A stretch of 64,000 nucleotides of DNA, from NCBI GenBank assembly GCA_008729055.1, contig SDUX01000010.1, forward strand, positions 2,123,090-2,187,089, read 5' to 3'. Source of the stretch: Pyropia haitanensis (Eukaryota > Rhodophyta > Bangiophyceae > Bangiales > Bangiaceae). The stretch's first letter is position 1. Each line of letters begins with the position of its first letter. The position numbers and the translations under genes were made by a program. Positions 1-64,000 of the stretch are shown one piece after another. Below the pieces are notes generated by a model that was not told the DNA's origin, did no database searches, and worked only from the letters and a program-made list of their open reading frames with translations.

Positions 1-242
1 CACGTCCAGCCGCAGGTGGCCGTCGGGGATGACGAGGCGGCGCCAGCCGCCGGCGGCCGCCGCGGCCATGGCCGCGGCGCGGCACCCGCCGCACGGGACG
101 GGGAGGCGGGGGAGGGGAGGGCGGACGATACGGGGCGACCCCAACGGTGGGTGGCCACGAGCCGGGACGCCACCCACGCGGCGCCGCAGCGGCGTGGCCA
201 GCCGGGGCGGGGGCGTGGCGACCGCGGCGCCGCGCGCGCGGC

Positions 243-274
<32 letters not shown>

Positions 275-366
275 CCCACGTAGGCGGTCGGGCCCGCTGC
301 CGAATCGCCGCGGCGGCCGCACCGACGGCCGCGCGGGGGCCCGCTGCCGCGGCAGCCGCTGGCGGG

Positions 367-398
<32 letters not shown>

Positions 399-833
399 GC
401 ATGGCCGGGATGTGCCGACGAGGCGGCGGGGGTGGGGCAGCGCTGGAGAGGAGAGATGGGCGGGTGGGCGGGTGGGCAGCGGTTGGAGGGGGGGGGGGGC
501 GGTATGGAACCACTGCAACGGCTGTGGCAGTGGGGGGGGGGAGGGGGGGGGGAGGCGGTATGGAGCCACTGCAACGGCTGTGGCAGTGGGAGGGGGGGGG
601 GGGGGGGGGAGGGGGAGGCGGGACGCTGCCGACGCGGCGTAGAGGCCGCGGGGGGACGGCGGCGGCCGGGCGCGACGGCGGCGCGGTGCGACACGCAGGG
701 GTTTGGGGCGGCGGCCGCGTCCACGTTGTCCCCGGTGGCAGCCCCGCCGCCCAATCGCCTTGCACGCCGCCCACGCCGCTGGGGCGGTGCGGCCCGTTGT
801 CGCCGCCGCGGCGGCCGTCGGTAGGCAGCGCCC

Positions 834-865
<32 letters not shown>

Positions 866-1713
866 CCGCGGCGGGAGCGGTATGCACGGCGGGGCGGCCG
901 TCCCACAGGCGGCCGCGACCCGCCGCCGTCGCGCGTGGCGTGAATGGATACTTTACGGTTAGACGGCGGTCCGAGCACGACGCCGCGGGCGGACCGGCCG
1001 GCCGCGGCGGGTCCGAGACGCGCGCCGCCGCCGCGGCCGCCGCCGCGCCGCGGCGGCCGCGGGCGCCGCGGTCGGGGGAGGCGCCCCCCCCGCCCGCGGG
1101 GAACGTCGGCAGCAGTGGGACAAACAACAAGGGCGGCCGCCGCGCAGGGGTCGGCGACGCGGCGTCCCGCGGTCCGTGCCGGGCCCGGCGGCGCCGCCGC
1201 TCCCCCCACCGCCCGTCATGGGCGCCCGCCGCCAACGCCGCCGCGGGCGGCAAGAACGGGCGGCTACCGCGTTGGCGGGCGACGGCGCGCCCTCCCCCCC
1301 CCCCCGCCCCCCCCCCCCCCCCCCCCCCCCGCCCAGCCCGTCCGCGCGTGCGTGGCCGGCACCCGCGCGGCCGCCGTCCAGCGGCGGCAGCGTCCCACCA
1401 CGGCCACAAGGCGCGTGCGCGTCGGAGCGCTGGCCGCCAACGCCGACGACGCCGCCGCCGTCGCCGCCGCCGTCGGGTGCCGCCGCACGCTCGCGGGCCG
1501 TCCCAGGCGTGCGCGCGCGGGTGACGCGCGCACGGCCGACGCGGGGCTGCCCCAAAGGGACACTGGAACGGTAGGGGGGGTCGTGGGAGGGGGGGGGGGG
1601 GGGGAGCGAGCGCTCCCCGATTGGCAGCGCACAGCGGCTGGCCGCGCCACCGCGCGCGCCCGTCGTGGCCCCCACCGGTGCTCACTCCCCCCCCCCCCCC
1701 CACCCCCCCCCCC
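1..1713. other. GC-rich low-complexity stretch, no gene recognised
   Basis: Composed largely of CGG/CCG microsatellite and pure C or G runs (for example about 837-863, 1298-1330 and 1687-1714). A 56-bp tandem duplication containing a GGTATGG(A/G)(A/G)CCACTGCAAC core begins near 500 and again near 556. Long open frames here translate to Arg/Gly/Pro/Ala runs on both strands and carry no recognisable domain. The lower end may hold the 3' part of the F-box-like gene if that gene is spliced. Confidence 0.6.
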
Positions 1714-3119
1714 CTACCAATACTCACGCTGCTCGGGGTGGTCCTCTGTGTACCGCTCAAACGCAACCGCCGCGGCGGCCGCCGCGTCGGCCCTGCCGTC
1801 GCGGCACGCCGTGATGCACCGGATCCACGCGTACCGGTACCGCGCGTTGAGCCACCCGTCCGTCCCGTCCTGGGACGTCACCTCGTACAGCAGGCCCGGC
1901 GAGAGGGCGCCAAACGCGGCGGCAACGGCGCGCAGCGCGGCGGCGACGGCCGCGACCGCGTCGGGCAGCGGCACCGCGTGGCCCTCCACGAACCGCTTGA
2001 CCGCCGGCAGGTGCGCGGCGGCCAGGTCCGCGGCGCCTGGGTACGCGTCGAGGCCCGCCTCGGACGCGAGCCGCCGCAGCACCGCCCGGTTGGTGCCCGC
2101 CCGCCGCTCGGCCGCCATCCGGTTGCGGAGGGTGGCCGCGACCGCACCCAGCGGCGCCGCGAGGCCGCCGTGCACGCCCACCGCCGCGCGCATCAGGCCG
2201 CCCACCGTCGGCAGGCCGTACGCCGCGTGTGCCGCGACGGCCATGCCCGTCTCGCGGACGCCGCCGGGCGCGGAGCGGATGGGGCCAAACGCGGTCGCGG
2301 AGACGCCCCAGCACGACCGCGCCGTCTTGTACGGCAGCACCCGCACGAACCGCGTCGTCGCCGCGGCCGTCGAGTGCCGCGGCGGCGAGCGGAGGAGGCA
2401 CAGCGGCAGCGTCGCGGCCTCGCCGCGCCCCACCGCCCAGCCGACAAGCGCCGCGACGCGGAGCTGCTCGCGGAGGTTGACGCCCTCGAGGGAGCCCGTC
2501 GCGGCCGCCTCGACGGCCGCGGCGAGGCCCACCGCCCGCCGCGCTTCCGCCTCGGCGCCGGCGGCGGAGAAGGGGTGGCCCCACACGTACCACCGGCGAG
2601 GGTCCCCGCCGGGGCCCGCCAGCGGCCGCAGCCCGCCGAGCGCGCCCGCGTCGGGCGCCGTCGCCGCCGTCAGCAGCCGCTTGCCGCCGCCGCTCCGCGG
2701 CGGGCCAATCCCCGCCGCCGACGTGACCGCCGCCGCCGCGGCGGTGGCGGCGGCAGCCGCCGCCATCGACAACGCCGACGGCGGCGCCGGCAGTGGCAGG
2801 CAGAGGCACTCAAAGAGGCGCACCCACGACGCGCGGCGGAGGAGGGACCACGTCGCGCGGCACGTCGCGGCAAACGCAAAGAGGTCCGCGGGGGGGAGCT
2901 CCCCAGCCAGCCGCAGCAGCAGGTCGTGCGGCAGGGCCAGCAGCGTCAGCCGGCCGGCCGGCGCCGCCGCCGTCGCGGCGGCCGCCGCGGCGACCGTGGC
3001 GGCGGTCATGGCCGCCGCCGCCGCCGCGTCGACCGCCGCGGCCGCCGCCGCCGCCGCCGCCGCCGCCTTGGCGACCGCCCCGCCGGGCGGCGCCACCGAC
3101 GTGGCCGCCCCGTCCGGGA

Positions 3120-3160
<41 letters not shown>

Positions 3161-3348
3161 ACGGCACCGCCGCCGCACGCGGGCGGGTGCCGCCGGCCCG
3201 CCGGCGGCTCCCCCGCCGGCGGCACCGCCGCCCTACGTTTGCGGCCCGCCGCGGCCGGGGGAAGCGCGGCGGCGGCCGCGGGTGCCCCCGCCGCCGACGG
3301 GGCGGCGGCGGCGGCGGCGGCGGCGGCGGAGCCCCGGCGGGGCGCCAT
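1714..3348 (-). CDS. F-box-like protein, Ala-rich N-terminus
   Basis: About 544 residues from the ATG at 3348 (MAPRRGS). The first 130 residues are Ala/Pro/Gly low complexity. Residues about 130-175 match the F-box pattern: LPHDLLLRLAGELPPADLF, then a Cys-Arg pair and W-V-R-L-F. The remaining 350 residues are a soluble, mostly helical region without visible WD40, LRR or kelch repeats. In the F-box family this module binds SKP1 and recruits a substrate to an SCF ubiquitin ligase; the substrate cannot be told from the sequence. The frame stays open upstream to 3771, but that part is composition-driven. The last codons (EQREYW-stop) overlap a perfect splice donor, GTGAGT read on the minus strand at 1722-1727, so the real C-terminus may lie in a further exon below 1714. 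Family call moderate, function inferred. Confidence 0.6.
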
Positions 3349-4165
3349 GCGGCGGCGCGCCAGGCGCGCGCGTGGCGGCCGCGACGATGGCGGCGAGGGG
3401 GGGGGCAAGGGCGGTGGCAAAGGGCGGGAGCGGACGGCGGCGACGGGCGGGAGCGGGCGGCGGCGACGGGCGGGAGCGGGTGGCGGCGACGGGCGGGAGC
3501 GGGTGGCGGGCGGAAGCGTTGACGCGGCGGCAGCACCGGGAGCGCCGTGGCGGCGGGGCGGGACGGCGACCGGCAGCGGCGCTTGTAGGGCTGGAGGGGA
3601 CGGCGTGCCGGGTGAGCGCAGACGAGCGACCGCCGCGCCGGCAGCCGGCGTGAGTGGCTCGCGCGCTGCCGCGTCACTGCCCAAAAAAGACCGCCGGGCC
3701 GTGGCTCGCGCAGGCCCATCAGCTGCGCGAGCTGCGTCTGTCGGAACGGTCGCGACGGGCGACGGCGGCACATGTTGCTTAGCTCGGGTTGGGTTGGTGT
3801 GACGGCTGGGGCGCAGTTTGTTTGTACATCGGGTTCACGTGATTGGTTTGTGCTGGTGACGTCCAGCCAGCACCACTGTAATGCGTATACGCGCACAACA
3901 ATATGTACACGCCCCACACGGAGCGCCCTCCATCCAAGGCATTGCGACGCTCCGCTTGGGCACGAACACCCCCTCCTGCCATGACTCTTCTCTCCTGGCC
4001 AACACGCGGAGCACTCTTTTTTCCCACACCGTGCATACGTACCCCTGGGCCAGGGCTCCATCCACCCGCTTGCTGCGCCCGCCACCTGATCCCGTGCGCC
4101 GCCTTCTGTGACCCCGTCCTCCCGCCCCCTACTCTCTTCCACGTTCATCTCCACGCCGCCACACC
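3349..4165. other. Divergent intergenic region
   Basis: Lies between the F-box-like gene (leftward) and the small ORF at 4166 (rightward). The part at 3770-4100 is less GC-rich than its surroundings. A pyrimidine-rich tract (about 4105-4165) directly precedes the ATG at 4166 and looks like a 5' leader. No RNA gene was seen. Confidence 0.5.
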
Positions 4166-4426
4166 ATGCCCGCGCCGGTTGGCACGCCCGTGGACATTGC
4201 GTTTGGCACCGCCTTTGCGGCGCTGGCGGCGGCGGGCCTCGCGACAATGGCGCGCGGCTGGAGCGCCGCGCCGACGCCGCCGCGCGGGAGCACCCGCAAC
4301 GGGGGTTTGCCCGGCCAGCGGGGTGGCGGCGTGCAGCCGCCGGCCGGCGGCGGCGGTGACAAGGGCGGCGGCGAGGGGGGGGAGGAGGGGGGGGAGGGGG
4401 GGGGGGGGCGTCGCCCGGGCGCCTGA
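4166..4426 (+). CDS. Possible small single-pass membrane protein
   Basis: 86 codons from an ATG in good context (CACACCATGC). Residues about 8-30 (VDIAFGTAFAALAAAGLATM) form one hydrophobic segment. It is followed by a Pro/Gly/Arg-rich tail that ends in a G homopolymer tract (4376-4408), so the true C-terminus is uncertain: an indel there would open another frame. I do not recognise a family. The pyrimidine-rich leader and the hydrophobic start are the only reasons to call it; the tail is composition-driven. It could equally be a chance ORF. Confidence 0.3.
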   Translation: MPAPVGTPVDIAFGTAFAALAAAGLATMARGWSAAPTPPRGSTRNGGLPGQRGGGVQPPAGGGGDKGGGEGGEEGGEGGGGRRPGA

Positions 4427-5135
4427 GCTCCCGCGCCTGCAGCGCTCACTGGACCGCGGCTGGCGGCGCTTGCTGCGCCCGTGCCGCCGCCGCGTACTAC
4501 TGGTGGTGGGGGGCGGCCCGGGTTCCGCCGGGTCGGCGTGGTGTTTGTTATATTTTTTTGTCGTATGGGGGACGACGTGCTGACGGCCGGCATGGTAGCG
4601 GCGGCACCGGGGGTGGGCGCGGCTCCCGGCTGGCGGGTGGCGGGTGCTAGCTGGGGGACTCGTGCTGGTGTGGGTGATGTTTGGGGGGTCTCCCGCAGCC
4701 CCTGCTTGTTGCCTGCTCGCAAGTGGGTCGTGCAGGTGGGGGCGCGCCCGCCGCACGCCGCTGCGGTCTATGTGGTGGTTTGCGCTTGCCATTCCGCGGG
4801 GTCTCCCACCACGAGAGATTGCAGGGAGACGGTGGCGTGGCGCGTCTTCATAGCGGCGGTGCGGTGGCGGGTGTGCGTGTCCCTAAGAGCGGCCGTGGAC
4901 CACTCGAGCGCATCATTGACGTTTATATTTCTGTATTCGTTAAAGAATAGGACAGCATGCCGCGCCGCCCGCACGATCCCAATAAAAAAATACGGGGTGA
5001 GAAATAAAAAAGAAGAGGTTACGGCGAGTCATGTCAACATGCCATGCACACACACACGCACACAAAATGAAACACAAGCGAAAAAACCAATCCAGGGCTA
5101 CACACGCCCAGGCCGCTGCCAACAGGCGACCGTGC
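4427..5135. other. Intergenic region between small ORF and ATM gene
   Basis: Convergent intergenic DNA, AT-richer at 4910-5080. AATAAA-like motifs at about 4981 and 5003 could serve plus-strand 3' ends, and a short CA-rich microsatellite lies near 5045-5062. No gene was seen. Confidence 0.45.
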
Positions 5136-7484
5136 TCACTGTCTTCTTGCCTCGGCTGGCACCTCGCCGGCACCCGCCTCGGGCGGCGGCGCGCCCTTGC
5201 TCTTCTCCGCCAGCTGCCGCGCCCACATCCGCTTGTACTCGCTCGTCGGCACGCGCGACAGCAGCTCCTGGTGGCTGCCCCGCTCCACCACCGAGCCGGC
5301 GCGCATGACGAGGATCTCGTCCGCGTCCACCACTGTCGACAGCCGGTGCGCGACGATCAGGCACGTGCGGTCGGTGCCGAGCGCGGCCAGCGCGGCCGTC
5401 ACCTTTTGCTCCGTTGCCGTGTCGAGCGCCGCCGACGCCTCGTCGAGCGTGAGGATGGCCGCGCCCTTGAGGATGCACCGCGCAATCGCCACGCGCTGCC
5501 GCTCGCCGCCCGACAGCTTGGTGCCGCGCTCACCGACGAGCGTGTCGTAGCCGGCGGGCATCGCCATGATTGCGTCGTGCACCTGTGCGGCGCGGGCGGC
5601 GGCCTCCACCTCGGCGGGCGACGCGCCAGGCCGCCCATACGCGATGTTGTAGTAGAGCGACTCGTTGAATAGCACCGTGTCCTGGGAGACAATGCCAATC
5701 GTCTCGCGCAAAGACGCCTGCGTCACCTTGCTGATGTCCTGCCCATCAATGAGGATCCGCCCACCAGTCAGGTCGTACAGGCGGTAGAGAAGGCGGAGCG
5801 TGGTGGACTTGCCCGACCCAGACGACCCAACAATGGCCAGCGTCTTGCCGGCAGGCACACGGAAGGACAAGTTGGAGACCACTGCAGCGGTACGGGTGTC
5901 CGGTTCCGACACGTCACGGTCGGTCGCCCCCACACGCCCGTTCTCAGGCACCCCGTTGGCCGATGCGGTGGTCTCGGCGGCGTCCCCGTCCTCGGCCAGC
6001 GGGTCTCCCGCCTCGTACGCAAACGACACGTTCTCAAAGACCACCTCCCCGCCTGTCACCGCCAGGTCTGGCGCAGACGGCACGTCCCGAACCCGTGCCG
6101 GCCGGGCGAGGACGTCAAACAGGTTTTGCATGTCAATGAGGCTCTGCTTCAACTCCCGGTACTGCCAGCCGAGAAAGCCCAGCGGCACCCACAGCTGCTG
6201 CAGCAACGCGGCGGCCATGACCAGGTCGCCCACGCTCATCGCCCCCGCCGCAATGCCCTGCGCGGCCAGCACCAGCACGGCAGTCAGGCCGCACGCAAAG
6301 ATGGAGCTCTGGCCCGCATTGAGCACCGCAAACTCCCACTCGCTCTTGACGGCGGCGACCTCGTGGGCGGCCAGGCACGCGTCGTAGCGCTCCAGCTCAA
6401 AGCCCGCATTGTCAAACACGCGGACCGTCTCATAGTTGGTGAGTGAGTCCACCAGCTTGGCCGACGCCTCATTGTCCACCGAGTTCATCCGCGCGCGGGT
6501 GATGGCCATCTTGTTGTTTTGCACGAGCGTAAACGTCAAGAAGACAACAAACGTGGCTAGCGTCACCGCCGCAAATGGCCACGTGAACCGGCGCGCCAGC
6601 AGCCCGCACACGAGTGACAGCTCAAAGATGGACGGCACAAAGGAGAAGAGCGCGGCGCGGAAGATAATCTGCACCGCCCGCGTTCCCCGGTCCACAATGC
6701 GCGTCAGCTGGCCGGTGCGCGAGGATGTGTGGAACGCCGCCTCGAGAGTGTGCAGGTGCCCAAACGTGGCGCGCGTCACGCGTCGGCCCAGCCGCTGGCC
6801 CGACGACGCAAACACCGCGTGGCGGAGCTCGTGCGCGACCGACACGACCACCTTGACCAGCCCGTGCGCCAGCAGCAGCTGCACCGCCGACCGCACGGCC
6901 GCGGCCGCCACCCCCGCGCTCGTCGTCGTCGCGGACGCGAGCGCGACCGCGTCGACGGCGCGGCGGTAGAGGAGCGTCACCGAGATGCCGAGCAGCTTGG
7001 ACACGACCATGCACGCCACGGCGGCGAGCAGCCGCACGAGCACCTTGGGCTCCTCCCTCGCCACGGAGCGGAGGTAGCCGAGCAGCGCCACGAGCGTGCC
7101 CTGCGCGCGGGACGCAGTCAGCCGGGACACCTCGTCGGCGGACGCCGCGGCGGTCAGGGCGCGGACCTGCTGCAGGCTGCGTGTGCTGGCCGCCTCGGGG
7201 GAGATCGGTGCGGGGGGGGGGAGCGCCCCGCCGGCCGCCGCGGGTGTTGCCGCCGCGGCCACCAGCAGGGGGCGTGCCCGGCAGCGGCGGCGGCGGCGGG
7301 CGGCGGCAGTGGTGGTGGCGGCGGCGGCTGCGGCGGCGCCCCCACGGCCGGGGCATCGACCGGCTGCCGCCAGGAAGGCAGAAGAGCGGGTGCCCACACG
7401 CCGGGCCGCGACGCCGGCGCCGGCAGGCGGAACAAACGCCCACATGCCTCCAGAAGGCGGACCCCACCTGGGGGGGACCGCCAT
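5136..7484 (-). CDS. ATM1: Mitochondrial ATM/ABCB7-type half ABC transporter
   Basis: 782 residues from ATG 7484. The N-terminus is Arg/Ala-rich, as expected for an organelle presequence. Residues about 160-450 are the six-helix membrane domain and carry ATM1 hallmarks: NYETVRVFDNAGFE, NAGQSS and VPLGFLG..YRELKQSLIDM. The nucleotide-binding domain follows: Walker A GSSGSGKST (about residue 550), signature LSGGERQR (about 655), Walker B LTLDEASAALD and the H-loop IVAHRLS. All catalytic residues are intact. An insertion of about 45 acidic residues sits between the first NBD strand (VVFENVSFAYE) and AAVVSNLSF, where ATM1 proteins are normally short. The family exports a glutathione-linked sulfur or Fe-S precursor from mitochondria for cytosolic Fe-S assembly; it works as a homodimer. 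Single exon. Its start is divergent from the KIN17-like gene, with 765 bp between. Family call is strong; compartment is inferred from family and N-terminus. Confidence 0.93.
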   Translation of the reverse strand: MAVPPRWGPPSGGMWAFVPPAGAGVAARRVGTRSSAFLAAAGRCPGRGGAAAAAAATTTAAARRRRRCRARPLLVAAAATPAAAGGALPPPAPISPEAASTRSLQQVRALTAAASADEVSRLTASRAQGTLVALLGYLRSVAREEPKVLVRLLAAVACMVVSKLLGISVTLLYRRAVDAVALASATTTSAGVAAAAVRSAVQLLLAHGLVKVVVSVAHELRHAVFASSGQRLGRRVTRATFGHLHTLEAAFHTSSRTGQLTRIVDRGTRAVQIIFRAALFSFVPSIFELSLVCGLLARRFTWPFAAVTLATFVVFLTFTLVQNNKMAITRARMNSVDNEASAKLVDSLTNYETVRVFDNAGFELERYDACLAAHEVAAVKSEWEFAVLNAGQSSIFACGLTAVLVLAAQGIAAGAMSVGDLVMAAALLQQLWVPLGFLGWQYRELKQSLIDMQNLFDVLARPARVRDVPSAPDLAVTGGEVVFENVSFAYEAGDPLAEDGDAAETTASANGVPENGRVGATDRDVSEPDTRTAAVVSNLSFRVPAGKTLAIVGSSGSGKSTTLRLLYRLYDLTGGRILIDGQDISKVTQASLRETIGIVSQDTVLFNESLYYNIAYGRPGASPAEVEAAARAAQVHDAIMAMPAGYDTLVGERGTKLSGGERQRVAIARCILKGAAILTLDEASAALDTATEQKVTAALAALGTDRTCLIVAHRLSTVVDADEILVMRAGSVVERGSHQELLSRVPTSEYKRMWARQLAEKSKGAPPPEAGAGEVPAEARRQ

Positions 7485-8249
7485 GGCGACGACTGCCGCG
7501 ACAAGGGAGCGGCGCGAGGAGGACTACAGGGACGACGTCGGTGGGAACTCAACGGGCGTGGTCCGGCTGTGTACGGCGCTACAGTCGTCGCGGCGGGCGT
7601 GGAGGCGGCCGAGGAGGGGGGTATGGAGGCGGGTGTGGGTAGGTGGAGGCGGGTGTGGCGGTGGGTGCGGTGTGGAGGCGACAGCCGCCTCCATCGCACC
7701 CCCCCCGTTCGCAGTCCCGTCTGGAGTGGGCGGGCAGACGCAGTCAGACGTCCATCCCGCCCGAGATGCTGTACAGACGAGGGAGATTGATCGTTACTGT
7801 TCCTGCCAATGTTCCACGAGACAGCCATCTGATTGGCCACACGAGAGGAAGACCTAGGCCGTGCATGCAACGCCAAGACAATTCACGCACGACTTCACAC
7901 AAGTATGTAATGATAAATTAAATCCAGTCGAAGCCACGAGAAGCCCGGAACAAGTGTGCATCGTCCGCATGCCTCCGCTCGGTAGCGGTCGTGCACGCCC
8001 TGGTCAGCGTGTCTCTCTTGCCGCTTGGTGCCTCCCTGCCCCCCACCACGTCCACTGTGCTCTTACGACCTGCCACACGAGTCTTGCGGCTACCACCTAC
8101 CACACCTGTCTTTTGCGGCTACCCCTTTCCACACCTGCTGTGCAGCTGCTGCTTTGCTTGCCACACCTTTTGCGGCTGCCGCCCGCCCGCCTGTGCTACT
8201 AGGCCGGGTCTTCGTCCGCTTTGGTGTCTTGCTCCCCCCCCTGCGCGCC
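7485..8249. other. Divergent promoter region ATM / KIN17-like
   Basis: 765 bp shared by two outward-facing genes. The centre (about 7800-8020) is relatively AT-rich. Near 8070-8170 there is a local imperfect repeat of a TGCCACAC / TACCACAC / TTGCGGCTAC theme. No further gene was seen. Confidence 0.5.
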
Positions 8250-9531
8250 ATGGGCGGCGGCGGCGGCGGCCCCGCGCTGACGCCCAAGGCCATCAGCAAG
8301 TCCATCAAAGCCAAAGGCCTGCTCCGCCTCCGCTGGTATTGCCAGATGTGCACCAAGCAGTGTCGCGACGAGAACGGCTTTCAAAACCACTGCCGCTCCC
8401 CCGGCCACGTGCGCGCGCTCGCCGCGTTTGCCGAAGACCCCGACACGCACGTGGCGGACTTTTCCGCCCGCTTCACCGACGCCTTTCTCGGCGAGCTCCG
8501 CCGCCGCGCCGGCGCGGGCGTGGCGGTGCCCGCCAACGCGGTGTACCAGGACGTCATCCGGGAGCGGCACCACGTGCACATGAACGCGACGCGGTGGGCG
8601 ACGCTCGCCGAGTTTGTCGCCGCCCTCGGCGTGACGGGACGGGCGGTGGTGGAGGAGCGGCAGGGCATCTGGTACGTGGCGTACGTGGACGCCGAGGCGG
8701 CCGAGCGCGACGCGGCGGCCGCGGCGGTCGAGGCCCGCGCGGAGCGGGCGGGCGACGAGCGGGCGGACCGGCAGCTGGCGGCGGCGCTGGCGGCGGCGGC
8801 GGCCGCCAAGGCGGCAGCCGGGGGGGGCAGGGGGGGGGGTTGCTGCGGGGGGGGGCGCCGACGCTGCCGCCGCGACCGCCGCCCCGCCCGTGCCGCTGGT
8901 GCGGAAGGGCAAGGCCGTCGCCGCCGGCACGCCCTTTACGATGCGCCTCGGTAGTGGCGGCGGCGGCGGCGGCGGTGGCGACAGCGGCGGTGGTGCCGCC
9001 AGCGGGGGGGCGCCGACGGTCGCCGCCCCTGCCGCCGGCGGGGCGGTGAGGCTGGGCGTCGCCGGCGGCGGCGGTGGCGCCGCCGCCGCGGCCGCCCCTG
9101 CCCGTCGGCTCGGCGGCCTGGGCGGCGGGACCGCCCGCGGGCGGGCGGCGGGCCGCCCTAACGCGCTGCGTGCGGCGGCCAAGGCGGCGGCCAAGGCGGC
9201 CGCGGTGGCCCCGCCGCCGCCGACGCCACCGCCGCCGCCGCCGGCACTGCCGCAAACGCCGGCACCAGCGGTCGAGGCGGCGGCCGCGGCGGCCGCGGCA
9301 GCGGGCGACCAGCCGCTGGCGACGGTCGTCGACGCTCCCGCGGCGGCCGCGGCGGTGGGGCCGCGCCGCGCACGGCGCAGCCGCTGGGACCGCCCACCCG
9401 CGGCCGCCGCCGCGGGCACCGCCACCGGCGACGGCGGCGGCAGTGGTGGCGGCGGCGGTCACAGCAGCAGCCGCTGGGGACCCCCGCCGCCGCCGCCGTC
9501 GGCGCCGTCTGGTGGCAGCGGCGGCGCCTGA
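8250..9531 (+). CDS. KIN17: KIN17-like DNA/RNA-binding zinc-finger protein, frame broken at G runs
   Basis: Starts at ATG 8250 (GCGCCATGGG). Residues 1-190 are clearly KIN17: TPKAISKSIKAKGLLRLRWY, a C2H2 finger C-Q-M-C..H..H followed by CRDENGF, then the winged-helix-like domain with HVHMNATRW and GIWYVAYVD. KIN17 binds curved DNA and RNA and takes part in replication, repair and pre-mRNA processing in the nucleus. The opening frame runs into a different frame at three G runs (8820-8855) and stops at 8954. The next frame continues with a KIN17-like basic stretch (VPLVRKGKAVAAGTPFTMRL) to 9531. I therefore read one gene with a homopolymer length error, or less likely a short intron. The C-terminal tandem KOW/SH3 region of typical KIN17 (about 390 aa) is not visible. 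It is replaced by Gly/Ala/Pro low complexity with SRWDRPP and SSRWGPP motifs. N-terminal identity is strong, C-terminal structure uncertain. Confidence 0.85.
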
Positions 9532-10351
9532 CACGGGGCGGCACCGTCGGCGTGGCCTGGCGGGGGCTTCGCGGTGGGGGGACCCCCCGTGGCGCCCTCT
9601 GCGCGAGGGCGGCGGGCTGGGAGCGCCGGTGCGCACGTGTGGCCGCTGCTGTGGGGGGCGGCGGCGGGGAGGGGGGGGAGGGCGACGATGGGCGCGGCGG
9701 CCGCGTCCAACCTGCGTCGCACCCGACGCCCGCCATTCCCCCTGGCGGTCGCCTTTCCCGCCCGGGTGCGCCTGTCGACACTGGCCTGGCCACGGGCGGC
9801 GGGCGTAGGTGGACCGACCGGCGGGGGCGGGACGGGCCCGTCGCCCGTTGCGGATGCGTTGGTTGACCGGCTGCGCCGCGGCCGAGCGGTAAGCGCAGCC
9901 CGCCGGCAGGGGCGTGCGGCCCGGCCGTGGTGTGCTCGGTTTTCTTGCCGGCCACCGCGCTGCGCCGGAAGGGGGACGTGCCTGTCGGGGTGGCGGCGGC
10001 GGCGCGGCCGCCGACGGGGCAGGCGTGACCACCACGGGGCGGGGTGGGGGGGTGACGTGCCGCGCCGATGCGGCCGTCCAACGGACGGGCGGCGTCGCTC
10101 GACGGCACCGCCGGCGGCTGCCACCGTCTGCCGGCGATGCGGCTGGCCGATGCCGTTGGGGATACCGGCCAGGCCGTCACGGCGAGGCTCCCGCCCCCGC
10201 CCAAGCCACGGGATGACCAGCGCATAGGATAAAAAAAAAAAACCTGCTGATGAGACTGTAGGGACGCATCGGAAAGTAAAAGCGCACACACGCGGTGCGG
10301 TGCGTCCCCCCCCTCCCCCCCAACCCTCAACCCCGACCCCGCCCCGCTCCC
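9532..10351. other. Convergent intergenic region
   Basis: Lies between the 3' ends of the KIN17-like and RHD3-like genes. GC-rich with a single A run (about 10230-10241). The RHD3-like stop overlaps a GTGAGG that could be a donor, so a further exon here is possible, but I see no open frame with a transmembrane hairpin. Confidence 0.45.
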
Positions 10352-12949
10352 TCACAAGTCCGCGTCCACCCGCACCATCGGCTGCACCCGCGCGGCGGTG
10401 ACCCCCCCCGCGGCGGCGGTGAGGGCCCCCCCCAGGCGCGGCGGCAGCCGCCGCGCGGCGGCCTCGGCGGCGCGGCTCAGCCGCGGCGCCGCGCCCGCCG
10501 CCGCCCGCTCGCCGTCATTCGCCGCCGCGGCGGTGAGGCCGAGGCCCAGCGGCCCCTCGGCGAGCGCCGCGCCGTCGACCGCGGCCGTCCAGCTGCCGCC
10601 TCCACCACCACCACCACCACCACTACCGCCACCACCGCCGCCGCCGGCCGCCACCGTCAGCGCCGACGACACGTGCAAGGCGAGCCGCCCGCCGCGCGGC
10701 CGCCGGCCCGGCGCCGGCTCCCGCCGCGCCCGCCGGCGGGCGTCCCGCTCGAGCGCCGCCGCCGCCCGCAGCGCGACGCCCGCGCTCCCCGGGTGCCGCG
10801 CCAGCGCCCGCGCAATGCCCGCCTCGAGCTCCGCCAGCGCCGACGCGGGCGACAGGCCGGGCATGACGGCGGCCAGGTGGTCCACGTCGCGCACGTGGGT
10901 GCGGAACTGGTCGAGCGCCGCGGCGGCCGCCCGCGCGGCCGCCGCGTCGCCGTCGGGCGCCGTCGGGTCGAGGCGGCCCGACGCGAGCGCGCGGGTGAGC
11001 GAGTCGAGCGACGACCGCCGCGCCCGCCGGAGCGCCGCGTGGTAGAGCGGCCGCACCACCTCGTCGAGGCGGGCGGTCAGCGCGGCGCGCTTGGCCGCCA
11101 CCACCCCGCGCGCGGCGGGGCCGAGCACCGCCGTGCGGCGGTCATAGTCGGCGAGCGCAAACGCCATCGCCGCCGACGCGGCGGTGCCAAACGTGGGCGG
11201 GGGGGGGGGGGGCGCGACAGGGGCCGCGCCGCCTTGTCAATCGCCGCCAGCGCCGTCGTGGCCGCCCGGTTGGCCGCCACGTCGGCCGTGTAGAGGGCGA
11301 GCAGCTGCCGCCGGCTAGGGGGGGCCGCCGCCGGCCCGCCGCCGCCGCCGCCGCCGATACCCACGGGCCCTGCCGCGGGGGGACGTGGCCAGCCGCCACC
11401 GCCAACGCCGCCGGGCGGCGGCGCGGGGCTGACGCCCGCCCCCGCAGACGCCACCCACGTAGACACCGAGGCGAGGGCGGCCGCGGCGGCCGCCGCGGCG
11501 CCGCCCTGGGCGGCCCCCGCCGTGGCGGCACCGTCCGCCTCGAGGACCGCCCGCCAGGCCATGCCCACCATCATGGCCGCCGCGTGGCTGGGGAGCTGCT
11601 TGGAGCACGCCCGCGGCAGCAGCGACGGGAGCGCACCCGCCCGTGTCGCCACAGCCGAGGCCGGGCCGCGCGCCGCGTCGGCCGCTCCCTCCCCCGCCCG
11701 CGGCACCCCCGGCTCCGCCGCGTGCAGCCGCTGCCGCAGCGCCGCGACCGCGGCGCGCCACTCGAGCGCCCGGTACCGCGGGTGCGGCAGCCCGACGACG
11801 GATACGAGGAAGACCGCGTCGAGGGGCATGCCGACGAGCGCCGCGGGGCGGGGCGTGTCGGCCCACAGGCGCGCCACATCCGCGCGGAGGGTGGCCTCCA
11901 GGTCCGCCAGCCGCGCCGCGTCCGCGGCGGCGCCCGCCACCGCGCCCGTCACGGCGGCGCCATCGGCGTCGTGGAGCACAAAGACCAGCGCCGTCGGCCG
12001 CAGCACCACCCCGTCGCCACCGCCCGCCGCTGACCGTGTCGACCGCGGTGGGTGTGCCGCCCGGCCGGGGCGGCCGCCCACAACCGAGCCCGCCCCCCCC
12101 GTCACGGTGGATACGTCCCCCTCCACAGACGTGGCGGCGGTGAGGGTGCCGACACCCCCCCCCCCGCCACCCGTGCGGCCGCCCCCGTCCGGGTCACCCA
12201 GCAGCGCGCCGACCTTGCCAAAGATGTACCGCAGCGTGTCGTACCCGCACGCCGCGTGGCGGGCGCCCACATCGTCCGCCCACAGGTGAAAGAGGAAGGC
12301 GTCCGTGACGGGGAGGGCGGCGGCCGACGCGGCGGCGCCGAGCGGCGTCTCGCCGCCGCCCACGTCGAGCACCATCAGCCGCCGCGGGCGGGGCGTCTGG
12401 GCGGCGGCTTCCATCGACGCCGCCGCCGCGGCCGCCGCGGCGGCGGCCGCGGCGGGGCGGCGGCCCCGCGCCCGCCACCCCGACGGTGGGAGCACGAGCG
12501 GCTCTGGCGCCGGCGGCGCCGACGACCAGTCGGCCGGCACCACCCCGACCGACAGGACGGGCGCCTTGACCGGCCGCCCCCGCCCGGGCGGCAGCCGCCC
12601 ATGGACGGGAAAGGTGGTGCCAAACAGCGCGTTGGCGACCGACGACTTGCCGGTGCGGGCGGGGCCAATCATGGCAATCGCGACCACGTCCGCGTCGTCA
12701 TCCTCTTCCTCCCCCACGTCGGCCGCGTCGGCAACGGTGGACGGCACCGTCTCGGGGCTGCTGTCCCCAAACAGGCGCCGCACGGGGGTGGTGGCCGCGG
12801 CGGCGGCAGCGACCCGCTGCCCCGCCGCCGCGCCGCCCGTGTCCCCCCTGCCCGTGGACCCGGCGGCGGCAAAGTCGTCCAGCAGCCCCCGCGCGACGCG
12901 GTTTGACGGCGGGGGCGTGGCGACCACCGGCGACGGCGGCGCGTCCACC

Positions 12950-12994
<45 letters not shown>

Positions 12995-13485
12995 TCGTCG
13001 TCGTCGTTGGCGGCGGGGTAGTCTCCATACTCGACCCCCCCCTCGTACCGCCCCTCGTACCGCCCGTCGTAGTCACCCTCGTACCCACCCTCGTACCCCC
13101 CCTCGTACCCCGCCTCCAGCGTGGCGTCAAAGCCCGCGTCATCGTACCCGCCAACGTCGTCCTCATCCCCATACGCCGCGTCGACGACGTAGCCCGAGTC
13201 GTACTCGTCGGTGCGCTCCAGAAAGTCATCGTTCGCATCCGCACCATCGTCCATCGCAGCCGCCCAGTCGTCGACGTAGTCCGCCTCGCCGGGCGGCGTC
13301 CCGCCGAGCGCGTGCCGCCGCAGCTGGTGCGCGGCCAGCTCCGCCACGCTCGCGCCGGCACCGGGGCCACCCGGCACGTCGCCCGCCGCCACGGGCGACC
13401 GCGGGGGCTCGGCCGCCCGCACGCTGCCCCGGCGGCTTGCCGACGCGGACGGGCCGGGCGGCGAGGGTGGCTCCCGCACCCCCCT

Positions 13486-13518
<33 letters not shown>

Positions 13519-13710
13519 CGTCCACTCCCCGTCGGCGGTGGTGGCAGACGACGTGGGCGGCAGCGGCAGCGGCGCGGCGCTGCCGACGCCCGCGCGGAGG
13601 GCGGCGGCAAACCAGGCGGCCATGGGCGCGTCGCCGAGCAGGCCGCCCGCCGCGTCAATGAGCGTCAGGGGCGGGGGGGGGGGCGCCGGTGGGGGGGGAG
13701 GCTTGGCCAT
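10352..13710 (-). CDS. RHD3/SEY1-like (atlastin-class) large GTPase, frame broken at a G run
   Basis: Starts at ATG 13710 (MAKPPPPP). The N-terminal 340 residues are disordered, with a Gly-Tyr-Glu repeat (EGGYEGGYEGDYDG) at 13030-13110. The GTPase domain follows: P-loop MIGPARTGKSSVANALFGTT (about residue 345), a LDVGGGE switch, then FLFHLWADDVG..AACGYDTLRYIFGKV and LVFVLHDADG..LEATLRADVARLWAD..GLPHPRY. These segments follow the RHD3/SEY1 pattern (VNMW..DVG; LFVIRD; ADL..IW; LPH). Family members fuse and shape ER tubules. The frame breaks at a run of G at 11199-11212. The next frame resumes with ALADYDRRTAVLGPAARGVVAAKR, a helical-bundle-like region, and ends at 10352. Odd points: the expected C-terminal transmembrane hairpin is absent, and the protein is long because of low-complexity inserts. 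Family call good, ER role inferred. Confidence 0.72.
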
Positions 13711-14786
13711 GACCCCGCCGCCCCCCGGGGGGGGGGCGGGGGGGCCTCCCGGCTGGCCGCGCCGCCCATGGTGACGCCGCCGCCCCCACACGGACCCAGA
13801 GGAAGACGAGCAAGGGCGGGGGGGGGGGGGAGGAGGCGGACGGGCGCAGGTGGCCGGCGCGCACGCACGCGCCGCCGCGGCGATCCCGACCGCGACCGCA
13901 CGGGCGGGAGGGGGACGAGCAGAGGCGGGACGGGGCGCGGGGGGTGGCGCGGAATCCCCGAGCGCAGCGGGGCAGACACGCAACCGGGCCGCGCCTAGCA
14001 CCGCGCGGGGGGGGACACGGCGGCCGCCGGCGGCGACGCCGCCGACCGGCAGCCGATCCGGTCACGGGGTCCGCCGCGAGCACGAGCCGCGGCAGCGGCG
14101 GCCAAACCAAACCGCGGCAGCAGCGGAGCGTTGGGGGTGGAAGGGGGGGGGGGGGGGGAAGCGCCGCCGTCAGAGAGCGTGAGGCTGAGAACGAGCCCAC
14201 CGCCCGCCGCGGCCGTGCGCGCCTCTGCGCTCCCCACCCCCCCCCCCCCCTCTCGCCGCCGCGGTCGTGCGCCGCCCCGCCTCGGCCGCCCCAACCGTGG
14301 CACGGGCAGGGGAGCAACGGCGGGAAGGCGGCGCGGGCGGGCGGGCGGGCGGCGGCGAGGGGTGGCGGGGGGGGCGGATGAGCGAGGATGGGTGAGGGAG
14401 GCAGAGGATGGGGGAGGGCGGGGGGAGGAGGAGAGGGGCGGCAGGGCGGGCGGGTGACGCCAGCCGCGGCGCCGGCGCCGCCGCCGCCGCCGCCGCCGCG
14501 GCGCAGCGACGAGGCCCGCGGGCTCGGCCGCCGTGACGACCACGCCCGCGGACGCGGCCGCCGCGGCGGCGCGGCCCGCGCTTGCCGCCCGCCGCGGGGA
14601 GCAGCAGCGCGCGCGCCGTGGGCAGCCGCGCCGCGGCGGCCGGGGCGCCCGCGGCGTGCCGCCGCCGCCGCTGCCTCGCAACGGCGCCGGCCGGCGGCGT
14701 CGCCGCGTCGGCGACCGTCGTTGCGGCGGCGCGGTGGGGCGGCGGGCGACGTGGGCGGCACGGCGGGCGGGCGGGGTAGGCAGCCG

Positions 14787-14882
<96 letters not shown>

Positions 14883-15437
14883 ACGCACGGCGGCAGCGGC
14901 GGCCAGGGGGCGGCGCCGCGCGGCGCGGCAAGGGCAACACGCCGCGCGGCAGTGGCGGCGGCGGCGGGGGAGCGTGCGCGGCGGCGTGTGCCGGCACAGG
15001 CGCCTGTGGCGACACGGGGGGCGGGGGGGTGGCGGCGGAAAACGGGGGCGCGGAGGGTGGCGGTCGCGCGCGGCGGCGGGTCCCCCCCCCCCCCCCCCTG
15101 CTGGAGCCGTCCGCCGTGGGGCCACCGGCGCAAGCGCACCACCGCCGCCCCCCCCCCCCGCCCCCCCCCCCCTCTCGGGGATTGCAAGCAGCCCACACTC
15201 TGGCGGGGGACAAAAGAAAAAAAAAAAAAAAAGAGAGAACGAGGGCCCACCGCTGGGGATGGGAGGGGGGGGGGGGCGGGGGTGCCGATGGCCACGCCGG
15301 GGGTGGAGCGCCGCCGCCCGCGCGACCGCGGCGGGCAGAGCGGGGCGCCGCGACGGACACGGCGGCGCGGTGGAGGGGCGCCGCTGCCGCGGCGCGTCGT
15401 CTGCGGCGGCACGCCGCCGCGGCCGTCCCACCGTCAG
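13711..15437. other. Low-complexity region with GGC array and G run
   Basis: Upstream of the RHD3-like gene. Contains a GGC microsatellite (about 14788-14851) running directly into a G run (about 14851-14877), plus C runs near 14237, 15086 and 15160 and an A run near 15219. Long frames on both strands are Arg/Pro/Ala/Gly artefacts. No gene was recognised. Confidence 0.55.
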
Positions 15438-15446
15438 GGAGGTGTG
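15438..15446 (+). repeat. Candidate target-site duplication, left copy
   Basis: GGAGGTGTG. The identical 9-mer occurs at 30882-30890. Both copies lie exactly 5 bp outside the shared GGATAATACC core. This symmetry is what is expected of a transposition footprint. Confidence 0.6.
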
Positions 15447-15474
15447 AGGCGGGATAATACCAGCCTTGGGATTC
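15447..15474 (+). repeat. Left terminal inverted repeat
   Basis: Core GGATAATACCAGCCTTGGGA starts at 15452 and continues TTC. These 23 bp are matched perfectly by the reverse complement of 30854-30876. Immediately inside, GGGATTCTG..CAGAATCCC forms a small hairpin (15468-15490), and a second CCTTGGGATTCTGG copy follows at about 15494. Confidence 0.75.
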
Positions 15475-16500
15475 TGGACGTCAGAATCCCAAGGTCGCCT
15501 TGGGATTCTGGGAGGGGGTGGGAGGGGGTGGGGGGGGGGAATGGGAGGGTAAGTTTACCAATTATACTTCATATAACTTTTTTTCTTCATTTGAAACCAG
15601 AATTCATTTCGTACGCTCCTTTCACTCATATCTGTCGTCGATGCTTTTTCCGTTGGCCACAGCCGCGCGTCTGCCAGCGTTCGCTTCGACTGTGGCCCGT
15701 CTCGTGCCGCGTCCTTCGTACTGCCTGATTCCTCGAGTATGCCCTCGACACGCTGGCCACGGCCTGGCCCCTCGAGCCGGCCTTTGACACTCTGGCCGCC
15801 GCCGGATCCCTCGGCCTGGCCCTCGACACGCTGGCCTCCGCCGGGGTCTTGCAGGCGTCACCCATCCAGTCTGACAGTCTTCCACGTGCTGGCCGTTCGA
15901 CACTGGAGAGGGGTCACCTGTCTTGGCTGATAGAGCGTTGAGAGCCGCGATTTTTCCAGGCGTCTCCTGGGCAGCTTTGGGCCAGAGTGTCGTCATCAGA
16001 GCGACTCAGGGTGTGCGGCCTGGGAATACGTTTGAGAACGTTGCCGCCCGCCCTTCGGTGGGGACCGGGGCAGCGAGGCGGTGCGCCTGATTCAGACGAA
16101 AAAAAGTGCGTACATTACAGTGTGACATGAGCGCACAGGAGAGCTCGCACACGACGGCGCTGACAAAAAGCGCGCGCTGCGATCGCCAGTTTGAGTCCCT
16201 GCCCCCGTGTGCGTGACTTCCTCGTTGCGTCAACTGCGGTGGGGGCGCGCCCGCGCGGCCGTCGCATTAGCATCGCGTGTTGCATTGGCGGGGCGCTCTC
16301 CGCAGCACACGGCGGCGGGAGCGCCGCTGGGCGTGTGCCAGCCGCGGCCAACGCCGGCGTCGCCAGGCGGCGTGGCCGTCCGTACGGCCCGCCCGGTTTT
16401 GCCGCCCCTGCCGCACCACCGTCGTGCCCGATGCCCGACGGGTGGTTGTCGACTTGGTACGGCCGCCCCTGAGGGCGGTGCTGCACTCTTGGCACCTCCG
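15475..16500. other. Left subterminal region with degenerate repeat
   Basis: G-rich then AT-rich leader (15500-15620). At 15739-15845 a degenerate repeat built on CTCGACACGCTGGCC / TTTGACACTCTGGCC would encode an ALDTLA-type helical repeat in one frame that has no ATG. It looks like a gene relic or subterminal repeat, not a gene. The 15.9-16.2 kb part shows nothing I can assign. Confidence 0.4.
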
Positions 16501-19500
16501 ATGGGTCCCGGCGTCGGCGGCGGAGTCGGCGGCGGCGTCGGTGGCGGGGGCAGCGGCGGCGTCGGGGGCGGGGGCAGCAGCAGTGACGGGGGCGGGGTCG
16601 GGGGAGTGGACGGCTGCGGCCGGGTCGTTGGCAACGGGGTTGGGGGCTGGGGCGTCGGCGACGGCAGCGGCGGTGACGGGGGCGGCAGATCTACCACGAC
16701 GGGCGGTCCGCCCGAGTCCGAGTCGGTGGTACCGCTGCCACCCTCCATCACTCTCCCCGCGACCGGTAGTTGCCCGCGGCCGCAGTCCCCTATCATTGCG
16801 CCACGTCGGCGGGTGATTCTTCTCCCTTCTTCTGCACGGGGCATCCCGCCGGCGTGCTTCTCTCTCTCGTTGGCACCCACTGGTCGAGTGCCTGCTGCGG
16901 TGCGGCCTCGGAGCCCCCCCCGCGTCTCCCGATCCTCCGTTTTTGTGCGTCGTGCAGCGCTTCCCTTTCTCCCGGCGTTCTCCATCAGAAGCGAGCTGTA
17001 TGAGCAGAATGGGGCGGACGTGAACGGCCTTGAGGACAACGGCAACCCACATGGGGGGCAGAGGCGCAAGGGAGGGTCGCACGACAAGGGGGGGAGGCCG
17101 GTTGGCACTCGGCGCTTTACGCGTGAGACTCTGTCGACGGGGTGCAGCAAGGCGATGGCAATGGCTGTGTCCAAGTACGGGGTGGAGCGGTTTTTGAGCA
17201 AGGTCAAGACCCGCACGACCTGCGAGCTGAGCGAGGAGGAGTTCGCCGCAAGCCTGTCGCTGATGTCAAGCGTGTCGTGCCGGGGGGAGGTGTGGCCGCT
17301 GATGCACGTGTTTGGCTTCTTCTCTAAGTTCGAGGGCGGCATGGCCAGCGTCGTCGGCGAGCGCAATGTTGCGTGCACGTGGGTGGGGCGGAATGGCCTC
17401 ATCAACTGCAGCTGTCAGGGCAAGACACAGCTCTTTTCCCTCATGAGGAGGCCCGAGAAGGACGCGGCCGACATGCAGTGCACCCACGGCATTGCCATGG
17501 CAAAGGCGATCCGCAAGCTGACGCGTGTGCTGCGCGTCGACGCGCGGTCGCTGCGGGCGGTGGCCGGCAACATGCACCGGAGGTGCATCTCGCGGCATGA
17601 GCCTGATGTTGGAGGAGACGGTGGCGACGATGGCGATTGCGAGCGTTTTGTCGTCGGGCAGTCGGTGTTTGGCATTGCCGTCACCGGCTACGGCGACCAA
17701 GTCGTGGCCGCCCCCGTCCACTTCAACCGCAAGACGACCGCATGCATGCTATGCGACACAGCGCGCACGGAGGCGTGCTCCCACGTGTCTCTGACGCGCC
17801 ACTTCAGGCGCTCCGTGAGGCCCCGCGTGCAGGGTATCAACTCGACGCAGACGGCCGGCACCAAGGCGACGCAAGTGGAGGGCGACGAGACGGAGCAGCA
17901 GTCGGCGCCCGGAATGGACGCGGTCTACAGCGAGGAGGACGTGACGCAGTCCGTGTCCCAGAAACCGATCGGCCTGTTTAACTGCCGGAAGGCGATTGAG
18001 GTGGACGAGGCGATTGGGAAGGTAGTGGCCTCGGGCGGCGTCTTCCACGTACCCGCACCCCCCTGCTGCCCAAAGTGTGGCACCGTGCGCGGCTCGGCTG
18101 CGGACGTCAGCACCGAAAGCGTCGTCCTCTGCACTGCTGGTCCTTGCGGCATGCGTGTTGGAGCGTACCTCTGCCCAGCCGACAACTGCGGCGAGTGGGT
18201 GAGCGCGGACGGCGCGAAGGAGGGCGTCGTCATCTACACGCAGTGCACGGCCGCATCGGCGGTGCTCATGCGGCAGTGGGCATTTGCGCTTGTGCTGGAC
18301 GGCGCCACCTATGCGTCGTCCTTCGACTCCTGGCGCCGGCTGTACCTCGACCGGCGTGACGCCGGCAAGGCGTCGGCCAGCCGCCTCCGAGGGCGGCAGA
18401 CCATCAACAAGGTCTTCAATGCGGCAGTGCGGCTGATGAGCGACGACCCCCCGCTCTGGACCTTCAAGTGCAGCGCCTGCCAGGACAAAGACGGGCGCTT
18501 CCGGGTGGTTACTGCGGATGGTATCTGGCTGGGCTTTCTGCGACGCCTGGCGACCAAGCTGTACAACAGTCCCTGCCAGCCCTGCAAGTCGGTGCCCGAG
18601 TACGTGCGCGCAGGTGGCCTGTGCGGATCGGAGGCGGTCAGGCGTTTCATCAGGCTGGCCCTCAAGCAGCCCGCCAAGGCCGTGGTGATCCACACCAACC
18701 AGTTGGCCAGCGCCGAGAAGGCTCTGTTCTTCCTCTGCCCCGGCGCGCTGCCTGCCAACCGCGTCGCCGCCTTTGAAGAATTAGAGAGCAACAAGATGGC
18801 TGCCCTCCACGCGCTCATTGCTCGTGTGTGGTTGCTGGAAAAGGCGGTCGTGGAGCTTTCGCGGGGCATCATCAAGCGCATTCGCCACGTGCTGGCGCAC
18901 GAGGTTGCCAACACCCGCCCCGCGCATCGTGTTGACTCTGACGTGGCAACTGTCGCTCACCTGCGGGACTGGCTCGAGGGCGTCGCCCCTGCCGCTCCGG
19001 TGCCGGCGGCCGCTGACAGCTCGAGCGAGGCCGGTTCGGACGGCGAGTCATCAACAGGGCAAGCAGCGCCTCTGCTGCCACCGCCGCCGCGTGCTCCGCG
19101 GCGAGGCCGTCGGGGTGGCGGCGTGGTCGGGCGCGGTCGTGGTGGGGATGGCAGTGGGCACGTTCCTGGCGTAGCTGTGCGCGCCGGTCGCGAAGCGGCG
19201 GCGGCGCGGCGGCGCCATGAACACGTGACGGTGTCCGAGCCTTCTGACCCGCGCTGCCTGAGGCCCGAACTCAAGCAGCTTGGGGCGGACCAGTTCAAGC
19301 CGATCGTCTCGTTCTGCGTCGCCCTCGCCACAGACGCAGTCGTCAACATGTTCAAGCCCCGGCACATGGAAGGCATCCAGGGCATTGCGGACGACCTGAC
19401 GGCCGCTGACGCGGCGTTGCGGGTTGACACCATCCTGGGCAACGCGTGCAGTCCTGATGCTCGTCGCGCTCCCGCCCCTGACGCTGACGCGGCGCCCGAC

Positions 19501-20541
19501 CCCAACCTGACCCTGTCCGCGGCCAAGGCGCGTGTGACGCACGAGCTGCGGCTGGTGATGGCCTTCATCCTGTCGCTGCGCCTCAATGAGCCGGTCTTTG
19601 AGTTGTTGCGGGCTCCGGCGGCCTCGGCGTTGCGCGCGGTGTGCAACACGGTCGACGACTACCATCTCCCCAGGGAGGGGGACGACGGCTCGGCGTTGGA
19701 GTTTGGCGCCCAGTGGCTGGACCCGTCGCTGACACCGGACCAGCTGCTGGAGCGCTTCCGCTCGCGCTTTCCACAGGAGTCGGATGACCCGATGGTCACC
19801 GGCTGCTTCTTCCCTGGCTTGTTTCAGTGTCGCCCGTGCCCCTTTGCGCCGGGCGAGAATCCGGAGCTGGGGATGTGTGCCAAGAACTACCAGGCCCTTC
19901 ACCAGTCCTTCTCCCCCGGGACGTTCACTGTGTGTTGTGCCTGTGCCCATCCCAAGCTCATTGGCTTTGTGGTGCTTGACAAGCGCGAGGGGCCGTATGC
20001 ACTGCTGAATGCCATTATCACCCGCTTTGCATTGCTGCCCCACTTTGTAGTGTATGACTTTGGGTGCGGTGCCCTGCGTAGTGCCGTCGGCAAGCTGCCG
20101 GTGTTTGTCGCTTTGGTCGTGATCATCTCCGACATGTTTCACATTGTCAATCACGTTTGCAGTGACATCTTCAACCCCCGCTCGTACTCTCCACTAGACG
20201 GCAAGAACACCGTTGCACACGAGCAGCGTAACTCCCCCATCGCGGCGATGATGAGGACCCTGCGCGCGAGCGGTCAAGATGAGTATATGCGCATCATGAA
20301 GCTGCACACCATCATCCGTAACGTGCACGCGCAGGCGCGTGGCACGTGCACCTACCCACTGCCCGAGGACTACAACTTCCGCCAATTCTACTTGTCGAGG
20401 CAGCCTTGCGTGTGCGGTTGTGGGCAGGAAGAGGAGGAGCCACCCCTGCCAAGCCCGCCTTCCACAGTGCCATCCACGCCTACCGTCTCCACACCCACTG
20501 AGTCGGCGACCGATTCGAGCGTGACGTCGGGCAGCGACTAG
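16501..20541 (+). CDS. KDZ-superfamily (HMGXB3-like) transposase
   Basis: About 1346 residues from the in-frame ATG at 16501. Start uncertain: the first 200 residues are Gly-rich, and conserved-looking sequence begins near 17110. Order of parts: a SWIM-like zinc knuckle (C-S-C..C-T-H, about residues 300-327), a second Cys/His motif (CMLC..CSH, about 415-428), CxxC clusters (CPKC about 525; CSAC..C..C about 660) of the kind tied to KDZ transposases, a Glu/Arg-rich linker, then a catalytic-type core. The core has YDFGC (Asp 1186), DMFHIVNHVCSDIF (Asp 1211), and LDGKNT followed by HEQRNS (Glu 1241). Such proteins cut and paste DNA between terminal repeats. No intron, frame intact. It is the first gene inside the candidate element and reads away from its left end. 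Family assignment is from motifs; activity is inferred. Confidence 0.78.
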   Translation: MGPGVGGGVGGGVGGGGSGGVGGGGSSSDGGGVGGVDGCGRVVGNGVGGWGVGDGSGGDGGGRSTTTGGPPESESVVPLPPSITLPATGSCPRPQSPIIAPRRRVILLPSSARGIPPACFSLSLAPTGRVPAAVRPRSPPRVSRSSVFVRRAALPFLPAFSIRSELYEQNGADVNGLEDNGNPHGGQRRKGGSHDKGGRPVGTRRFTRETLSTGCSKAMAMAVSKYGVERFLSKVKTRTTCELSEEEFAASLSLMSSVSCRGEVWPLMHVFGFFSKFEGGMASVVGERNVACTWVGRNGLINCSCQGKTQLFSLMRRPEKDAADMQCTHGIAMAKAIRKLTRVLRVDARSLRAVAGNMHRRCISRHEPDVGGDGGDDGDCERFVVGQSVFGIAVTGYGDQVVAAPVHFNRKTTACMLCDTARTEACSHVSLTRHFRRSVRPRVQGINSTQTAGTKATQVEGDETEQQSAPGMDAVYSEEDVTQSVSQKPIGLFNCRKAIEVDEAIGKVVASGGVFHVPAPPCCPKCGTVRGSAADVSTESVVLCTAGPCGMRVGAYLCPADNCGEWVSADGAKEGVVIYTQCTAASAVLMRQWAFALVLDGATYASSFDSWRRLYLDRRDAGKASASRLRGRQTINKVFNAAVRLMSDDPPLWTFKCSACQDKDGRFRVVTADGIWLGFLRRLATKLYNSPCQPCKSVPEYVRAGGLCGSEAVRRFIRLALKQPAKAVVIHTNQLASAEKALFFLCPGALPANRVAAFEELESNKMAALHALIARVWLLEKAVVELSRGIIKRIRHVLAHEVANTRPAHRVDSDVATVAHLRDWLEGVAPAAPVPAAADSSSEAGSDGESSTGQAAPLLPPPPRAPRRGRRGGGVVGRGRGGDGSGHVPGVAVRAGREAAAARRRHEHVTVSEPSDPRCLRPELKQLGADQFKPIVSFCVALATDAVVNMFKPRHMEGIQGIADDLTAADAALRVDTILGNACSPDARRAPAPDADAAPDPNLTLSAAKARVTHELRLVMAFILSLRLNEPVFELLRAPAASALRAVCNTVDDYHLPREGDDGSALEFGAQWLDPSLTPDQLLERFRSRFPQESDDPMVTGCFFPGLFQCRPCPFAPGENPELGMCAKNYQALHQSFSPGTFTVCCACAHPKLIGFVVLDKREGPYALLNAIITRFALLPHFVVYDFGCGALRSAVGKLPVFVALVVIISDMFHIVNHVCSDIFNPRSYSPLDGKNTVAHEQRNSPIAAMMRTLRASGQDEYMRIMKLHTIIRNVHAQARGTCTYPLPEDYNFRQFYLSRQPCVCGCGQEEEEPPLPSPPSTVPSTPTVSTPTESATDSSVTSGSD

Positions 20542-21838
20542 GCGTAGATGGACGTGCCGGTGGCGCTGCTGGTGGAGACCGTCGAGGCGGCTGCTTTGGC
20601 GCCTCGCGTTCCCGCGCAGCGCACGTTGTAGTAAACTTTTTCCTGGCGGCGCGCAGCCGCAAGCCCGACTGCCTCTCATGGACGATACGAGTGGATACGT
20701 TGGGTATACCCCCAGGCATCTGAACATAAATGGCATATTGTCTGTCACCGCCCCCCGCACATCCACCCATCCCGCCGCCCCATCCCACATAGATTCCCCC
20801 CAGAGAGCGTCGGGGCGGCGGACGCGGCGCGCCAGCGCCCCGGCCGGCAGCCGCACTCGAACGGTGGCGGCTGTGGGGCGGGCCGCGAGCCCTAGCGGCC
20901 CCGCATCAACCAACACTCGGCAGGTGGCGAGGAAGGCGTCCTCCTCGGTCGCGGACGCCGCGGCGGCGGCCTCCTAGCGAGCCGCAGCCGCGGCAGCTGC
21001 CTCGTCGGCAGCCGCCTAGCGCGCCGCAGCCGCGGCAGCCGTACCTCGGCGGCCACCGAGGCGGCCGCCGTAGCCGCCGTCTCTGCCCGCTCCCGCCCCG
21101 GCTGAAGATTGCGGGCGGCACTCACCGCCAGGGACGCAGCCGGCGCGTTGTCTTGTTTCGCGCTGACGGCGCGGCCCTCGGCCGCCGCCGCGGCGACCGC
21201 CACCCGCGCCGCGTCCGCCGCGGCGGCAAGGTCCGCCACCGCACCGTCCACGACCCCCACTCCGACCAGCGGCCCTGACGCGGCGCCCGCCGCCACCTTG
21301 CCGCCACGTCCAGGCTTGGCTCGACCCCGTCGCCCCAACCAACCCTCGTGGCAATCCGTCGTCGGGTGGCGGCGGCTCGACGCCCCAGCTGATGGTCGCC
21401 ACTCGCGGGTGGCAGGGGGGAGAGGGCAGCGTACAGGCCCGTTGCCTGGTCAGACGGCATGCGTCGACGCCTGCGCTGTCCCAGGCGAGAGAAGCGGCGC
21501 CCCTGGACGCCAGCCGAGACAACAGTAGTGGCCGAGCGGCGCCCGAAGAACTGAAAGCCAGCCGTCGAACGGCGGAAAGCACTGGAGTGAGCGGCGCCGC
21601 GAGGAACAAAAGCGTTGGCACGCAGGCAGTGGGGGTGGCAGTTGGGAGCAAGATGGAGGGACGTGGCCGCGGACAACGCGTTGACAATGACAGACCAGAA
21701 CAAATCTGTCCCAATTACGAACTTCATTGGACCACAGCTGACAGACATTATCCTAGAAACGCCAGAATAGGATCAGGAGCACGCCATGTAAGTGCAATCT
21801 CCGCCCAGATTGTTGCAGGCTGGACTTGCTCTGAACCA
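20542..21838. other. Spacer between transposase and palindrome
   Basis: Holds a short AT-richer patch with GTATAC (about 20700-20750). It also holds a local tandem repeat of the GCCGCAGCCGCGGCAGC theme with interspersed TAG stops (about 20970-21060). Open frames are broken or Ala/Arg-rich. No gene was recognised. Confidence 0.45.
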
Positions 21839-22599
21839 CAAACGGCGCTTCCTTCTGTCGTACAGCAACCGGCGTCCCCCCGTCCCGCCCCGCAAAGACG
21901 GGGCACCCCCGCTGGCCGCACCCGACTGGAAACCAATGTGCATGGTATGCGGCTTGTTCCGTTGCGGTTTCAGGCCGCCCACGCTTGGAACAGAGCGCAA
22001 CCGCCGGGTAGTGGCGGTGCGTCGGGCGCCCTCGTGGGCTTCCTTCCTGGCTGCTTCTCTCACAGTGACGGCTGGGGGCTCTTTTTTGCGTTGACTCTGG
22101 GCAAGTCGACCATATCGTGTCCAGTGGTACCCACTTTTTCGTTCAGGTCCATGGTGGGGGCGGCAAATGGCTGGTTTGGGCACGAAATGAGCACCAGGGG
22201 GGAAGGTAGCGAGGGGACTGCGTGGGACACAGGTCTGAGTACGGGGGCGACCACAGACACTGCATGCTTCTTCAACCGTTGTGTTCCTCTTTTGGCCTGT
22301 ATGCGTTCCGTGTGGACGGAGCCCTCTGGTGCAGAAGACAGAGGCCTGCTGAGAGGGAAAGGCGCCCCAGGGGCACCGCTGGTGACTTTCAAACTCTTGT
22401 TTCTGTGCCGCCAACAACTCTGACCGCCGAAAGCCACTGTTGCGCTACAGATACACTGGTGCTTGTCCATACTGGGTCGTAGGAGCACGGTAGGTACACG
22501 TCGTGCCATGGGGGTACCGTGCAGGCGCTGTTTGACAGTGTTCCCGATGTTTGTGGACTGTTTGAAGTGTACAGGCGTTTTCAGCGCCTTCTCTTTGGT
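21839..22599 (+). repeat. Left arm of 761-bp near-perfect inverted repeat
   Basis: Pairs base for base with 22744-23504 (coordinates sum to 45343 with no gap). I found only isolated mismatches, for example near 21865 and 22580. Composition is about balanced, unlike the surrounding DNA. Frames on both strands are open but match no family I know. Confidence 0.92.
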
Positions 22600-22743
22600 A
22601 TGCACAGTGCCAATCCAGAAAGAGTTCGTCATACATCCGAGACAACCTACCTCTGCCCCTGAGTGGCATTACAAACCAAGGTGACCGCGACAGGTACGCG
22701 TCGAACAAAGTGACACTCTCTGTTTCAGAAGCAGTGGACACTG

Positions 22744-23504
22744 ACCAAAGAGAAGGCGCCAAAAACGCCTGTACACTTCAAACAGTCCACAAACATCGGG
22801 AACACTGTCAAACAGCGCCTGCACGGTACCCCCATGGCACGACGTGTACCTACCGTGCTCCTACGACCCAGTATGGACAAGCACCAGTGTATCTGTAGCG
22901 CAACAGTGGCTTTCGGCGGTCAGAGTTGTTGGCGGCACAGAAACAAGAGTTTGAAAGTCACCAGCGGTGCCCCTGGGGCGCCTTTCCCTCTCAGCAGGCC
23001 TCTGTCTTCTGCACCAGAGGGCTCCGTCCACACGGAACGCATACAGGCCAAAAGAGGAACACAACGGTTGAAGAAGCATGCAGTGTCTGTGGTCGCCCCC
23101 GTACTCAGACCTGTGTCCCACGCAGTCCCCTCGCTACCTTCCCCCCTGGTGCTCATTTCGTGCCCAAACCAGCCATTTGCCGCCCCCACCATGGACCTGA
23201 ACGAAAAAGTGGGTACCACTGGACACGATATGGTCGACTTGCCCAGAGTCAACGCAAAAAAGAGCCCCCAGCCGTCACTGTGAGAGAAGCAGCCAGGAAG
23301 GAAGCCCACGAGGGCGCCCGACGCACCGCCACTACCCGGCGGTTGCGCTCTGTTCCAAGCGTGGGCGGCCTGAAACCGCAACGGAACAAGCCGCATACCA
23401 TGCACATTGGTTTCCAGTCGGGTGCGGCCAGCGGGGGTGCCCCGTCTTTGCGGGGCGGGACGGGGGGACGCCGGTTGCCGTACGACAGAAGGAAGCGCCG
23501 TTTG
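22744..23504 (-). repeat. Right arm of 761-bp near-perfect inverted repeat
   Basis: Reverse complement of 21839-22599. The two arms are separated by a 144-bp unique loop (22600-22743). Whole structure is 1.67 kb and could extrude as a hairpin, or represent two inverted copies of a small element. Confidence 0.92.
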
Positions 23505-23814
23505 AGATAGCCCAAAGCTTGTGGTTTTCTAGCAGGCTACTTGAGGTTTGGATGAGCCAGATCGGAAGAATTCGTCCATTTGGGCTGGTCGTGGTCGTTG
23601 GCCAGTGTCATGTTTCACCAGAACCAAGGACGTTGGCCAATCTTTTCAGTTTTATGGGCACGTTTCCGGTCTGGATGGTTGCACGGGATCGCCTGCGACG
23701 TTTCCTGCCGTTTTGCCGCCAGATTGCTGCTCGGGAGGTGTGCGCCTTTGCCGTCTCTTCTTGTCTGGCACGGCAGTCCCCCAGCGCTTTCCCCCGCTCT
23801 TTCCCCGCACCACG

Positions 23815-25295
23815 ATGGACACAACTGTGGCTTCGTTTGATTCGGCGCAGCGTGCCGTTTGGGCGTCTTTCCTGGGTGGCAAGAACGTGGCTATTTTGGG
23901 TCCCGCAGGCTGCGGCAAGTCCCGCGTCCTGCATCCCTGCATCGCCGAGGCGCGTCGGCGTTATGGTGATGAAGCCGTCCTCATCATGGCCTGGACTTGG
24001 GCGGCCGCGTATCAGATTGGCGGGCGGTCGTACCACTCTTACTTGGGCATCAGCCCCACCGAGTACTCCAAGCAGCGGACGCTCGAGATGGTTCGGGCCA
24101 ACGCGCGCATTCGCGTCAACTTGGAGCGGTCGCGGGTGGTGATCATCGACGAGGCGCCGACCATGACCAGCCATCACTTCGCTCTGCTGGAGTACGTGCT
24201 GCGCTCCTTGTCCCCTGCGCACATGCAGGGGACGCCCTGGGGTGGGCGCCAAGTTATCTGTACGTGTGGGTGCCAGCGCTCTCTGATTTTGTCTATCCGC
24301 TACTTCTTTGTTGTCCTCCTTGTCAAGCTGGTCTCTATCTCCATTGTACACGATACTAACGCTGTGGTGTGCGCTGTCTTTGGCTTTTTGCTTGGGCCCC
24401 GGTTGCCTTGTTTCTGGCTTGGGTGCCCCGAAGAGCAGTGGCCGGAGATCCATGCCAGCTCGGTGCCGTACGCCACGCTGAGAGCGACGCGCAGCCGTTC
24501 ATGTATGAGACGGTGACCTGGCGCCAGACTATGGGAGGCGCGTGGGGCACCACGCACGTCCTGAGTGGCGCGCACCGCCAGGCCAATGACCCGGGGCTGT
24601 TGCACGCGCTGCGCCGCATCCGCGTCGGTGAGCAAACCGACGCGGACATCACTATGTTGAACGGCACGTCGGTTGGGGTGTCGGACGCTGTGTGGAGATC
24701 CCACACCCAGGTGCGCGCAACAAACAAGGCTGTGGACGAGGTGAACAACAGGTGCCTGGCGCAGTTGCCCAGCCCAGCTGCCAGCTACTTTGCCCAAGAC
24801 CAAGTCTTTGTCGAGCACCCAAGGCGCCAGCAGTACGCGCTAACTCGGCTGGAGGAGATGGCGGCGGTGCACAAGGTGTTCAAGATTGGGGCTGTGGTGA
24901 TTACGTCGCGCTTCGTTGAGTCGGTGCCCTCCGGCTCGCAGGGGAAGGTCACTGGTCTGGTTCCCGACGATTGCGTCGTCTGTGACTTTGGGGGTACGGA
25001 GGTGCGCGTGCGGGCGTGCGCGTTTGACGTGACCGACAACTGCGGGGTGAAGCTAGGGACACGCAGGCAAATTCCGCTCGTGTTGGGGTGGGCAGTGACG
25101 ATCCACAGGTGCCAGGGGCTCACCCTAGACACGCTTGCGATTGATTTTTCCGTCCAGCATTGGCGGAAGGAGGGCCTCGTCTACTCTGGGTTGTCGCGCT
25201 GCCGCAGTTTGAGTGGGCTATTGGTGCGTGGTTTGCGGCACGAGCTTGTTGTCGTGAGTCGGCGCGCCATAGACTTCTACAATGCCCTCCTGTGA
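23815..25295 (+). CDS. PIF1-like DNA helicase, two exons
   Basis: Read as join(23815..24259, 24439..25295), 433 residues. ATG 23815 sits in CACGATGGAC. Exon 1 carries Walker A GPAGCGKS (residue 29) and Walker B VVIIDEAPTM (Asp 112). The intron 24260-24438 (179 nt, GTACGT..CAG) splits the PIF1 motif so that splicing gives GGRQVILAGDPCQLGAVR; unspliced, the protein would stop at 24516. Exon 2 has the SF1B C-terminal motifs TIHRCQGLTLDTLAID and YSGLSRCRSLSGLLVRGL. PIF1-family helicases unwind DNA 5'-3' and resolve G-quadruplexes and forks. The protein is compact, with no extra domain such as a Helitron Rep. It lies inside the candidate KDZ element, between the palindrome and the minus-strand unknown gene, so it may be element cargo rather than a host gene. 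Confidence 0.85.
24260..24438 (+). other. Spliceosomal intron of the PIF1-like gene
   Basis: 179 nt, GT..AG, phase 1, with a T-rich 3' half. Predicted from restored continuity of the conserved GGxQVIxxGD motif across the junction. Confidence 0.8.
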
Positions 25296-25491
25296 TGTTT
25301 GTCGCTGGGTGCATCTTGATGAGCGGGCATGTGTGCATGTTGTGGTGCATGTCATTGTGCATGCCATTCGTGTTTTCTGTCAATGCTTTCTTGTGCGTGT
25401 TCCAGGAGAGCGCGTGTGTTGCCTTCAACAAAAGAGACCATCCTTTCGTCGTGCAAAGTCGCTTTTGATCAACACAAACAAGCACTCTACG

Positions 25492-28085
25492 TCATCGTAT
25501 GTAAAGAGCATGCCAGAGAAACAATCGCATCAAAGGAGCAGAGCCAGGACCGACACCACACGCTTCCCTCATGGTGGAGGGCGCAAAGTCTGCGAAGTGC
25601 ACCTTCTTCTGGTGTTGATAGGAAGTCGACTCGTACAGCAGCGTCTTGAAGGGATAGTCCGCGTGCTCCTGCCCCGCACTTGGGACCACACCGTACACCT
25701 CCACGGCGGGCATCCTCTGCGTCACGAGCTCGACATCCGCGTCGCTGCACTGGGGTGGTGACAGCCGCCACACGAGCCCGGTTCCAAGCAGCACTCTGTT
25801 GTCATCAGCCGCCGGCCGATCGTAGAGGTTGACTCGTTTTCTGCACCGATAACCAGACTCAAAAAAACATACCAGTAGCTGGGAGACAAAGCTGCTGTCA
25901 GTAGCAGCTCCCAGCGTCATGAAAAAAGCAAGCAGCGACGTCAAACCAGCCAGCGGCGCAGCCGAACTTACCCGATGGATGCGACAGTCCACACGGATCT
26001 GGTCATGTTGGCACAGTGAGCCAGTGTGGTGGGTCCTGGGCCAGCACCACGTGGCTCCAAGCAGTACTCGGGGTCGAGGGCAAAGGGGTACTGCAAACAT
26101 GAGGCACCAGGGGCAAGTTGCCCCAAAAAGACAGACACCACGTCAGAGCGCATAGCGGCACCATGGTAGTCGGCCAGACCCGGGCATATGGATCCTGTCC
26201 CGACGAGGGCGCCATCCATGTACACGGCGGAGGCGACGAAAGAGGCCACCTTCCGCTCGGCCTCCTCAATCGACCTAGCAGCTGCTGCAGCAGCCGCTGC
26301 AGATGCAGCATTGGCACCACCGCGGGCGCCCTCTTTGTGGGCAGCACCCCATCCTCCTCGACCACGACCCCGGCCGCGTGGACCAGCGGACGCGCCGCCT
26401 TCCCGACCACTAGGTCCCAGTCCCCCACCGCGGTGTGTGGTTGCCGCTTCCCCACCACCACCGCCGGCTGCTAAGCCTCCACCCCCGCGGCCATCGGAGG
26501 AGCCGCCGCGCTCAGCTCTGGCAGCCACGCCGGCCACCCTGTCGCCGGCCGACACGTCGACACCCCCGCCGCCCACGGCCGCGCCAGCTTCCCCACCACC
26601 ACCGCCGGCTGCCAAGCCTCCACCCCCGCGGCCATCGGACGCACCGCCGCGCTCACCTCTGGCGGCCACGCTGGTGTCCCTGTCGCCGGTCGACATATCG
26701 CCAACCCCGCCGCCCTCGGTCGCGCCGTCGCCCCCACTGTTGTCACGTGTACCTCCACTTTCACGTCCACCGGAATCGGCGCCGACGTTGACACCATCAC
26801 GAAGATCTTCACGTCCGACGCCATTGGCATCGGCGCCAGCACCGCCACTTGCGACACCAGCTGACGTCAGTGCCTTGCCCGCCTTGCGCTTCTTGCCCAC
26901 CTGGCTGGGCGCCGCATCCCCAATGACAGCACCGCCTTGGAAGTGGCGGAGGAGGGACATGAACGCAGTGTCGTTCAGGTGGACCATCAAAAGGACGACG
27001 GCCAGACAGCGAGGGACCTTGAAGTCGGCGTTATTGGCAAAGCGCGGCTCTGCCTCTGTGATCTTCGCGCCGCGCTTGCCCTTCTGCCACACGACGGTCG
27101 CGCCGCGGGCTACGTCGGGCGTGGCATTCTCAAATGTGTAGCGGATGCCTGTGCGCTTGGCGACGTTGAAGAGGTACAGGCTCATAAACTCAAACAGACG
27201 CGCGCCCAAGGCGCCCGCCCTCGTCGTGTTGTGCTTGGTGAGCGCGTCCGTCACCTGCTTGACGATGGTTGCTGGAATGATGTACTCACGCGCCGTGGCC
27301 GCCGGGGGGTCCACCGTCACTCCGTCGACCAGAGAGGGGAGCTGCAACCGTGGGGGCAGCTTTGTCAGCCACGGTATGAGCACGGGAAACGAGCTTCCCT
27401 GCGCGGGAGACCGTGGGCGAGGAAGAGGCGGTCGAAGAGCCAGCGCCGCGGCGCCACCTTGACCTCCTCCGCTGACCGAGCCACCGCCGGCGCCCCCCGG
27501 AAGAGTAGATGGCGCGACAGGAGGCAGACCGCCGAGCGGCGCGACAGTGGGGGGCCCAGCAGGTGGTGCTTCAGGGCGGGGTTGTGCAAGCGGCGCTGCC
27601 GAGGAGGAAGGTGCAGGCGGCGCTGATGAGGCTTGAGGGAGACGTGCAGGCGGCGTTGGTGGCGAAGCACTGAGGGGGGTTGGTGCCGCTGGCTTACCAG
27701 GCCGCGGCGACGGCGGCGGTTCAGGACGAGCGGGAGTGCGGCCGTCGACCAGCGAGGCATCAGCGCTGCCGTCGTTCCGGGGCCGCGGGCGTGGGCTCGT
27801 GGACGCGGCCACCACTTGTAGTGCCTGCACCATGCCGTCGACGCTGCTCGCGACTGCATCCAGCGCGACGTCAGACGTACACTCGGCCACGCCCGTCCCG
27901 TGCAGCACGTAGCCACCGACTCCCTCCCGCGGGCCGCACACAACGGCCAGCACCATGCGCCGCCCCAGCACGCTCTCCATCTTGGTGGCAACGAATTGTA
28001 AGACGTCTGCCAGCGCGGAAGCGCTGCTCGTGGGGGGGAAGCCGAGAGAAGAGAAGACGGAGCCACAGTCGCCGCACGCGTCCAT
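25492..28085 (-). CDS. Unrecognised two-exon gene in the candidate element
   Basis: Read as complement(join(25492..25840, 25972..28085)), about 820 residues from ATG 28085. The frame is open to 28163 upstream and the 5' end is uncertain. The donor (GTAAGT at 25966-25971) interrupts codon ATC-GG; the acceptor GGTGCAG ends at 25841. Splicing joins SVWTVASIG to KRVNLYDRPAADDNRV and keeps 115 more codons open. Visible parts: an N-terminal strand-rich segment (VLVVAMDACGDCGSVFSS..VVCGPREGVGGYVL), a Pro-rich linker, a conserved-looking domain (EYIIPATIVKQVTDALTKHN..FMSLYLFNVAKRTGIRYTFEN..KVPRCLAVVLLMVHLND), and a Gly-rich linker with a 47-residue repeat (26451-26720). A C-terminal domain follows (CLQYPFALDPEYCLEP..EVYGVVPSAGQEHADYPFKTLLYESTSY). 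I do not recognise the family. It is tail to tail with the helicase gene, only 196 bp apart, which suggests a shared unit. Confidence 0.6.
25841..25971 (-). other. Spliceosomal intron of the unrecognised gene
   Basis: 131 nt, perfect GTAAGT donor and pyrimidine-flanked CAG acceptors. An alternative acceptor (CCCAG about 50 nt upstream) would give a frame that stops after about 50 codons, so the longer intron is preferred. Confidence 0.65.
26451..26732 (-). repeat. 141-bp in-frame tandem repeat (47 codons)
   Basis: The CCCACCACCA block at 26451 recurs at 26592. The repeat adds two Gly-rich, Arg-containing units (SDGRGGGGLAAGGGGGEA core) to the unrecognised protein and keeps the frame. Confidence 0.7.
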
Positions 28086-29248
28086 GGCGACGACGAGAAC
28101 GGTGGTAGAACGAGGGAGGTTGCACAGAAGAGCGGGGAGCCGCCTTGGACGCTCAGCAGCCACGGTTGCGGCTGGTGTACGCGGGTCGTCGGCAACGGAA
28201 AGCGGCGGGTCAGTGCCGGTTGACAGGCCGCTGTGCGCTGGGGCGGTTGGACGACGGGTCGCGACGTGGCAGCCTCACCCGAGTCCCTCGCCGGCGCTAG
28301 GGGCATCCCGCCCTCCACACACCACCCAACATCCCCACCACCCGATGCTGTACGTACCCACACACACCCTCAGAGCCCACGCAACCCACCCATTGTTATG
28401 CATTGGTGGCACAGACGCGGGGCCCCATTGTCGGCTTTGAGACAGTGACGGCGCACGAGGCGGGGTCATTCGGTCGACGTAGAGTGGTGCGCAGGCTCGC
28501 CCACACCGCCTCGCGCCCTCGCGCGCGGCTCACGGATCTTTGACCGAAGGTACAGTACGCTGGTGCGCGGTCACGTACGTATGGCCATGCCCCACCAGCG
28601 GCCAAATTCTGACGTCGCTGTCGAGGGGCTTACAGGCGTTCTCTCTTCCTATCAACCCCCCCCTACATCTGGGCCGCCTCATGCGGCGAGGTATGCTCTC
28701 TACAGCAGCAGTCGTGAATAGCGACCGCTCAACCCATGTCGGACGCCACCGGCAGCCGCCGAGGCCACTTCCATCCGAGCACCCGCCGCAGCCATTGCCG
28801 CCCCCGGCTGCCGCCGCTGCCGCGGCCGCCCCGCGCCCGCCGTGGCCGCCCCCACCCCGCCAGCCGCCGCGGCCGGCCCCCCCCGCCAGCCGCCGTGGCC
28901 ACCCTTTCTCGGCAGCCCCCGCGGACGCGGCCGCCCCCCGACGCCCCCCGATTCCCCCCGGCGCGGCCGTTCCCCCCCGGCGGCTGCCACCCCCAGGGGG
29001 CTGCCACCCCCCGGCGGCCGCCACCGCCCGCGGCAATCACGGTCGCCACCCCCCAGAGGCCACCAAAGCCGCCCCCCCCCGGCGGCCACCACAGCCGCCC
29101 CCCCCCGGCAGCCACCACGGCCCCCCCTCCCCGCCGCCCCTCGCCGGCCCCCGCCGTCCCCCGCCGCCCGTTGCCACGGACGCCGTCCCTACCCCGGCGG
29201 CCGCCACGCCCCCCGCCGGCACGCGACGCTGCGGCGGGTGCCGGACGC
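28086..29248. other. Region upstream of the unrecognised gene
   Basis: AT-balanced to about 28740, then increasingly C-rich (Pro/Arg/Ala frames). May hold 5' exons of the minus-strand gene, since the likely protein continues above ATG 28085. No further gene was recognised. Confidence 0.4.
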
Positions 29249-30347
29249 CGGGGGCCGGGCGCCGGGTGCCGGGCGCCGGGTGCCGGGGCACAGGCGGCCG
29301 GGGCCGCGGGCCGGGCGGCGGCGGGCAGCGGGCGGCGGCGGGCGCCGCACGGCGAGCGACGCGCAGCGGGGGCCGGGTGCCGGGCGGCGGCGGGCGGCGG
29401 ACGGCGGCGGGCGCCGCGCGGCGGGCGCCGCGCGGCGGGGGCCGGGTGCCGGGCGGCGGCGGGCAGCGGGCGGCGGCGGGCGCCGCGCGGCGGGGGCCGC
29501 GCGGCGGGGGCCGCGCGGCGGGGGCCGCGCGGCGGGCGGCGGCGGGCGGCGGCGGGGGCCGCGCGGCGGGCGCCGCGCGGCGGGGGCCGGGTGCCGGGCG
29601 GCGGCGGGCAGCGGGCGGCGGCGGGCGCCGCGCGGCGGGCGCCGCGCGGCGGGGGCCGCGCGGCGGGGGCCGCGCGGCGGGCGGCGGCGGGCGGCGGCGG
29701 GGGCCGCGCGGCGGGCGCCGCGCGGCGGGGGCCGGGTGCCGGGCGGCGGCGGGCAGCGGGCGGCGGCGGGCGCCGCGCGGCGGGGGCCGCGCGGCGGGGG
29801 CCGCGCGGCGGGGGCCGCGCGGCGGGCGGCGGCGGGCGGCGGCGGGGGCCGCGCGGCGGGCGCCGCGCGGCGGGGGCCGGGTGCCGGGCGGCGGCGGGCA
29901 GCGGGCGGCGGCGGGGGCCGCGCGGCGGGGGCCGCGCGGCGGGGGCCGCGCGGCGGGGGCCGCGCGGCGGGGGCCGCGCGGCGGGCGGCGGCGGGCGGCG
30001 GCGGGGGCCGCGCGGCGGGCGCCGCGCGGCGGGCGCCGCGCGGCGGGTGGCGGCGGGCGGCGGCGGGGGCCGCGCGGCGGGCGCCGCGCGGCGGGCGCCG
30101 CGCGGCGGGTGGCGGCGGACGGCGGCGGGGGCCGCGTGGCGGGCGCCGCGCGGCGGGGGCCGCGCGGCGGGCGGCGGCGGGCGGCGGCGGGGGCCGCGCG
30201 GCGGGCGCCGCGCGGCGGGGGCCGCGCGGCGGGCGGCGGCGGGCGGCGGCGGGGGCCGCGCGGCGGGCGCCGCGCGGCGGGCGCCGCGCGGCGGGCGGCG
30301 TGCGGCGGGGGCCGGGTACCGGGCGGCGGCGGGCGCCGCGCGGCCGG
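29249..30347. repeat. GC satellite with 145-bp higher-order period
   Basis: Built of short GGCGGGCGCCGCGC / GGCGGGGGCCGCGC / GGCGGCGGGCGGC blocks. The rarer marker GCCGGGTGCC starts at 29441, 29586, 29731 and 29876, each exactly 145 bp apart. A variant (GCCGGGTACC) is at 30311, three further periods on. An earlier marker at 29372 is out of register. Every strand and frame is open because of composition; I do not call a protein. Confidence 0.88.
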
Positions 30348-30853
30348 GGGGGCCCCGCTGCAGGAGCCGGGGGCCGGGCAGCGCAGACCGCGATGGGAGG
30401 CGGGGCAGCCAGCGCGGTGCCGCGCACCCACGCTGGCACCGTGCGTGGGGGTAGGGCACGTGTCATGCGGCACGCGCACGCGGCCGGGCACGCGCCATGG
30501 CACGTGCCTAGGGCAGCCGCTGTCAGACGTGATGCTGCACTGCTGACTGGCACGGGGCCGTTTCGCAGTGACGTCGCGCGAGCGCGGCGGTCGCCAGCGC
30601 GACGGGCGCAGCCGTGGTGCGCGAGTGCGGCTCGCAGCGGATTGCGCTACCGAAGTGTACGGAAAAGAGAGGCTCCAGAGTTCTGTGCAAAAAACAATAT
30701 GGGCTGCAATGAGGACGCTGCTGCCGCTGCCAGTCCATGGATTTGAAGTCCATGCCGGGAAGTCCACCAGGTCCCTCCAGGGGGGCTCACGGGCCCCCCA
30801 CACGCACCCCTCGAATGCAGCGCCTGGTGGGGGGTTGGGATTCTGGACCTTGG
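30348..30853. other. Right subterminal region of the candidate element
   Basis: No gene recognised. Contains a 30730-30765 segment with the small inverted repeat TCCATGGATTTGAAGTCCATG. Confidence 0.4.
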
Positions 30854-30881
30854 GAATCCCAAGGCTGGTATTATCCTTCTT
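30854..30881 (-). repeat. Right terminal inverted repeat
   Basis: Reverse complement carries the 23-bp core shared with 15452-15474. The inner part forms a perfect CCTTGGGATTCCCAAGG palindrome. The outermost 5 bp (TTCTT on the plus strand) do not match the left end's AGGCG closely. Confidence 0.75.
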
Positions 30882-30890
30882 GGAGGTGTG
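30882..30890 (+). repeat. Candidate target-site duplication, right copy
   Basis: GGAGGTGTG, identical to 15438-15446, and the same distance from the terminal repeat. Confidence 0.6.
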
Positions 30891-31736
30891 GCTGGGCGTC
30901 GGTGGGGGAGAGGGGGGGTGCCGTGCCGCACCCCCCCCCCCCCCCCCCCATGGAGGGCCCCAGGACCGGTTTTTTTTTGCTTTGGCGGCGGGGGGGGGGG
31001 CGGGCGTCGCGGCCGGGCGGCGGCCAATCAAACCGGCGCGGCTGGCGCCGAGCTCTACGTAGGCCGTCTACGGTGGGGAGGGCCCGCTGGCGGCGGCGGC
31101 GGGGGGGGGGGGGGGGGGGGGAGGGCGCACGGTGGCCGCGGCGGGTGGCGCGAGAACGCGCGCGCGCATCGGTGCGCGGCGGGTGGGGCGCAGACACCGC
31201 AGAGGCCCCCCCCAGTGTTGTGGTATTTTTTTTGAATGGCGGCGGACGCCGCCGCCGTGCGCCGCCGCCGCGGCCTCGTCGACCACGGGGGATCCGGTGG
31301 GACTTGTTTCGCTTCCTGTGATCGTCCCAATTCTGGGACGGATCAACTTTATTCGTCTGGGACTCTGTCCGTTTGGTATGTGATTCGGGCATACTGTTTG
31401 ATGCTTGGCAGGAATGGGATGATGCATGGGAGCGCCCCGCCCCAACGTGCCGCTGCGCCGCCAAACCCGTGAACCCGCCGAGATACCCCCCCCCCCCCCC
31501 CGAGAGCTTCAATCCCTGTCAATCACGGTGTCTGCACGTCGCGAGACGCCCGCGGGTGGCCGCTGTGTCACTTGGAAGCCTCTCGACCATTGGCTTCCAG
31601 ACGGCCAACGGTGCGCTGCCCGCGTGGCGTAGGGGTGCTCCCACCTTGGTGGCCACTGGTGGTAAGCCATATTCGGACTGTTTGCCACGATGCGTCCACG
31701 GCGAGACGGGCCTTCCACGGTCGTGGCGGCGGCGTC
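30891..31736. other. Intergenic region upstream of the Cu-ATPase
   Basis: G and C homopolymers (30931-30949, 31099-31120, 31488-31500) in the first half, more balanced sequence from 31290 on. No gene recognised. The last part is presumably the ATPase promoter. Confidence 0.45.
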
Positions 31737-31743
31737 TATAAAG
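31737..31743 (+). promoter_or_regulatory. TATA-box-like element
   Basis: TATAAAG in an otherwise GC-rich context, about 180 bp upstream of the first ATG of the Cu-ATPase (31919). Confidence 0.4.
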
Positions 31744-31918
31744 CCGCTCTGCCTTTCCACACTCGGCTGATGACAGTTGTCGCTCTCCGCGCACGCAACG
31801 GGTCGTGTGGTGCGCAGGCGAGTGAGTGCAGGCGGTCGCCGTCGGGGTGGTGGCGTTGGTAGCGTTGGTCGTCCGTCTGCTCCGCGTGGTTGTGTGCCCG
31901 CCCCCGTGGTCGCCACGA

Positions 31919-34900
31919 TGCCCCGCCCGTCCATGGACGCGGATCGCCCGCCGCAGGTCCTGGCCACCCCGCCCCCCCCACCACCCGCCGCTACACCGTG
32001 ACGGGCCTGACGTGCCGCCGCTGTGTTGGCAGCGTGACGGCCGCCGTCGGCGGCCTGCCCGGCGTGACCGGGGTGGACGTGGACCTCGACACCGGCGCCA
32101 TGGCCGTGACGTACGCGTCGGCGGCGGCGGCGGCGGCGCCCGCCGCGGAGACGGCGGTCGTTGCGGCGGTGGTGGCGCTCGGCAAGGGCGCGGCGGCGGC
32201 GGGGCCCCCCCCCGCCGACACCCGCGCCTACACCGTCGCGGGCATGTCGTGTGGCCGCTGTGTGGCGGCGGTGCGCCGGGCGGTGGCGGCGCTCCCGGGT
32301 GTGACGGGGGTGGCGGTGGACCTCGCGGCGGGGTCGATGGAGGTGGTGTGGGGGGACGCCTCGGTGGCCGAGTCCCCCACCCAGCGCGACACGGCGGTGG
32401 TGCGGGCGGTGGCGGGGGTGGGCAAGGCCGCCACGCGGGTGGGTGTGGCGGCGGCGCCGGGCCGATCGCCGTCTGGCAGCGCCGACGCGGGCGACGCCGT
32501 CGCCGGGGCGGTGGTGGTCAAGGGCGGCGGCCGGCAGCCGCCGAGTACGGCGTCGTCGTCGTCGTCTACCGAGGCGGCGGTCAAGCGCCGCCGCGTGCGG
32601 CGTTTCAATTGTGGGTGCGGCACGTCAGAGTGCTGCTGCTCGGCGGAGCAGGTGCTCGACACGGACGTGGGCGTGTTTGTCATGCAGCACCGGGCGGGGG
32701 CGGTGGAGACGTCACCCCTGTCGTCGGTGACCGACGCGGACTGGGTGGACGATGACGTGCCGGGCGCGTGTGGCACCGTCGGGAAGGCGTGTGGGGATAT
32801 GCTCAAGTTGCCGCCGCCAACCAAGACGAGTGGCAAGACTATTGTCGCGGATGCGCTGGCGGGTGCGGCGGCGGGTGGCGACGGCGCCGCCAGTGACGCG
32901 GCGTCTGGGGCGGGCGGCCCCTGGGAGGTGCGTCTGTCGGTGACGGGCATGACCTGCTCCAGCTGTGTGGGCAAGGCCGAAGCCACCCTTACCGCCGTCC
33001 CCGGCGTGGCGGCGGCGCGCGTCAACCTCCTCTCTGGCCGCGCCGCGGTTACGATTACGGACGCGGCGCTGGTGGATGGCGCCGCGCTTGCCGCCGCGCT
33101 TGGCCGCAGCGGCTACACCGCGACGGTGCTGTCGCGCGGCGACGCGGCGGTGGCGGGGGCAGACACGGCGTTTCTGCGCTTCGCGTCGACCGCTGCCGCC
33201 GCCGAGGCGGTGACCCTCCTCCGCGCCATGCCGGGCGTCGCGACCGCGGAGCTGCTGCGGGGGGGTGCCGTCATTGGCGGCGCCAGCGGGTCGCCGTCGC
33301 CTGGGGGCGACGCCAACGACGACGTCGGCGCCAACGGCGACTCGATTGACGATGCGGAGCGGGTGGGCACGCCCGCCGCGGCGAGCGCAGACCCGCTGGC
33401 GGCGGCAGCCGACAACGAGGCGGGCGGCGTCCGCGGGCGGTGGGCGCTCCACCCGGCGTGGTGTGGCCTGCCGTGGCACCGCCGCGGCGGCCGCCGTGAC
33501 GCGCCGACGGTGCTGCGGGTGGTGGTGGCGGCGCCGCCGCGGGCGGCGACGGCGGCGCGGCCGTGGGGGCGCCTGGCACTCGAGGAGCTCCACGCGTCGG
33601 ACGCGGACTCGTCGTCGGACGCGGAGGGGCCGGCGGCGCGCCCGGCGGCGCCGTCGTCGCGCGCCGCGGCTTTGCCGAGCGAGGGCGGGCACGTTGACGG
33701 CCGCGCCGACGGGCAGTCGGACGAGCTCAGCCCCAAGATTGCGGTGGTCATGGCGTTTGCCAAGACGACGGGCGCCCACCTGCCGTTCACGGTGACGTCC
33801 CCCGCAGACGCAGCCGGCAGTGCCGATGACGACCCGCAGGCGGTGCTACGCCGCGCGGCGCTGCACTATCTCCACCTGTTTCTGTTTGCGTCGGTCTTTA
33901 CCGTCCCGCTGTTTGTGTTGACGATGGTTGTGCGTCACGTGCCCGCCGTCGGGCGCGTCCTGCACGCGTCCATCGTGGACGGCCGGGCGGTGCCGCTTCT
34001 GGACGTGGTCGCGTGGGTGCTCGCGACGCCCGTCCAGTTTTTGGCGGGCGCCGGCTTTTACCGCGGCTCTTACTACGCCCTCCGCCGCCGCCGCGCGTCG
34101 ATGGACGTGCTCATCGCGCTCGGCACGTCGGTCGCGTACGGCTTTTCCGTCGCGGTGGTCCTCTTCAACGCGATTCGCCCGGTGGGGGAGGGCCTCGCCG
34201 AGGCGACGGTGTTTGAGACGGCCGCCCTGCTCATCGCGATTGTGCTGTTTGGCAAGTGGCTCGAGACGCTCGCCAAGGGCCGCGCCGCGGCGGGGGTATC
34301 GGCGCTCGCCGCGCTCGCGCCGTCGGCGGCGACGGTGGCCGACGCCACCGGGCGGACGGTGCTGGCCGAGGACGTGCCTATTGGGCTGCTCTCTCCGGGC
34401 GACGTTGTGTGGGTGCGGCCCGGCGCCAAGTTTCCCGTCGATGGGGAGCTGGTGGGCGGCGGTGGTGCAGACGCGGATGGGGACGACGGTTCGGCCGCCG
34501 CGCCGGTGGCGGTGGATGAGTCGATGCTGACGGGCGAGGCGCGGCCGGTGGCCAAGGCTCCCGGTGACGACGTGTACGGGGGCACCCTCAACGCGTCGTC
34601 GGGCTTGGCCGTCGTTCGGGCGACGGCGGGCGGCGCGGACGGCGTCCTTGCGCGCATCGTGTCGCTTGTGGACGCGGCGCAGACGTCGCGCGCGCCTATC
34701 GAGGCGTTTGCTGACCGCGTCAGCGCGGTGTTTGTGCCCGCCGTTGTCGTGTTTGCGATCGCCACATTTGTGCTGTGGTACGGGCTCGCCGCCGGCGGCG
34801 TGCTGCCGGCCGAGTGGACCGCGTCGGAGGGGAACGTCCTGTTTGGGCTCCTTTTTTCGCTCGCCGTGCTGGTCATTGCGTGCCCGTGCGCGCTCGGCCT

Positions 34901-36095
34901 GGCCACCCCGTCGGCGGTGATGGTCGCGACGGCGGTGGGCGCGACGCGTCATGGCGTCTTGTTCAAGGGCGGGGGGGAGGCGCTGCAGGCCGCCGCGGGC
35001 CTTGGCGCTGTCCTGTTTGACAAGACGGGCACGCTCACAGAGGGCCGCCCGCGCGTGACCGCCGCGCTGCGCCTGGACGACGAGGGGGTGGCCGACGCGG
35101 ACGGCGGCGCCGACGCGCCTGTGCCGCCCGCCACGTGGGCGGCGGTGGCCGCCGCGGAGACGGTGTCGGAGCACCCGCTGGCGCGCGCGCTCGTCGCGCA
35201 CGTGCGCGACGGGCTGGGCGTGGCGGTGGACGCGACGGTGGCCAGCTCCGAGGCGTTTAACGGGCGCGGCCTGGTGGCCTGCCTCGCGGACGGGCGCGAG
35301 GTGGCGGTCGGCTCCCGCGCGTGGCTGACGGAGCGCGCGGAGACCGCCGGCGGCTGGGCGCCGTCGCCGCGCGTCACGGCGGCGCTCGACGCGTGGGCCG
35401 ACCGTGGCGCGACGGTGGTGCTCGCCTCGGTGGACGGCACGCCCGTTGCGGCGGTGGCGATTGAGGACGCCCTCCGCGCCGACGCGGCGGCGGTGGTGGC
35501 GCACCTGTCTGCCGCGGGCGTGGCGGTGTGGATGGTGACGGGCGACGCGCCCGCGACGGCGGCGGCGGTGGCGGGCCGGGTGGGCATTCCGCCCGCCCGC
35601 ACCGTGGCTGGGGCGCTGCCGTGGACCAAGACCGACGCGGTCGCGGCGGCGCGCGCCGCCGCGGAGGGGCCGGCCGGCCGCCACGGCCGCCGGCGGGTGG
35701 CGTTTGTGGGGGACGGCATCAATGACGCGCCCGCGCTGGCCGCCGCGGACGTTGGCATTGCGATGGGCGCCGGCTCGGCGGCCGCCGCCGAGTCGGCGGG
35801 CATTGTGCTCGTGCGGTCAGCGCTCGCCGACGTGGCGGTGGCGGCGCACCTCGCGGCGGTCGCGTTCCGCCGAATCCGCTGGAACTATGTGTGGGCGCTC
35901 GGCTACAATGTCGCCGCGCTGCCGATCGCGGCGGGCGCGCTCTACCCGGCGCTCGGGCGGCGGCTGCCGCCGTTTCTTGCCGCCGTCGCCATGGCCGCGA
36001 GCAGCGTGTGTGTGGTGGCGAGCTCCCTCGCCCTCCGCTGGTACAAGGCGCCGACGGTGGAGGGGGCGGGGGATCGTGAGGGCGTCACCGCCTGA
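31919..36095 (+). CDS. Copper-type P1B ATPase with three heavy-metal-associated domains
   Basis: About 1390 residues. The main frame is open from 31890 but has no ATG before the first metal-binding domain. The natural ATG at 31919 (MPRPSMDADRPPQ) is one frame off and would join at the C run 31972-31979, so I infer a homopolymer length error. Metal-binding domains: TGLTCRRC (variant), AGMSCGRC and TGMTCSSC. Between the second and third lies an unusual Cys patch (FNCGCGTSECCCS). Transport core: CPC in IACPCALGLATP (codon 34881), actuator DESMLTGEA, phosphorylation Asp in DKTGTLTEGRP (35019), SEHPLA, MVTGDA, and hinge VGDGINDAPALAAADVGIAMG. All are intact. CPC, GMTCxxC and the SEHPLA motif mark a Cu(I) exporter of the P1B-1 class (RAN1/HMA5/ATP7 type), which loads secretory cuproproteins or exports excess copper. 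Single exon. Stop at 36095 is followed by gene-free DNA. Confidence 0.92.
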
Positions 36096-37150
36096 GGGGT
36101 GGCCGCGTGTGGGCGTGCGGGTGCGGCGGGACCCGTCCACGGGCAGGCCCTGTGACTTGCCGCTTCCGCTTGGCAGAGAGGTGGGCATTGACTGCGAGCG
36201 TGCCGGGTAGCTGAGGCGGCCCGGCCCTGGCTTTGTATGGCGCGCCGTGCGGGGAGCGCGCGTGTGATGGCGGGGCGTCAGCGCGGGGGGTAGCCCCGCG
36301 GCTGACCCCAAGTGTCGTGTGTGTGTGTTGGTTCTGTGTTGCGGGTGGCTGGCGGCCGCGTGCCGCCGGCACGCGCATCGAGTGGCGGCGGCGCCGCCTC
36401 GTCTACCCACGACGGTGGGTGGGCTGCGGTGTCATCGCTCCTCTTGTTCTTGCACCTGTCTTTTGTTTTTTCCGTTTGATGGTTAATTTTGTGACGTTCA
36501 CGTCCCGCGATTGCTGTTGCGCCGTGAGCCGACCGGTTCTTCCACGTCCGTCCGCCAGACGCACTCGTCGTATCGGCGGTGGCCGCCACCGGCGGCCGTC
36601 GCCGCTGGCGCCGCCGTCGCCACCTCCACCGCCGCCGCGGCGGCCGCCCACCTCCACCGTCGCTGCTGCCGCCGTTCTGTCTAGACCCGCTAACGAGCGC
36701 GTCGCGCGACGCCCCCCCCCCCCCCCCCCCCCCGCCCCCCGGCGGCTGGCCGCATCCCGCTGCCCTGCGGGCGCCACCACTGTGGCGGACACGTTACGTC
36801 ACTGCGCTCCGCATGGGTGGTTGTCGCGCCGCCGCCGTGGCGGCGACGGCCGTGTCACCAGCGGGCGGCACGGCGGGTGCCACACCACCGGCCAGATGCG
36901 GAGCCACTGTCCACAAACTGGCACTTTGGCAGCAGCCAAACCGAGTCAGAGACGCGGACAGCGGGCACCCACCAGCTCGTCGGTCGCCGCGGTTGGGAGT
37001 GCGCCACCGACGCCGCCGCGCGGCGGGGGGCGCCCGCACGTCGAGGCTCCCCGTCTGGCCAGTCGCGGCCACAACGGCGCGCGCCGGCTCGGCGCGCCCG
37101 CCGTCCCCGCCGCGCCACGCCCCCGCCGCGTTGCGGCCGGTCGGCAAGCA
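36096..37150. other. Intergenic region
   Basis: GC-rich with a C run at about 36713-36733. Frames are Arg/Ala/Pro-rich. No gene recognised. Confidence 0.5.
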
Positions 37151-37879
37151 CCGCCGGGCGCGTCGCGGCCTGCTCCCTCGCGCCCACCCCACACAGCTTG
37201 AGCGGCGCGCAGCCAGCGGCGCGGCGCGCCGCCGTCGCAGCCCGCGCCCGTGCCGCACCCGCCGACGCGGCCGCGCGGCACGGCGGCGGCGGCGGCGGAC
37301 CGCCGCGCCACCCGCGCACGCGGCCGCCGCGATGGCGGCGCCGCGGCCGCCGCCGCGCGGGTCACCCGTCCTCGCGGGGGAGGTTAGCGTCGAGATTTCC
37401 GCGCTCCGACCTGTCGGCATGACGTTGACAGGTGCCGCCGACGCCCGGCTGCCAGGCTCTTGGTGTAAAGGCACCCTGCTGTGCGCCAGCAACCGCGCTG
37501 GCCGCGACTTCCCCGCTGGAGGGGACCCCCCAGCAGAAGGAGTGGCGGACAAGGTGAGGGGGTCTTTCTTGAAAGGAGACGCCGGCGGGAACGAAAGCGG
37601 GTGGCGGCGGAGATGAGCGGATTTCCTCCTCTGTACCGCCGCCGCGCACCGTGGCACACACAGGATCGCGCAGCACTGCTGGGACGGTGCCTGCGTGGCC
37701 GCGGCGGGATTCCAGCTCCGCCTCTGTGCGTCTGAGGGGACCGCGGCAGCAGGCGCGGTCGTGTGCGGCACCCGCTCCTCGCTCGTTCCAGGTGGCGCTG
37801 GCTCCCCTGCTGTACAGCGGGTCCACCAATGACCGGGGGGGGCCCCAGCCCATGCCCATTCGTGGGACGTGCGGCGGGA
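37150..37879 (+). repeat. Diverged outer part of the inverted duplication, left arm
   Basis: Colinear but clearly diverged from 49727-50520 in reverse complement. Matching islands include CCGCCGCGCACCGTG(G/A)CACACACA near 37640 / 49955, ACCCCCCAGCAG near 37520 / 50060, GGCTGCCAGGC near 37450 / 50150, and a CCGCGCGGGTC block near 37355 / 50290. Distances from the gene start agree to within about 30 bp. This part holds the upstream region of the left gene copy. Confidence 0.7.
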
Positions 37880-38008
37880 GCAGATGGGCTGCGCGGCGCG
37901 CGCCAGCGCTTGGGGCGGCAGCGCAGACGCCCGCCGCGCGCCCCGCTGCACAGCGGCACGTCACACGGGCCGCCTGCCGCCGCCGCCGCCGCCAGCCGTC
38001 TGAGGGGG

Positions 38009-38016
38009 CATAAAGG
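38009..38016 (+). promoter_or_regulatory. TATA-like element, left copy
   Basis: CATAAAGG, 127 bp before the ATG at 38136, and followed by a pyrimidine-rich leader. The identical element is present in the right copy (49590-49597, minus strand). Confidence 0.35.
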
Positions 38017-38135
38017 CGCCGCCGGGGGGGCGGTCCCTCACTCCGGCACACCCCCCTCTTTCGCCCCACAAGCGCGTGCGCCTCTTCCCTCTCCCCACTC
38101 CCCCCCCACCCCCCACCCCCTCCCTTGCACCCACC

Positions 38136-38749
38136 ATGGGTCCCACCGCACGCCCATTGGCCTTCCTGGCCGCCGCCGCCGCCGCCGCCGCCGCGGCCGC
38201 CACCACCGCCGCCGCCGCCGCGACGCTCCGCGTCAATGCCGGCGGCGACGCGACCGGCGAGTACCTCGCCGACACCTCCGCCGCGGCCGTCGTTGCCGGC
38301 GGCGCGCGGTACGCGCCCGCGGCGGCCGCCGCCGGCACGGCGGCCACCCCCATTGCCGGCACCGACGACGACGCGGTGATGCGGTCGCACCACTGGGGGT
38401 CGGCGTTTGCGTATGGGGTGCCGGTCACGCCCGGCACGTACACCGTCTTTGGCCACTTTGCCGAGACGTACGCGCCCGCCACCGCCGCCGGTGCGCGCGT
38501 GTTTGACGTCACCATCGGGGGGGCGCCCGACGCGATGGTGCCGGCGTGGACGGCGGTGGACGTGGCGGCGACGGTCGGCCCGCACGCGTTGCTGACGCTC
38601 AACGCGACGGTGACCATCCCGGGCGAGGCGCTGCTGGTGCACTTCAAGGGCACCACCGGAAACGCCATGGTGTCGGCGCTGACCATCACCACCGAGGGCG
38701 GGTCGTTTACGGGCGCCGCCGCCGGCTCGACGCCGCCCGCCACCGGCAA

Positions 38750-38788
<39 letters not shown>

Positions 38789-41411
38789 AACGCCCGCGGC
38801 GGTGGTGGTGACGCCAACGCCCGCGGCGGTGGTGGTGACGCCAACACCCGCGGCGGTGGTGGTGACGCCAACACCCGCGGCGGTGGTGGTGACCCCGACG
38901 CCCGCGGCGGTCCCCGTCGGCGGCGCCGCGCCGGTCGGCCCCGTGGGCGTCCAGCCCGGCAGCCTCGACGCGCCCGGCGAGCCCGACGATGGCGCCCACG
39001 CGGTGCCGGCCGGCCCGTACACGGCCATCTCTGACGCGGCCGACGGGTCGGCGGAGGTGACCCTCGACGGCGGCGGCTCGCACACCCACAACACGGGCGG
39101 CGACGACGGGGACGAGGCGGGCGGGCTGCCGGGCTTTGGCGGCCTCGTCGCGTTCACGTGGTCCATCTTTGACACAAAGGAGATCCTGGGCGTCACGCCG
39201 ACGCTGACGCGCCGCTTCCCCGCCGGCGTCACGCACGTGCTGCTGACGGTCAAGGACTTTGAGGGCGACGTCCACGCGTACGACACGACCGTGACGGTCA
39301 CCGACGGCGTCACGGCGGGGGTGGTGTGCTACGTGCACAAGGGCGTCACCGACCTGCCGCCGGTCGGCACCGCGCCGACCGTCGCGCCCGCCCACGTGGT
39401 GGTCGTGCCGACGGTGTCGTTCAAGGGGCTGGCCGACTGGGGCGCCTTCCCGTACGCCGACGGCGCGTGGCTCGGCCGCTGTGTGGGCACCGTCACCGCC
39501 GGCGACGGCACCTCCCTGGCCGTCGACGCCGCGGGCGGCGCCGCCCGCGTGGCGGTCGCCGGCAAGGCCGTGGCCGCGGCGGGCACGACGCTGCCCGCCG
39601 GCACGCACGACCTCGAGGTGGTCTACGCGCACGCCGGCGGCGGCGACGCGGCGCTGTCGGTGGCGGCGGCCGCGGCGGCGCTCGCCCACAATGCTGGCAC
39701 GGTGCTGCCGGTGATTACGGGCATGACGCCGTCGACGGGGGCGCGGTCGGGCGGCGGCACGGTGCTGCTGCGCGGCTTTGGGTTTCTGCCGGGGGAGACC
39801 GTCGACGTTGGCGGCACCGCCGCGACCATCCTGAGCGACGTGGCCGGCGAGACGACCGCCGATGAGGTGTCGTTTACTGTGCCGCCGCGGGACGCGGACG
39901 GGCCCGTCAAGGTGACGGTGACCACCCGGAACGGGGTGTCCAACGGCGTCACGTTTACCTACTCGTCCGCCGCGTCCGCGCCGGTGACGCCCGTCTACGA
40001 GGAGACGACGCTCAAGGACGAGGACGGGGACGACTTCAAGCTGGGCGGCGGCACGTCCATCGCGGTCGGCCCGGACTCGCGGGTGTACATTGGCAACGCC
40101 GGCCAGGGTCGCGTGCACAAGCTGGACGTGGACTTTCTGACGCACACGGTCACCAAGGCGTGCTCGGTGGAGCTGGGTGGCCAGATCCTGGGCGTGTCGT
40201 TTAGCCCCGCCGACCACGGCGCGGCGCCGACGCTGCTCGTGTCGGTCGGGGACCTCAAGGGCGGGGACTGGAAGTCGGGCAAGGTCGTCGGCCTGCCGTC
40301 GCTGCCGACGGGCTGCTTTGGGCCGGCCAAGGATATCGTCACGGGCCTGCCCGTGCAGACGGGCCACGACCACAGCGTCGGGCGGCCCGCGTTTGACCAG
40401 TCTGGCGACATGCTGCTGCCGGTGGGGGGCATGACCAACGCGGGTGTCAAGCACCCCAAGAGCGGCGACGTGGCCGAGTCGCCCCTGTCGGGGGCGGTCG
40501 TCAAGGTGGCGCTGTCCAAGGGCAAGGCCTTCAACGGCAAGATCACCTACTCGTCCAACAACCCGGCAAAGGCCAAGCAGACTGGCGGCGACGTGTCGGT
40601 GTGGGCGGCGGGCATCCGCAACGGGCTCAACGTGGAGCGCCACAGCTCGGGCACGTACTGGCTGGTGGACAACGGCGCCAACGCCGGCTACGGGGACGTC
40701 TCGGTGACGTGCGACAAGGCGGTGAGCTTCAAGAACGCGGGCGACGACAACGACCGGCTGCTCAAGCTGGAGGAGGGTGGCTACTATGGCCACCCCAACC
40801 CCAACCGTGGCGCCAACGACCAGCGGCAGTGCACGTACCGCAAGCCCAACGTCAAGGCGCCCGGCTACACGCCGCCCGAGCACCTGTTTGCGGCGTCGAC
40901 CAACGGGATTGCCGAGCAGCGGACCAACGTGTTTGGCGGCGCGGTCAAGGGGAACCTGTACTTTTCCAAGTTTGCGACGGGTGAGGAGGGCGTCACGCAC
41001 ACGGCGCCCGTGTCGGCGACGGGCAAGCTCGGCGACGTGACGGTCGTCAAGAGCTACTCGGGCCTGAACATTGCCATCACGCCGTTTGGCTCGCTGTACA
41101 TGCCGCGGGTGCACCAGGGCAAGGTCGTCGTGCTGGCGGCCAAGTACGAGACCGCCGGCCGTGGGCCCATGGTGATGAGCGTGACGCCCAACCGCGGCCT
41201 CCGCGCCGGTGGCTACCGCGTGTACGTGGCGGGCCACAACCTGCCGACGGGGGCGGCCGTGTCGTTTGGCGGCGCCGCGTGCACGGACGTGCAGGCGGTG
41301 GGCGAGGTGGGGCTGACATGCACGATGCCGGAGGGGACTGGCAAGGTCGCGGTCAAGGTCGGGGGGGTGCCGGTGGCCGAGGGGCACGACTTTGAGTACC
41401 TCGACGTATAG
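38136..41411 (+). CDS. Secreted malectin / TIG / glucose-sorbosone dehydrogenase-like protein, left copy
   Basis: 1091 residues from ATG 38136 (CACCATGGG). Signal peptide: MGPTARPLAFLAAAAAAAAA then Thr/Ala, cut at about residue 30. Malectin-like domain, about 31-180 (LRVNAGG..YVFGHFAE-type core, FDVTIGG). Pro-Thr/AAVVV linker (about 205-265). PKD-like segment (FTWSIFDTKE..VLLTVKDFEGD). First TIG/IPT domain (ITGMTPSTGARSGGGTVLLRGFGFLPGE, about 530). A six-bladed glucose/sorbosone-dehydrogenase-like propeller follows, about 620-1000 (GGGTSIAVGPDSRVYIGNAG, GHDHSVGRPAFDQSGDMLLPVGG, WAAGIRNGLNVE, DNGANAGYGD), and a final TIG domain. Malectin domains bind sugars; the propeller family includes PQQ-dependent sugar dehydrogenases, but cofactor residues cannot be confirmed here. 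An extracellular or wall-polysaccharide role is inferred. Intronless. The right copy is tail to tail, 4.8 kb away. Confidence 0.85.
38751..38910 (+). repeat. Pro-Thr microsatellite linker, copy-number variable between arms
   Basis: ACGCCG-type hexamers coding PT repeats, followed by 27-bp units coding AAVVVTPTP. Compared with the right copy (48690-48850) the left has more PT pairs but one fewer AAVVV unit, net 15 bp shorter. The right copy has one AAVMM variant unit. Confidence 0.85.
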
Positions 41412-42906
41412 GAGGCGACGCGGGTCAAGGGGACTCCGCCCCTGCCTATGTGTACAGTCACCGCTTACTTATAATAATATCTAAACATTTTGGGTCAATC
41501 TTTCTGTACCGCCGGGGTCGCCTGGGAAGCAACCAACAGACCAGTGCCAGCCACTTTGCCAGGCGGGCCGTAGTCCCCGACGATAAAGACCGTCCCTACC
41601 GGTGGCAAGGGCAGTACCAATGGCAGTGGTGCTGGCGGTGGCGGCTATCCCGAAGCAGGGGCAGTATGCCATGGCCCTCGTCCCAAGCCCTCCACGCCCT
41701 CACCCCACTGTTCCGTGAGCGTGCGCCAGGCCCGCCCTCGACAAAATAGGCAGCAGCGCTCGAGGCAGCGGCTGCTGGCCGACTTGGGCGGACGCTGGGG
41801 ATCACGCCAGCCTCCATCCCAGACTGCAGCTCAGTGGGCTCTCGGCCGATGTCAGTTCCCCCCACCCCCACCAGTGGACCGCCCACGATGTCGTGTCTTG
41901 GCCCACCGCCGTTCCAGCTCGCGGGTCTCGCAAAAGCTGCAGCCGTGCATGCGCACCATTCCCACCGGCGGTCCCCGTCCGCCGCTCACACGGATCCTCT
42001 CGGTGGCTGGAGGGCGGAGCACGGCGCAGAAAACTCCATTGGCGGCGAGTAGTGGGGGTGGGCAATGGGAGGGAGGCCAGCAAGGGGGGAACCGCCCACG
42101 GAACGTGCCGCCCGTGGGGTGGGTTGGAGGTCGGGCCAGAGGGGGGTGCTGCCGTCGCGACGAGGCCGCCTGGCACCAAATGACGGCTGGTCGACGCCCG
42201 CACTGTCCTGTGACGGGTGGGGGTAGAACGTGGTGGGGCCGCCGACCACCCACACCCAGTTAAAATGGGGTTTTTGATGACATACGGCTTCCGAGCCATG
42301 ATGTACAATGAAGGACTGGAGAGAAAAGCAAAACGACAACATGATATTGAAGAGGAACACGTGGTGCGTCTGTGCGTAGGTGACACTTCTGTATTGTGTG
42401 GGCCATTCGTGCTGCAGGCGTCTGTTTGTTCCTCACAGGGACGCGCCGGTACGCTCTGTCTGAAAACTGGTTGAGGCGCACCAAGAAGACCACTCTCCGT
42501 TGGGCGTGCCGCGTAGAGCCGGGTGGGCAGCTGTTTCTTTTGGCCTTCTTGGCAGCCAGTCAGGCGACTGTCGTCACTGAGACGCTGACGGTCGTCTGAG
42601 AGCGGGAGGCCGGATCAAGCGCCGTTGACGGCGCTTGATCTGGATCAAGCGCCGTCGGCGGAGCTTGATCCGGCCGCCCGCTCTCGGATCTGTGGCGGGA
42701 AACCGCGCAGCCAGAGGCCCGACGGCTACAGGCACCGCACTTGTCCCCCCACTGCACGCCCGCTGCCCCCCCCTAACTACCCCCCGCGTGCCCCCACCGA
42801 AACGGTACGCTCGTCCTCCGGTGCGGGACGTTTCACTCCCACGCATAGAACACGTCGACGGCTGGGGTGCGCGCGACTGGGAAGCGGCAAGGCCGACCGC
42901 TGGCTC
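41412..42906. other. 3' flank of the left gene copy, no gene recognised
   Basis: Conserved almost perfectly in both arms (counterpart 44685-46179). Starts AT-rich (41460-41500), then moderate GC. Several frames of 60-190 codons exist on both strands, but identity between arms cannot be used as evidence of coding because the whole arm is identical. Confidence 0.5.
42611..42672. repeat. Tandem hairpin motif, left arm
   Basis: Two GATCAAGC..GCTTGATC palindromes side by side. The first is perfect: 13-bp stem arms starting GATCAAGCGCCGT around a TG centre. The second has a GGAGC mismatch. The whole block is enclosed by GGCCGG / CCGGCC. Counterpart at 44919-44980. Confidence 0.85.
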
Positions 42907-44684
42907 CTTTATAGCCTCCCTCCCGCCAGTGGAACATGCGTAATAGCAGCGAATCAACGACGCCGCGCGCCGGAGAAGGAGAGAGAAGGCGGCAGCGGGC
43001 CAGCGGGCACCTGCTTCCTTTATCGCCGCCCCTCCTCGTTGGCCGAAACCACAAGGCACGCGGCGCCGTCGCCACCCACCGCTTGGCCGTCCACTCGCAT
43101 CCACCCAGCCACAGTGCAATAGCCATGGGCAGCAGCGTTGCGCGCGACGGAGGGGGGTCGGCGGAGCACCCAACTTTGGTCCTGTCCCCCCTCCACCCCC
43201 CGGTGCTGGCGTGACAACGGACAGAGCACAACAAAACGCCGCTGCCGTCCGCGGTCGTTCTCTCCTTCCTGCCCTGCCAGGCATGGGAAGAGGGGGGACG
43301 ACGGCTGGGATATCCATGCCTCCCCACGAAAATTGGAGCCGCTTGTTGAGGATTCGGTCGGGGGCGAGAAACAGACAGCCACACAGCGGAGGACAGGCGG
43401 GAGAACGTCGCTGAGGTGGGAACGTACTGGCGCGGCGCAACGGTCGACGGGAGGTTGGCGTGTTGCGGGCGGCGTGGTCGGCGGTCGCGAACTGGATGCT
43501 TCAGCGTCGGGACGGCCGGTGTGCAGGCGGCTCGGCGAGCAAGCGGGTGCTTGGCGGAGAGTGCGCGCGGAGGCTTGCCGGGCGCTCGTGCGCGCGCGCC
43601 TGCCGACACGTGCGCGGGAATGAGTAGCGGGCGGACTGGCGCGCGTAGCGGGCGGCGGACGTGGGTCGCGTCCGCCGGCCTCGCGAGCGCGCGCCCGCGC
43701 TCGCGCGGGTGGTCGGGTCGGCGCGCGGGTGCGCAGGCGCGCGGTGCTTCGGCCGGGACGGCCGGCCGGTTTCGCGCGTGGCTACGTTTGGCGGCGGGTA
43801 CGGCACGGTACGCGCCCGTTGCGGTGGCACGAGAGGGATGTGCGGGTGGGCGGCGCGGTAAGGTCGCTATTGAAGTAAATAAAACAAAATGACAGCCATA
43901 CATGCGACGCTCTTTGGTGTCGCGCTTTGAGAATACAAAACGTGCGCCCAACCATTCAGCCTGGTCGGCGGTGCTTTATCCTTGCCTCCAGACGCGGGTG
44001 TGCCAGTAGATACACGTTTAAATATTGGCTCGGCCGGGTGCGCGTGTGTCCGAGCATTGCCACAGCAAGCCGGCCAAATCCTGGACGCGAGAAAGTTCTC
44101 GCGCCTAGAACAAGAGAGAGCAGACAGCGTGCCCCGCTGAAGAGGCAGGCAAGAAGAAGCACTCGCCCGTGGTGAGTACCACGCGGACGCCAGGCCGGGA
44201 AGGTGGGAGGGAGCGACTCACGAAGCGCCGAGAGCGCTGGCGCGAGGGCAAACAAACTTGCCGGCAGCCGTCGGCCGGCGGGTTCCCCTCTGCGCCCCCA
44301 GCTGGTATCCCCCTCCCCCGCCAAGAGCGGGGAGTTCCCCCGCCCGTGGGGCGGAGGGGCAGCTGGCCGGTCGGTGGCTCCCCATCTGCCACCCCTCGGC
44401 AATTAGAGAGAGAGAAGCGATGTCAATACGCCCACCCGCTGGGCACAGACAGGACAGCATAGCACAGCAAACAAGACATACATGCTCAAATACCCCAGTC
44501 TGAGTGCATGTTTACCAGGACATGACTGACACGCACCTCTCTTATCGACTGCAATCGTCCCTGCTGCATTCCACGACGCTACCACCAAGCACGGCAGCAA
44601 CGGCGGCTGTCTGCACTCTCTCGATGGCAGTAGGCGCGGTGCCCCGCCGCGCGCCGTGTGTCAGTGACGACGCTGCACAGAACA
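42907..44684. other. Unique centre of the inverted duplication
   Basis: 1778 bp not repeated in inverted form. A CTATAAAG read on the minus strand (42907-42914) sits exactly at the left inner edge, and a second GATAAAGG lies about 110 bp further in. The middle is strongly GCGCGC-biased (43550-43760), then AT-rich near 43860-43900. No domain was recognised in any frame. Confidence 0.55.
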
Positions 44685-44918
44685 GAGCCCGCGGTCGGCC
44701 TTGCCGCTTCCCAGTCGCGCGCACTCCAGCCGTCGACGTGTCCTATGCGTGGGAGTGAAACGTCCCGCACCGGAGGACGAGCGTACCGTTTCGGTGGGGG
44801 CACGCGGGGGGTAGTTAGGGGGGGGCAGCGGGCGTGCAGTGAGGGGACAAGTGCGGTGCCTGTAGCCGTCGGGCCTCTGGCTGCGCGGTTTCCCGCCACA
44901 GATCCGAGAGCGGGCGGC

Positions 44919-44980
44919 CGGATCAAGCTCCGCCGACGGCGCTTGATCCAGATCAAGCGCCGTCAACGGCGCTTGATCCG
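44919..44980. repeat. Tandem hairpin motif, right arm
   Basis: Same paired GATCAAGC..GCTTGATC hairpins as at 42611-42672, in inverted order. Lies about 235 bp from the inner arm edge. Confidence 0.85.
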
Positions 44981-46179
44981 GCCTCCCGCTCTCAGACGAC
45001 CGTCAGCGTCTCAGTGACGACAGTCGCCTGACTGGCTGCCAAGAAGGCCAAAAGAAACAGCTGCCCACCCGGCTCTACGCGGCACGCCCAACGGAGAGTG
45101 GTCTTCTTGGTGCGCCTCAACCAGTTTTCAGACAGAGCGTACCGGCGCGTCCCTGTGAGGAACAAACAGACGCCTGCAGCACGAATGGCCCACACAATAC
45201 AGAAGTGTCACCTACGCACAGACGCACCACGTGTTCCTCTTCAATATCATGTTGTCGTTTTGCTTTTCTCTCCAGTCCTTCATTGTACATCATGGCTCGG
45301 AAGCCGTATGTCATCAAAAACCCCATTTTAACTGGGTGTGGGTGGTCGGCGGCCCCACCACGTTCTACCCCCACCCGTCACAGGACAGTGCGGGCGTCGA
45401 CCAGCCGTCATTTGGTGCCAGGCGGCCTCGTCGCGACGGCAGCACCCCCCTCTGGCCCGACCTCCAACCCACCCCACGGGCGGCACGTTCCGTGGGCGGT
45501 TCCCCCCTTGCTGGCCTCCCTCCCATTGCCCACCCCCACTACTCGCCGCCAATGGAGTTTTCTGCGCCGTGCTCCGCCCTCCAGCCACCGAGAGGATCCG
45601 TGTGAGCGGCGGACGGGGACCGCCGGTGGGAATGGTGCGCATGCACGGCTGCAGCTTTTGCGAGACCCGCGAGCTGGAACGGCGGTGGGCCAAGACACGA
45701 CATCGTGGGCGGTCCACTGGTGGGGGTGGGGGGAACTGACATCGGCCGAGAGCCCACTGAGCTGCAGTCTGGGATGGAGGCTGGCGTGATCCCCAGCGTC
45801 CGCCCAAGTCGGCCAGCAGCCGCTGCCTCGAGCGCTGCTGCCTATTTTGTCGAGGGCGGGCCTGGCGCACGCTCACGGAACAGTGGGGTGAGGGCGTGGA
45901 GGGCTTGGGACGAGGGCCATGGCATACTGCCCCTGCTTCGGGATAGCCGCCACCGCCAGCACCACTGCCATTGGTACTGCCCTTGCCACCGGTAGGGACG
46001 GTCTTTATCGTCGGGGACTACGGCCCGCCTGGCAAAGTGGCTGGCACTGGTCTGTTGGTTGCTTCCCAGGCGACCCCGGCGGTACAGAAAGATTGACCCA
46101 AAATGTTTAGATATTATTATAAGTAAGCGGTGACTGTACACATAGGCAGGGGCGGAGTCCCCTTGACCCGCGTCGCCTC

Positions 46180-48823
46180 CTATACGTCGAGGTACTCAAA
46201 GTCGTGCCCCTCGGCCACCGGCACCCCCCCGACCTTGACCGCGACCTTGCCAGTCCCCTCCGGCATCGTGCATGTCAGCCCCACCTCGCCCACCGCCTGC
46301 ACGTCCGTGCACGCGGCGCCGCCAAACGACACGGCCGCCCCCGTCGGCAGGTTGTGGCCCGCCACGTACACGCGGTAGCCACCGGCGCGGAGGCCGCGGT
46401 TGGGCGTCACGCTCATCACCATGGGCCCACGGCCGGCGGTCTCGTACTTGGCCGCCAGCACGACGACCTTGCCCTGGTGCACCCGCGGCATGTACAGCGA
46501 GCCAAACGGCGTGATGGCAATGTTCAGGCCCGAGTAGCTCTTGACGACCGTCACGTCGCCGAGCTTGCCCGTCGCCGACACGGGCGCCGTGTGCGTGACG
46601 CCCTCCTCACCCGTCGCAAACTTGGAAAAGTACAGGTTCCCCTTGACCGCGCCGCCAAACACGTTGGTCCGCTGCTCGGCAATCCCGTTGGTCGACGCCG
46701 CAAACAGGTGCTCGGGCGGCGTGTAGCCGGGCGCCTTGACGTTGGGCTTGCGGTACGTGCACTGCCGCTGGTCGTTGGCGCCACGGTTGGGGTTGGGGTG
46801 GCCATAGTAGCCACCCTCCTCCAGCTTGAGCAGCCGGTCGTTGTCGTCGCCCGCGTTCTTGAAGCTCACCGCCTTGTCGCACGTCACCGAGACGTCCCCG
46901 TAGCCGGCGTTGGCGCCGTTGTCCACCAGCCAGTACGTGCCCGAGCTGTGGCGCTCCACGTTGAGCCCGTTGCGGATGCCCGCCGCCCACACCGACACGT
47001 CGCCGCCAGTCTGCTTGGCCTTTGCCGGGTTGTTGGACGAGTAGGTGATCTTGCCGTTGAAGGCCTTGCCCTTGGACAGCGCCACCTTGACGACCGCCCC
47101 CGACAGGGGCGACTCGGCCACGTCGCCGCTCTTGGGGTGCTTGACACCCGCGTTGGTCATGCCCCCCACCGGCAGCAGCATGTCGCCAGACTGGTCAAAC
47201 GCGGGCCGCCCGACGCTGTGGTCGTGGCCCGTCTGCACGGGCAGGCCCGTGACGATATCCTTGGCCGGCCCAAAGCAGCCCGTCGGCAGCGACGGCAGGC
47301 CGACGACCTTGCCCGACTTCCAGTCCCCGCCCTTGAGGTCCCCGACCGACACGAGCAGCGTCGGCGCCGCGCCGTGGTCGGCGGGGCTAAACGACACGCC
47401 CAGGATCTGGCCACCCAGCTCCACCGAGCACGCCTTGGTGACCGTGTGCGTCAGAAAGTCCACGTCCAGCTTGTGCACGCGACCCTGGCCGGCGTTGCCA
47501 ATGTACACCCGCGAGTCCGGGCCGACCGCGATGGACGTGCCGCCGCCCAGCTTGAAGTCGTCCCCGTCCTCGTCCTTGAGCGTCGTCTCCTCGTAGACGG
47601 GCGTCACCGGCGCGGACGCGGCGGACGAGTAGGTAAACGTGACGCCGTTGGACACCCCGTTCCGGGTGGTCACCGTCACCTTGACGGGCCCGTCCGCGTC
47701 CCGCGGCGGCACAGTAAACGACACCTCATCGGCGGTCGTCTCGCCGGCCACGTCGCTCAGGATGGTCGCGGCGGTGCCGCCAACGTCGACGGTCTCCCCC
47801 GGCAGAAACCCAAAGCCGCGCAGCAGCACCGTGCCGCCGCCCGACCGCGCCCCCGTCGACGGCGTCATGCCCGTAATCACCGGCAGCACCGTGCCAGCAT
47901 TGTGGGCGAGCGCCGCCGCGGCCGCCGCCACCGACAGCGCCGCGTCGCCGCCGCCGGCGTGCGCGTAGACCACCTCGAGGTCGTGCGTGCCGGCGGGCAG
48001 CGTCGTGCCCGCCGCGGCCACGGCCTTGCCGGCGACCGCCACGCGGGCGGCGCCGCCCGCGGCGTCGACGGCCAGGGAGGTGCCGTCGCCGGCGGTGACG
48101 GTGCCCACACAGCGGCCGAGCCACGCGCCGTCGGCGTACGGGAAGGCGCCCCAGTCGGCCAGCCCCTTGAACGACACCGTCGGCACGACCACCACGTGGG
48201 CGGGCGCGACGGTCGGCGCGGTGCCGACCGGCGGCAGGTCGGTGACGCCCTTGTGCACGTAGCACACCACCCCCGCCGTGACGCCGTCGGTGACCGTCAC
48301 GGTCGTGTCGTACGCGTGGACGTCGCCCTCAAAGTCCTTGACCGTCAGCAGCACGTGCGTGACGCCGGCGGGGAAGCGGCGCGTCAGCGTCGGCGTGACG
48401 CCCAGGATCTCCTTTGTGTCAAAGATGGACCACGTGAACGCGACGAGGCCGCCAAAGCCCGGCAGCCCGCCCGCCTCGTCCCCGTCGTCGCCGCCCGTGT
48501 TGTGGGTGTGCGAGCCGCCGCCGTCGAGGGTCACCTCCGCCGACCCGTCGGCCGCGTCAGAGATGGCCGTGTACGGGCCGGCCGGCACCGCGTGGGCGCC
48601 ATCGTCGGGCTCGCCGGGCGCGTCGAGGCTGCCGGGCTGGACGCCCACGGGGCCGACCGGCGCGGCGCCGCCGACGGGGACCGCCGCGGGCGTCGGGGTC
48701 ACCACCACCGCCGCGGGTGTTGGCGTCATCATCACCGCCGCGGGTGTTGGCGTCACCACCACCGCCGCGGGTGTTGGCGTCACCACCACCGCCGCGGGTG
48801 TTGGCGTCACCACCACCGCCGCG

Positions 48824-48856
<33 letters not shown>

Positions 48857-49470
48857 TTGCCGGTGGCGGGCGGCGTCGAGCCGGCGGCGGCGCCCGTAAA
48901 CGACCCGCCCTCGGTGGTGATGGTCAGCGCCGACACCATGGCGTTTCCGGTGGTGCCCTTGAAGTGCACCAGCAGCGCCTCGCCCGGGATGGTCACCGTC
49001 GCGTTGAGCGTCAGCAGCGCGTGCGGGCCGACCGTCGCCGCCACGTCCACCGCCGTCCACGCCGGCGCCATCGCGTCGGGCGCCCCCCCGATGGTGACGT
49101 CAAACACGCGCGCACCGGCGGCGGTGGCGGGCGCGTACGTCTCGGCAAAGTGGCCAAAGACGGTGTACGTGCCGGGCGTGACCGGCACCCCATACGCAAA
49201 CGCCGACCCCCAGTGGTGCGACCGCATCACCGCGTCGTCGTCGGTGCCGGCAATGGGGGTGGCCGCCGTGCCGGCGGCCGCCGCCGCGGGCGCGTACCGC
49301 GCGCCGCCGGCAACGACGGCCGCGGCGGAGGTGTCGGCGAGGTACTCGCCGGTCGCGTCGCCGCCGGCATTGACGCGGAGCGTCGCGGCGGCGGCGGCGG
49401 TGGTGGCGGCCGCGGCGGCGGCGGCGGCGGCGGCGGCCAGGAAGGCCAATGGGCGTGCGGTGGGACCCAT
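46180..49470 (-). CDS. Secreted malectin / TIG / glucose-sorbosone dehydrogenase-like protein, right copy
   Basis: 1096 residues from ATG 49470, with the same domain order as the left copy: signal peptide, malectin-like domain, Pro-Thr linker, PKD-like segment, TIG domain, dehydrogenase-like propeller, TIG domain. Frame is intact along its whole length. Differences I could see are confined to the linker (five extra residues net, one AAVMM unit) and a V-to-A change in the malectin region. The propeller and both TIG domains look identical in sequence. Both copies therefore look functional. Their promoters differ more than their coding regions, because the duplication diverges from about 260 bp upstream of each ATG. 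That could allow different expression of the same protein, but this is inference. Confidence 0.85.
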
Positions 49471-49589
49471 GGTGGGTGCAAGGGAGGGGGTGGGGGGGGA
49501 GGGGGGAGTGGGGAGAGGGAAGAGGCGCACGCGCTTGTGGGGCGAAAGAGGGGGGTGTGCCGGAGTGAGGGACCGCCCCCCCGGCGGCG

Positions 49590-49597
49590 CCTTTATG
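49590..49597 (-). promoter_or_regulatory. TATA-like element, right copy
   Basis: CATAAAGG on the minus strand, mirror of 38009-38016, within the near-identical part of the arm. Confidence 0.35.
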
Positions 49598-49726
49598 CGC
49601 CCTCAGACGGCTGGCGGCGGCGGCGGCGGCAGCCGACCCGTGTGACGTGCCGCTGTGCAGCGGGGCGCGCGGCGGGCGTCTGCGCTGCCGCCCCAAGCGC
49701 TGGCGCGCGCCGCGCAGCCCATCTGC

Positions 49727-50520
49727 CCACCCCCCCCCCCCCCGCGAATGGGGATGGGTGGGGGGCCCCCCTGGTCATCGGTGGACTCGACGTACAGCGG
49801 GGAAATCCGCCCGCCGGGCACGAGGCCGGGGGGTGGGAGGGATGAGCGTGCGCTGGACCCACTCCCCCCCCACCGCTGAGGCACCGAGGCGGGGCTCGCG
49901 TCCCGCCGCGGGCAGGCGGGCGGTGTCCCCCAGCAGTGGTGTCGGCGGGGCGTGTGTGTGTCACGGTGCGCGGCGGCGGTGCGGACGAGGAGGTGCCGCT
50001 GCGCGGCCCTCGTTTCCAAACAGCCACCAGCGCATCGTCCTCTTGCTGCTGGGGGGTCTACAGCGTGGGCCGCCGTCAGCGGCATTGGCAAGACAACAAG
50101 GGGGCGGCGCGGGGAGGGGGGGGGGGACCCTTACACGAGCGGCCTGGCAGCCTGGTGTGGCCTGGGGGTGCACAGCAAGGCCACTGGGCCAAAGGGACCG
50201 GAGGGGGGGGTCCGCGGCAGCATCTGTCGGCCTCCCGACAAGCGGGACAGCCAAAATCCCGACGGCGATCTCCCTGCCACGCATGGGGGACCCGCGCGGC
50301 GGCGGCGGCGGCACGCCGCCAACCGCCCGCGGTCGCGGGAGCGTGTGCTGGCCGCCGACGCCCCCCCCCCCCCCCCCCACTTCCCCGCGCGGCCGCGCGC
50401 GCCCTCGCTGGCCGGCCGCGGCGGCGGGGCGTCACCACTGTCGGCCGCGGCGGCGCCTTGCTCGCCAGGTTGGGGGTGGGCGTGGCACCCCCCCCGCCGG
50501 TGCCTTCCATCCCGACGGCC
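49727..50520 (-). repeat. Diverged outer part of the inverted duplication, right arm
   Basis: Colinear with 37150-37879 in reverse complement, with many substitutions and indels and a C run at 50364-50380. Holds the upstream region of the right gene copy. No separate gene was recognised. Confidence 0.7.
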
Positions 50521-51390
50521 GACGCGCCGCCGGCTGCCGCGGCGGTGCGCTGGCGGCCCGCCGCGTGGCTGACAGCCGGATGGTCCACGCGGTCGCGTCG
50601 GGCGGAGTGGGTGGGCATTTGCTGTTGTCGTACATATGGGACGTGAGGGTGGCGCGGTGGGTGCCCGGCCCAGCGCACGCCCGTGTGGGGCCTCGCGTAG
50701 AAAAACCATAGGTATCCTGTGCATTCGTGGGGCGCCCCCATGTTGTCCTCTGCTGTCGGACTAATGGAGTGCGAGCGGGCGGGGCGACCCATCCGCAACA
50801 GCCGGCATGGTGTCGACGCGGCGGCGGATCCGCCCCGCGCGTGATTGACAGTTGGGGTGGTGTGGTGTCCTCGTCGGTGGCAGCCGCGCGCGGCCGTGGT
50901 GCTGTAGCCCGGCGGTGGTGGTCCTGGGCAGCCAACGCTGACAAGTACGAGGGCGCGACGGCGGTGGGAGGCGGCGGGCAGCGTCCCCATCGTTTCAAAC
51001 GCTGGTCCGCAACCGCCTGTCCGGCGGCCACGCCGCCGCGTGCGGATCCCCCCCAAACGCGGCTGCGCTGGCCCACGCCCGTCGCTGGCCCGCCCGCCAG
51101 GCGGCCAAACCGCCCGCTGCGCCCGCCGCGGCGCTGGCACACGCGTCCACGCCGGGCGGGGCCCACGCGCGTGGCCCCGGGCGCCCCCAAGACCGCCCGC
51201 CAACGGGTTGGACCACACGGGACGCCGAATGTACCGACGGAACGACGGAAAGGATTGACATCCGACCATGTCGCAGGCGTACGTTGGAAAGCAACAAGTA
51301 CATCCACTGGATCCGCCCAGCGGCCGCCCCGCGACGCATCGTCTTCCCCCTGCACAGTGCTACCAAACCCGTGGACCACGGTTGTCACGG
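50521..51390. other. Gene-poor region
   Basis: Moderate to high GC. Frames up to about 390 codons on the minus strand are Arg/Pro/Ala-rich without a domain. No gene recognised. Confidence 0.45.
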
Positions 51391-51456
51391 AAAAAACGTA
51401 TACGTTCAAAATTTTAAATTAATCTATAGATTAATCTATAGATGAATCGAAGCCAG
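51391..51456 (+). repeat. AT-rich direct repeat, left copy
   Basis: Contains AAAAAACGTATA, then the palindromic TTAATCTATAGATTAATC (51419-51436), a second partial TATAGATGAATC, and GAAGCCAGGA. The same series recurs at 52363-52432 in the same orientation. Confidence 0.7.
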
Positions 51457-52362
51457 GATCAGCGAACTTGATTCAATCAAACACAATTGCTGTACTGTGA
51501 TGTTGCACATTCGTCTGCATACCGATCCAGTTCATACTTGTTCTCAGCAGACGCTGGCAGCAGTCCAGATCCTTTGCTCCTGGGGCCGCCACGGCTTGCA
51601 ACAACTGGGGGTGTTCCATCGCATCCGCTCCACGCCGACGTCAGGGCAGGTGCCGCCCCCCCGCTCTTCAGTGCACCCAGCCGACGCTGCGCGATGACGG
51701 CTGGGCTGCACTAGACACGGGGCATGCACGGCCGCAATGCCGTACCGCTCGCGACGCCACGGCTCGGAGCGGGGAGCTTCACGGCGCCACCTGACGCCGT
51801 GCCGCCGCACCCCCCACATCCCCTCATCCCACTCCCTTACCCGCCACCGCAGGCACCCTCGTGCCACCGATGGGCGGCTGTGGCGCGCGCATTCCCTCCC
51901 TCATCCGCCACATATCCTCACGCCGGTGCCCCCCCGTGAGTCTTCCAGCTCGTGCAGACGCACCGGGTAGCCCGCCTCTCCAGGGCGCGCTGCCACCCTC
52001 AGTGCCTCACGAAGTGTGGGTTGACTTTGCTTCCGCCGTCAGGTCGGCTGCCCCAGCGCCCATCGACCCGTCAGGCGATCCCGCGCCCGTGGCCAATGCA
52101 GGTGACCCACCTGGTGGTACCACTCGACTAAGCTCGTCCACATAACCAAGCCAGCTCCCGTAGCCAAAGAAGGTCAGCGAAGGGCCCCCTGTCGAGGTGG
52201 GTCGGAAGCAGGAAGGGCGCGCCTTCTCGAAGCGGCCGGAAGATGGCCACAGCGCCGGGCTGGCGCCGGTGCTCAGATGGTCAGCAGGCGCCGCAGCTTT
52301 CTGACAGTCGTCGCACTTGTTCACACCGACCGAGACAACTTACACAATGTAATTTAAAAAGC
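51457..52362. other. Segment between AT-rich direct repeats
   Basis: About 0.9 kb of lower GC than average, with no recognised gene. Could be the body of a small non-autonomous element bounded by the direct repeats. Confidence 0.4.
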
Positions 52363-52432
52363 GAAAAACGTATATAAAGCAAAAAACAAAAAGTGCACTG
52401 ATTTAATCTATAGATTAATCAAAGCAGGAACA
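52363..52432 (+). repeat. AT-rich direct repeat, right copy
   Basis: AAAAACGTATATAAAGC, then TTAATCTATAGATTAATC (52403-52420) and AAAGCAGGAA. The 18-mer is exactly 984 bp from its left copy. The right copy also contains a TATATAAA box-like string. Confidence 0.7.
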
Positions 52433-53260
52433 AAAAACGTTAGGCTTTTGCCAATCCTGCCTTGGACCCCTGGCGAGCGTGCGGGACGTGAAATGAGCAC
52501 GACTCGGGCCCGAAGTTGTGCATGGGGGGCACGCGAGGTGTCACTGCCTTCGTGCGCCCCGCGTGCCGTCGACGTGCAGCGGGCGTGCAGGAGGCCGTGC
52601 CTCCGCGTGCAGCGGCGTGCCTCAACCCGGGATTGCTTGAGCATTTTCGGTTTAGTACGGGCCAAGCCCTCCACAGGCACACTGCGACTTCGGCCAGCCA
52701 CAGCCCAAGTCTTCTGAAGCTATACTGCGACCCCGCTGCACTTGAGTTGCATTTATTGCCAAGGTCTCCGACAACACCAGCTTCGCCAGAGATATAGACT
52801 TCATTGTACGCTCACATTCGTCAAGAATGGGTGCCTCATACCAGCCGCTGGTAGCTGCCGCTCCGCCGTCGGGGGTGCGGCGGGGGCGCCGACCCCGCCA
52901 CGAAGGGGGGACCGGTGGGGGCGGCACCGGCCGCCGGCAGCTGCCGCGCCGTCGTCGCAGGGGACGGCAGGGGGCTCGACGCCGCCGTGAAGACCGCCCG
53001 CCCCGCCCCCCGCCGTCTGGCGCACCCGCCACGGACATCGCGCTGCGGCCACCGCCTGCCGCCGCGGCCGCCGCGGCGCGGCGGCCCCCCCCCCCCCCCC
53101 CGACGCGACGGGTGCGGGCCACCCGCCCATGGGCGTACGCGGCGGTCGCCGCGGCGGCCGCCGCCAACGCGCGGCGGCCCATCCCCACCCCGCCGCCGTC
53201 GTTGGGCGCCGCACGCCGGGGTGCGCCGGCGGGGGGGGGGGGGAGGGGGGGTTGCCGCCG

Positions 53261-53304
<44 letters not shown>

Positions 53305-54051
53305 GCCACCGCCGCCGGCGGGGGGACCCCAGGGGGGGCGTGGCGGCGGTGTGGCGGCGGTGGGGGTGGCGGCCGCAGGTGGCGTGGCGGCGGTGGCGGC
53401 GGTGGGGGTGGCGGCGGCGGCAGCGGCGGCGGCAGCGGCGGCGGTGGCGGCGGCGGCGGCCGCGTCGGCTGCTCCGCCGCGGCTGGTCAGCGCCGTTGCG
53501 GGCGGGCGGGGGAGCCCGCCGCGCGCGGCGGCGCGGGCACGGGACGGCGCGGCGGCCGCCGCCGCCGCGTTGCACGCCGGCAGCGTGGCCAGTAACGACG
53601 AGCGGCTGGCAACGGCCGGGAGAGGTACGGCGGGTGGCCACCGCCCCACGGGCGGCGCCACGCGGTGACCGCGCCGCGCCGCGGCCCGCGCTGCGCCGGC
53701 GTGCTGCCGCCACCGGTGGCGGCGGCCGTGGGGGGGCCGCCGCCGCCACGCGGCGCCGCCGCCGCCGCCGCCCGTCCCCCCCCACCGTCTGCTCCCCTGC
53801 GGCCATTCGCGGTCGTGGCCGTGGACGGGGAGGACGCGGTGGCGGCGGTGGGGGGGGAGAGGGGAGGAGTGGACGTGCCCGCGGCAGCCGCGCACGGCGC
53901 GGGCGGCGGCGCCGGTGGCCGACGAAAGGCTGGCCTGCCCGTCGCTCCCACGGCAGCGGCGGCATCCCCCACCGCGTTGGGCCAAGCCCCCCCCCCCACC
54001 CCCCCCCCCCCTCACCCCCTCACCCCCCACCCCCCACCCCACGCTCCCTCC
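52433..54051. other. Gene-poor low-complexity region
   Basis: 52433-52830 is moderate in composition. From 52850 to 54050 it is CGG/CCG microsatellite with C runs (53086-53101, 53990-54012). Frames code Ala/Arg/Gly/Pro. No gene recognised. Confidence 0.5.
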
Positions 54052-55525
54052 TCAATCCTCGTAGCTCCGGTACAGCGAGTCGGGCGTGTCAAAGGTGCTA
54101 TCCACCCCCCCCCCCCCGACGGAATCGACGAGGGCGGCGACCACGGGCGCCGCCCCCCCCCCCCCCCCCCCCCCCCGACGTCCCCCCCACCCCCCCCCGG
54201 GTGCCACACCCGGCCACCCCCGCCCCCCCCCGGCGGCGGCACTGCCAAAGCCGCCGCCGGCCGGCGGGGCCCCCCCCCCGCCACTGGCGGGGGCGGCGCC
54301 CCACGCCCAGCCGCCACCGCCGTGCCGGCCGCCGCCGCCGTCGACCGTGTCGAGGAGCGCCAGCGGTGGGGACGGCGGCGGCGGGCCGGGCCAGTCGTCC
54401 GCGCTCGGCACCGCGGGGGGGCGGGGGGGGGGGGGCGCCGCCGCTGCCGCCGCCGCCGCCGTGGGTGTGGCCGCCGTGGACGTGCCGCCGCCAGGGGCGG
54501 CGGCGACGCTGGCGGCCGCCGCCGACGCGGCCGGCCGTGCGGCCGGCGCCGTCGGCGGCGGCCGCGCCGCGCCGCCGCCGCCGCCGCCGCCGTCGGCCCA
54601 GCCGCCACCGCCGGCGCCACCACCACCACCACCGCCGCCGCCGTCGGTAGGGTCCGCCCCCCCCCCCCACCCGACCGCCACCCCCGCCGCCTTGACGCCG
54701 TCGTCCGTCGCCGGCGTCGCCGCCACCACCGCCGCCGCCGCGTCACCGTCGGGCGGCGGCGCCTTGCCCCCCCCCCCGCCCCCCCGCCGCCGCCGCCGCC
54801 GCCGCGAGCCCCCCCTCCGCGTCCACCCCGCCCCGCCGCGAGCGCCGCGCGCGGACGGCGAGCGCCGCGCCGACGGCGAGGAACACGACGGCGGCCACCG
54901 CCGACGCGCCGCCCGCGACGATGCCCACATTGACGCCGCCGCCACCACCGCCGTCGCCGTCGCCGTCGCCGTCGCCGCCGCCGCCGCCGCCGCGGTCCAC
55001 GTTGGCGTCGCGGCCGTCCTCGGCGGCGTCGTCATAGTCCCCCCCCTCCACCCCCGGCGTGGCGTCTGGGCCACCCGGCGACGGCGACGCCGCCGCGCCA
55101 TCGTCGTCGCCGCCCGGCGACGGCGACGCCGCCGCGGCGTCCGCGTCGGCCTTCATCACCCCACACACCGCGCCCGGCACGGGCGACGCGTACGCGTCGG
55201 AGCGGTCGACGGCGCCCGCCTTGAGGTAACACCGGGAGGTGGACCACGCAAAGTGCGTGCACCCCGCGTTGGCGCCGCACACGTCGGCGCACTCGTCGCC
55301 GCGGGAAAAGATCCAGTCAAAGTCCCCGTCGGGCGGGAAGTCACACCCGGCAGACCAGACCGCGGTGGGCGCGTCGAGCCACCGCCGCGGCGCCTGCGCG
55401 GCGGTGGGGGTCGCCGCCGCCGCCACCGCCACCGCCACGGTCACCGCCGCCGCCGCGGCGGTCGCGGCGGCCATGGTCGCCGCCGGCCGCCGCCGCCGCC
55501 GCCGCCGCCGTGCGCAGCGCGCCAT
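54052..55525 (-). CDS. Single-pass membrane protein with PAN/Apple-like domain, frame broken at a C run
   Basis: Starts at ATG 55525, or alternatively 55474. Signal peptide: Arg-rich start, then MAAATAAAAAVTVAVAVAAA, cut after AQA. Ectodomain has a PAN/Apple-like Cys pattern: GCDFPPDGDFDWIF..CADVCGANAGCTHFAW..CYLK..AVCGV. A Gly/Asp-rich stalk with SPSPGG repeats follows, then one membrane helix (VNVGIVAGGASAVAAVVFLAVGAALAV) and RARRSRRGG as cytoplasmic anchor. The frame stops at 54743 just past a C run (54767-54785). The alternative minus frame continues through a Gly/Ala/Pro-rich tail to a charged end (VDSTFDTPDSLYRSYED) at 54052, which looks like a true C-terminus, so I join them as one gene with a homopolymer length error. 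PAN domains bind proteins or sugars outside the cell; a surface receptor or adhesion role is inferred only. Confidence 0.6.
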
Positions 55526-57029
55526 CGTCACCCCCCGCCGGTGGGGGGGGGAGGCGCGGGGTGGTGGTGCTGGTGGTGGTGGTGGTGCCCCTTGAGGGTG
55601 GGACCAGCCGCCCCCGCTTGCCCCGCTGCCGGCCACCGGGCGGCCGTGGACGGACGGCCGCGCGGGCGGCCGTCTGGAACACCACGGGAGCGGAAGGGGA
55701 GGGGGCGGCGGGAGGCGCAGCCGCCACGGGCGCGGCGTCGCCGCCGCGGCGGGGACCGTCGTGGGCGGGGGTGTGGGTGCACCAGCCGTCCGTGTGCGCT
55801 GGCGTGGCACGGCTGTGGGTGGAGGAGCAGAGGCACAGGGGGGGGAGCGGAGCGGGCACCGCGACGGGGTCTGGCTACGAGACGCTGGGGGCGGGAGGGA
55901 CGGCCGGGGGGGGCGCTCGGCCGGCCGCGGCCACGCCGCGGCGCCGCGACACCGTCTGGACACGCCCGGGCGGCCCCTTTTCATCGCCGGCTCCCCCCTG
56001 TCGCACCCCCCCCCCCCCCCCCCCTGCTGCCGCGCGCAGCGGACCGCCCGGCCCCCCCTCCCCCCCCCACCCCCCCCTTCAGGTGACCACACCACCCGTG
56101 AGGCCACCCCCCCCCCCCCCCCCCCCGCCCCCTCCCAGTCAGCCGCCACCCCCCCCCCCCCAACCCCCCCTCAAAAGGGATACGCACCCCCCCCCCCCCC
56201 CACCCCCACCTCCACCCCCACCCCGCGGGAGCTCCCGCGCGCCACACCGTCGCCACCGGCGGCGGCAATCTCCCCCCCCCCCCCACCCCACCCCCCCGCC
56301 GCCCCACACACACCCCCCCACGGCCGCCCACGCAGACCGACGCCCCGTCGGCGCGGCGGCCGCGTCGGCTCGCCACGCCGGCGCGGCGGGTCGCGGCGCG
56401 TGGCGGGCGGGGGTGGGGGGGGGGGGGGGGGGTGGCGGGGGGGGGGGGGGTCGACGTGGCTGTGCCCGCCGCGCCGTGTGCGGGGTTGGCGGCCGCCGCC
56501 CGCGGCGGGCGGGGGGGGGACGCCGCTGCCGCCGGTGCGCCGGCGAGGTCGTCCCGTGGGCGGTGCCCCGCGCGGCCGCGGCGGCCGCGGCCGTGACGAG
56601 GAAGAGGACCGCGGGAGCGGGGCGGGCCGACACCCCCCCCTCCCTCCCCCCCCCCCCCACCCCCCCCCGCCCCCCCCCTGCCCCCACCTCCACCCACCCA
56701 CGGGATCCCCGCCGCGCTGGCCACCTTCCCGTCCTCGCCCCCCCCCCCCCCCCCCCCCCCCTGCCGCCCACACGGGCCTCCCCGTTGCCGTCGCGCCACC
56801 CCCCCCCCCCCCCCCCCCCCCCGCCATCGCCGCTCTCCCCCCCCCCCCCCCCCCAACCGCCACCGCCCCGCCACACGCGCCACCCCCCGCCGTCCCGCGC
56901 TGAGGGGGGGGTGCCGCTCGACGCGGCCCGCCGGCGACCGCCGCGGGGCGACCGCCGGCGGCGGTCCGCCCCACGGCGGCGCGCCGCTGCCGACGCGGAG
57001 CCCACCGCCGACGCGGCGGGGCGGCTGGC

Positions 57030-57064
<35 letters not shown>

Positions 57065-57395
57065 TGGCGGTGGCGGTGGGGGGGGGTGCACACGCGGCCC
57101 CTTGCGGCGGCCGCACGGCCGCGCGTGGTGTAGGGTGGGGGGGGGGGAGAAAGGGGGGGGGGGGGGGGGGTGGGGGGGGGGCACGCTCCCCGCCGCGACA
57201 CGCGGCGGTGGCACGGGCGGCGACGCCCGGTCGGGCGGGCGGGCGGGCGGGCGGGCGGGCGGGCGGGCGGGCGGGCGGGCGACGCGGCGACGGCGGCCGC
57301 CGGCGGCGGGTGCGACGCTGCCGGCGTGGCCGCGTCGGCCGCGACGGCGGCGGCTGCCGCCCGCCACGGCCGTGTTGGCGGCGGGGGGGGAGGGT
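55526..57395. other. C-run rich low-complexity region
   Basis: Exceptionally dense C homopolymers (for example 56003-56021, 56740-56762, 56800-56823), a G run block (57130-57180) and a GGGC tetranucleotide array (57230-57280). No gene recognised. Confidence 0.6.
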
Positions 57396-57760
57396 ATATA
57401 GAAAGACAGTGGCCACGACCCCCAGGTATACAGGCTCCTGACGGGCTCTGTGGGAGGTACACCGTATACCACCCTGACGACCCCATCAGAGGGGGATGTA
57501 TACCACTCGTGAGGGCTCGCAAGTGCGGCACTTTTAGCCACTCATTGCGCCCTGGAGCTTGCGGGCGTCGCTGTCGGATCGTGCTGTGGGTGGGGCCGGT
57601 GGTCAATCTGCCTGGTGGCGTGCCTGCATTCTGCCCGGGGGCGGGCAGGCCCGCGGCCGGGAGATAGCCCATATCAATTCAATTTTACACGTGGTGCCCA
57701 CGTGGTGCGATCAGTAGGCGGCGGCGGTTCAGCGTCCAATATTTCGCGCCACCTCCCGAT
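57396..57760. other. Upstream region of second KDZ gene with spaced GTATAC motifs
   Basis: Three GTATAC palindromes, at about 57425, 57464 and 57501, spaced 37-39 bp, each near a CTGACG / ATCAGAGG / CTCGTGAGG context, in a lower-GC island. Possible promoter or subterminal transposon repeats. Confidence 0.4.
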
Positions 57761-57770
57761 CTGGTGACGC

Positions 57771-58330
57771 TGGCAGCGGCCGCTGGCCGCACGCTGCCCG
57801 CCGCCTGGCAGCGGCCGCTGGCCGCACGCTGCCCGCCGCCGTCGCTGCCGCCGCCGCGCCGGCCGCTGCCACCGCCGCCCCGGTCGCTGCCACCGCCGCC
57901 CCGGTCGCTGCCACCGCCGCCGCGCCGTCGCCGCGCCGCCGCGGTCGGCGGGCCTCCCCGCTGCCGCCGCTCCCCCCCGCGGCTGCCGATCGGCGCGGTC
58001 GCTGCCGCCGCCGCCGCTGCCGTCGCTGCCGCCGCCGCGCCGGCCGCTGCCACCGCCGCGCCGGCCGCTGCCACCGCCGCCCCGGTCGCTGCCACCGCCG
58101 CCGCGCCGTCGCCGCGCCGCCGCGGTCGGCGGGCCTCCCCGCTGCCGCCGCTCCCCCCCGCGGCTGCCGATCGGCGCGGTCGCTGCCGCCGCCGCCGCTG
58201 CCGTCGCTGCCGCCGCCGCGCCGGCCGCTGCCACCGCCGCCCCGGTCGCTGCCTCCGTCGCCGCGTCGCCGCCGCGCCGGCAGCGCGGCTGCCGATCGGC
58301 GCGGTCGCTGCCGCGCTCGGCGGGCCTCCC
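57771..58330. repeat. Tandem repeats of 35 bp and 181 bp
   Basis: TGGCAGCGGCCGCTGGCCGC repeats at 57771 and 57806 (35-bp period). A longer unit beginning CCGGTCGCTGCCACCGCC at 57901 recurs at 58082 (181-bp period), with a third partial copy from about 58240. Each long unit carries a CTGCCGATCGGCGCGGTCGC block. Ends about 85 bp before the KDZ gene ATG. Confidence 0.85.
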
Positions 58331-58413
58331 TGCTGCCGCGTCGTCGCACTACTGTGGTTGCTGCGTGATCTTCATTGTTGCTGGCAGCCGCGCTGTCCTG
58401 TTATTGCTGCGCC

Positions 58414-61400
58414 ATGGAAGGCCAACTTGCTGGCAAGGACGTGACGGGACGTCCGGGCGACATCATCGATGTTGTCAAGGTTGCTGACACGGAGGTGATG
58501 TTTGCCGACGCGGACGCGCTATGCGGCGAGGCCGTCCCAGTCACAGCACTTTCGTCGGGGGCGGCAAGCGCCAGTGCAGGCGGGACGGGTGTCGCGGAGC
58601 TGCTTGTGAAGCGCAAGGGGGTGCGGGTGTACGACGTCGATGTGGACGCCCTTCTCGGGCCCTCCTACGACTCGGCGGTGCGACGACCGCTGCGCGACTG
58701 GACCCATTCCCCTGCCCCCCCACCCATGATGCCTGACAGCGCTGAGCGTAGCAGCGGGGACGCTTCATCCTCCTCTGCTTCTTCCACGGGTGAGCTCGGC
58801 GCTGATGAGGAGGTCTACCTGACGCCCTCGAGGACCACGAGCAACGATGATGCTGACGCTGCAGAGGAAGATTGCGACACTGGTGCACCTTTGGGCATAC
58901 GCATTAGGAGGAGACACCGGTCTGGGCAGCGGCAGGCAGGGAAAGGCCGTGGCCGGGGACTTGCTCGTGACGTGCGTGAATCCCTCACGGACATCCTTGT
59001 GGTGCTGTTTTGTCGTCAGATGGCTGCTGCACTTGACCTGCACGACGCTGGCGATGGCAACAGCGAGCGGCTGCTGCGTTGGACCGTGAATCGCCTGCGC
59101 TCGAAGCGTGCGTCGTACAAGGATCTGAGCAACACGTGGCTCTCTACCAAGGCCTGGTCTCTCCGTCGAAGCGGATGTGTCGGGGCCGTGCTGCAGTTCA
59201 AGGACAAGGGTGCTCTCGACAACATTGCGCGTGACAACAGTATCGCCTTCGAAGTGTCTTTGTCGGCATCCGACGACGTGGTCGTCTGTTGCAGCCGGGC
59301 GGCGGAGGACTGCCTGGGCGCGGGGTGCGTCCATCGAGACGCTGTCGTCAATGCACTTCAGGTCGTGCGGGAGTGCTCCAAGATGTCTACCGTGGACGTA
59401 TTGGGTGTACTGAGCGAAGACCTGCGAGTGTCGGCCATGAACCAGGGCATCGCGGTGCTGTACGGCAAGCGTCTCTGTGTGGTGCGGCGAGAGGGCGGCA
59501 GCTGGCCGTTTGCAGTTGTGAGGCGCAAACGGAATGGCATGTGGCTCTGCCATGCCTGCACCCAAGGACCGAGCTCTTGCACCCACGCAATGGCGGCTCG
59601 TGACGCTGGCAGCAACCAGCAGTCGGAGGCGTCGGGCGACGAGAGCCTCATGCATGGGTTAGGGCGTCCAGGGAGACGACGGGGCAACCTTGTCTACTCT
59701 ACCAGCGAGCGGCCCCTCGTGCCGTCTCAGCGGAGCCAGGCCCAGCACGCCAAGTTCATCGAGGCCGCAACTATGGGCAAGAAGGTCGACATCCCGGCGC
59801 CCAAGACGTGCCCGACTTGCTCGAGGTTGAGACCGTCCAACGTTCCGGTGACAGTGGGGAACGGTTCGGTAGAGTTTGGGACCGGCGCCGTTTCGAGTGC
59901 CGTCAAGAGCTGGTGGTGCCACAGGTGCAAGCGGACTTGCGTGGTGGACGGTCTGGAGGAGGGGCTGGTCATGTGCTCGCAGTTTACCGCCTACTCGGAG
60001 GTCTTCCTTTTTGAAGCAGCTGTCAACCTCTGCCGCAATGCCTCATCTCTCACGTCCACGTACGACTTGCGCTCCTCCTTTCACCAGCTGTCGAAGGAGC
60101 ACACGCTTCCGCTGTCCATTGACAACCTGCGGTCGCTACCACTCTTTCGATCAACCGTCCTTTTGTACATCTACCTTGTGATCCAGGGCCTTCCCGGGGC
60201 CGTGAGCACGTGCGCCATCTGCGCCCGGCCTGATGGCAGCATGCGCTTCATCTGCTTTGACGGATTGCAGCTGGGTTTCAAGATGCGGTACCGCACGGGC
60301 TTCGAGCGCATCTCCATCAAGCTGATGCCCATCCAGCGGGCGTCCATCATTGCCCAGATCATCTCGGACGCATCCGTGGCTCGGGCGCTGGGGTCGGTCG
60401 TATCCGTTTCGACGACTGAGCACGAGTCGGCGAGGCAGAAGGCAGTGCAGACCCTGACCGCGGTGAGGGGCCACCTTATCGCGCTGGCAGTCCTTGACGG
60501 GGACGTCAAGGTTTTAGGTGAGGCGGACAACCTAGCCGGGGCCACCCCTCACGCAAGTGGTCCGTCCCGGTCCCGCGGGTGGGATCCCGTAGTCGACGGC
60601 GGCGTGCACCCTGCTGTTATCGACTTCATTCGCGAGCTGTTCCTGTGCGGCCGTGCCGCCCGAAAGGTGGCGCTGACCGTGGCGGGTGCGAGCGACAAAC
60701 TGCGGCGCAAGGTACCGTCCGTGCTGATGGACCGGGTGAACGCGGTGATCGCGCGCGGAACTGGTGACCAGGGCAGCGAATCTGACGATGGAGGTGTAGA
60801 CGAGCAGCGTTCATTGCACAACCTGTCCGCTGCCGCGCGGGCCGTGGGAGACCCTGGTCTGCTGGACGCTGGCGGGGCGGCTGGGCAGGCGCGACGGGAC
60901 GGCGCACTGATGCGCATCATCCCCGCCATTCCCTCTACCGCAGCGACGACGGCGCATCTCGTCGACTTCGTCCGGGCCGTGGTGGTGGACCCAGTGGTGG
61001 TGTGGGCCCCTGGCGGGAACTGGGAGGGGGTGCACGCGCTGGTCACGGCACTTGCTGCCGAACCATTTGACCAGAGTGCCCTCGCGGCGGCCAGCAAGGG
61101 GGAGAACGTTAAGAGTCAGCGGCTGCTCCACGGGGCTGTGGCGGCGCTCTATCCCGTGCTGTGCTCTCAGCCGCGAGTACGCGACCTCTTTACCAACCTG
61201 CTGCTGGCGATCTGCGAGACGAACGAGCGGTATTTGGCTTTCGTAAAGGCGGATGCGGTCGAAAAACTGCCCGCTGCAGGCGACCAACTGCTGGTCGCCA
61301 CCGTCGAGGAGATGGCGGCTAACGGGGAGACGAAGGTGTACCACCCTGTAGAGTACACCAAGCGCTGGCTCGACGTGGCCGCGTCAGTGGAGCGGTTCAG

Positions 61401-62598
61401 GGCTGTGTACGGTCGGCGTGCTGAAGCCGCGCTGGACTTCCTGCGGTCGGGGCAGTGGGCCCCCAGCTTCCCGATTGTGCGGCCCATCCCGGACTTCCTT
61501 GCCATTCGTGGAGTCGCTGAAGATCTCCCTGAGTGCAATCACCTTATGGGGGAGGAGAACCAGTTCACGGGCGGCACCTTCTCAGCGTCATGCACCTGCT
61601 CGCACCCTAAGACCATTGGCGTCGTCGTGCTAGACGGGTCTGAGGGGCAGCGTATGCCCATCGAGTTTGTGGCACAGCGGATGCCAACGATGCCTGACAG
61701 GGTTATCTACGACTTCTCGTGCGCGTCGTTAAAGACATCGCTGGCTCGTCTTCCTTACTTTGCTCTATTTGTATCCTGGCTGGTGGACCGCTTTCACTGG
61801 TTTAAGAACCACGTGTGGTGCAGCAAGGCTATGAACCCCGACTCCTATGTATCCGTTGACGGTCTCAACACCTCGGCGTCCGAGGAGCGCAACGCGGCAT
61901 CTCGGCGACTGCAGAATTTTCTACGGCTGGTGAACCAGCGGAACTTCATATTGTTCACCGTTTATCAACAGGCAGTGGGCAACGTCATCGCGATGCACCG
62001 GGACGTGCACACCCCCAAGATGGTCGACCGGTGGCCGCTCTGGTATCGGAAGAAGTATGTCGACATTGTCGACGAGCGGCGACCAGCCGACGTTGCACGG
62101 GTGAACAACGAGGGTGGGGTGGGAGAGGCAGCCGGTCACTCAGAGCAAGGCGAAGAAACACGTGACGCGAGGGAGGGAGAGGAGGAAGATCTCGTGGGGG
62201 AGGCTCGGGAGGCGTATGACGGGGGGCGAGGCGACGAGGCGGATTTTGCGGAGCTGGGGGAGGACACAGATGTCGCTGGGGTGGGCGACGAGGTGGATGA
62301 CGGGGGGATCGGGGGTGAGACAGATGACGCTGGCGAGGGTGAGGAGGTGGATGACGGGGGTCAGTGGGGGGAGGCTCAAGGCGGGGGGGAGGGTCGGGAG
62401 GCAGACGACGGGGGAGGGGGGGAGGAGGCGGATATTGCTGAGCAGGGGGAGGAGACAGACGGCGCTTGGGAGGGTGACGTGGTGGATGACGGGGGCCACG
62501 GGGGGGAGGCACATGGCGGGGGGGAGGGGGAAGACGCGGGGGATGGGGGTGGCGGAGAGCAGACAGGGGGCAGGGGGGGAGGGAGAGGACGCGGATGA
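58414..62598 (+). CDS. Second KDZ-superfamily (HMGXB3-like) transposase
   Basis: 1394 residues from ATG 58414 (GCCATGGAA). Acidic/Ser-rich N-terminus to about 150, a basic patch (RIRRRHRSGQRQAGKGRGRG), then a conserved N-terminal domain. A SWIM-like Cys/His motif follows (WLCHACTQGPSSCTHAM, about 380), then Cys clusters (CPTC about 467; WWCHRCKRTC about 500; CAICARPDG about 600). The core is YDFSCASLK (Asp 1100), VDRFHWFKNHVWCS (Asp 1125) and LNTSASEERNAASRRL (Glu 1157/1158). Spacing of these acidic residues (25 then 32-33) closely parallels the first KDZ protein (25 then 30). The last 160 residues are a Gly/Asp/Glu repeat (DEVDDGG..GE..GG). Frame intact, no intron. Sequence is clearly diverged from the 16.5-20.5 kb protein, so it is a different family, not a recent copy. 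Either an autonomous transposon whose ends I could not define, or a domesticated gene. Confidence 0.78.
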   Translation: MEGQLAGKDVTGRPGDIIDVVKVADTEVMFADADALCGEAVPVTALSSGAASASAGGTGVAELLVKRKGVRVYDVDVDALLGPSYDSAVRRPLRDWTHSPAPPPMMPDSAERSSGDASSSSASSTGELGADEEVYLTPSRTTSNDDADAAEEDCDTGAPLGIRIRRRHRSGQRQAGKGRGRGLARDVRESLTDILVVLFCRQMAAALDLHDAGDGNSERLLRWTVNRLRSKRASYKDLSNTWLSTKAWSLRRSGCVGAVLQFKDKGALDNIARDNSIAFEVSLSASDDVVVCCSRAAEDCLGAGCVHRDAVVNALQVVRECSKMSTVDVLGVLSEDLRVSAMNQGIAVLYGKRLCVVRREGGSWPFAVVRRKRNGMWLCHACTQGPSSCTHAMAARDAGSNQQSEASGDESLMHGLGRPGRRRGNLVYSTSERPLVPSQRSQAQHAKFIEAATMGKKVDIPAPKTCPTCSRLRPSNVPVTVGNGSVEFGTGAVSSAVKSWWCHRCKRTCVVDGLEEGLVMCSQFTAYSEVFLFEAAVNLCRNASSLTSTYDLRSSFHQLSKEHTLPLSIDNLRSLPLFRSTVLLYIYLVIQGLPGAVSTCAICARPDGSMRFICFDGLQLGFKMRYRTGFERISIKLMPIQRASIIAQIISDASVARALGSVVSVSTTEHESARQKAVQTLTAVRGHLIALAVLDGDVKVLGEADNLAGATPHASGPSRSRGWDPVVDGGVHPAVIDFIRELFLCGRAARKVALTVAGASDKLRRKVPSVLMDRVNAVIARGTGDQGSESDDGGVDEQRSLHNLSAAARAVGDPGLLDAGGAAGQARRDGALMRIIPAIPSTAATTAHLVDFVRAVVVDPVVVWAPGGNWEGVHALVTALAAEPFDQSALAAASKGENVKSQRLLHGAVAALYPVLCSQPRVRDLFTNLLLAICETNERYLAFVKADAVEKLPAAGDQLLVATVEEMAANGETKVYHPVEYTKRWLDVAASVERFRAVYGRRAEAALDFLRSGQWAPSFPIVRPIPDFLAIRGVAEDLPECNHLMGEENQFTGGTFSASCTCSHPKTIGVVVLDGSEGQRMPIEFVAQRMPTMPDRVIYDFSCASLKTSLARLPYFALFVSWLVDRFHWFKNHVWCSKAMNPDSYVSVDGLNTSASEERNAASRRLQNFLRLVNQRNFILFTVYQQAVGNVIAMHRDVHTPKMVDRWPLWYRKKYVDIVDERRPADVARVNNEGGVGEAAGHSEQGEETRDAREGEEEDLVGEAREAYDGGRGDEADFAELGEDTDVAGVGDEVDDGGIGGETDDAGEGEEVDDGGQWGEAQGGGEGREADDGGGGEEADIAEQGEETDGAWEGDVVDDGGHGGEAHGGGEGEDAGDGGGGEQTGGRGGGRGRG
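62140..62598 (+). repeat. Acidic Gly/Asp/Glu repeat tail of the second KDZ gene
   Basis: Irregular units of about 20 codons, each with a GGTGGATGACGGGGG-like core (VDDGG / ADDGG / TDDAG), giving a highly acidic C-terminus. The minus-strand frame here is an artefact of the same repeat. Confidence 0.75.
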
Positions 62599-63473
62599 TG
62601 GAACCGGAGGGGGGTGGGCGGTGAGGTGAGACTGGTGCTAATCGGACACAGAGGGTCACGAGTTTTCTTGACCATGTAAAGGTGCTGGCGTGCACTGAGG
62701 TGCGGCCCATGATGTCATCGTAGCCACCCCCGCTCAGTGTTGGACCACTCGCTGCGTGCAGAGGTTCGCTTACGTGGCAATATTGGCGGCCATTGGCGTC
62801 GTGGGCGCCACGCACGCGGCGGCCGTTGCCATCACCGCCGTCCGCGGGCGCAGAGCGGTTTGGATATGGGTGCGCGGGGGTATCGGCCCAACCGGCGGGA
62901 GACTCTGGCGATGTCATCGCCGCAACCGTCGCCGCCGCTGTCGCTGCTGTTGCGAGTCGCCGAGCTGTGCTGGGGTGTATGAGTGTGCGGTGCCGCACTA
63001 CTGGCGACTCTATTGCTGATGAAGCCATCGCTGCGTCCGCCACCAGAGCAGCCGCCGGACGCCACGCGTTCCAGAGGTGGGAAGAGTGTGGTGGCCGCCA
63101 GATAGGCGGCCCCTGCGGTGGCTGCGGCCACAGCCGCCTACGCTGCCGCACAGCCCCAGTCGTTGTGCCACAACGGTTTTGTGTTGGACATTGGCGTGAA
63201 AGAGAACGCCTGTGCTCGGTATACACTTTTGGCGCAGTGGCACTGTGGAAGCAAACGGATCGGGAATGGGGGCGCGCCAGCACAGTGCCGTGCACGTCAG
63301 CAGTGGGATCGGGCGAGGGATGCATGGGGGTGCGAGCGTATCTACCGCTGACCAGTGGCACTTGTAGTAGTGGCCACCTGTGGACTTGGACACCGTGCAC
63401 AGGCAGGGGGGCTCTGTCCATCAATGTTTGAGACTCTGGTGCGTGACAGATGGGCACCGAAGAGTACTGGCTA
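62599..63473. other. Downstream region of the second KDZ gene
   Basis: Balanced composition, no recognised gene. Short inverted motif GTGCGGTGCCGCAC at about 62983-62996. If the second KDZ gene belongs to a transposon, its right end may lie here or beyond the window. Confidence 0.4.
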
Positions 63474-64000
63474 TTACGGGGGCGGCAGGTTGGTGAAGAC
63501 ATGAGTAGGGGCAGTGGTCTTGTCGAGGCAGATTGCTGGGCTCTCACCGTGAGAGAGAACTGATCTACTAGCAACGCCCAGACTGTCTGGTTTGAACACG
63601 AGGGACTGCAGGTCGCTCACCAGGTTGCCCGGGGATATGGACAGATCGCATGCCTGGACACAAGTGCTGCGTTGCACCAGTGAGTTTCCACATACCGGGG
63701 CAGAATGGCACCGCACCCGCATCCACCTCCTACGGTCGGGCCGGCACCTCTTCTCTCCGTGGATCGGCACAGCCCTCCAGCGCACACAGTCTCTGCAGGT
63801 GCAGGGTGACGAGCACCTTTGACACCGCAGGCAGTGTGGCGAACTAGGGCAAACAATGGTGCAGCAACAATCACCAGCCACGCTATGGAGACGCCAGGAG
63901 CCCGTGCCTCCCCCGACGCCACCCGCTGTGCGCTCACGGCGGAGGCGGCGGGCGAGGGGCGATGCGAGCTAACGGAGCGTCCCTGTGCGACTGCTGACAA
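63474..64000 (-). other. Possible partial Cys-rich coding fragment at window end
   Basis: A minus frame (63474-63881) reads Cys-rich at first (LRCQRCSSPCTCRDCV..RCRPDRR) and ends DLQSLVFKPDSLGVASRSVLS..THVFTNLPPP. Composition is more protein-like than that of neighbouring frames, but there is no clear start and no family match. Could be a 3' exon of a gene beginning beyond the window, or chance. Confidence 0.2.

What the first reader, a model, noticed from the sequence alone, without database searches (positions are those of the whole stretch)
15438..30890. A 15.4-kb KDZ transposon that appears to carry a helicase and an unknown gene
Seen: a 23-bp end sequence (core GGATAATACCAGCCTTGGGA) at 15452 recurs in inverted orientation at 30876. 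An identical 9-mer, GGAGGTGTG, lies exactly 5 bp outside each copy. Between them are a KDZ-type transposase, a PIF1-like helicase and an unrecognised two-exon gene. Known: KDZ/Zisupton elements are large cut-and-paste transposons with short duplications of about 8 bp. Inference: this is one intact composite unit, in which a replicative-type helicase rides with a KDZ transposase. That combination would be worth describing.
Basis: partly seen in the sequence, partly recalled or inferred. Interest (0 to 1): 0.88.

Follow-up and report, generated by a model that had tools for sequence, protein, structure and literature searches.

The report
Algal KDZ transposon carrying a helicase
This is a large jumping gene in what looks like a red alga; besides its own transposase it carries a DNA-unwinding enzyme, and a second, separate jumping-gene family in the same genome does the same, which suggests that such elements may bring along a helper enzyme for moving.

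Summary
Confirmed, with corrections. The window holds one 15,437-bp DNA transposon (15446-30882) with 23-bp inverted repeats and a 7-bp target duplication, GAGGTGT. The end occurs 57 times in the 52.9-Mb genome. Of 26 end-to-end elements, 25 have a 7- or 8-bp duplication. The other 25 share end regions with this copy but none of its three genes: non-autonomous derivatives. A relic on another contig matches its first 2.2 kb, transposase start included. The 1448-aa transposase misses Pfam's KDZ model but is homologous to a Pfam-positive KDZ transposase of the same genome. The helicase is an intact 433-aa PIF1-like protein with one intron. Decisive for the combination: a second KDZ family, 18.2 kb, carries its own transposase plus a different PIF1 helicase, in two 99.9%-identical copies on two contigs with different 8-bp duplications. 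Two more KDZ-PIF1 neighbour pairs exist, one with a KDZ match below cut-off; 6 of 10 KDZ hits have no PIF1 hit within 15 kb. I found no report of KDZ with PIF1 in the open-access papers searched. What the helicase does is inferred.

The parts
15439..15445 (.). left target-site duplication GAGGTGT
15446..30882 (+). whole element, 15,437 bp
   Evidence: ends fixed by 26 copies, length
15452..15474 (+). left 23-bp terminal inverted repeat, 6 bp inside the left end
15446..16002 (.). left 557 bp shared with other copies, 93.5-95.5% identical in the six copies compared
16195..20541 (+). KDZ-type transposase ORF, 1448 aa (stop to stop; start codon not settled); conserved strings VTADGIWLG, VVYDFGCG, ISDMFHIVNHVCSD and NTVAHEQRNS begin at residues 772, 1285, 1311 and 1338
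21839..22599 (+). left arm of a 761-nt inverted repeat (3 mismatches between arms)
   Evidence: only these two places match in the own genome
22744..23504 (-). right arm of the 761-nt inverted repeat
23815..24259 (+). PIF1-like helicase, exon 1
24260..24438 (+). helicase intron, 179 nt, GT-AG (predicted)
   Evidence: the relative P0039 reads through an extra stretch at the same place
24439..25295 (+). PIF1-like helicase, exon 2 (433 aa in all, plus stop)
25492..25840 (-). ORFX exon 2 (C-terminal 115 aa), unknown function
25969..28085 (-). ORFX exon 1 (N-terminal 705 aa), unknown function
28755..30882 (.). right 2.1 kb shared with other copies; holds a G-rich tandem array (29001-30000 is 94% GC)
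30854..30876 (-). right 23-bp terminal inverted repeat, 6 bp inside the right end
30883..30889 (.). right target-site duplication GAGGTGT

Best explanation
It is a large, apparently intact and autonomous cut-and-paste transposon of the KDZ superfamily that carries a PIF1-like helicase and a second, unknown gene. Shown: one insertion unit with inverted repeats and a 7-bp target duplication; a family of non-autonomous relatives that share its ends; a KDZ-homologous transposase; a helicase with its motifs in an open frame; recurrence of KDZ plus PIF1 in a second family that has jumped with both genes on board. Inferred: the transposase recognises the 23-bp repeat and the subterminal repeats, cuts the element out and inserts it at a 7-bp stagger, also acting in trans on the short copies. 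The helicase is proposed to help by unwinding DNA at the ends, which are palindromic and, on the right, extremely G-rich, or by helping repair or copying at the donor gap.
For: Ends and duplication. Short copies without the three genes. Relic with the transposase start behind the same end: 96.8% over 2.2 kb. Transposase homology to KDZ: BLASTP E 2e-13 and profile E 2.7e-13 against an ORF that passes Pfam's KDZ cut-off; KDZ-associated CxC4 cluster in 13 of 37 alignment members at E up to 0.1. Helicase. Second family with both genes, two insertions with different 8-bp duplications. Linkage: 4 of 10 KDZ hits have a PIF1 hit within 15 kb (2 of the 4 are copies of one element, 1 of the 4 is below Pfam's cut-off); 0 of 200,000 random placements reached 4. 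Not Helitron: only 2 Rep domains found in the genome, each 1.5-2 kb from another PIF1 hit.
Against: The helicase and ORFX block is single-copy at the DNA level in this genome (one further 72% match of 135 nt), so in this family their co-transposition rests on one pair of target duplications. Six of 10 KDZ hits have no PIF1 hit within 15 kb (three of these lie on contigs without any PIF1 hit), and none of the 3 CxC4 hits has one. So the helicase is optional. The two helicases are only 27% identical and the tree does not place the second. The CxC4 match examined singly is below Pfam's cut-off (24.8 bits against 26.9). Whether other copies of the transposase exist could not be searched at the protein level. 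No expression or activity data. The structure model gave no significant fold match.
Confidence: 0.85

Rival explanations
1. The helicase is not part of the transposon but a remnant of a Helitron or another element that landed inside a KDZ transposon.
For: Helitrons encode a helicase (PMC12730594, passage; PIF1 type recalled); large KDZ elements often carry nested insertions (PMC12477816, passage); a 761-nt inverted repeat lies between transposase and helicase.
Against: No Helitron Rep domain in the window; the two found in the genome lie on C9 and C8 beside other PIF1 hits. The protein is a short stand-alone helicase with its own predicted intron. A second KDZ family has its own PIF1. The inverted repeat ends before the helicase and shows no duplication at its borders by eye.
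Confidence: 0.08
2. The helicase is a neutral passenger captured by chance and has no part in transposition.
For: Six of 10 KDZ hits in this genome lack a nearby PIF1 hit; the non-autonomous copies move without carrying it; large transposons collect genes (PMC12477816, passages).
Against: Recurrence in a distinct KDZ family with a very different PIF1, and two further neighbour pairs; open frame and motifs; relatives at about 55-65% identity in other sources, one of them with an extra read-through stretch at the same intron place.
Confidence: 0.4
3. Two unrelated insertions or an assembly join placed the helicase and ORFX between two ends of the family.
For: The ends are abundant in the genome (57 sites), and one copy (L030) does look like a join of two loci.
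Against: The two ends are flanked by the same 7-mer (chance about 4e-4 at 78% GC) and are in the order left end, right end. Helicase and ORFX show the same longest-contig length (7502) in the protein database, which fits one contig but does not prove it.
Confidence: 0.04

Closest known systems
KDZ superfamily (Kyakuja, Dileera, Zisupton)
   Same: large transposase over 1000 aa with a homologous core; 7-bp (Kyakuja) or 8-bp (Zisupton, Dileera) target duplications; elements over 10 kb with accessory genes (PMC12730594 and PMC12477816, passages read)
   Different: accessory gene is a PIF1-like helicase, not the TET/JBP dioxygenase described in fungi; transposase falls outside Pfam's KDZ model; has a 23-bp inverted repeat although the Kyakuja families described there lack them
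AcademH transposons
   Same: a DNA transposon that encodes a helicase (one passage and a reference title in PMC10045372; the AcademH paper itself was not held)
   Different: different superfamily; 9- or 10-bp target duplications; helicase type not checked here
Helitrons
   Same: helicase in a mobile element
   Different: Helitrons encode it with a Rep nuclease (passages in PMC12730594 and PMC6431247) and make no inverted repeats or target duplications (recalled); no Rep in the window
Giant EnSpm/CACTA elements of red algae
   Same: red algal host, 16-20 kb, 4-5 ORFs (PMC6431247, passage read)
   Different: other transposase superfamily (by name; not compared by sequence here)
Dada transposons
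   Same: 6-7-bp target duplications (PMC3706591, passages read)
   Different: described as lacking terminal inverted repeats and as targeting small RNA genes; transposase not compared by sequence here

Membership tests
KDZ superfamily | KDZ transposase domain (PF18758) detected by the Pfam model | tested here: not met
   no Pfam family for the window ORF and no KDZ match for any of 37 alignment members at E up to 0.1
KDZ superfamily | homology of the transposase core to an accepted KDZ transposase | tested here: met
   E 2e-13 pairwise and E 2.7e-13 profile against an ORF with PF18758 at 30.5 bits, cut-off 26.6
KDZ superfamily | KDZ-associated cysteine cluster (CxC) | tested here: inconclusive
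   CxC4 in 13 of 37 alignment members at E up to 0.1, best 2.1e-5, which is below the curated cut-off; not in the window ORF itself
KDZ superfamily | target duplication of 7 or 8 bp | tested here: met
   23 of 26 copies 7 bp, 2 of 26 8 bp, 1 of 26 none
KDZ superfamily | RNase H-like DDE catalytic fold (recalled as the later view; a 2013 paper, PMC3706591, listed Zisupton as lacking DDE) | tested here: inconclusive
   model mean pLDDT 65, core mostly under 50; no PDB match at E <= 0.001, only unsupported retroviral integrase rows among others
Kyakuja subgroup | 7-bp duplication, CA..TG ends, no inverted repeats | tested here: not met
   7 bp met and one end begins CA, but the other begins GAGGC and there is a 23-bp inverted repeat
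PIF1-like helicases | PIF1 domain with Walker A, Walker B and later motifs | tested here: met
   PF05970 52.6 bits, cut-off 25.9; motifs located, their naming recalled
Helitron | Rep (HUH) domain | tested here: not met
   2 hits in the genome, none in the window
Dada | homology to Dada transposases | not tested
   only passages of PMC3706591 read
KDZ superfamily | actual cut-and-paste transposition | not testable with these tools
   -

The most novel reading that the evidence does not exclude
Some KDZ transposons of this lineage have, more than once, recruited PIF1-type helicases as working parts of the transposition apparatus, giving a helicase-assisted cut-and-paste system in which the enzyme opens the palindromic, G-rich ends or drives repair at the donor site.
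Probability: 0.35. Interest if true: 0.75.

Novelty: new variant of a known kind. Interest (0 to 1): 0.62.

Why it matters
The best-described gene cargo of KDZ elements in the papers I saw is the TET/JBP dioxygenase of fungi. A helicase that recurs in two separate KDZ families, one of which demonstrably moved with it, makes it testable whether eukaryotic cut-and-paste transposons recruit a helicase, as AcademH suggests for another superfamily. The system is convenient: one known candidate autonomous copy, many near-identical short copies with clean ends, and defined target duplications.

Tried and rejected
Rejected: 9-bp duplication (the termini in 26 copies place the boundary six bases outside the core). 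Nested Helitron. Empty allele: the joined flanks with one duplication are not in the own assembly at up to 3 mismatches, which says little. Viral contigs: 16 pattern matches, none a relative. Co-occurrence of transposase and helicase relatives on one database contig: no longest-contig length is shared between the two lists (by reading), and the two Porphyra proteins carry different scaffold numbers, so no support from there. Single-sequence structure model discarded (mean pLDDT 35); alignment-based model too weak in the core to use. Helicase tree: does not place the C2 helicase because of its long branch. PDB sequence search: two chance-level rows at E about 0.8. Against the hoped-for general link: 3 CxC4 loci of the own genome have no PIF1 hit near them. 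Rows left out of the 26: L035 (inner nested element at C4:642868) and the unpaired ends L036, L037 and L038. L036 has no further match to the elements tried at E up to 1e-15; L037 is a degraded 7.5-kb-type copy; L038 is the relic. L029 and L031 have identical flanks and the same duplication, reverse-complemented, as L016 (ungapped flank identity with L016: 0.77 right, 0.47 left), and L030 looks like a join, so independent sites are perhaps 23.
Full report
Setting. The window lies at contig C4:2123090-2187089 of a 52.9-Mb assembly in 136 contigs. The only named proteins among the 37 transposase hits are from the red algae Pyropia yezoensis and Porphyra umbilicalis, and one close helicase relative is from Porphyra umbilicalis.

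Observation. The 20-bp core is exact at both stated places in inverted orientation, with 0.01 expected by chance. The own genome has 55 exact and 2 one-mismatch copies and none of the reversed control. I fetched 26 end-to-end elements: the window copy, 23 single stretches (L009-L031) and two longer ones in halves (L032+L033, L034+L035). In all 26 the constant sequence runs six bases beyond the core: one end 5'-GAGGCGGGATAATACC, the other 5'-CAAGAAGGATAATACC (CGAGAA in L013). Directly outside lie 7-bp duplications in 23 of 26, 8-bp in 2 of 26 and none in 1 of 26 (L030). For the window this gives an element of 15,437 bp at 15446-30882 and the duplication GAGGTGT. A 7-bp match by chance at 78% GC has probability about 4e-4 per element.

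The family. Of the 26, 18 are 5.66-6.55 kb, five are 7.5-7.7 kb, and three are 13.5, 14.7 (with a nested member) and 15.4 kb. Six copies are 99.8-99.9% identical to L018 over their full length (two of the six, L029 and L031, may be one site), so movement was recent. With the window copy they share the left 557 bp (93.5-95.5% in the six compared) and the right 2.1 kb; the 7.5-kb type shares a further piece of about 160 bp (window-element positions 549-712) at another place (part of that call's listing, L017-L023, was cut, but one search compares all with two of the copies). A tblastn search of the fetched stretches with the window's transposase, helicase and ORFX finds none of the three in the other 25 elements. 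They are non-autonomous. A relic on C9 (L038) is 96.8% identical to the first 2,192 bp of the window element and includes 199 residues of the transposase at 95.5%, so the transposase sits behind the same end at a second site; the match stops there within the 8 kb fetched. The helicase-ORFX block is single-copy at the DNA level, apart from one 72% match of about 135 nt on C11.

Transposase. ORF 16195-20541 (1448 aa) has no Pfam match at E up to 0.01. The protein search gave 37 hits among 7,988 scored candidates, a capped list. In the alignment of the window ORF with P0001-P0036 (37 rows), ADG, YDF-CG, D-FH--NH-CS and AHEQRN are invariant or nearly so; by eye these hold the candidate D, D, E residues. 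Thirteen of 37 rows match CxC4, the KDZ-associated cysteine cluster, at E up to 0.1, though not the window ORF, and the best row is below the curated cut-off. Against the C2 ORF, which passes the Pfam KDZ cut-off (30.5 bits, cut-off 26.6), the window ORF scores E 2e-13 by BLASTP (29% over 191 aa) and its family profile E 2.7e-13, probability 98%. So it belongs with KDZ but in a branch that the Pfam model does not reach. A structure model of the relative P0004 was too weak in the core to help.

Helicase and ORFX. The helicase reads as 433 aa over exons 23815-24259 and 24439-25295 with a predicted GT-AG intron. Walker A, Walker B, GDPCQL, TIHRCQGLTLD and YSGLSRC are present (motif names recalled). 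It has 33 hits at E 2.4e-33 or lower, one of them the window's own, after which the scores fall to 4e-24 and general PIF1/RecD-like proteins (120 of 123 listed). ORFX, convergent with it, reads as 820 aa over two exons and has four hits: two at 100% and 98% identity and two at 58% and 44% over parts. No function is suggested.

A second KDZ family with a PIF1 helicase. Pfam KDZ has 10 hits in the genome, 9 above the cut-off, and PIF1 19; both are lower bounds. Four of the 10 KDZ hits lie 8-14 kb from a PIF1 hit (C2, C9, C8, and C4, the last below the cut-off); six do not. The C2 and C9 pairs are copies of one element. I fetched both: 18,247 and 18,248 bp, 13 mismatches and 5 gap columns, flanked by CCGTCCTC on C2 and GAAGCTCC on C9, 8 bp each, with an imperfect inverted repeat of about 54 bp. 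Inside are the KDZ ORF (795 aa, with a further ORF of 507 aa upstream after a stop) and a 1161-aa ORF that holds the PIF1 match. Two insertions with different target duplications show that transposase and helicase moved together. Its ends begin 5'-GAGGC and 5'-CA, as do those of the window element. In 200,000 random placements none gave four or more KDZ hits within 15 kb of PIF1; counting the 4 families that I grouped by equal or near-equal scores, three or more linked families arose 10 times (a linear genome without contig borders). Only two Helitron Rep domains were found, each 1.5-2 kb from another PIF1 hit, so the KDZ-linked helicases are not Helitron parts.

One acquisition or several. 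The window and C2 helicases are 27% identical, and the C2 protein sits on a branch too long to place. Separate recruitment is the simpler reading but one old origin is not excluded.

Mechanism. Shown: end structure, target duplication, relatives that share the ends, homology of both enzymes, joint movement in the second family. Inferred: the transposase binds the 23-bp repeats and subterminal repeats and moves the element by cutting and pasting with a 7-bp stagger, in trans for the short copies; the helicase helps at ends that are palindromic (GATTCTGGACGTCAGAATC) and, on the right, about 94% GC and G-rich, a substrate that PIF1 enzymes are known to unwind (recalled). A passenger role remains nearly as likely, since 6 of 10 KDZ hits here lack a nearby PIF1 hit and the short copies move without carrying one.

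Literature. Searches for Zisupton with PIF1 and helicase (2 papers, passages read, neither about the combination), KDZ with transposon, helicase and red alga (68 papers with at least 3 of 4 terms, 20 listed, passages read in PMC12477816, PMC12730594 and PMC6431247), red algal giant EnSpm (listing), Kyakuja (12 papers, listing; passages read in PMC12730594, PMC8226300 and PMC9297572), AcademH (listing; one passage), Pyropia with transposon or Zisupton (20 of 101 listed; passages of PMC3706591), PIF1 with DDE transposase and accessory (none), 'KDZ transpos' with PIF1 (none), Zisupton with accessory gene and helicase (listing) and KDZ with Chlamydomonas (listing) gave no report of a KDZ element with a PIF1 helicase. 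The library is open-access only; the founding papers on Zisupton, KDZ and AcademH were not read. Helicase-bearing transposons as such are known (AcademH).

Noticed in passing
58369-62598: A second, distant KDZ-type transposase ORF (1409 aa) in the same window; profile match to the first one's relatives E 4.7e-37, pairwise 31% over 251 aa. No Pfam match. Its ends were not sought.
   Followed up: partly
21839-23504: 761-nt inverted repeat with 3 mismatches and a 144-nt spacer between transposase and helicase, with no other match in the own genome and no target duplication by eye at its borders.
   Followed up: partly
28755-30882: The shared right subterminal region holds a G-rich tandem array, up to 94% GC in the window copy; short copies also match it in reverse orientation near their left end.
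   Followed up: partly
L016, L029, L031: Three copies may share one insertion site (same duplication, reverse-complemented; flanks only partly alike in an ungapped comparison), but L016 has a different interior, as if the inside had been exchanged at a fixed site, or haplotypes or assembly versions differ.
   Followed up: partly
L030: No target duplication; its left flank equals that of L020 over the 14 bases printed and its right flank resembles L022 (0.69 ungapped), as after recombination between copies or a misjoin.
   Followed up: partly
31863-36092: Heavy-metal P-type ATPase gene about 1 kb right of the insertion.
   Followed up: no
   Followed up: no
L034+L035: A 7.5-kb member is nested 83 bp from the right end of another member of the same family.
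   Followed up: no
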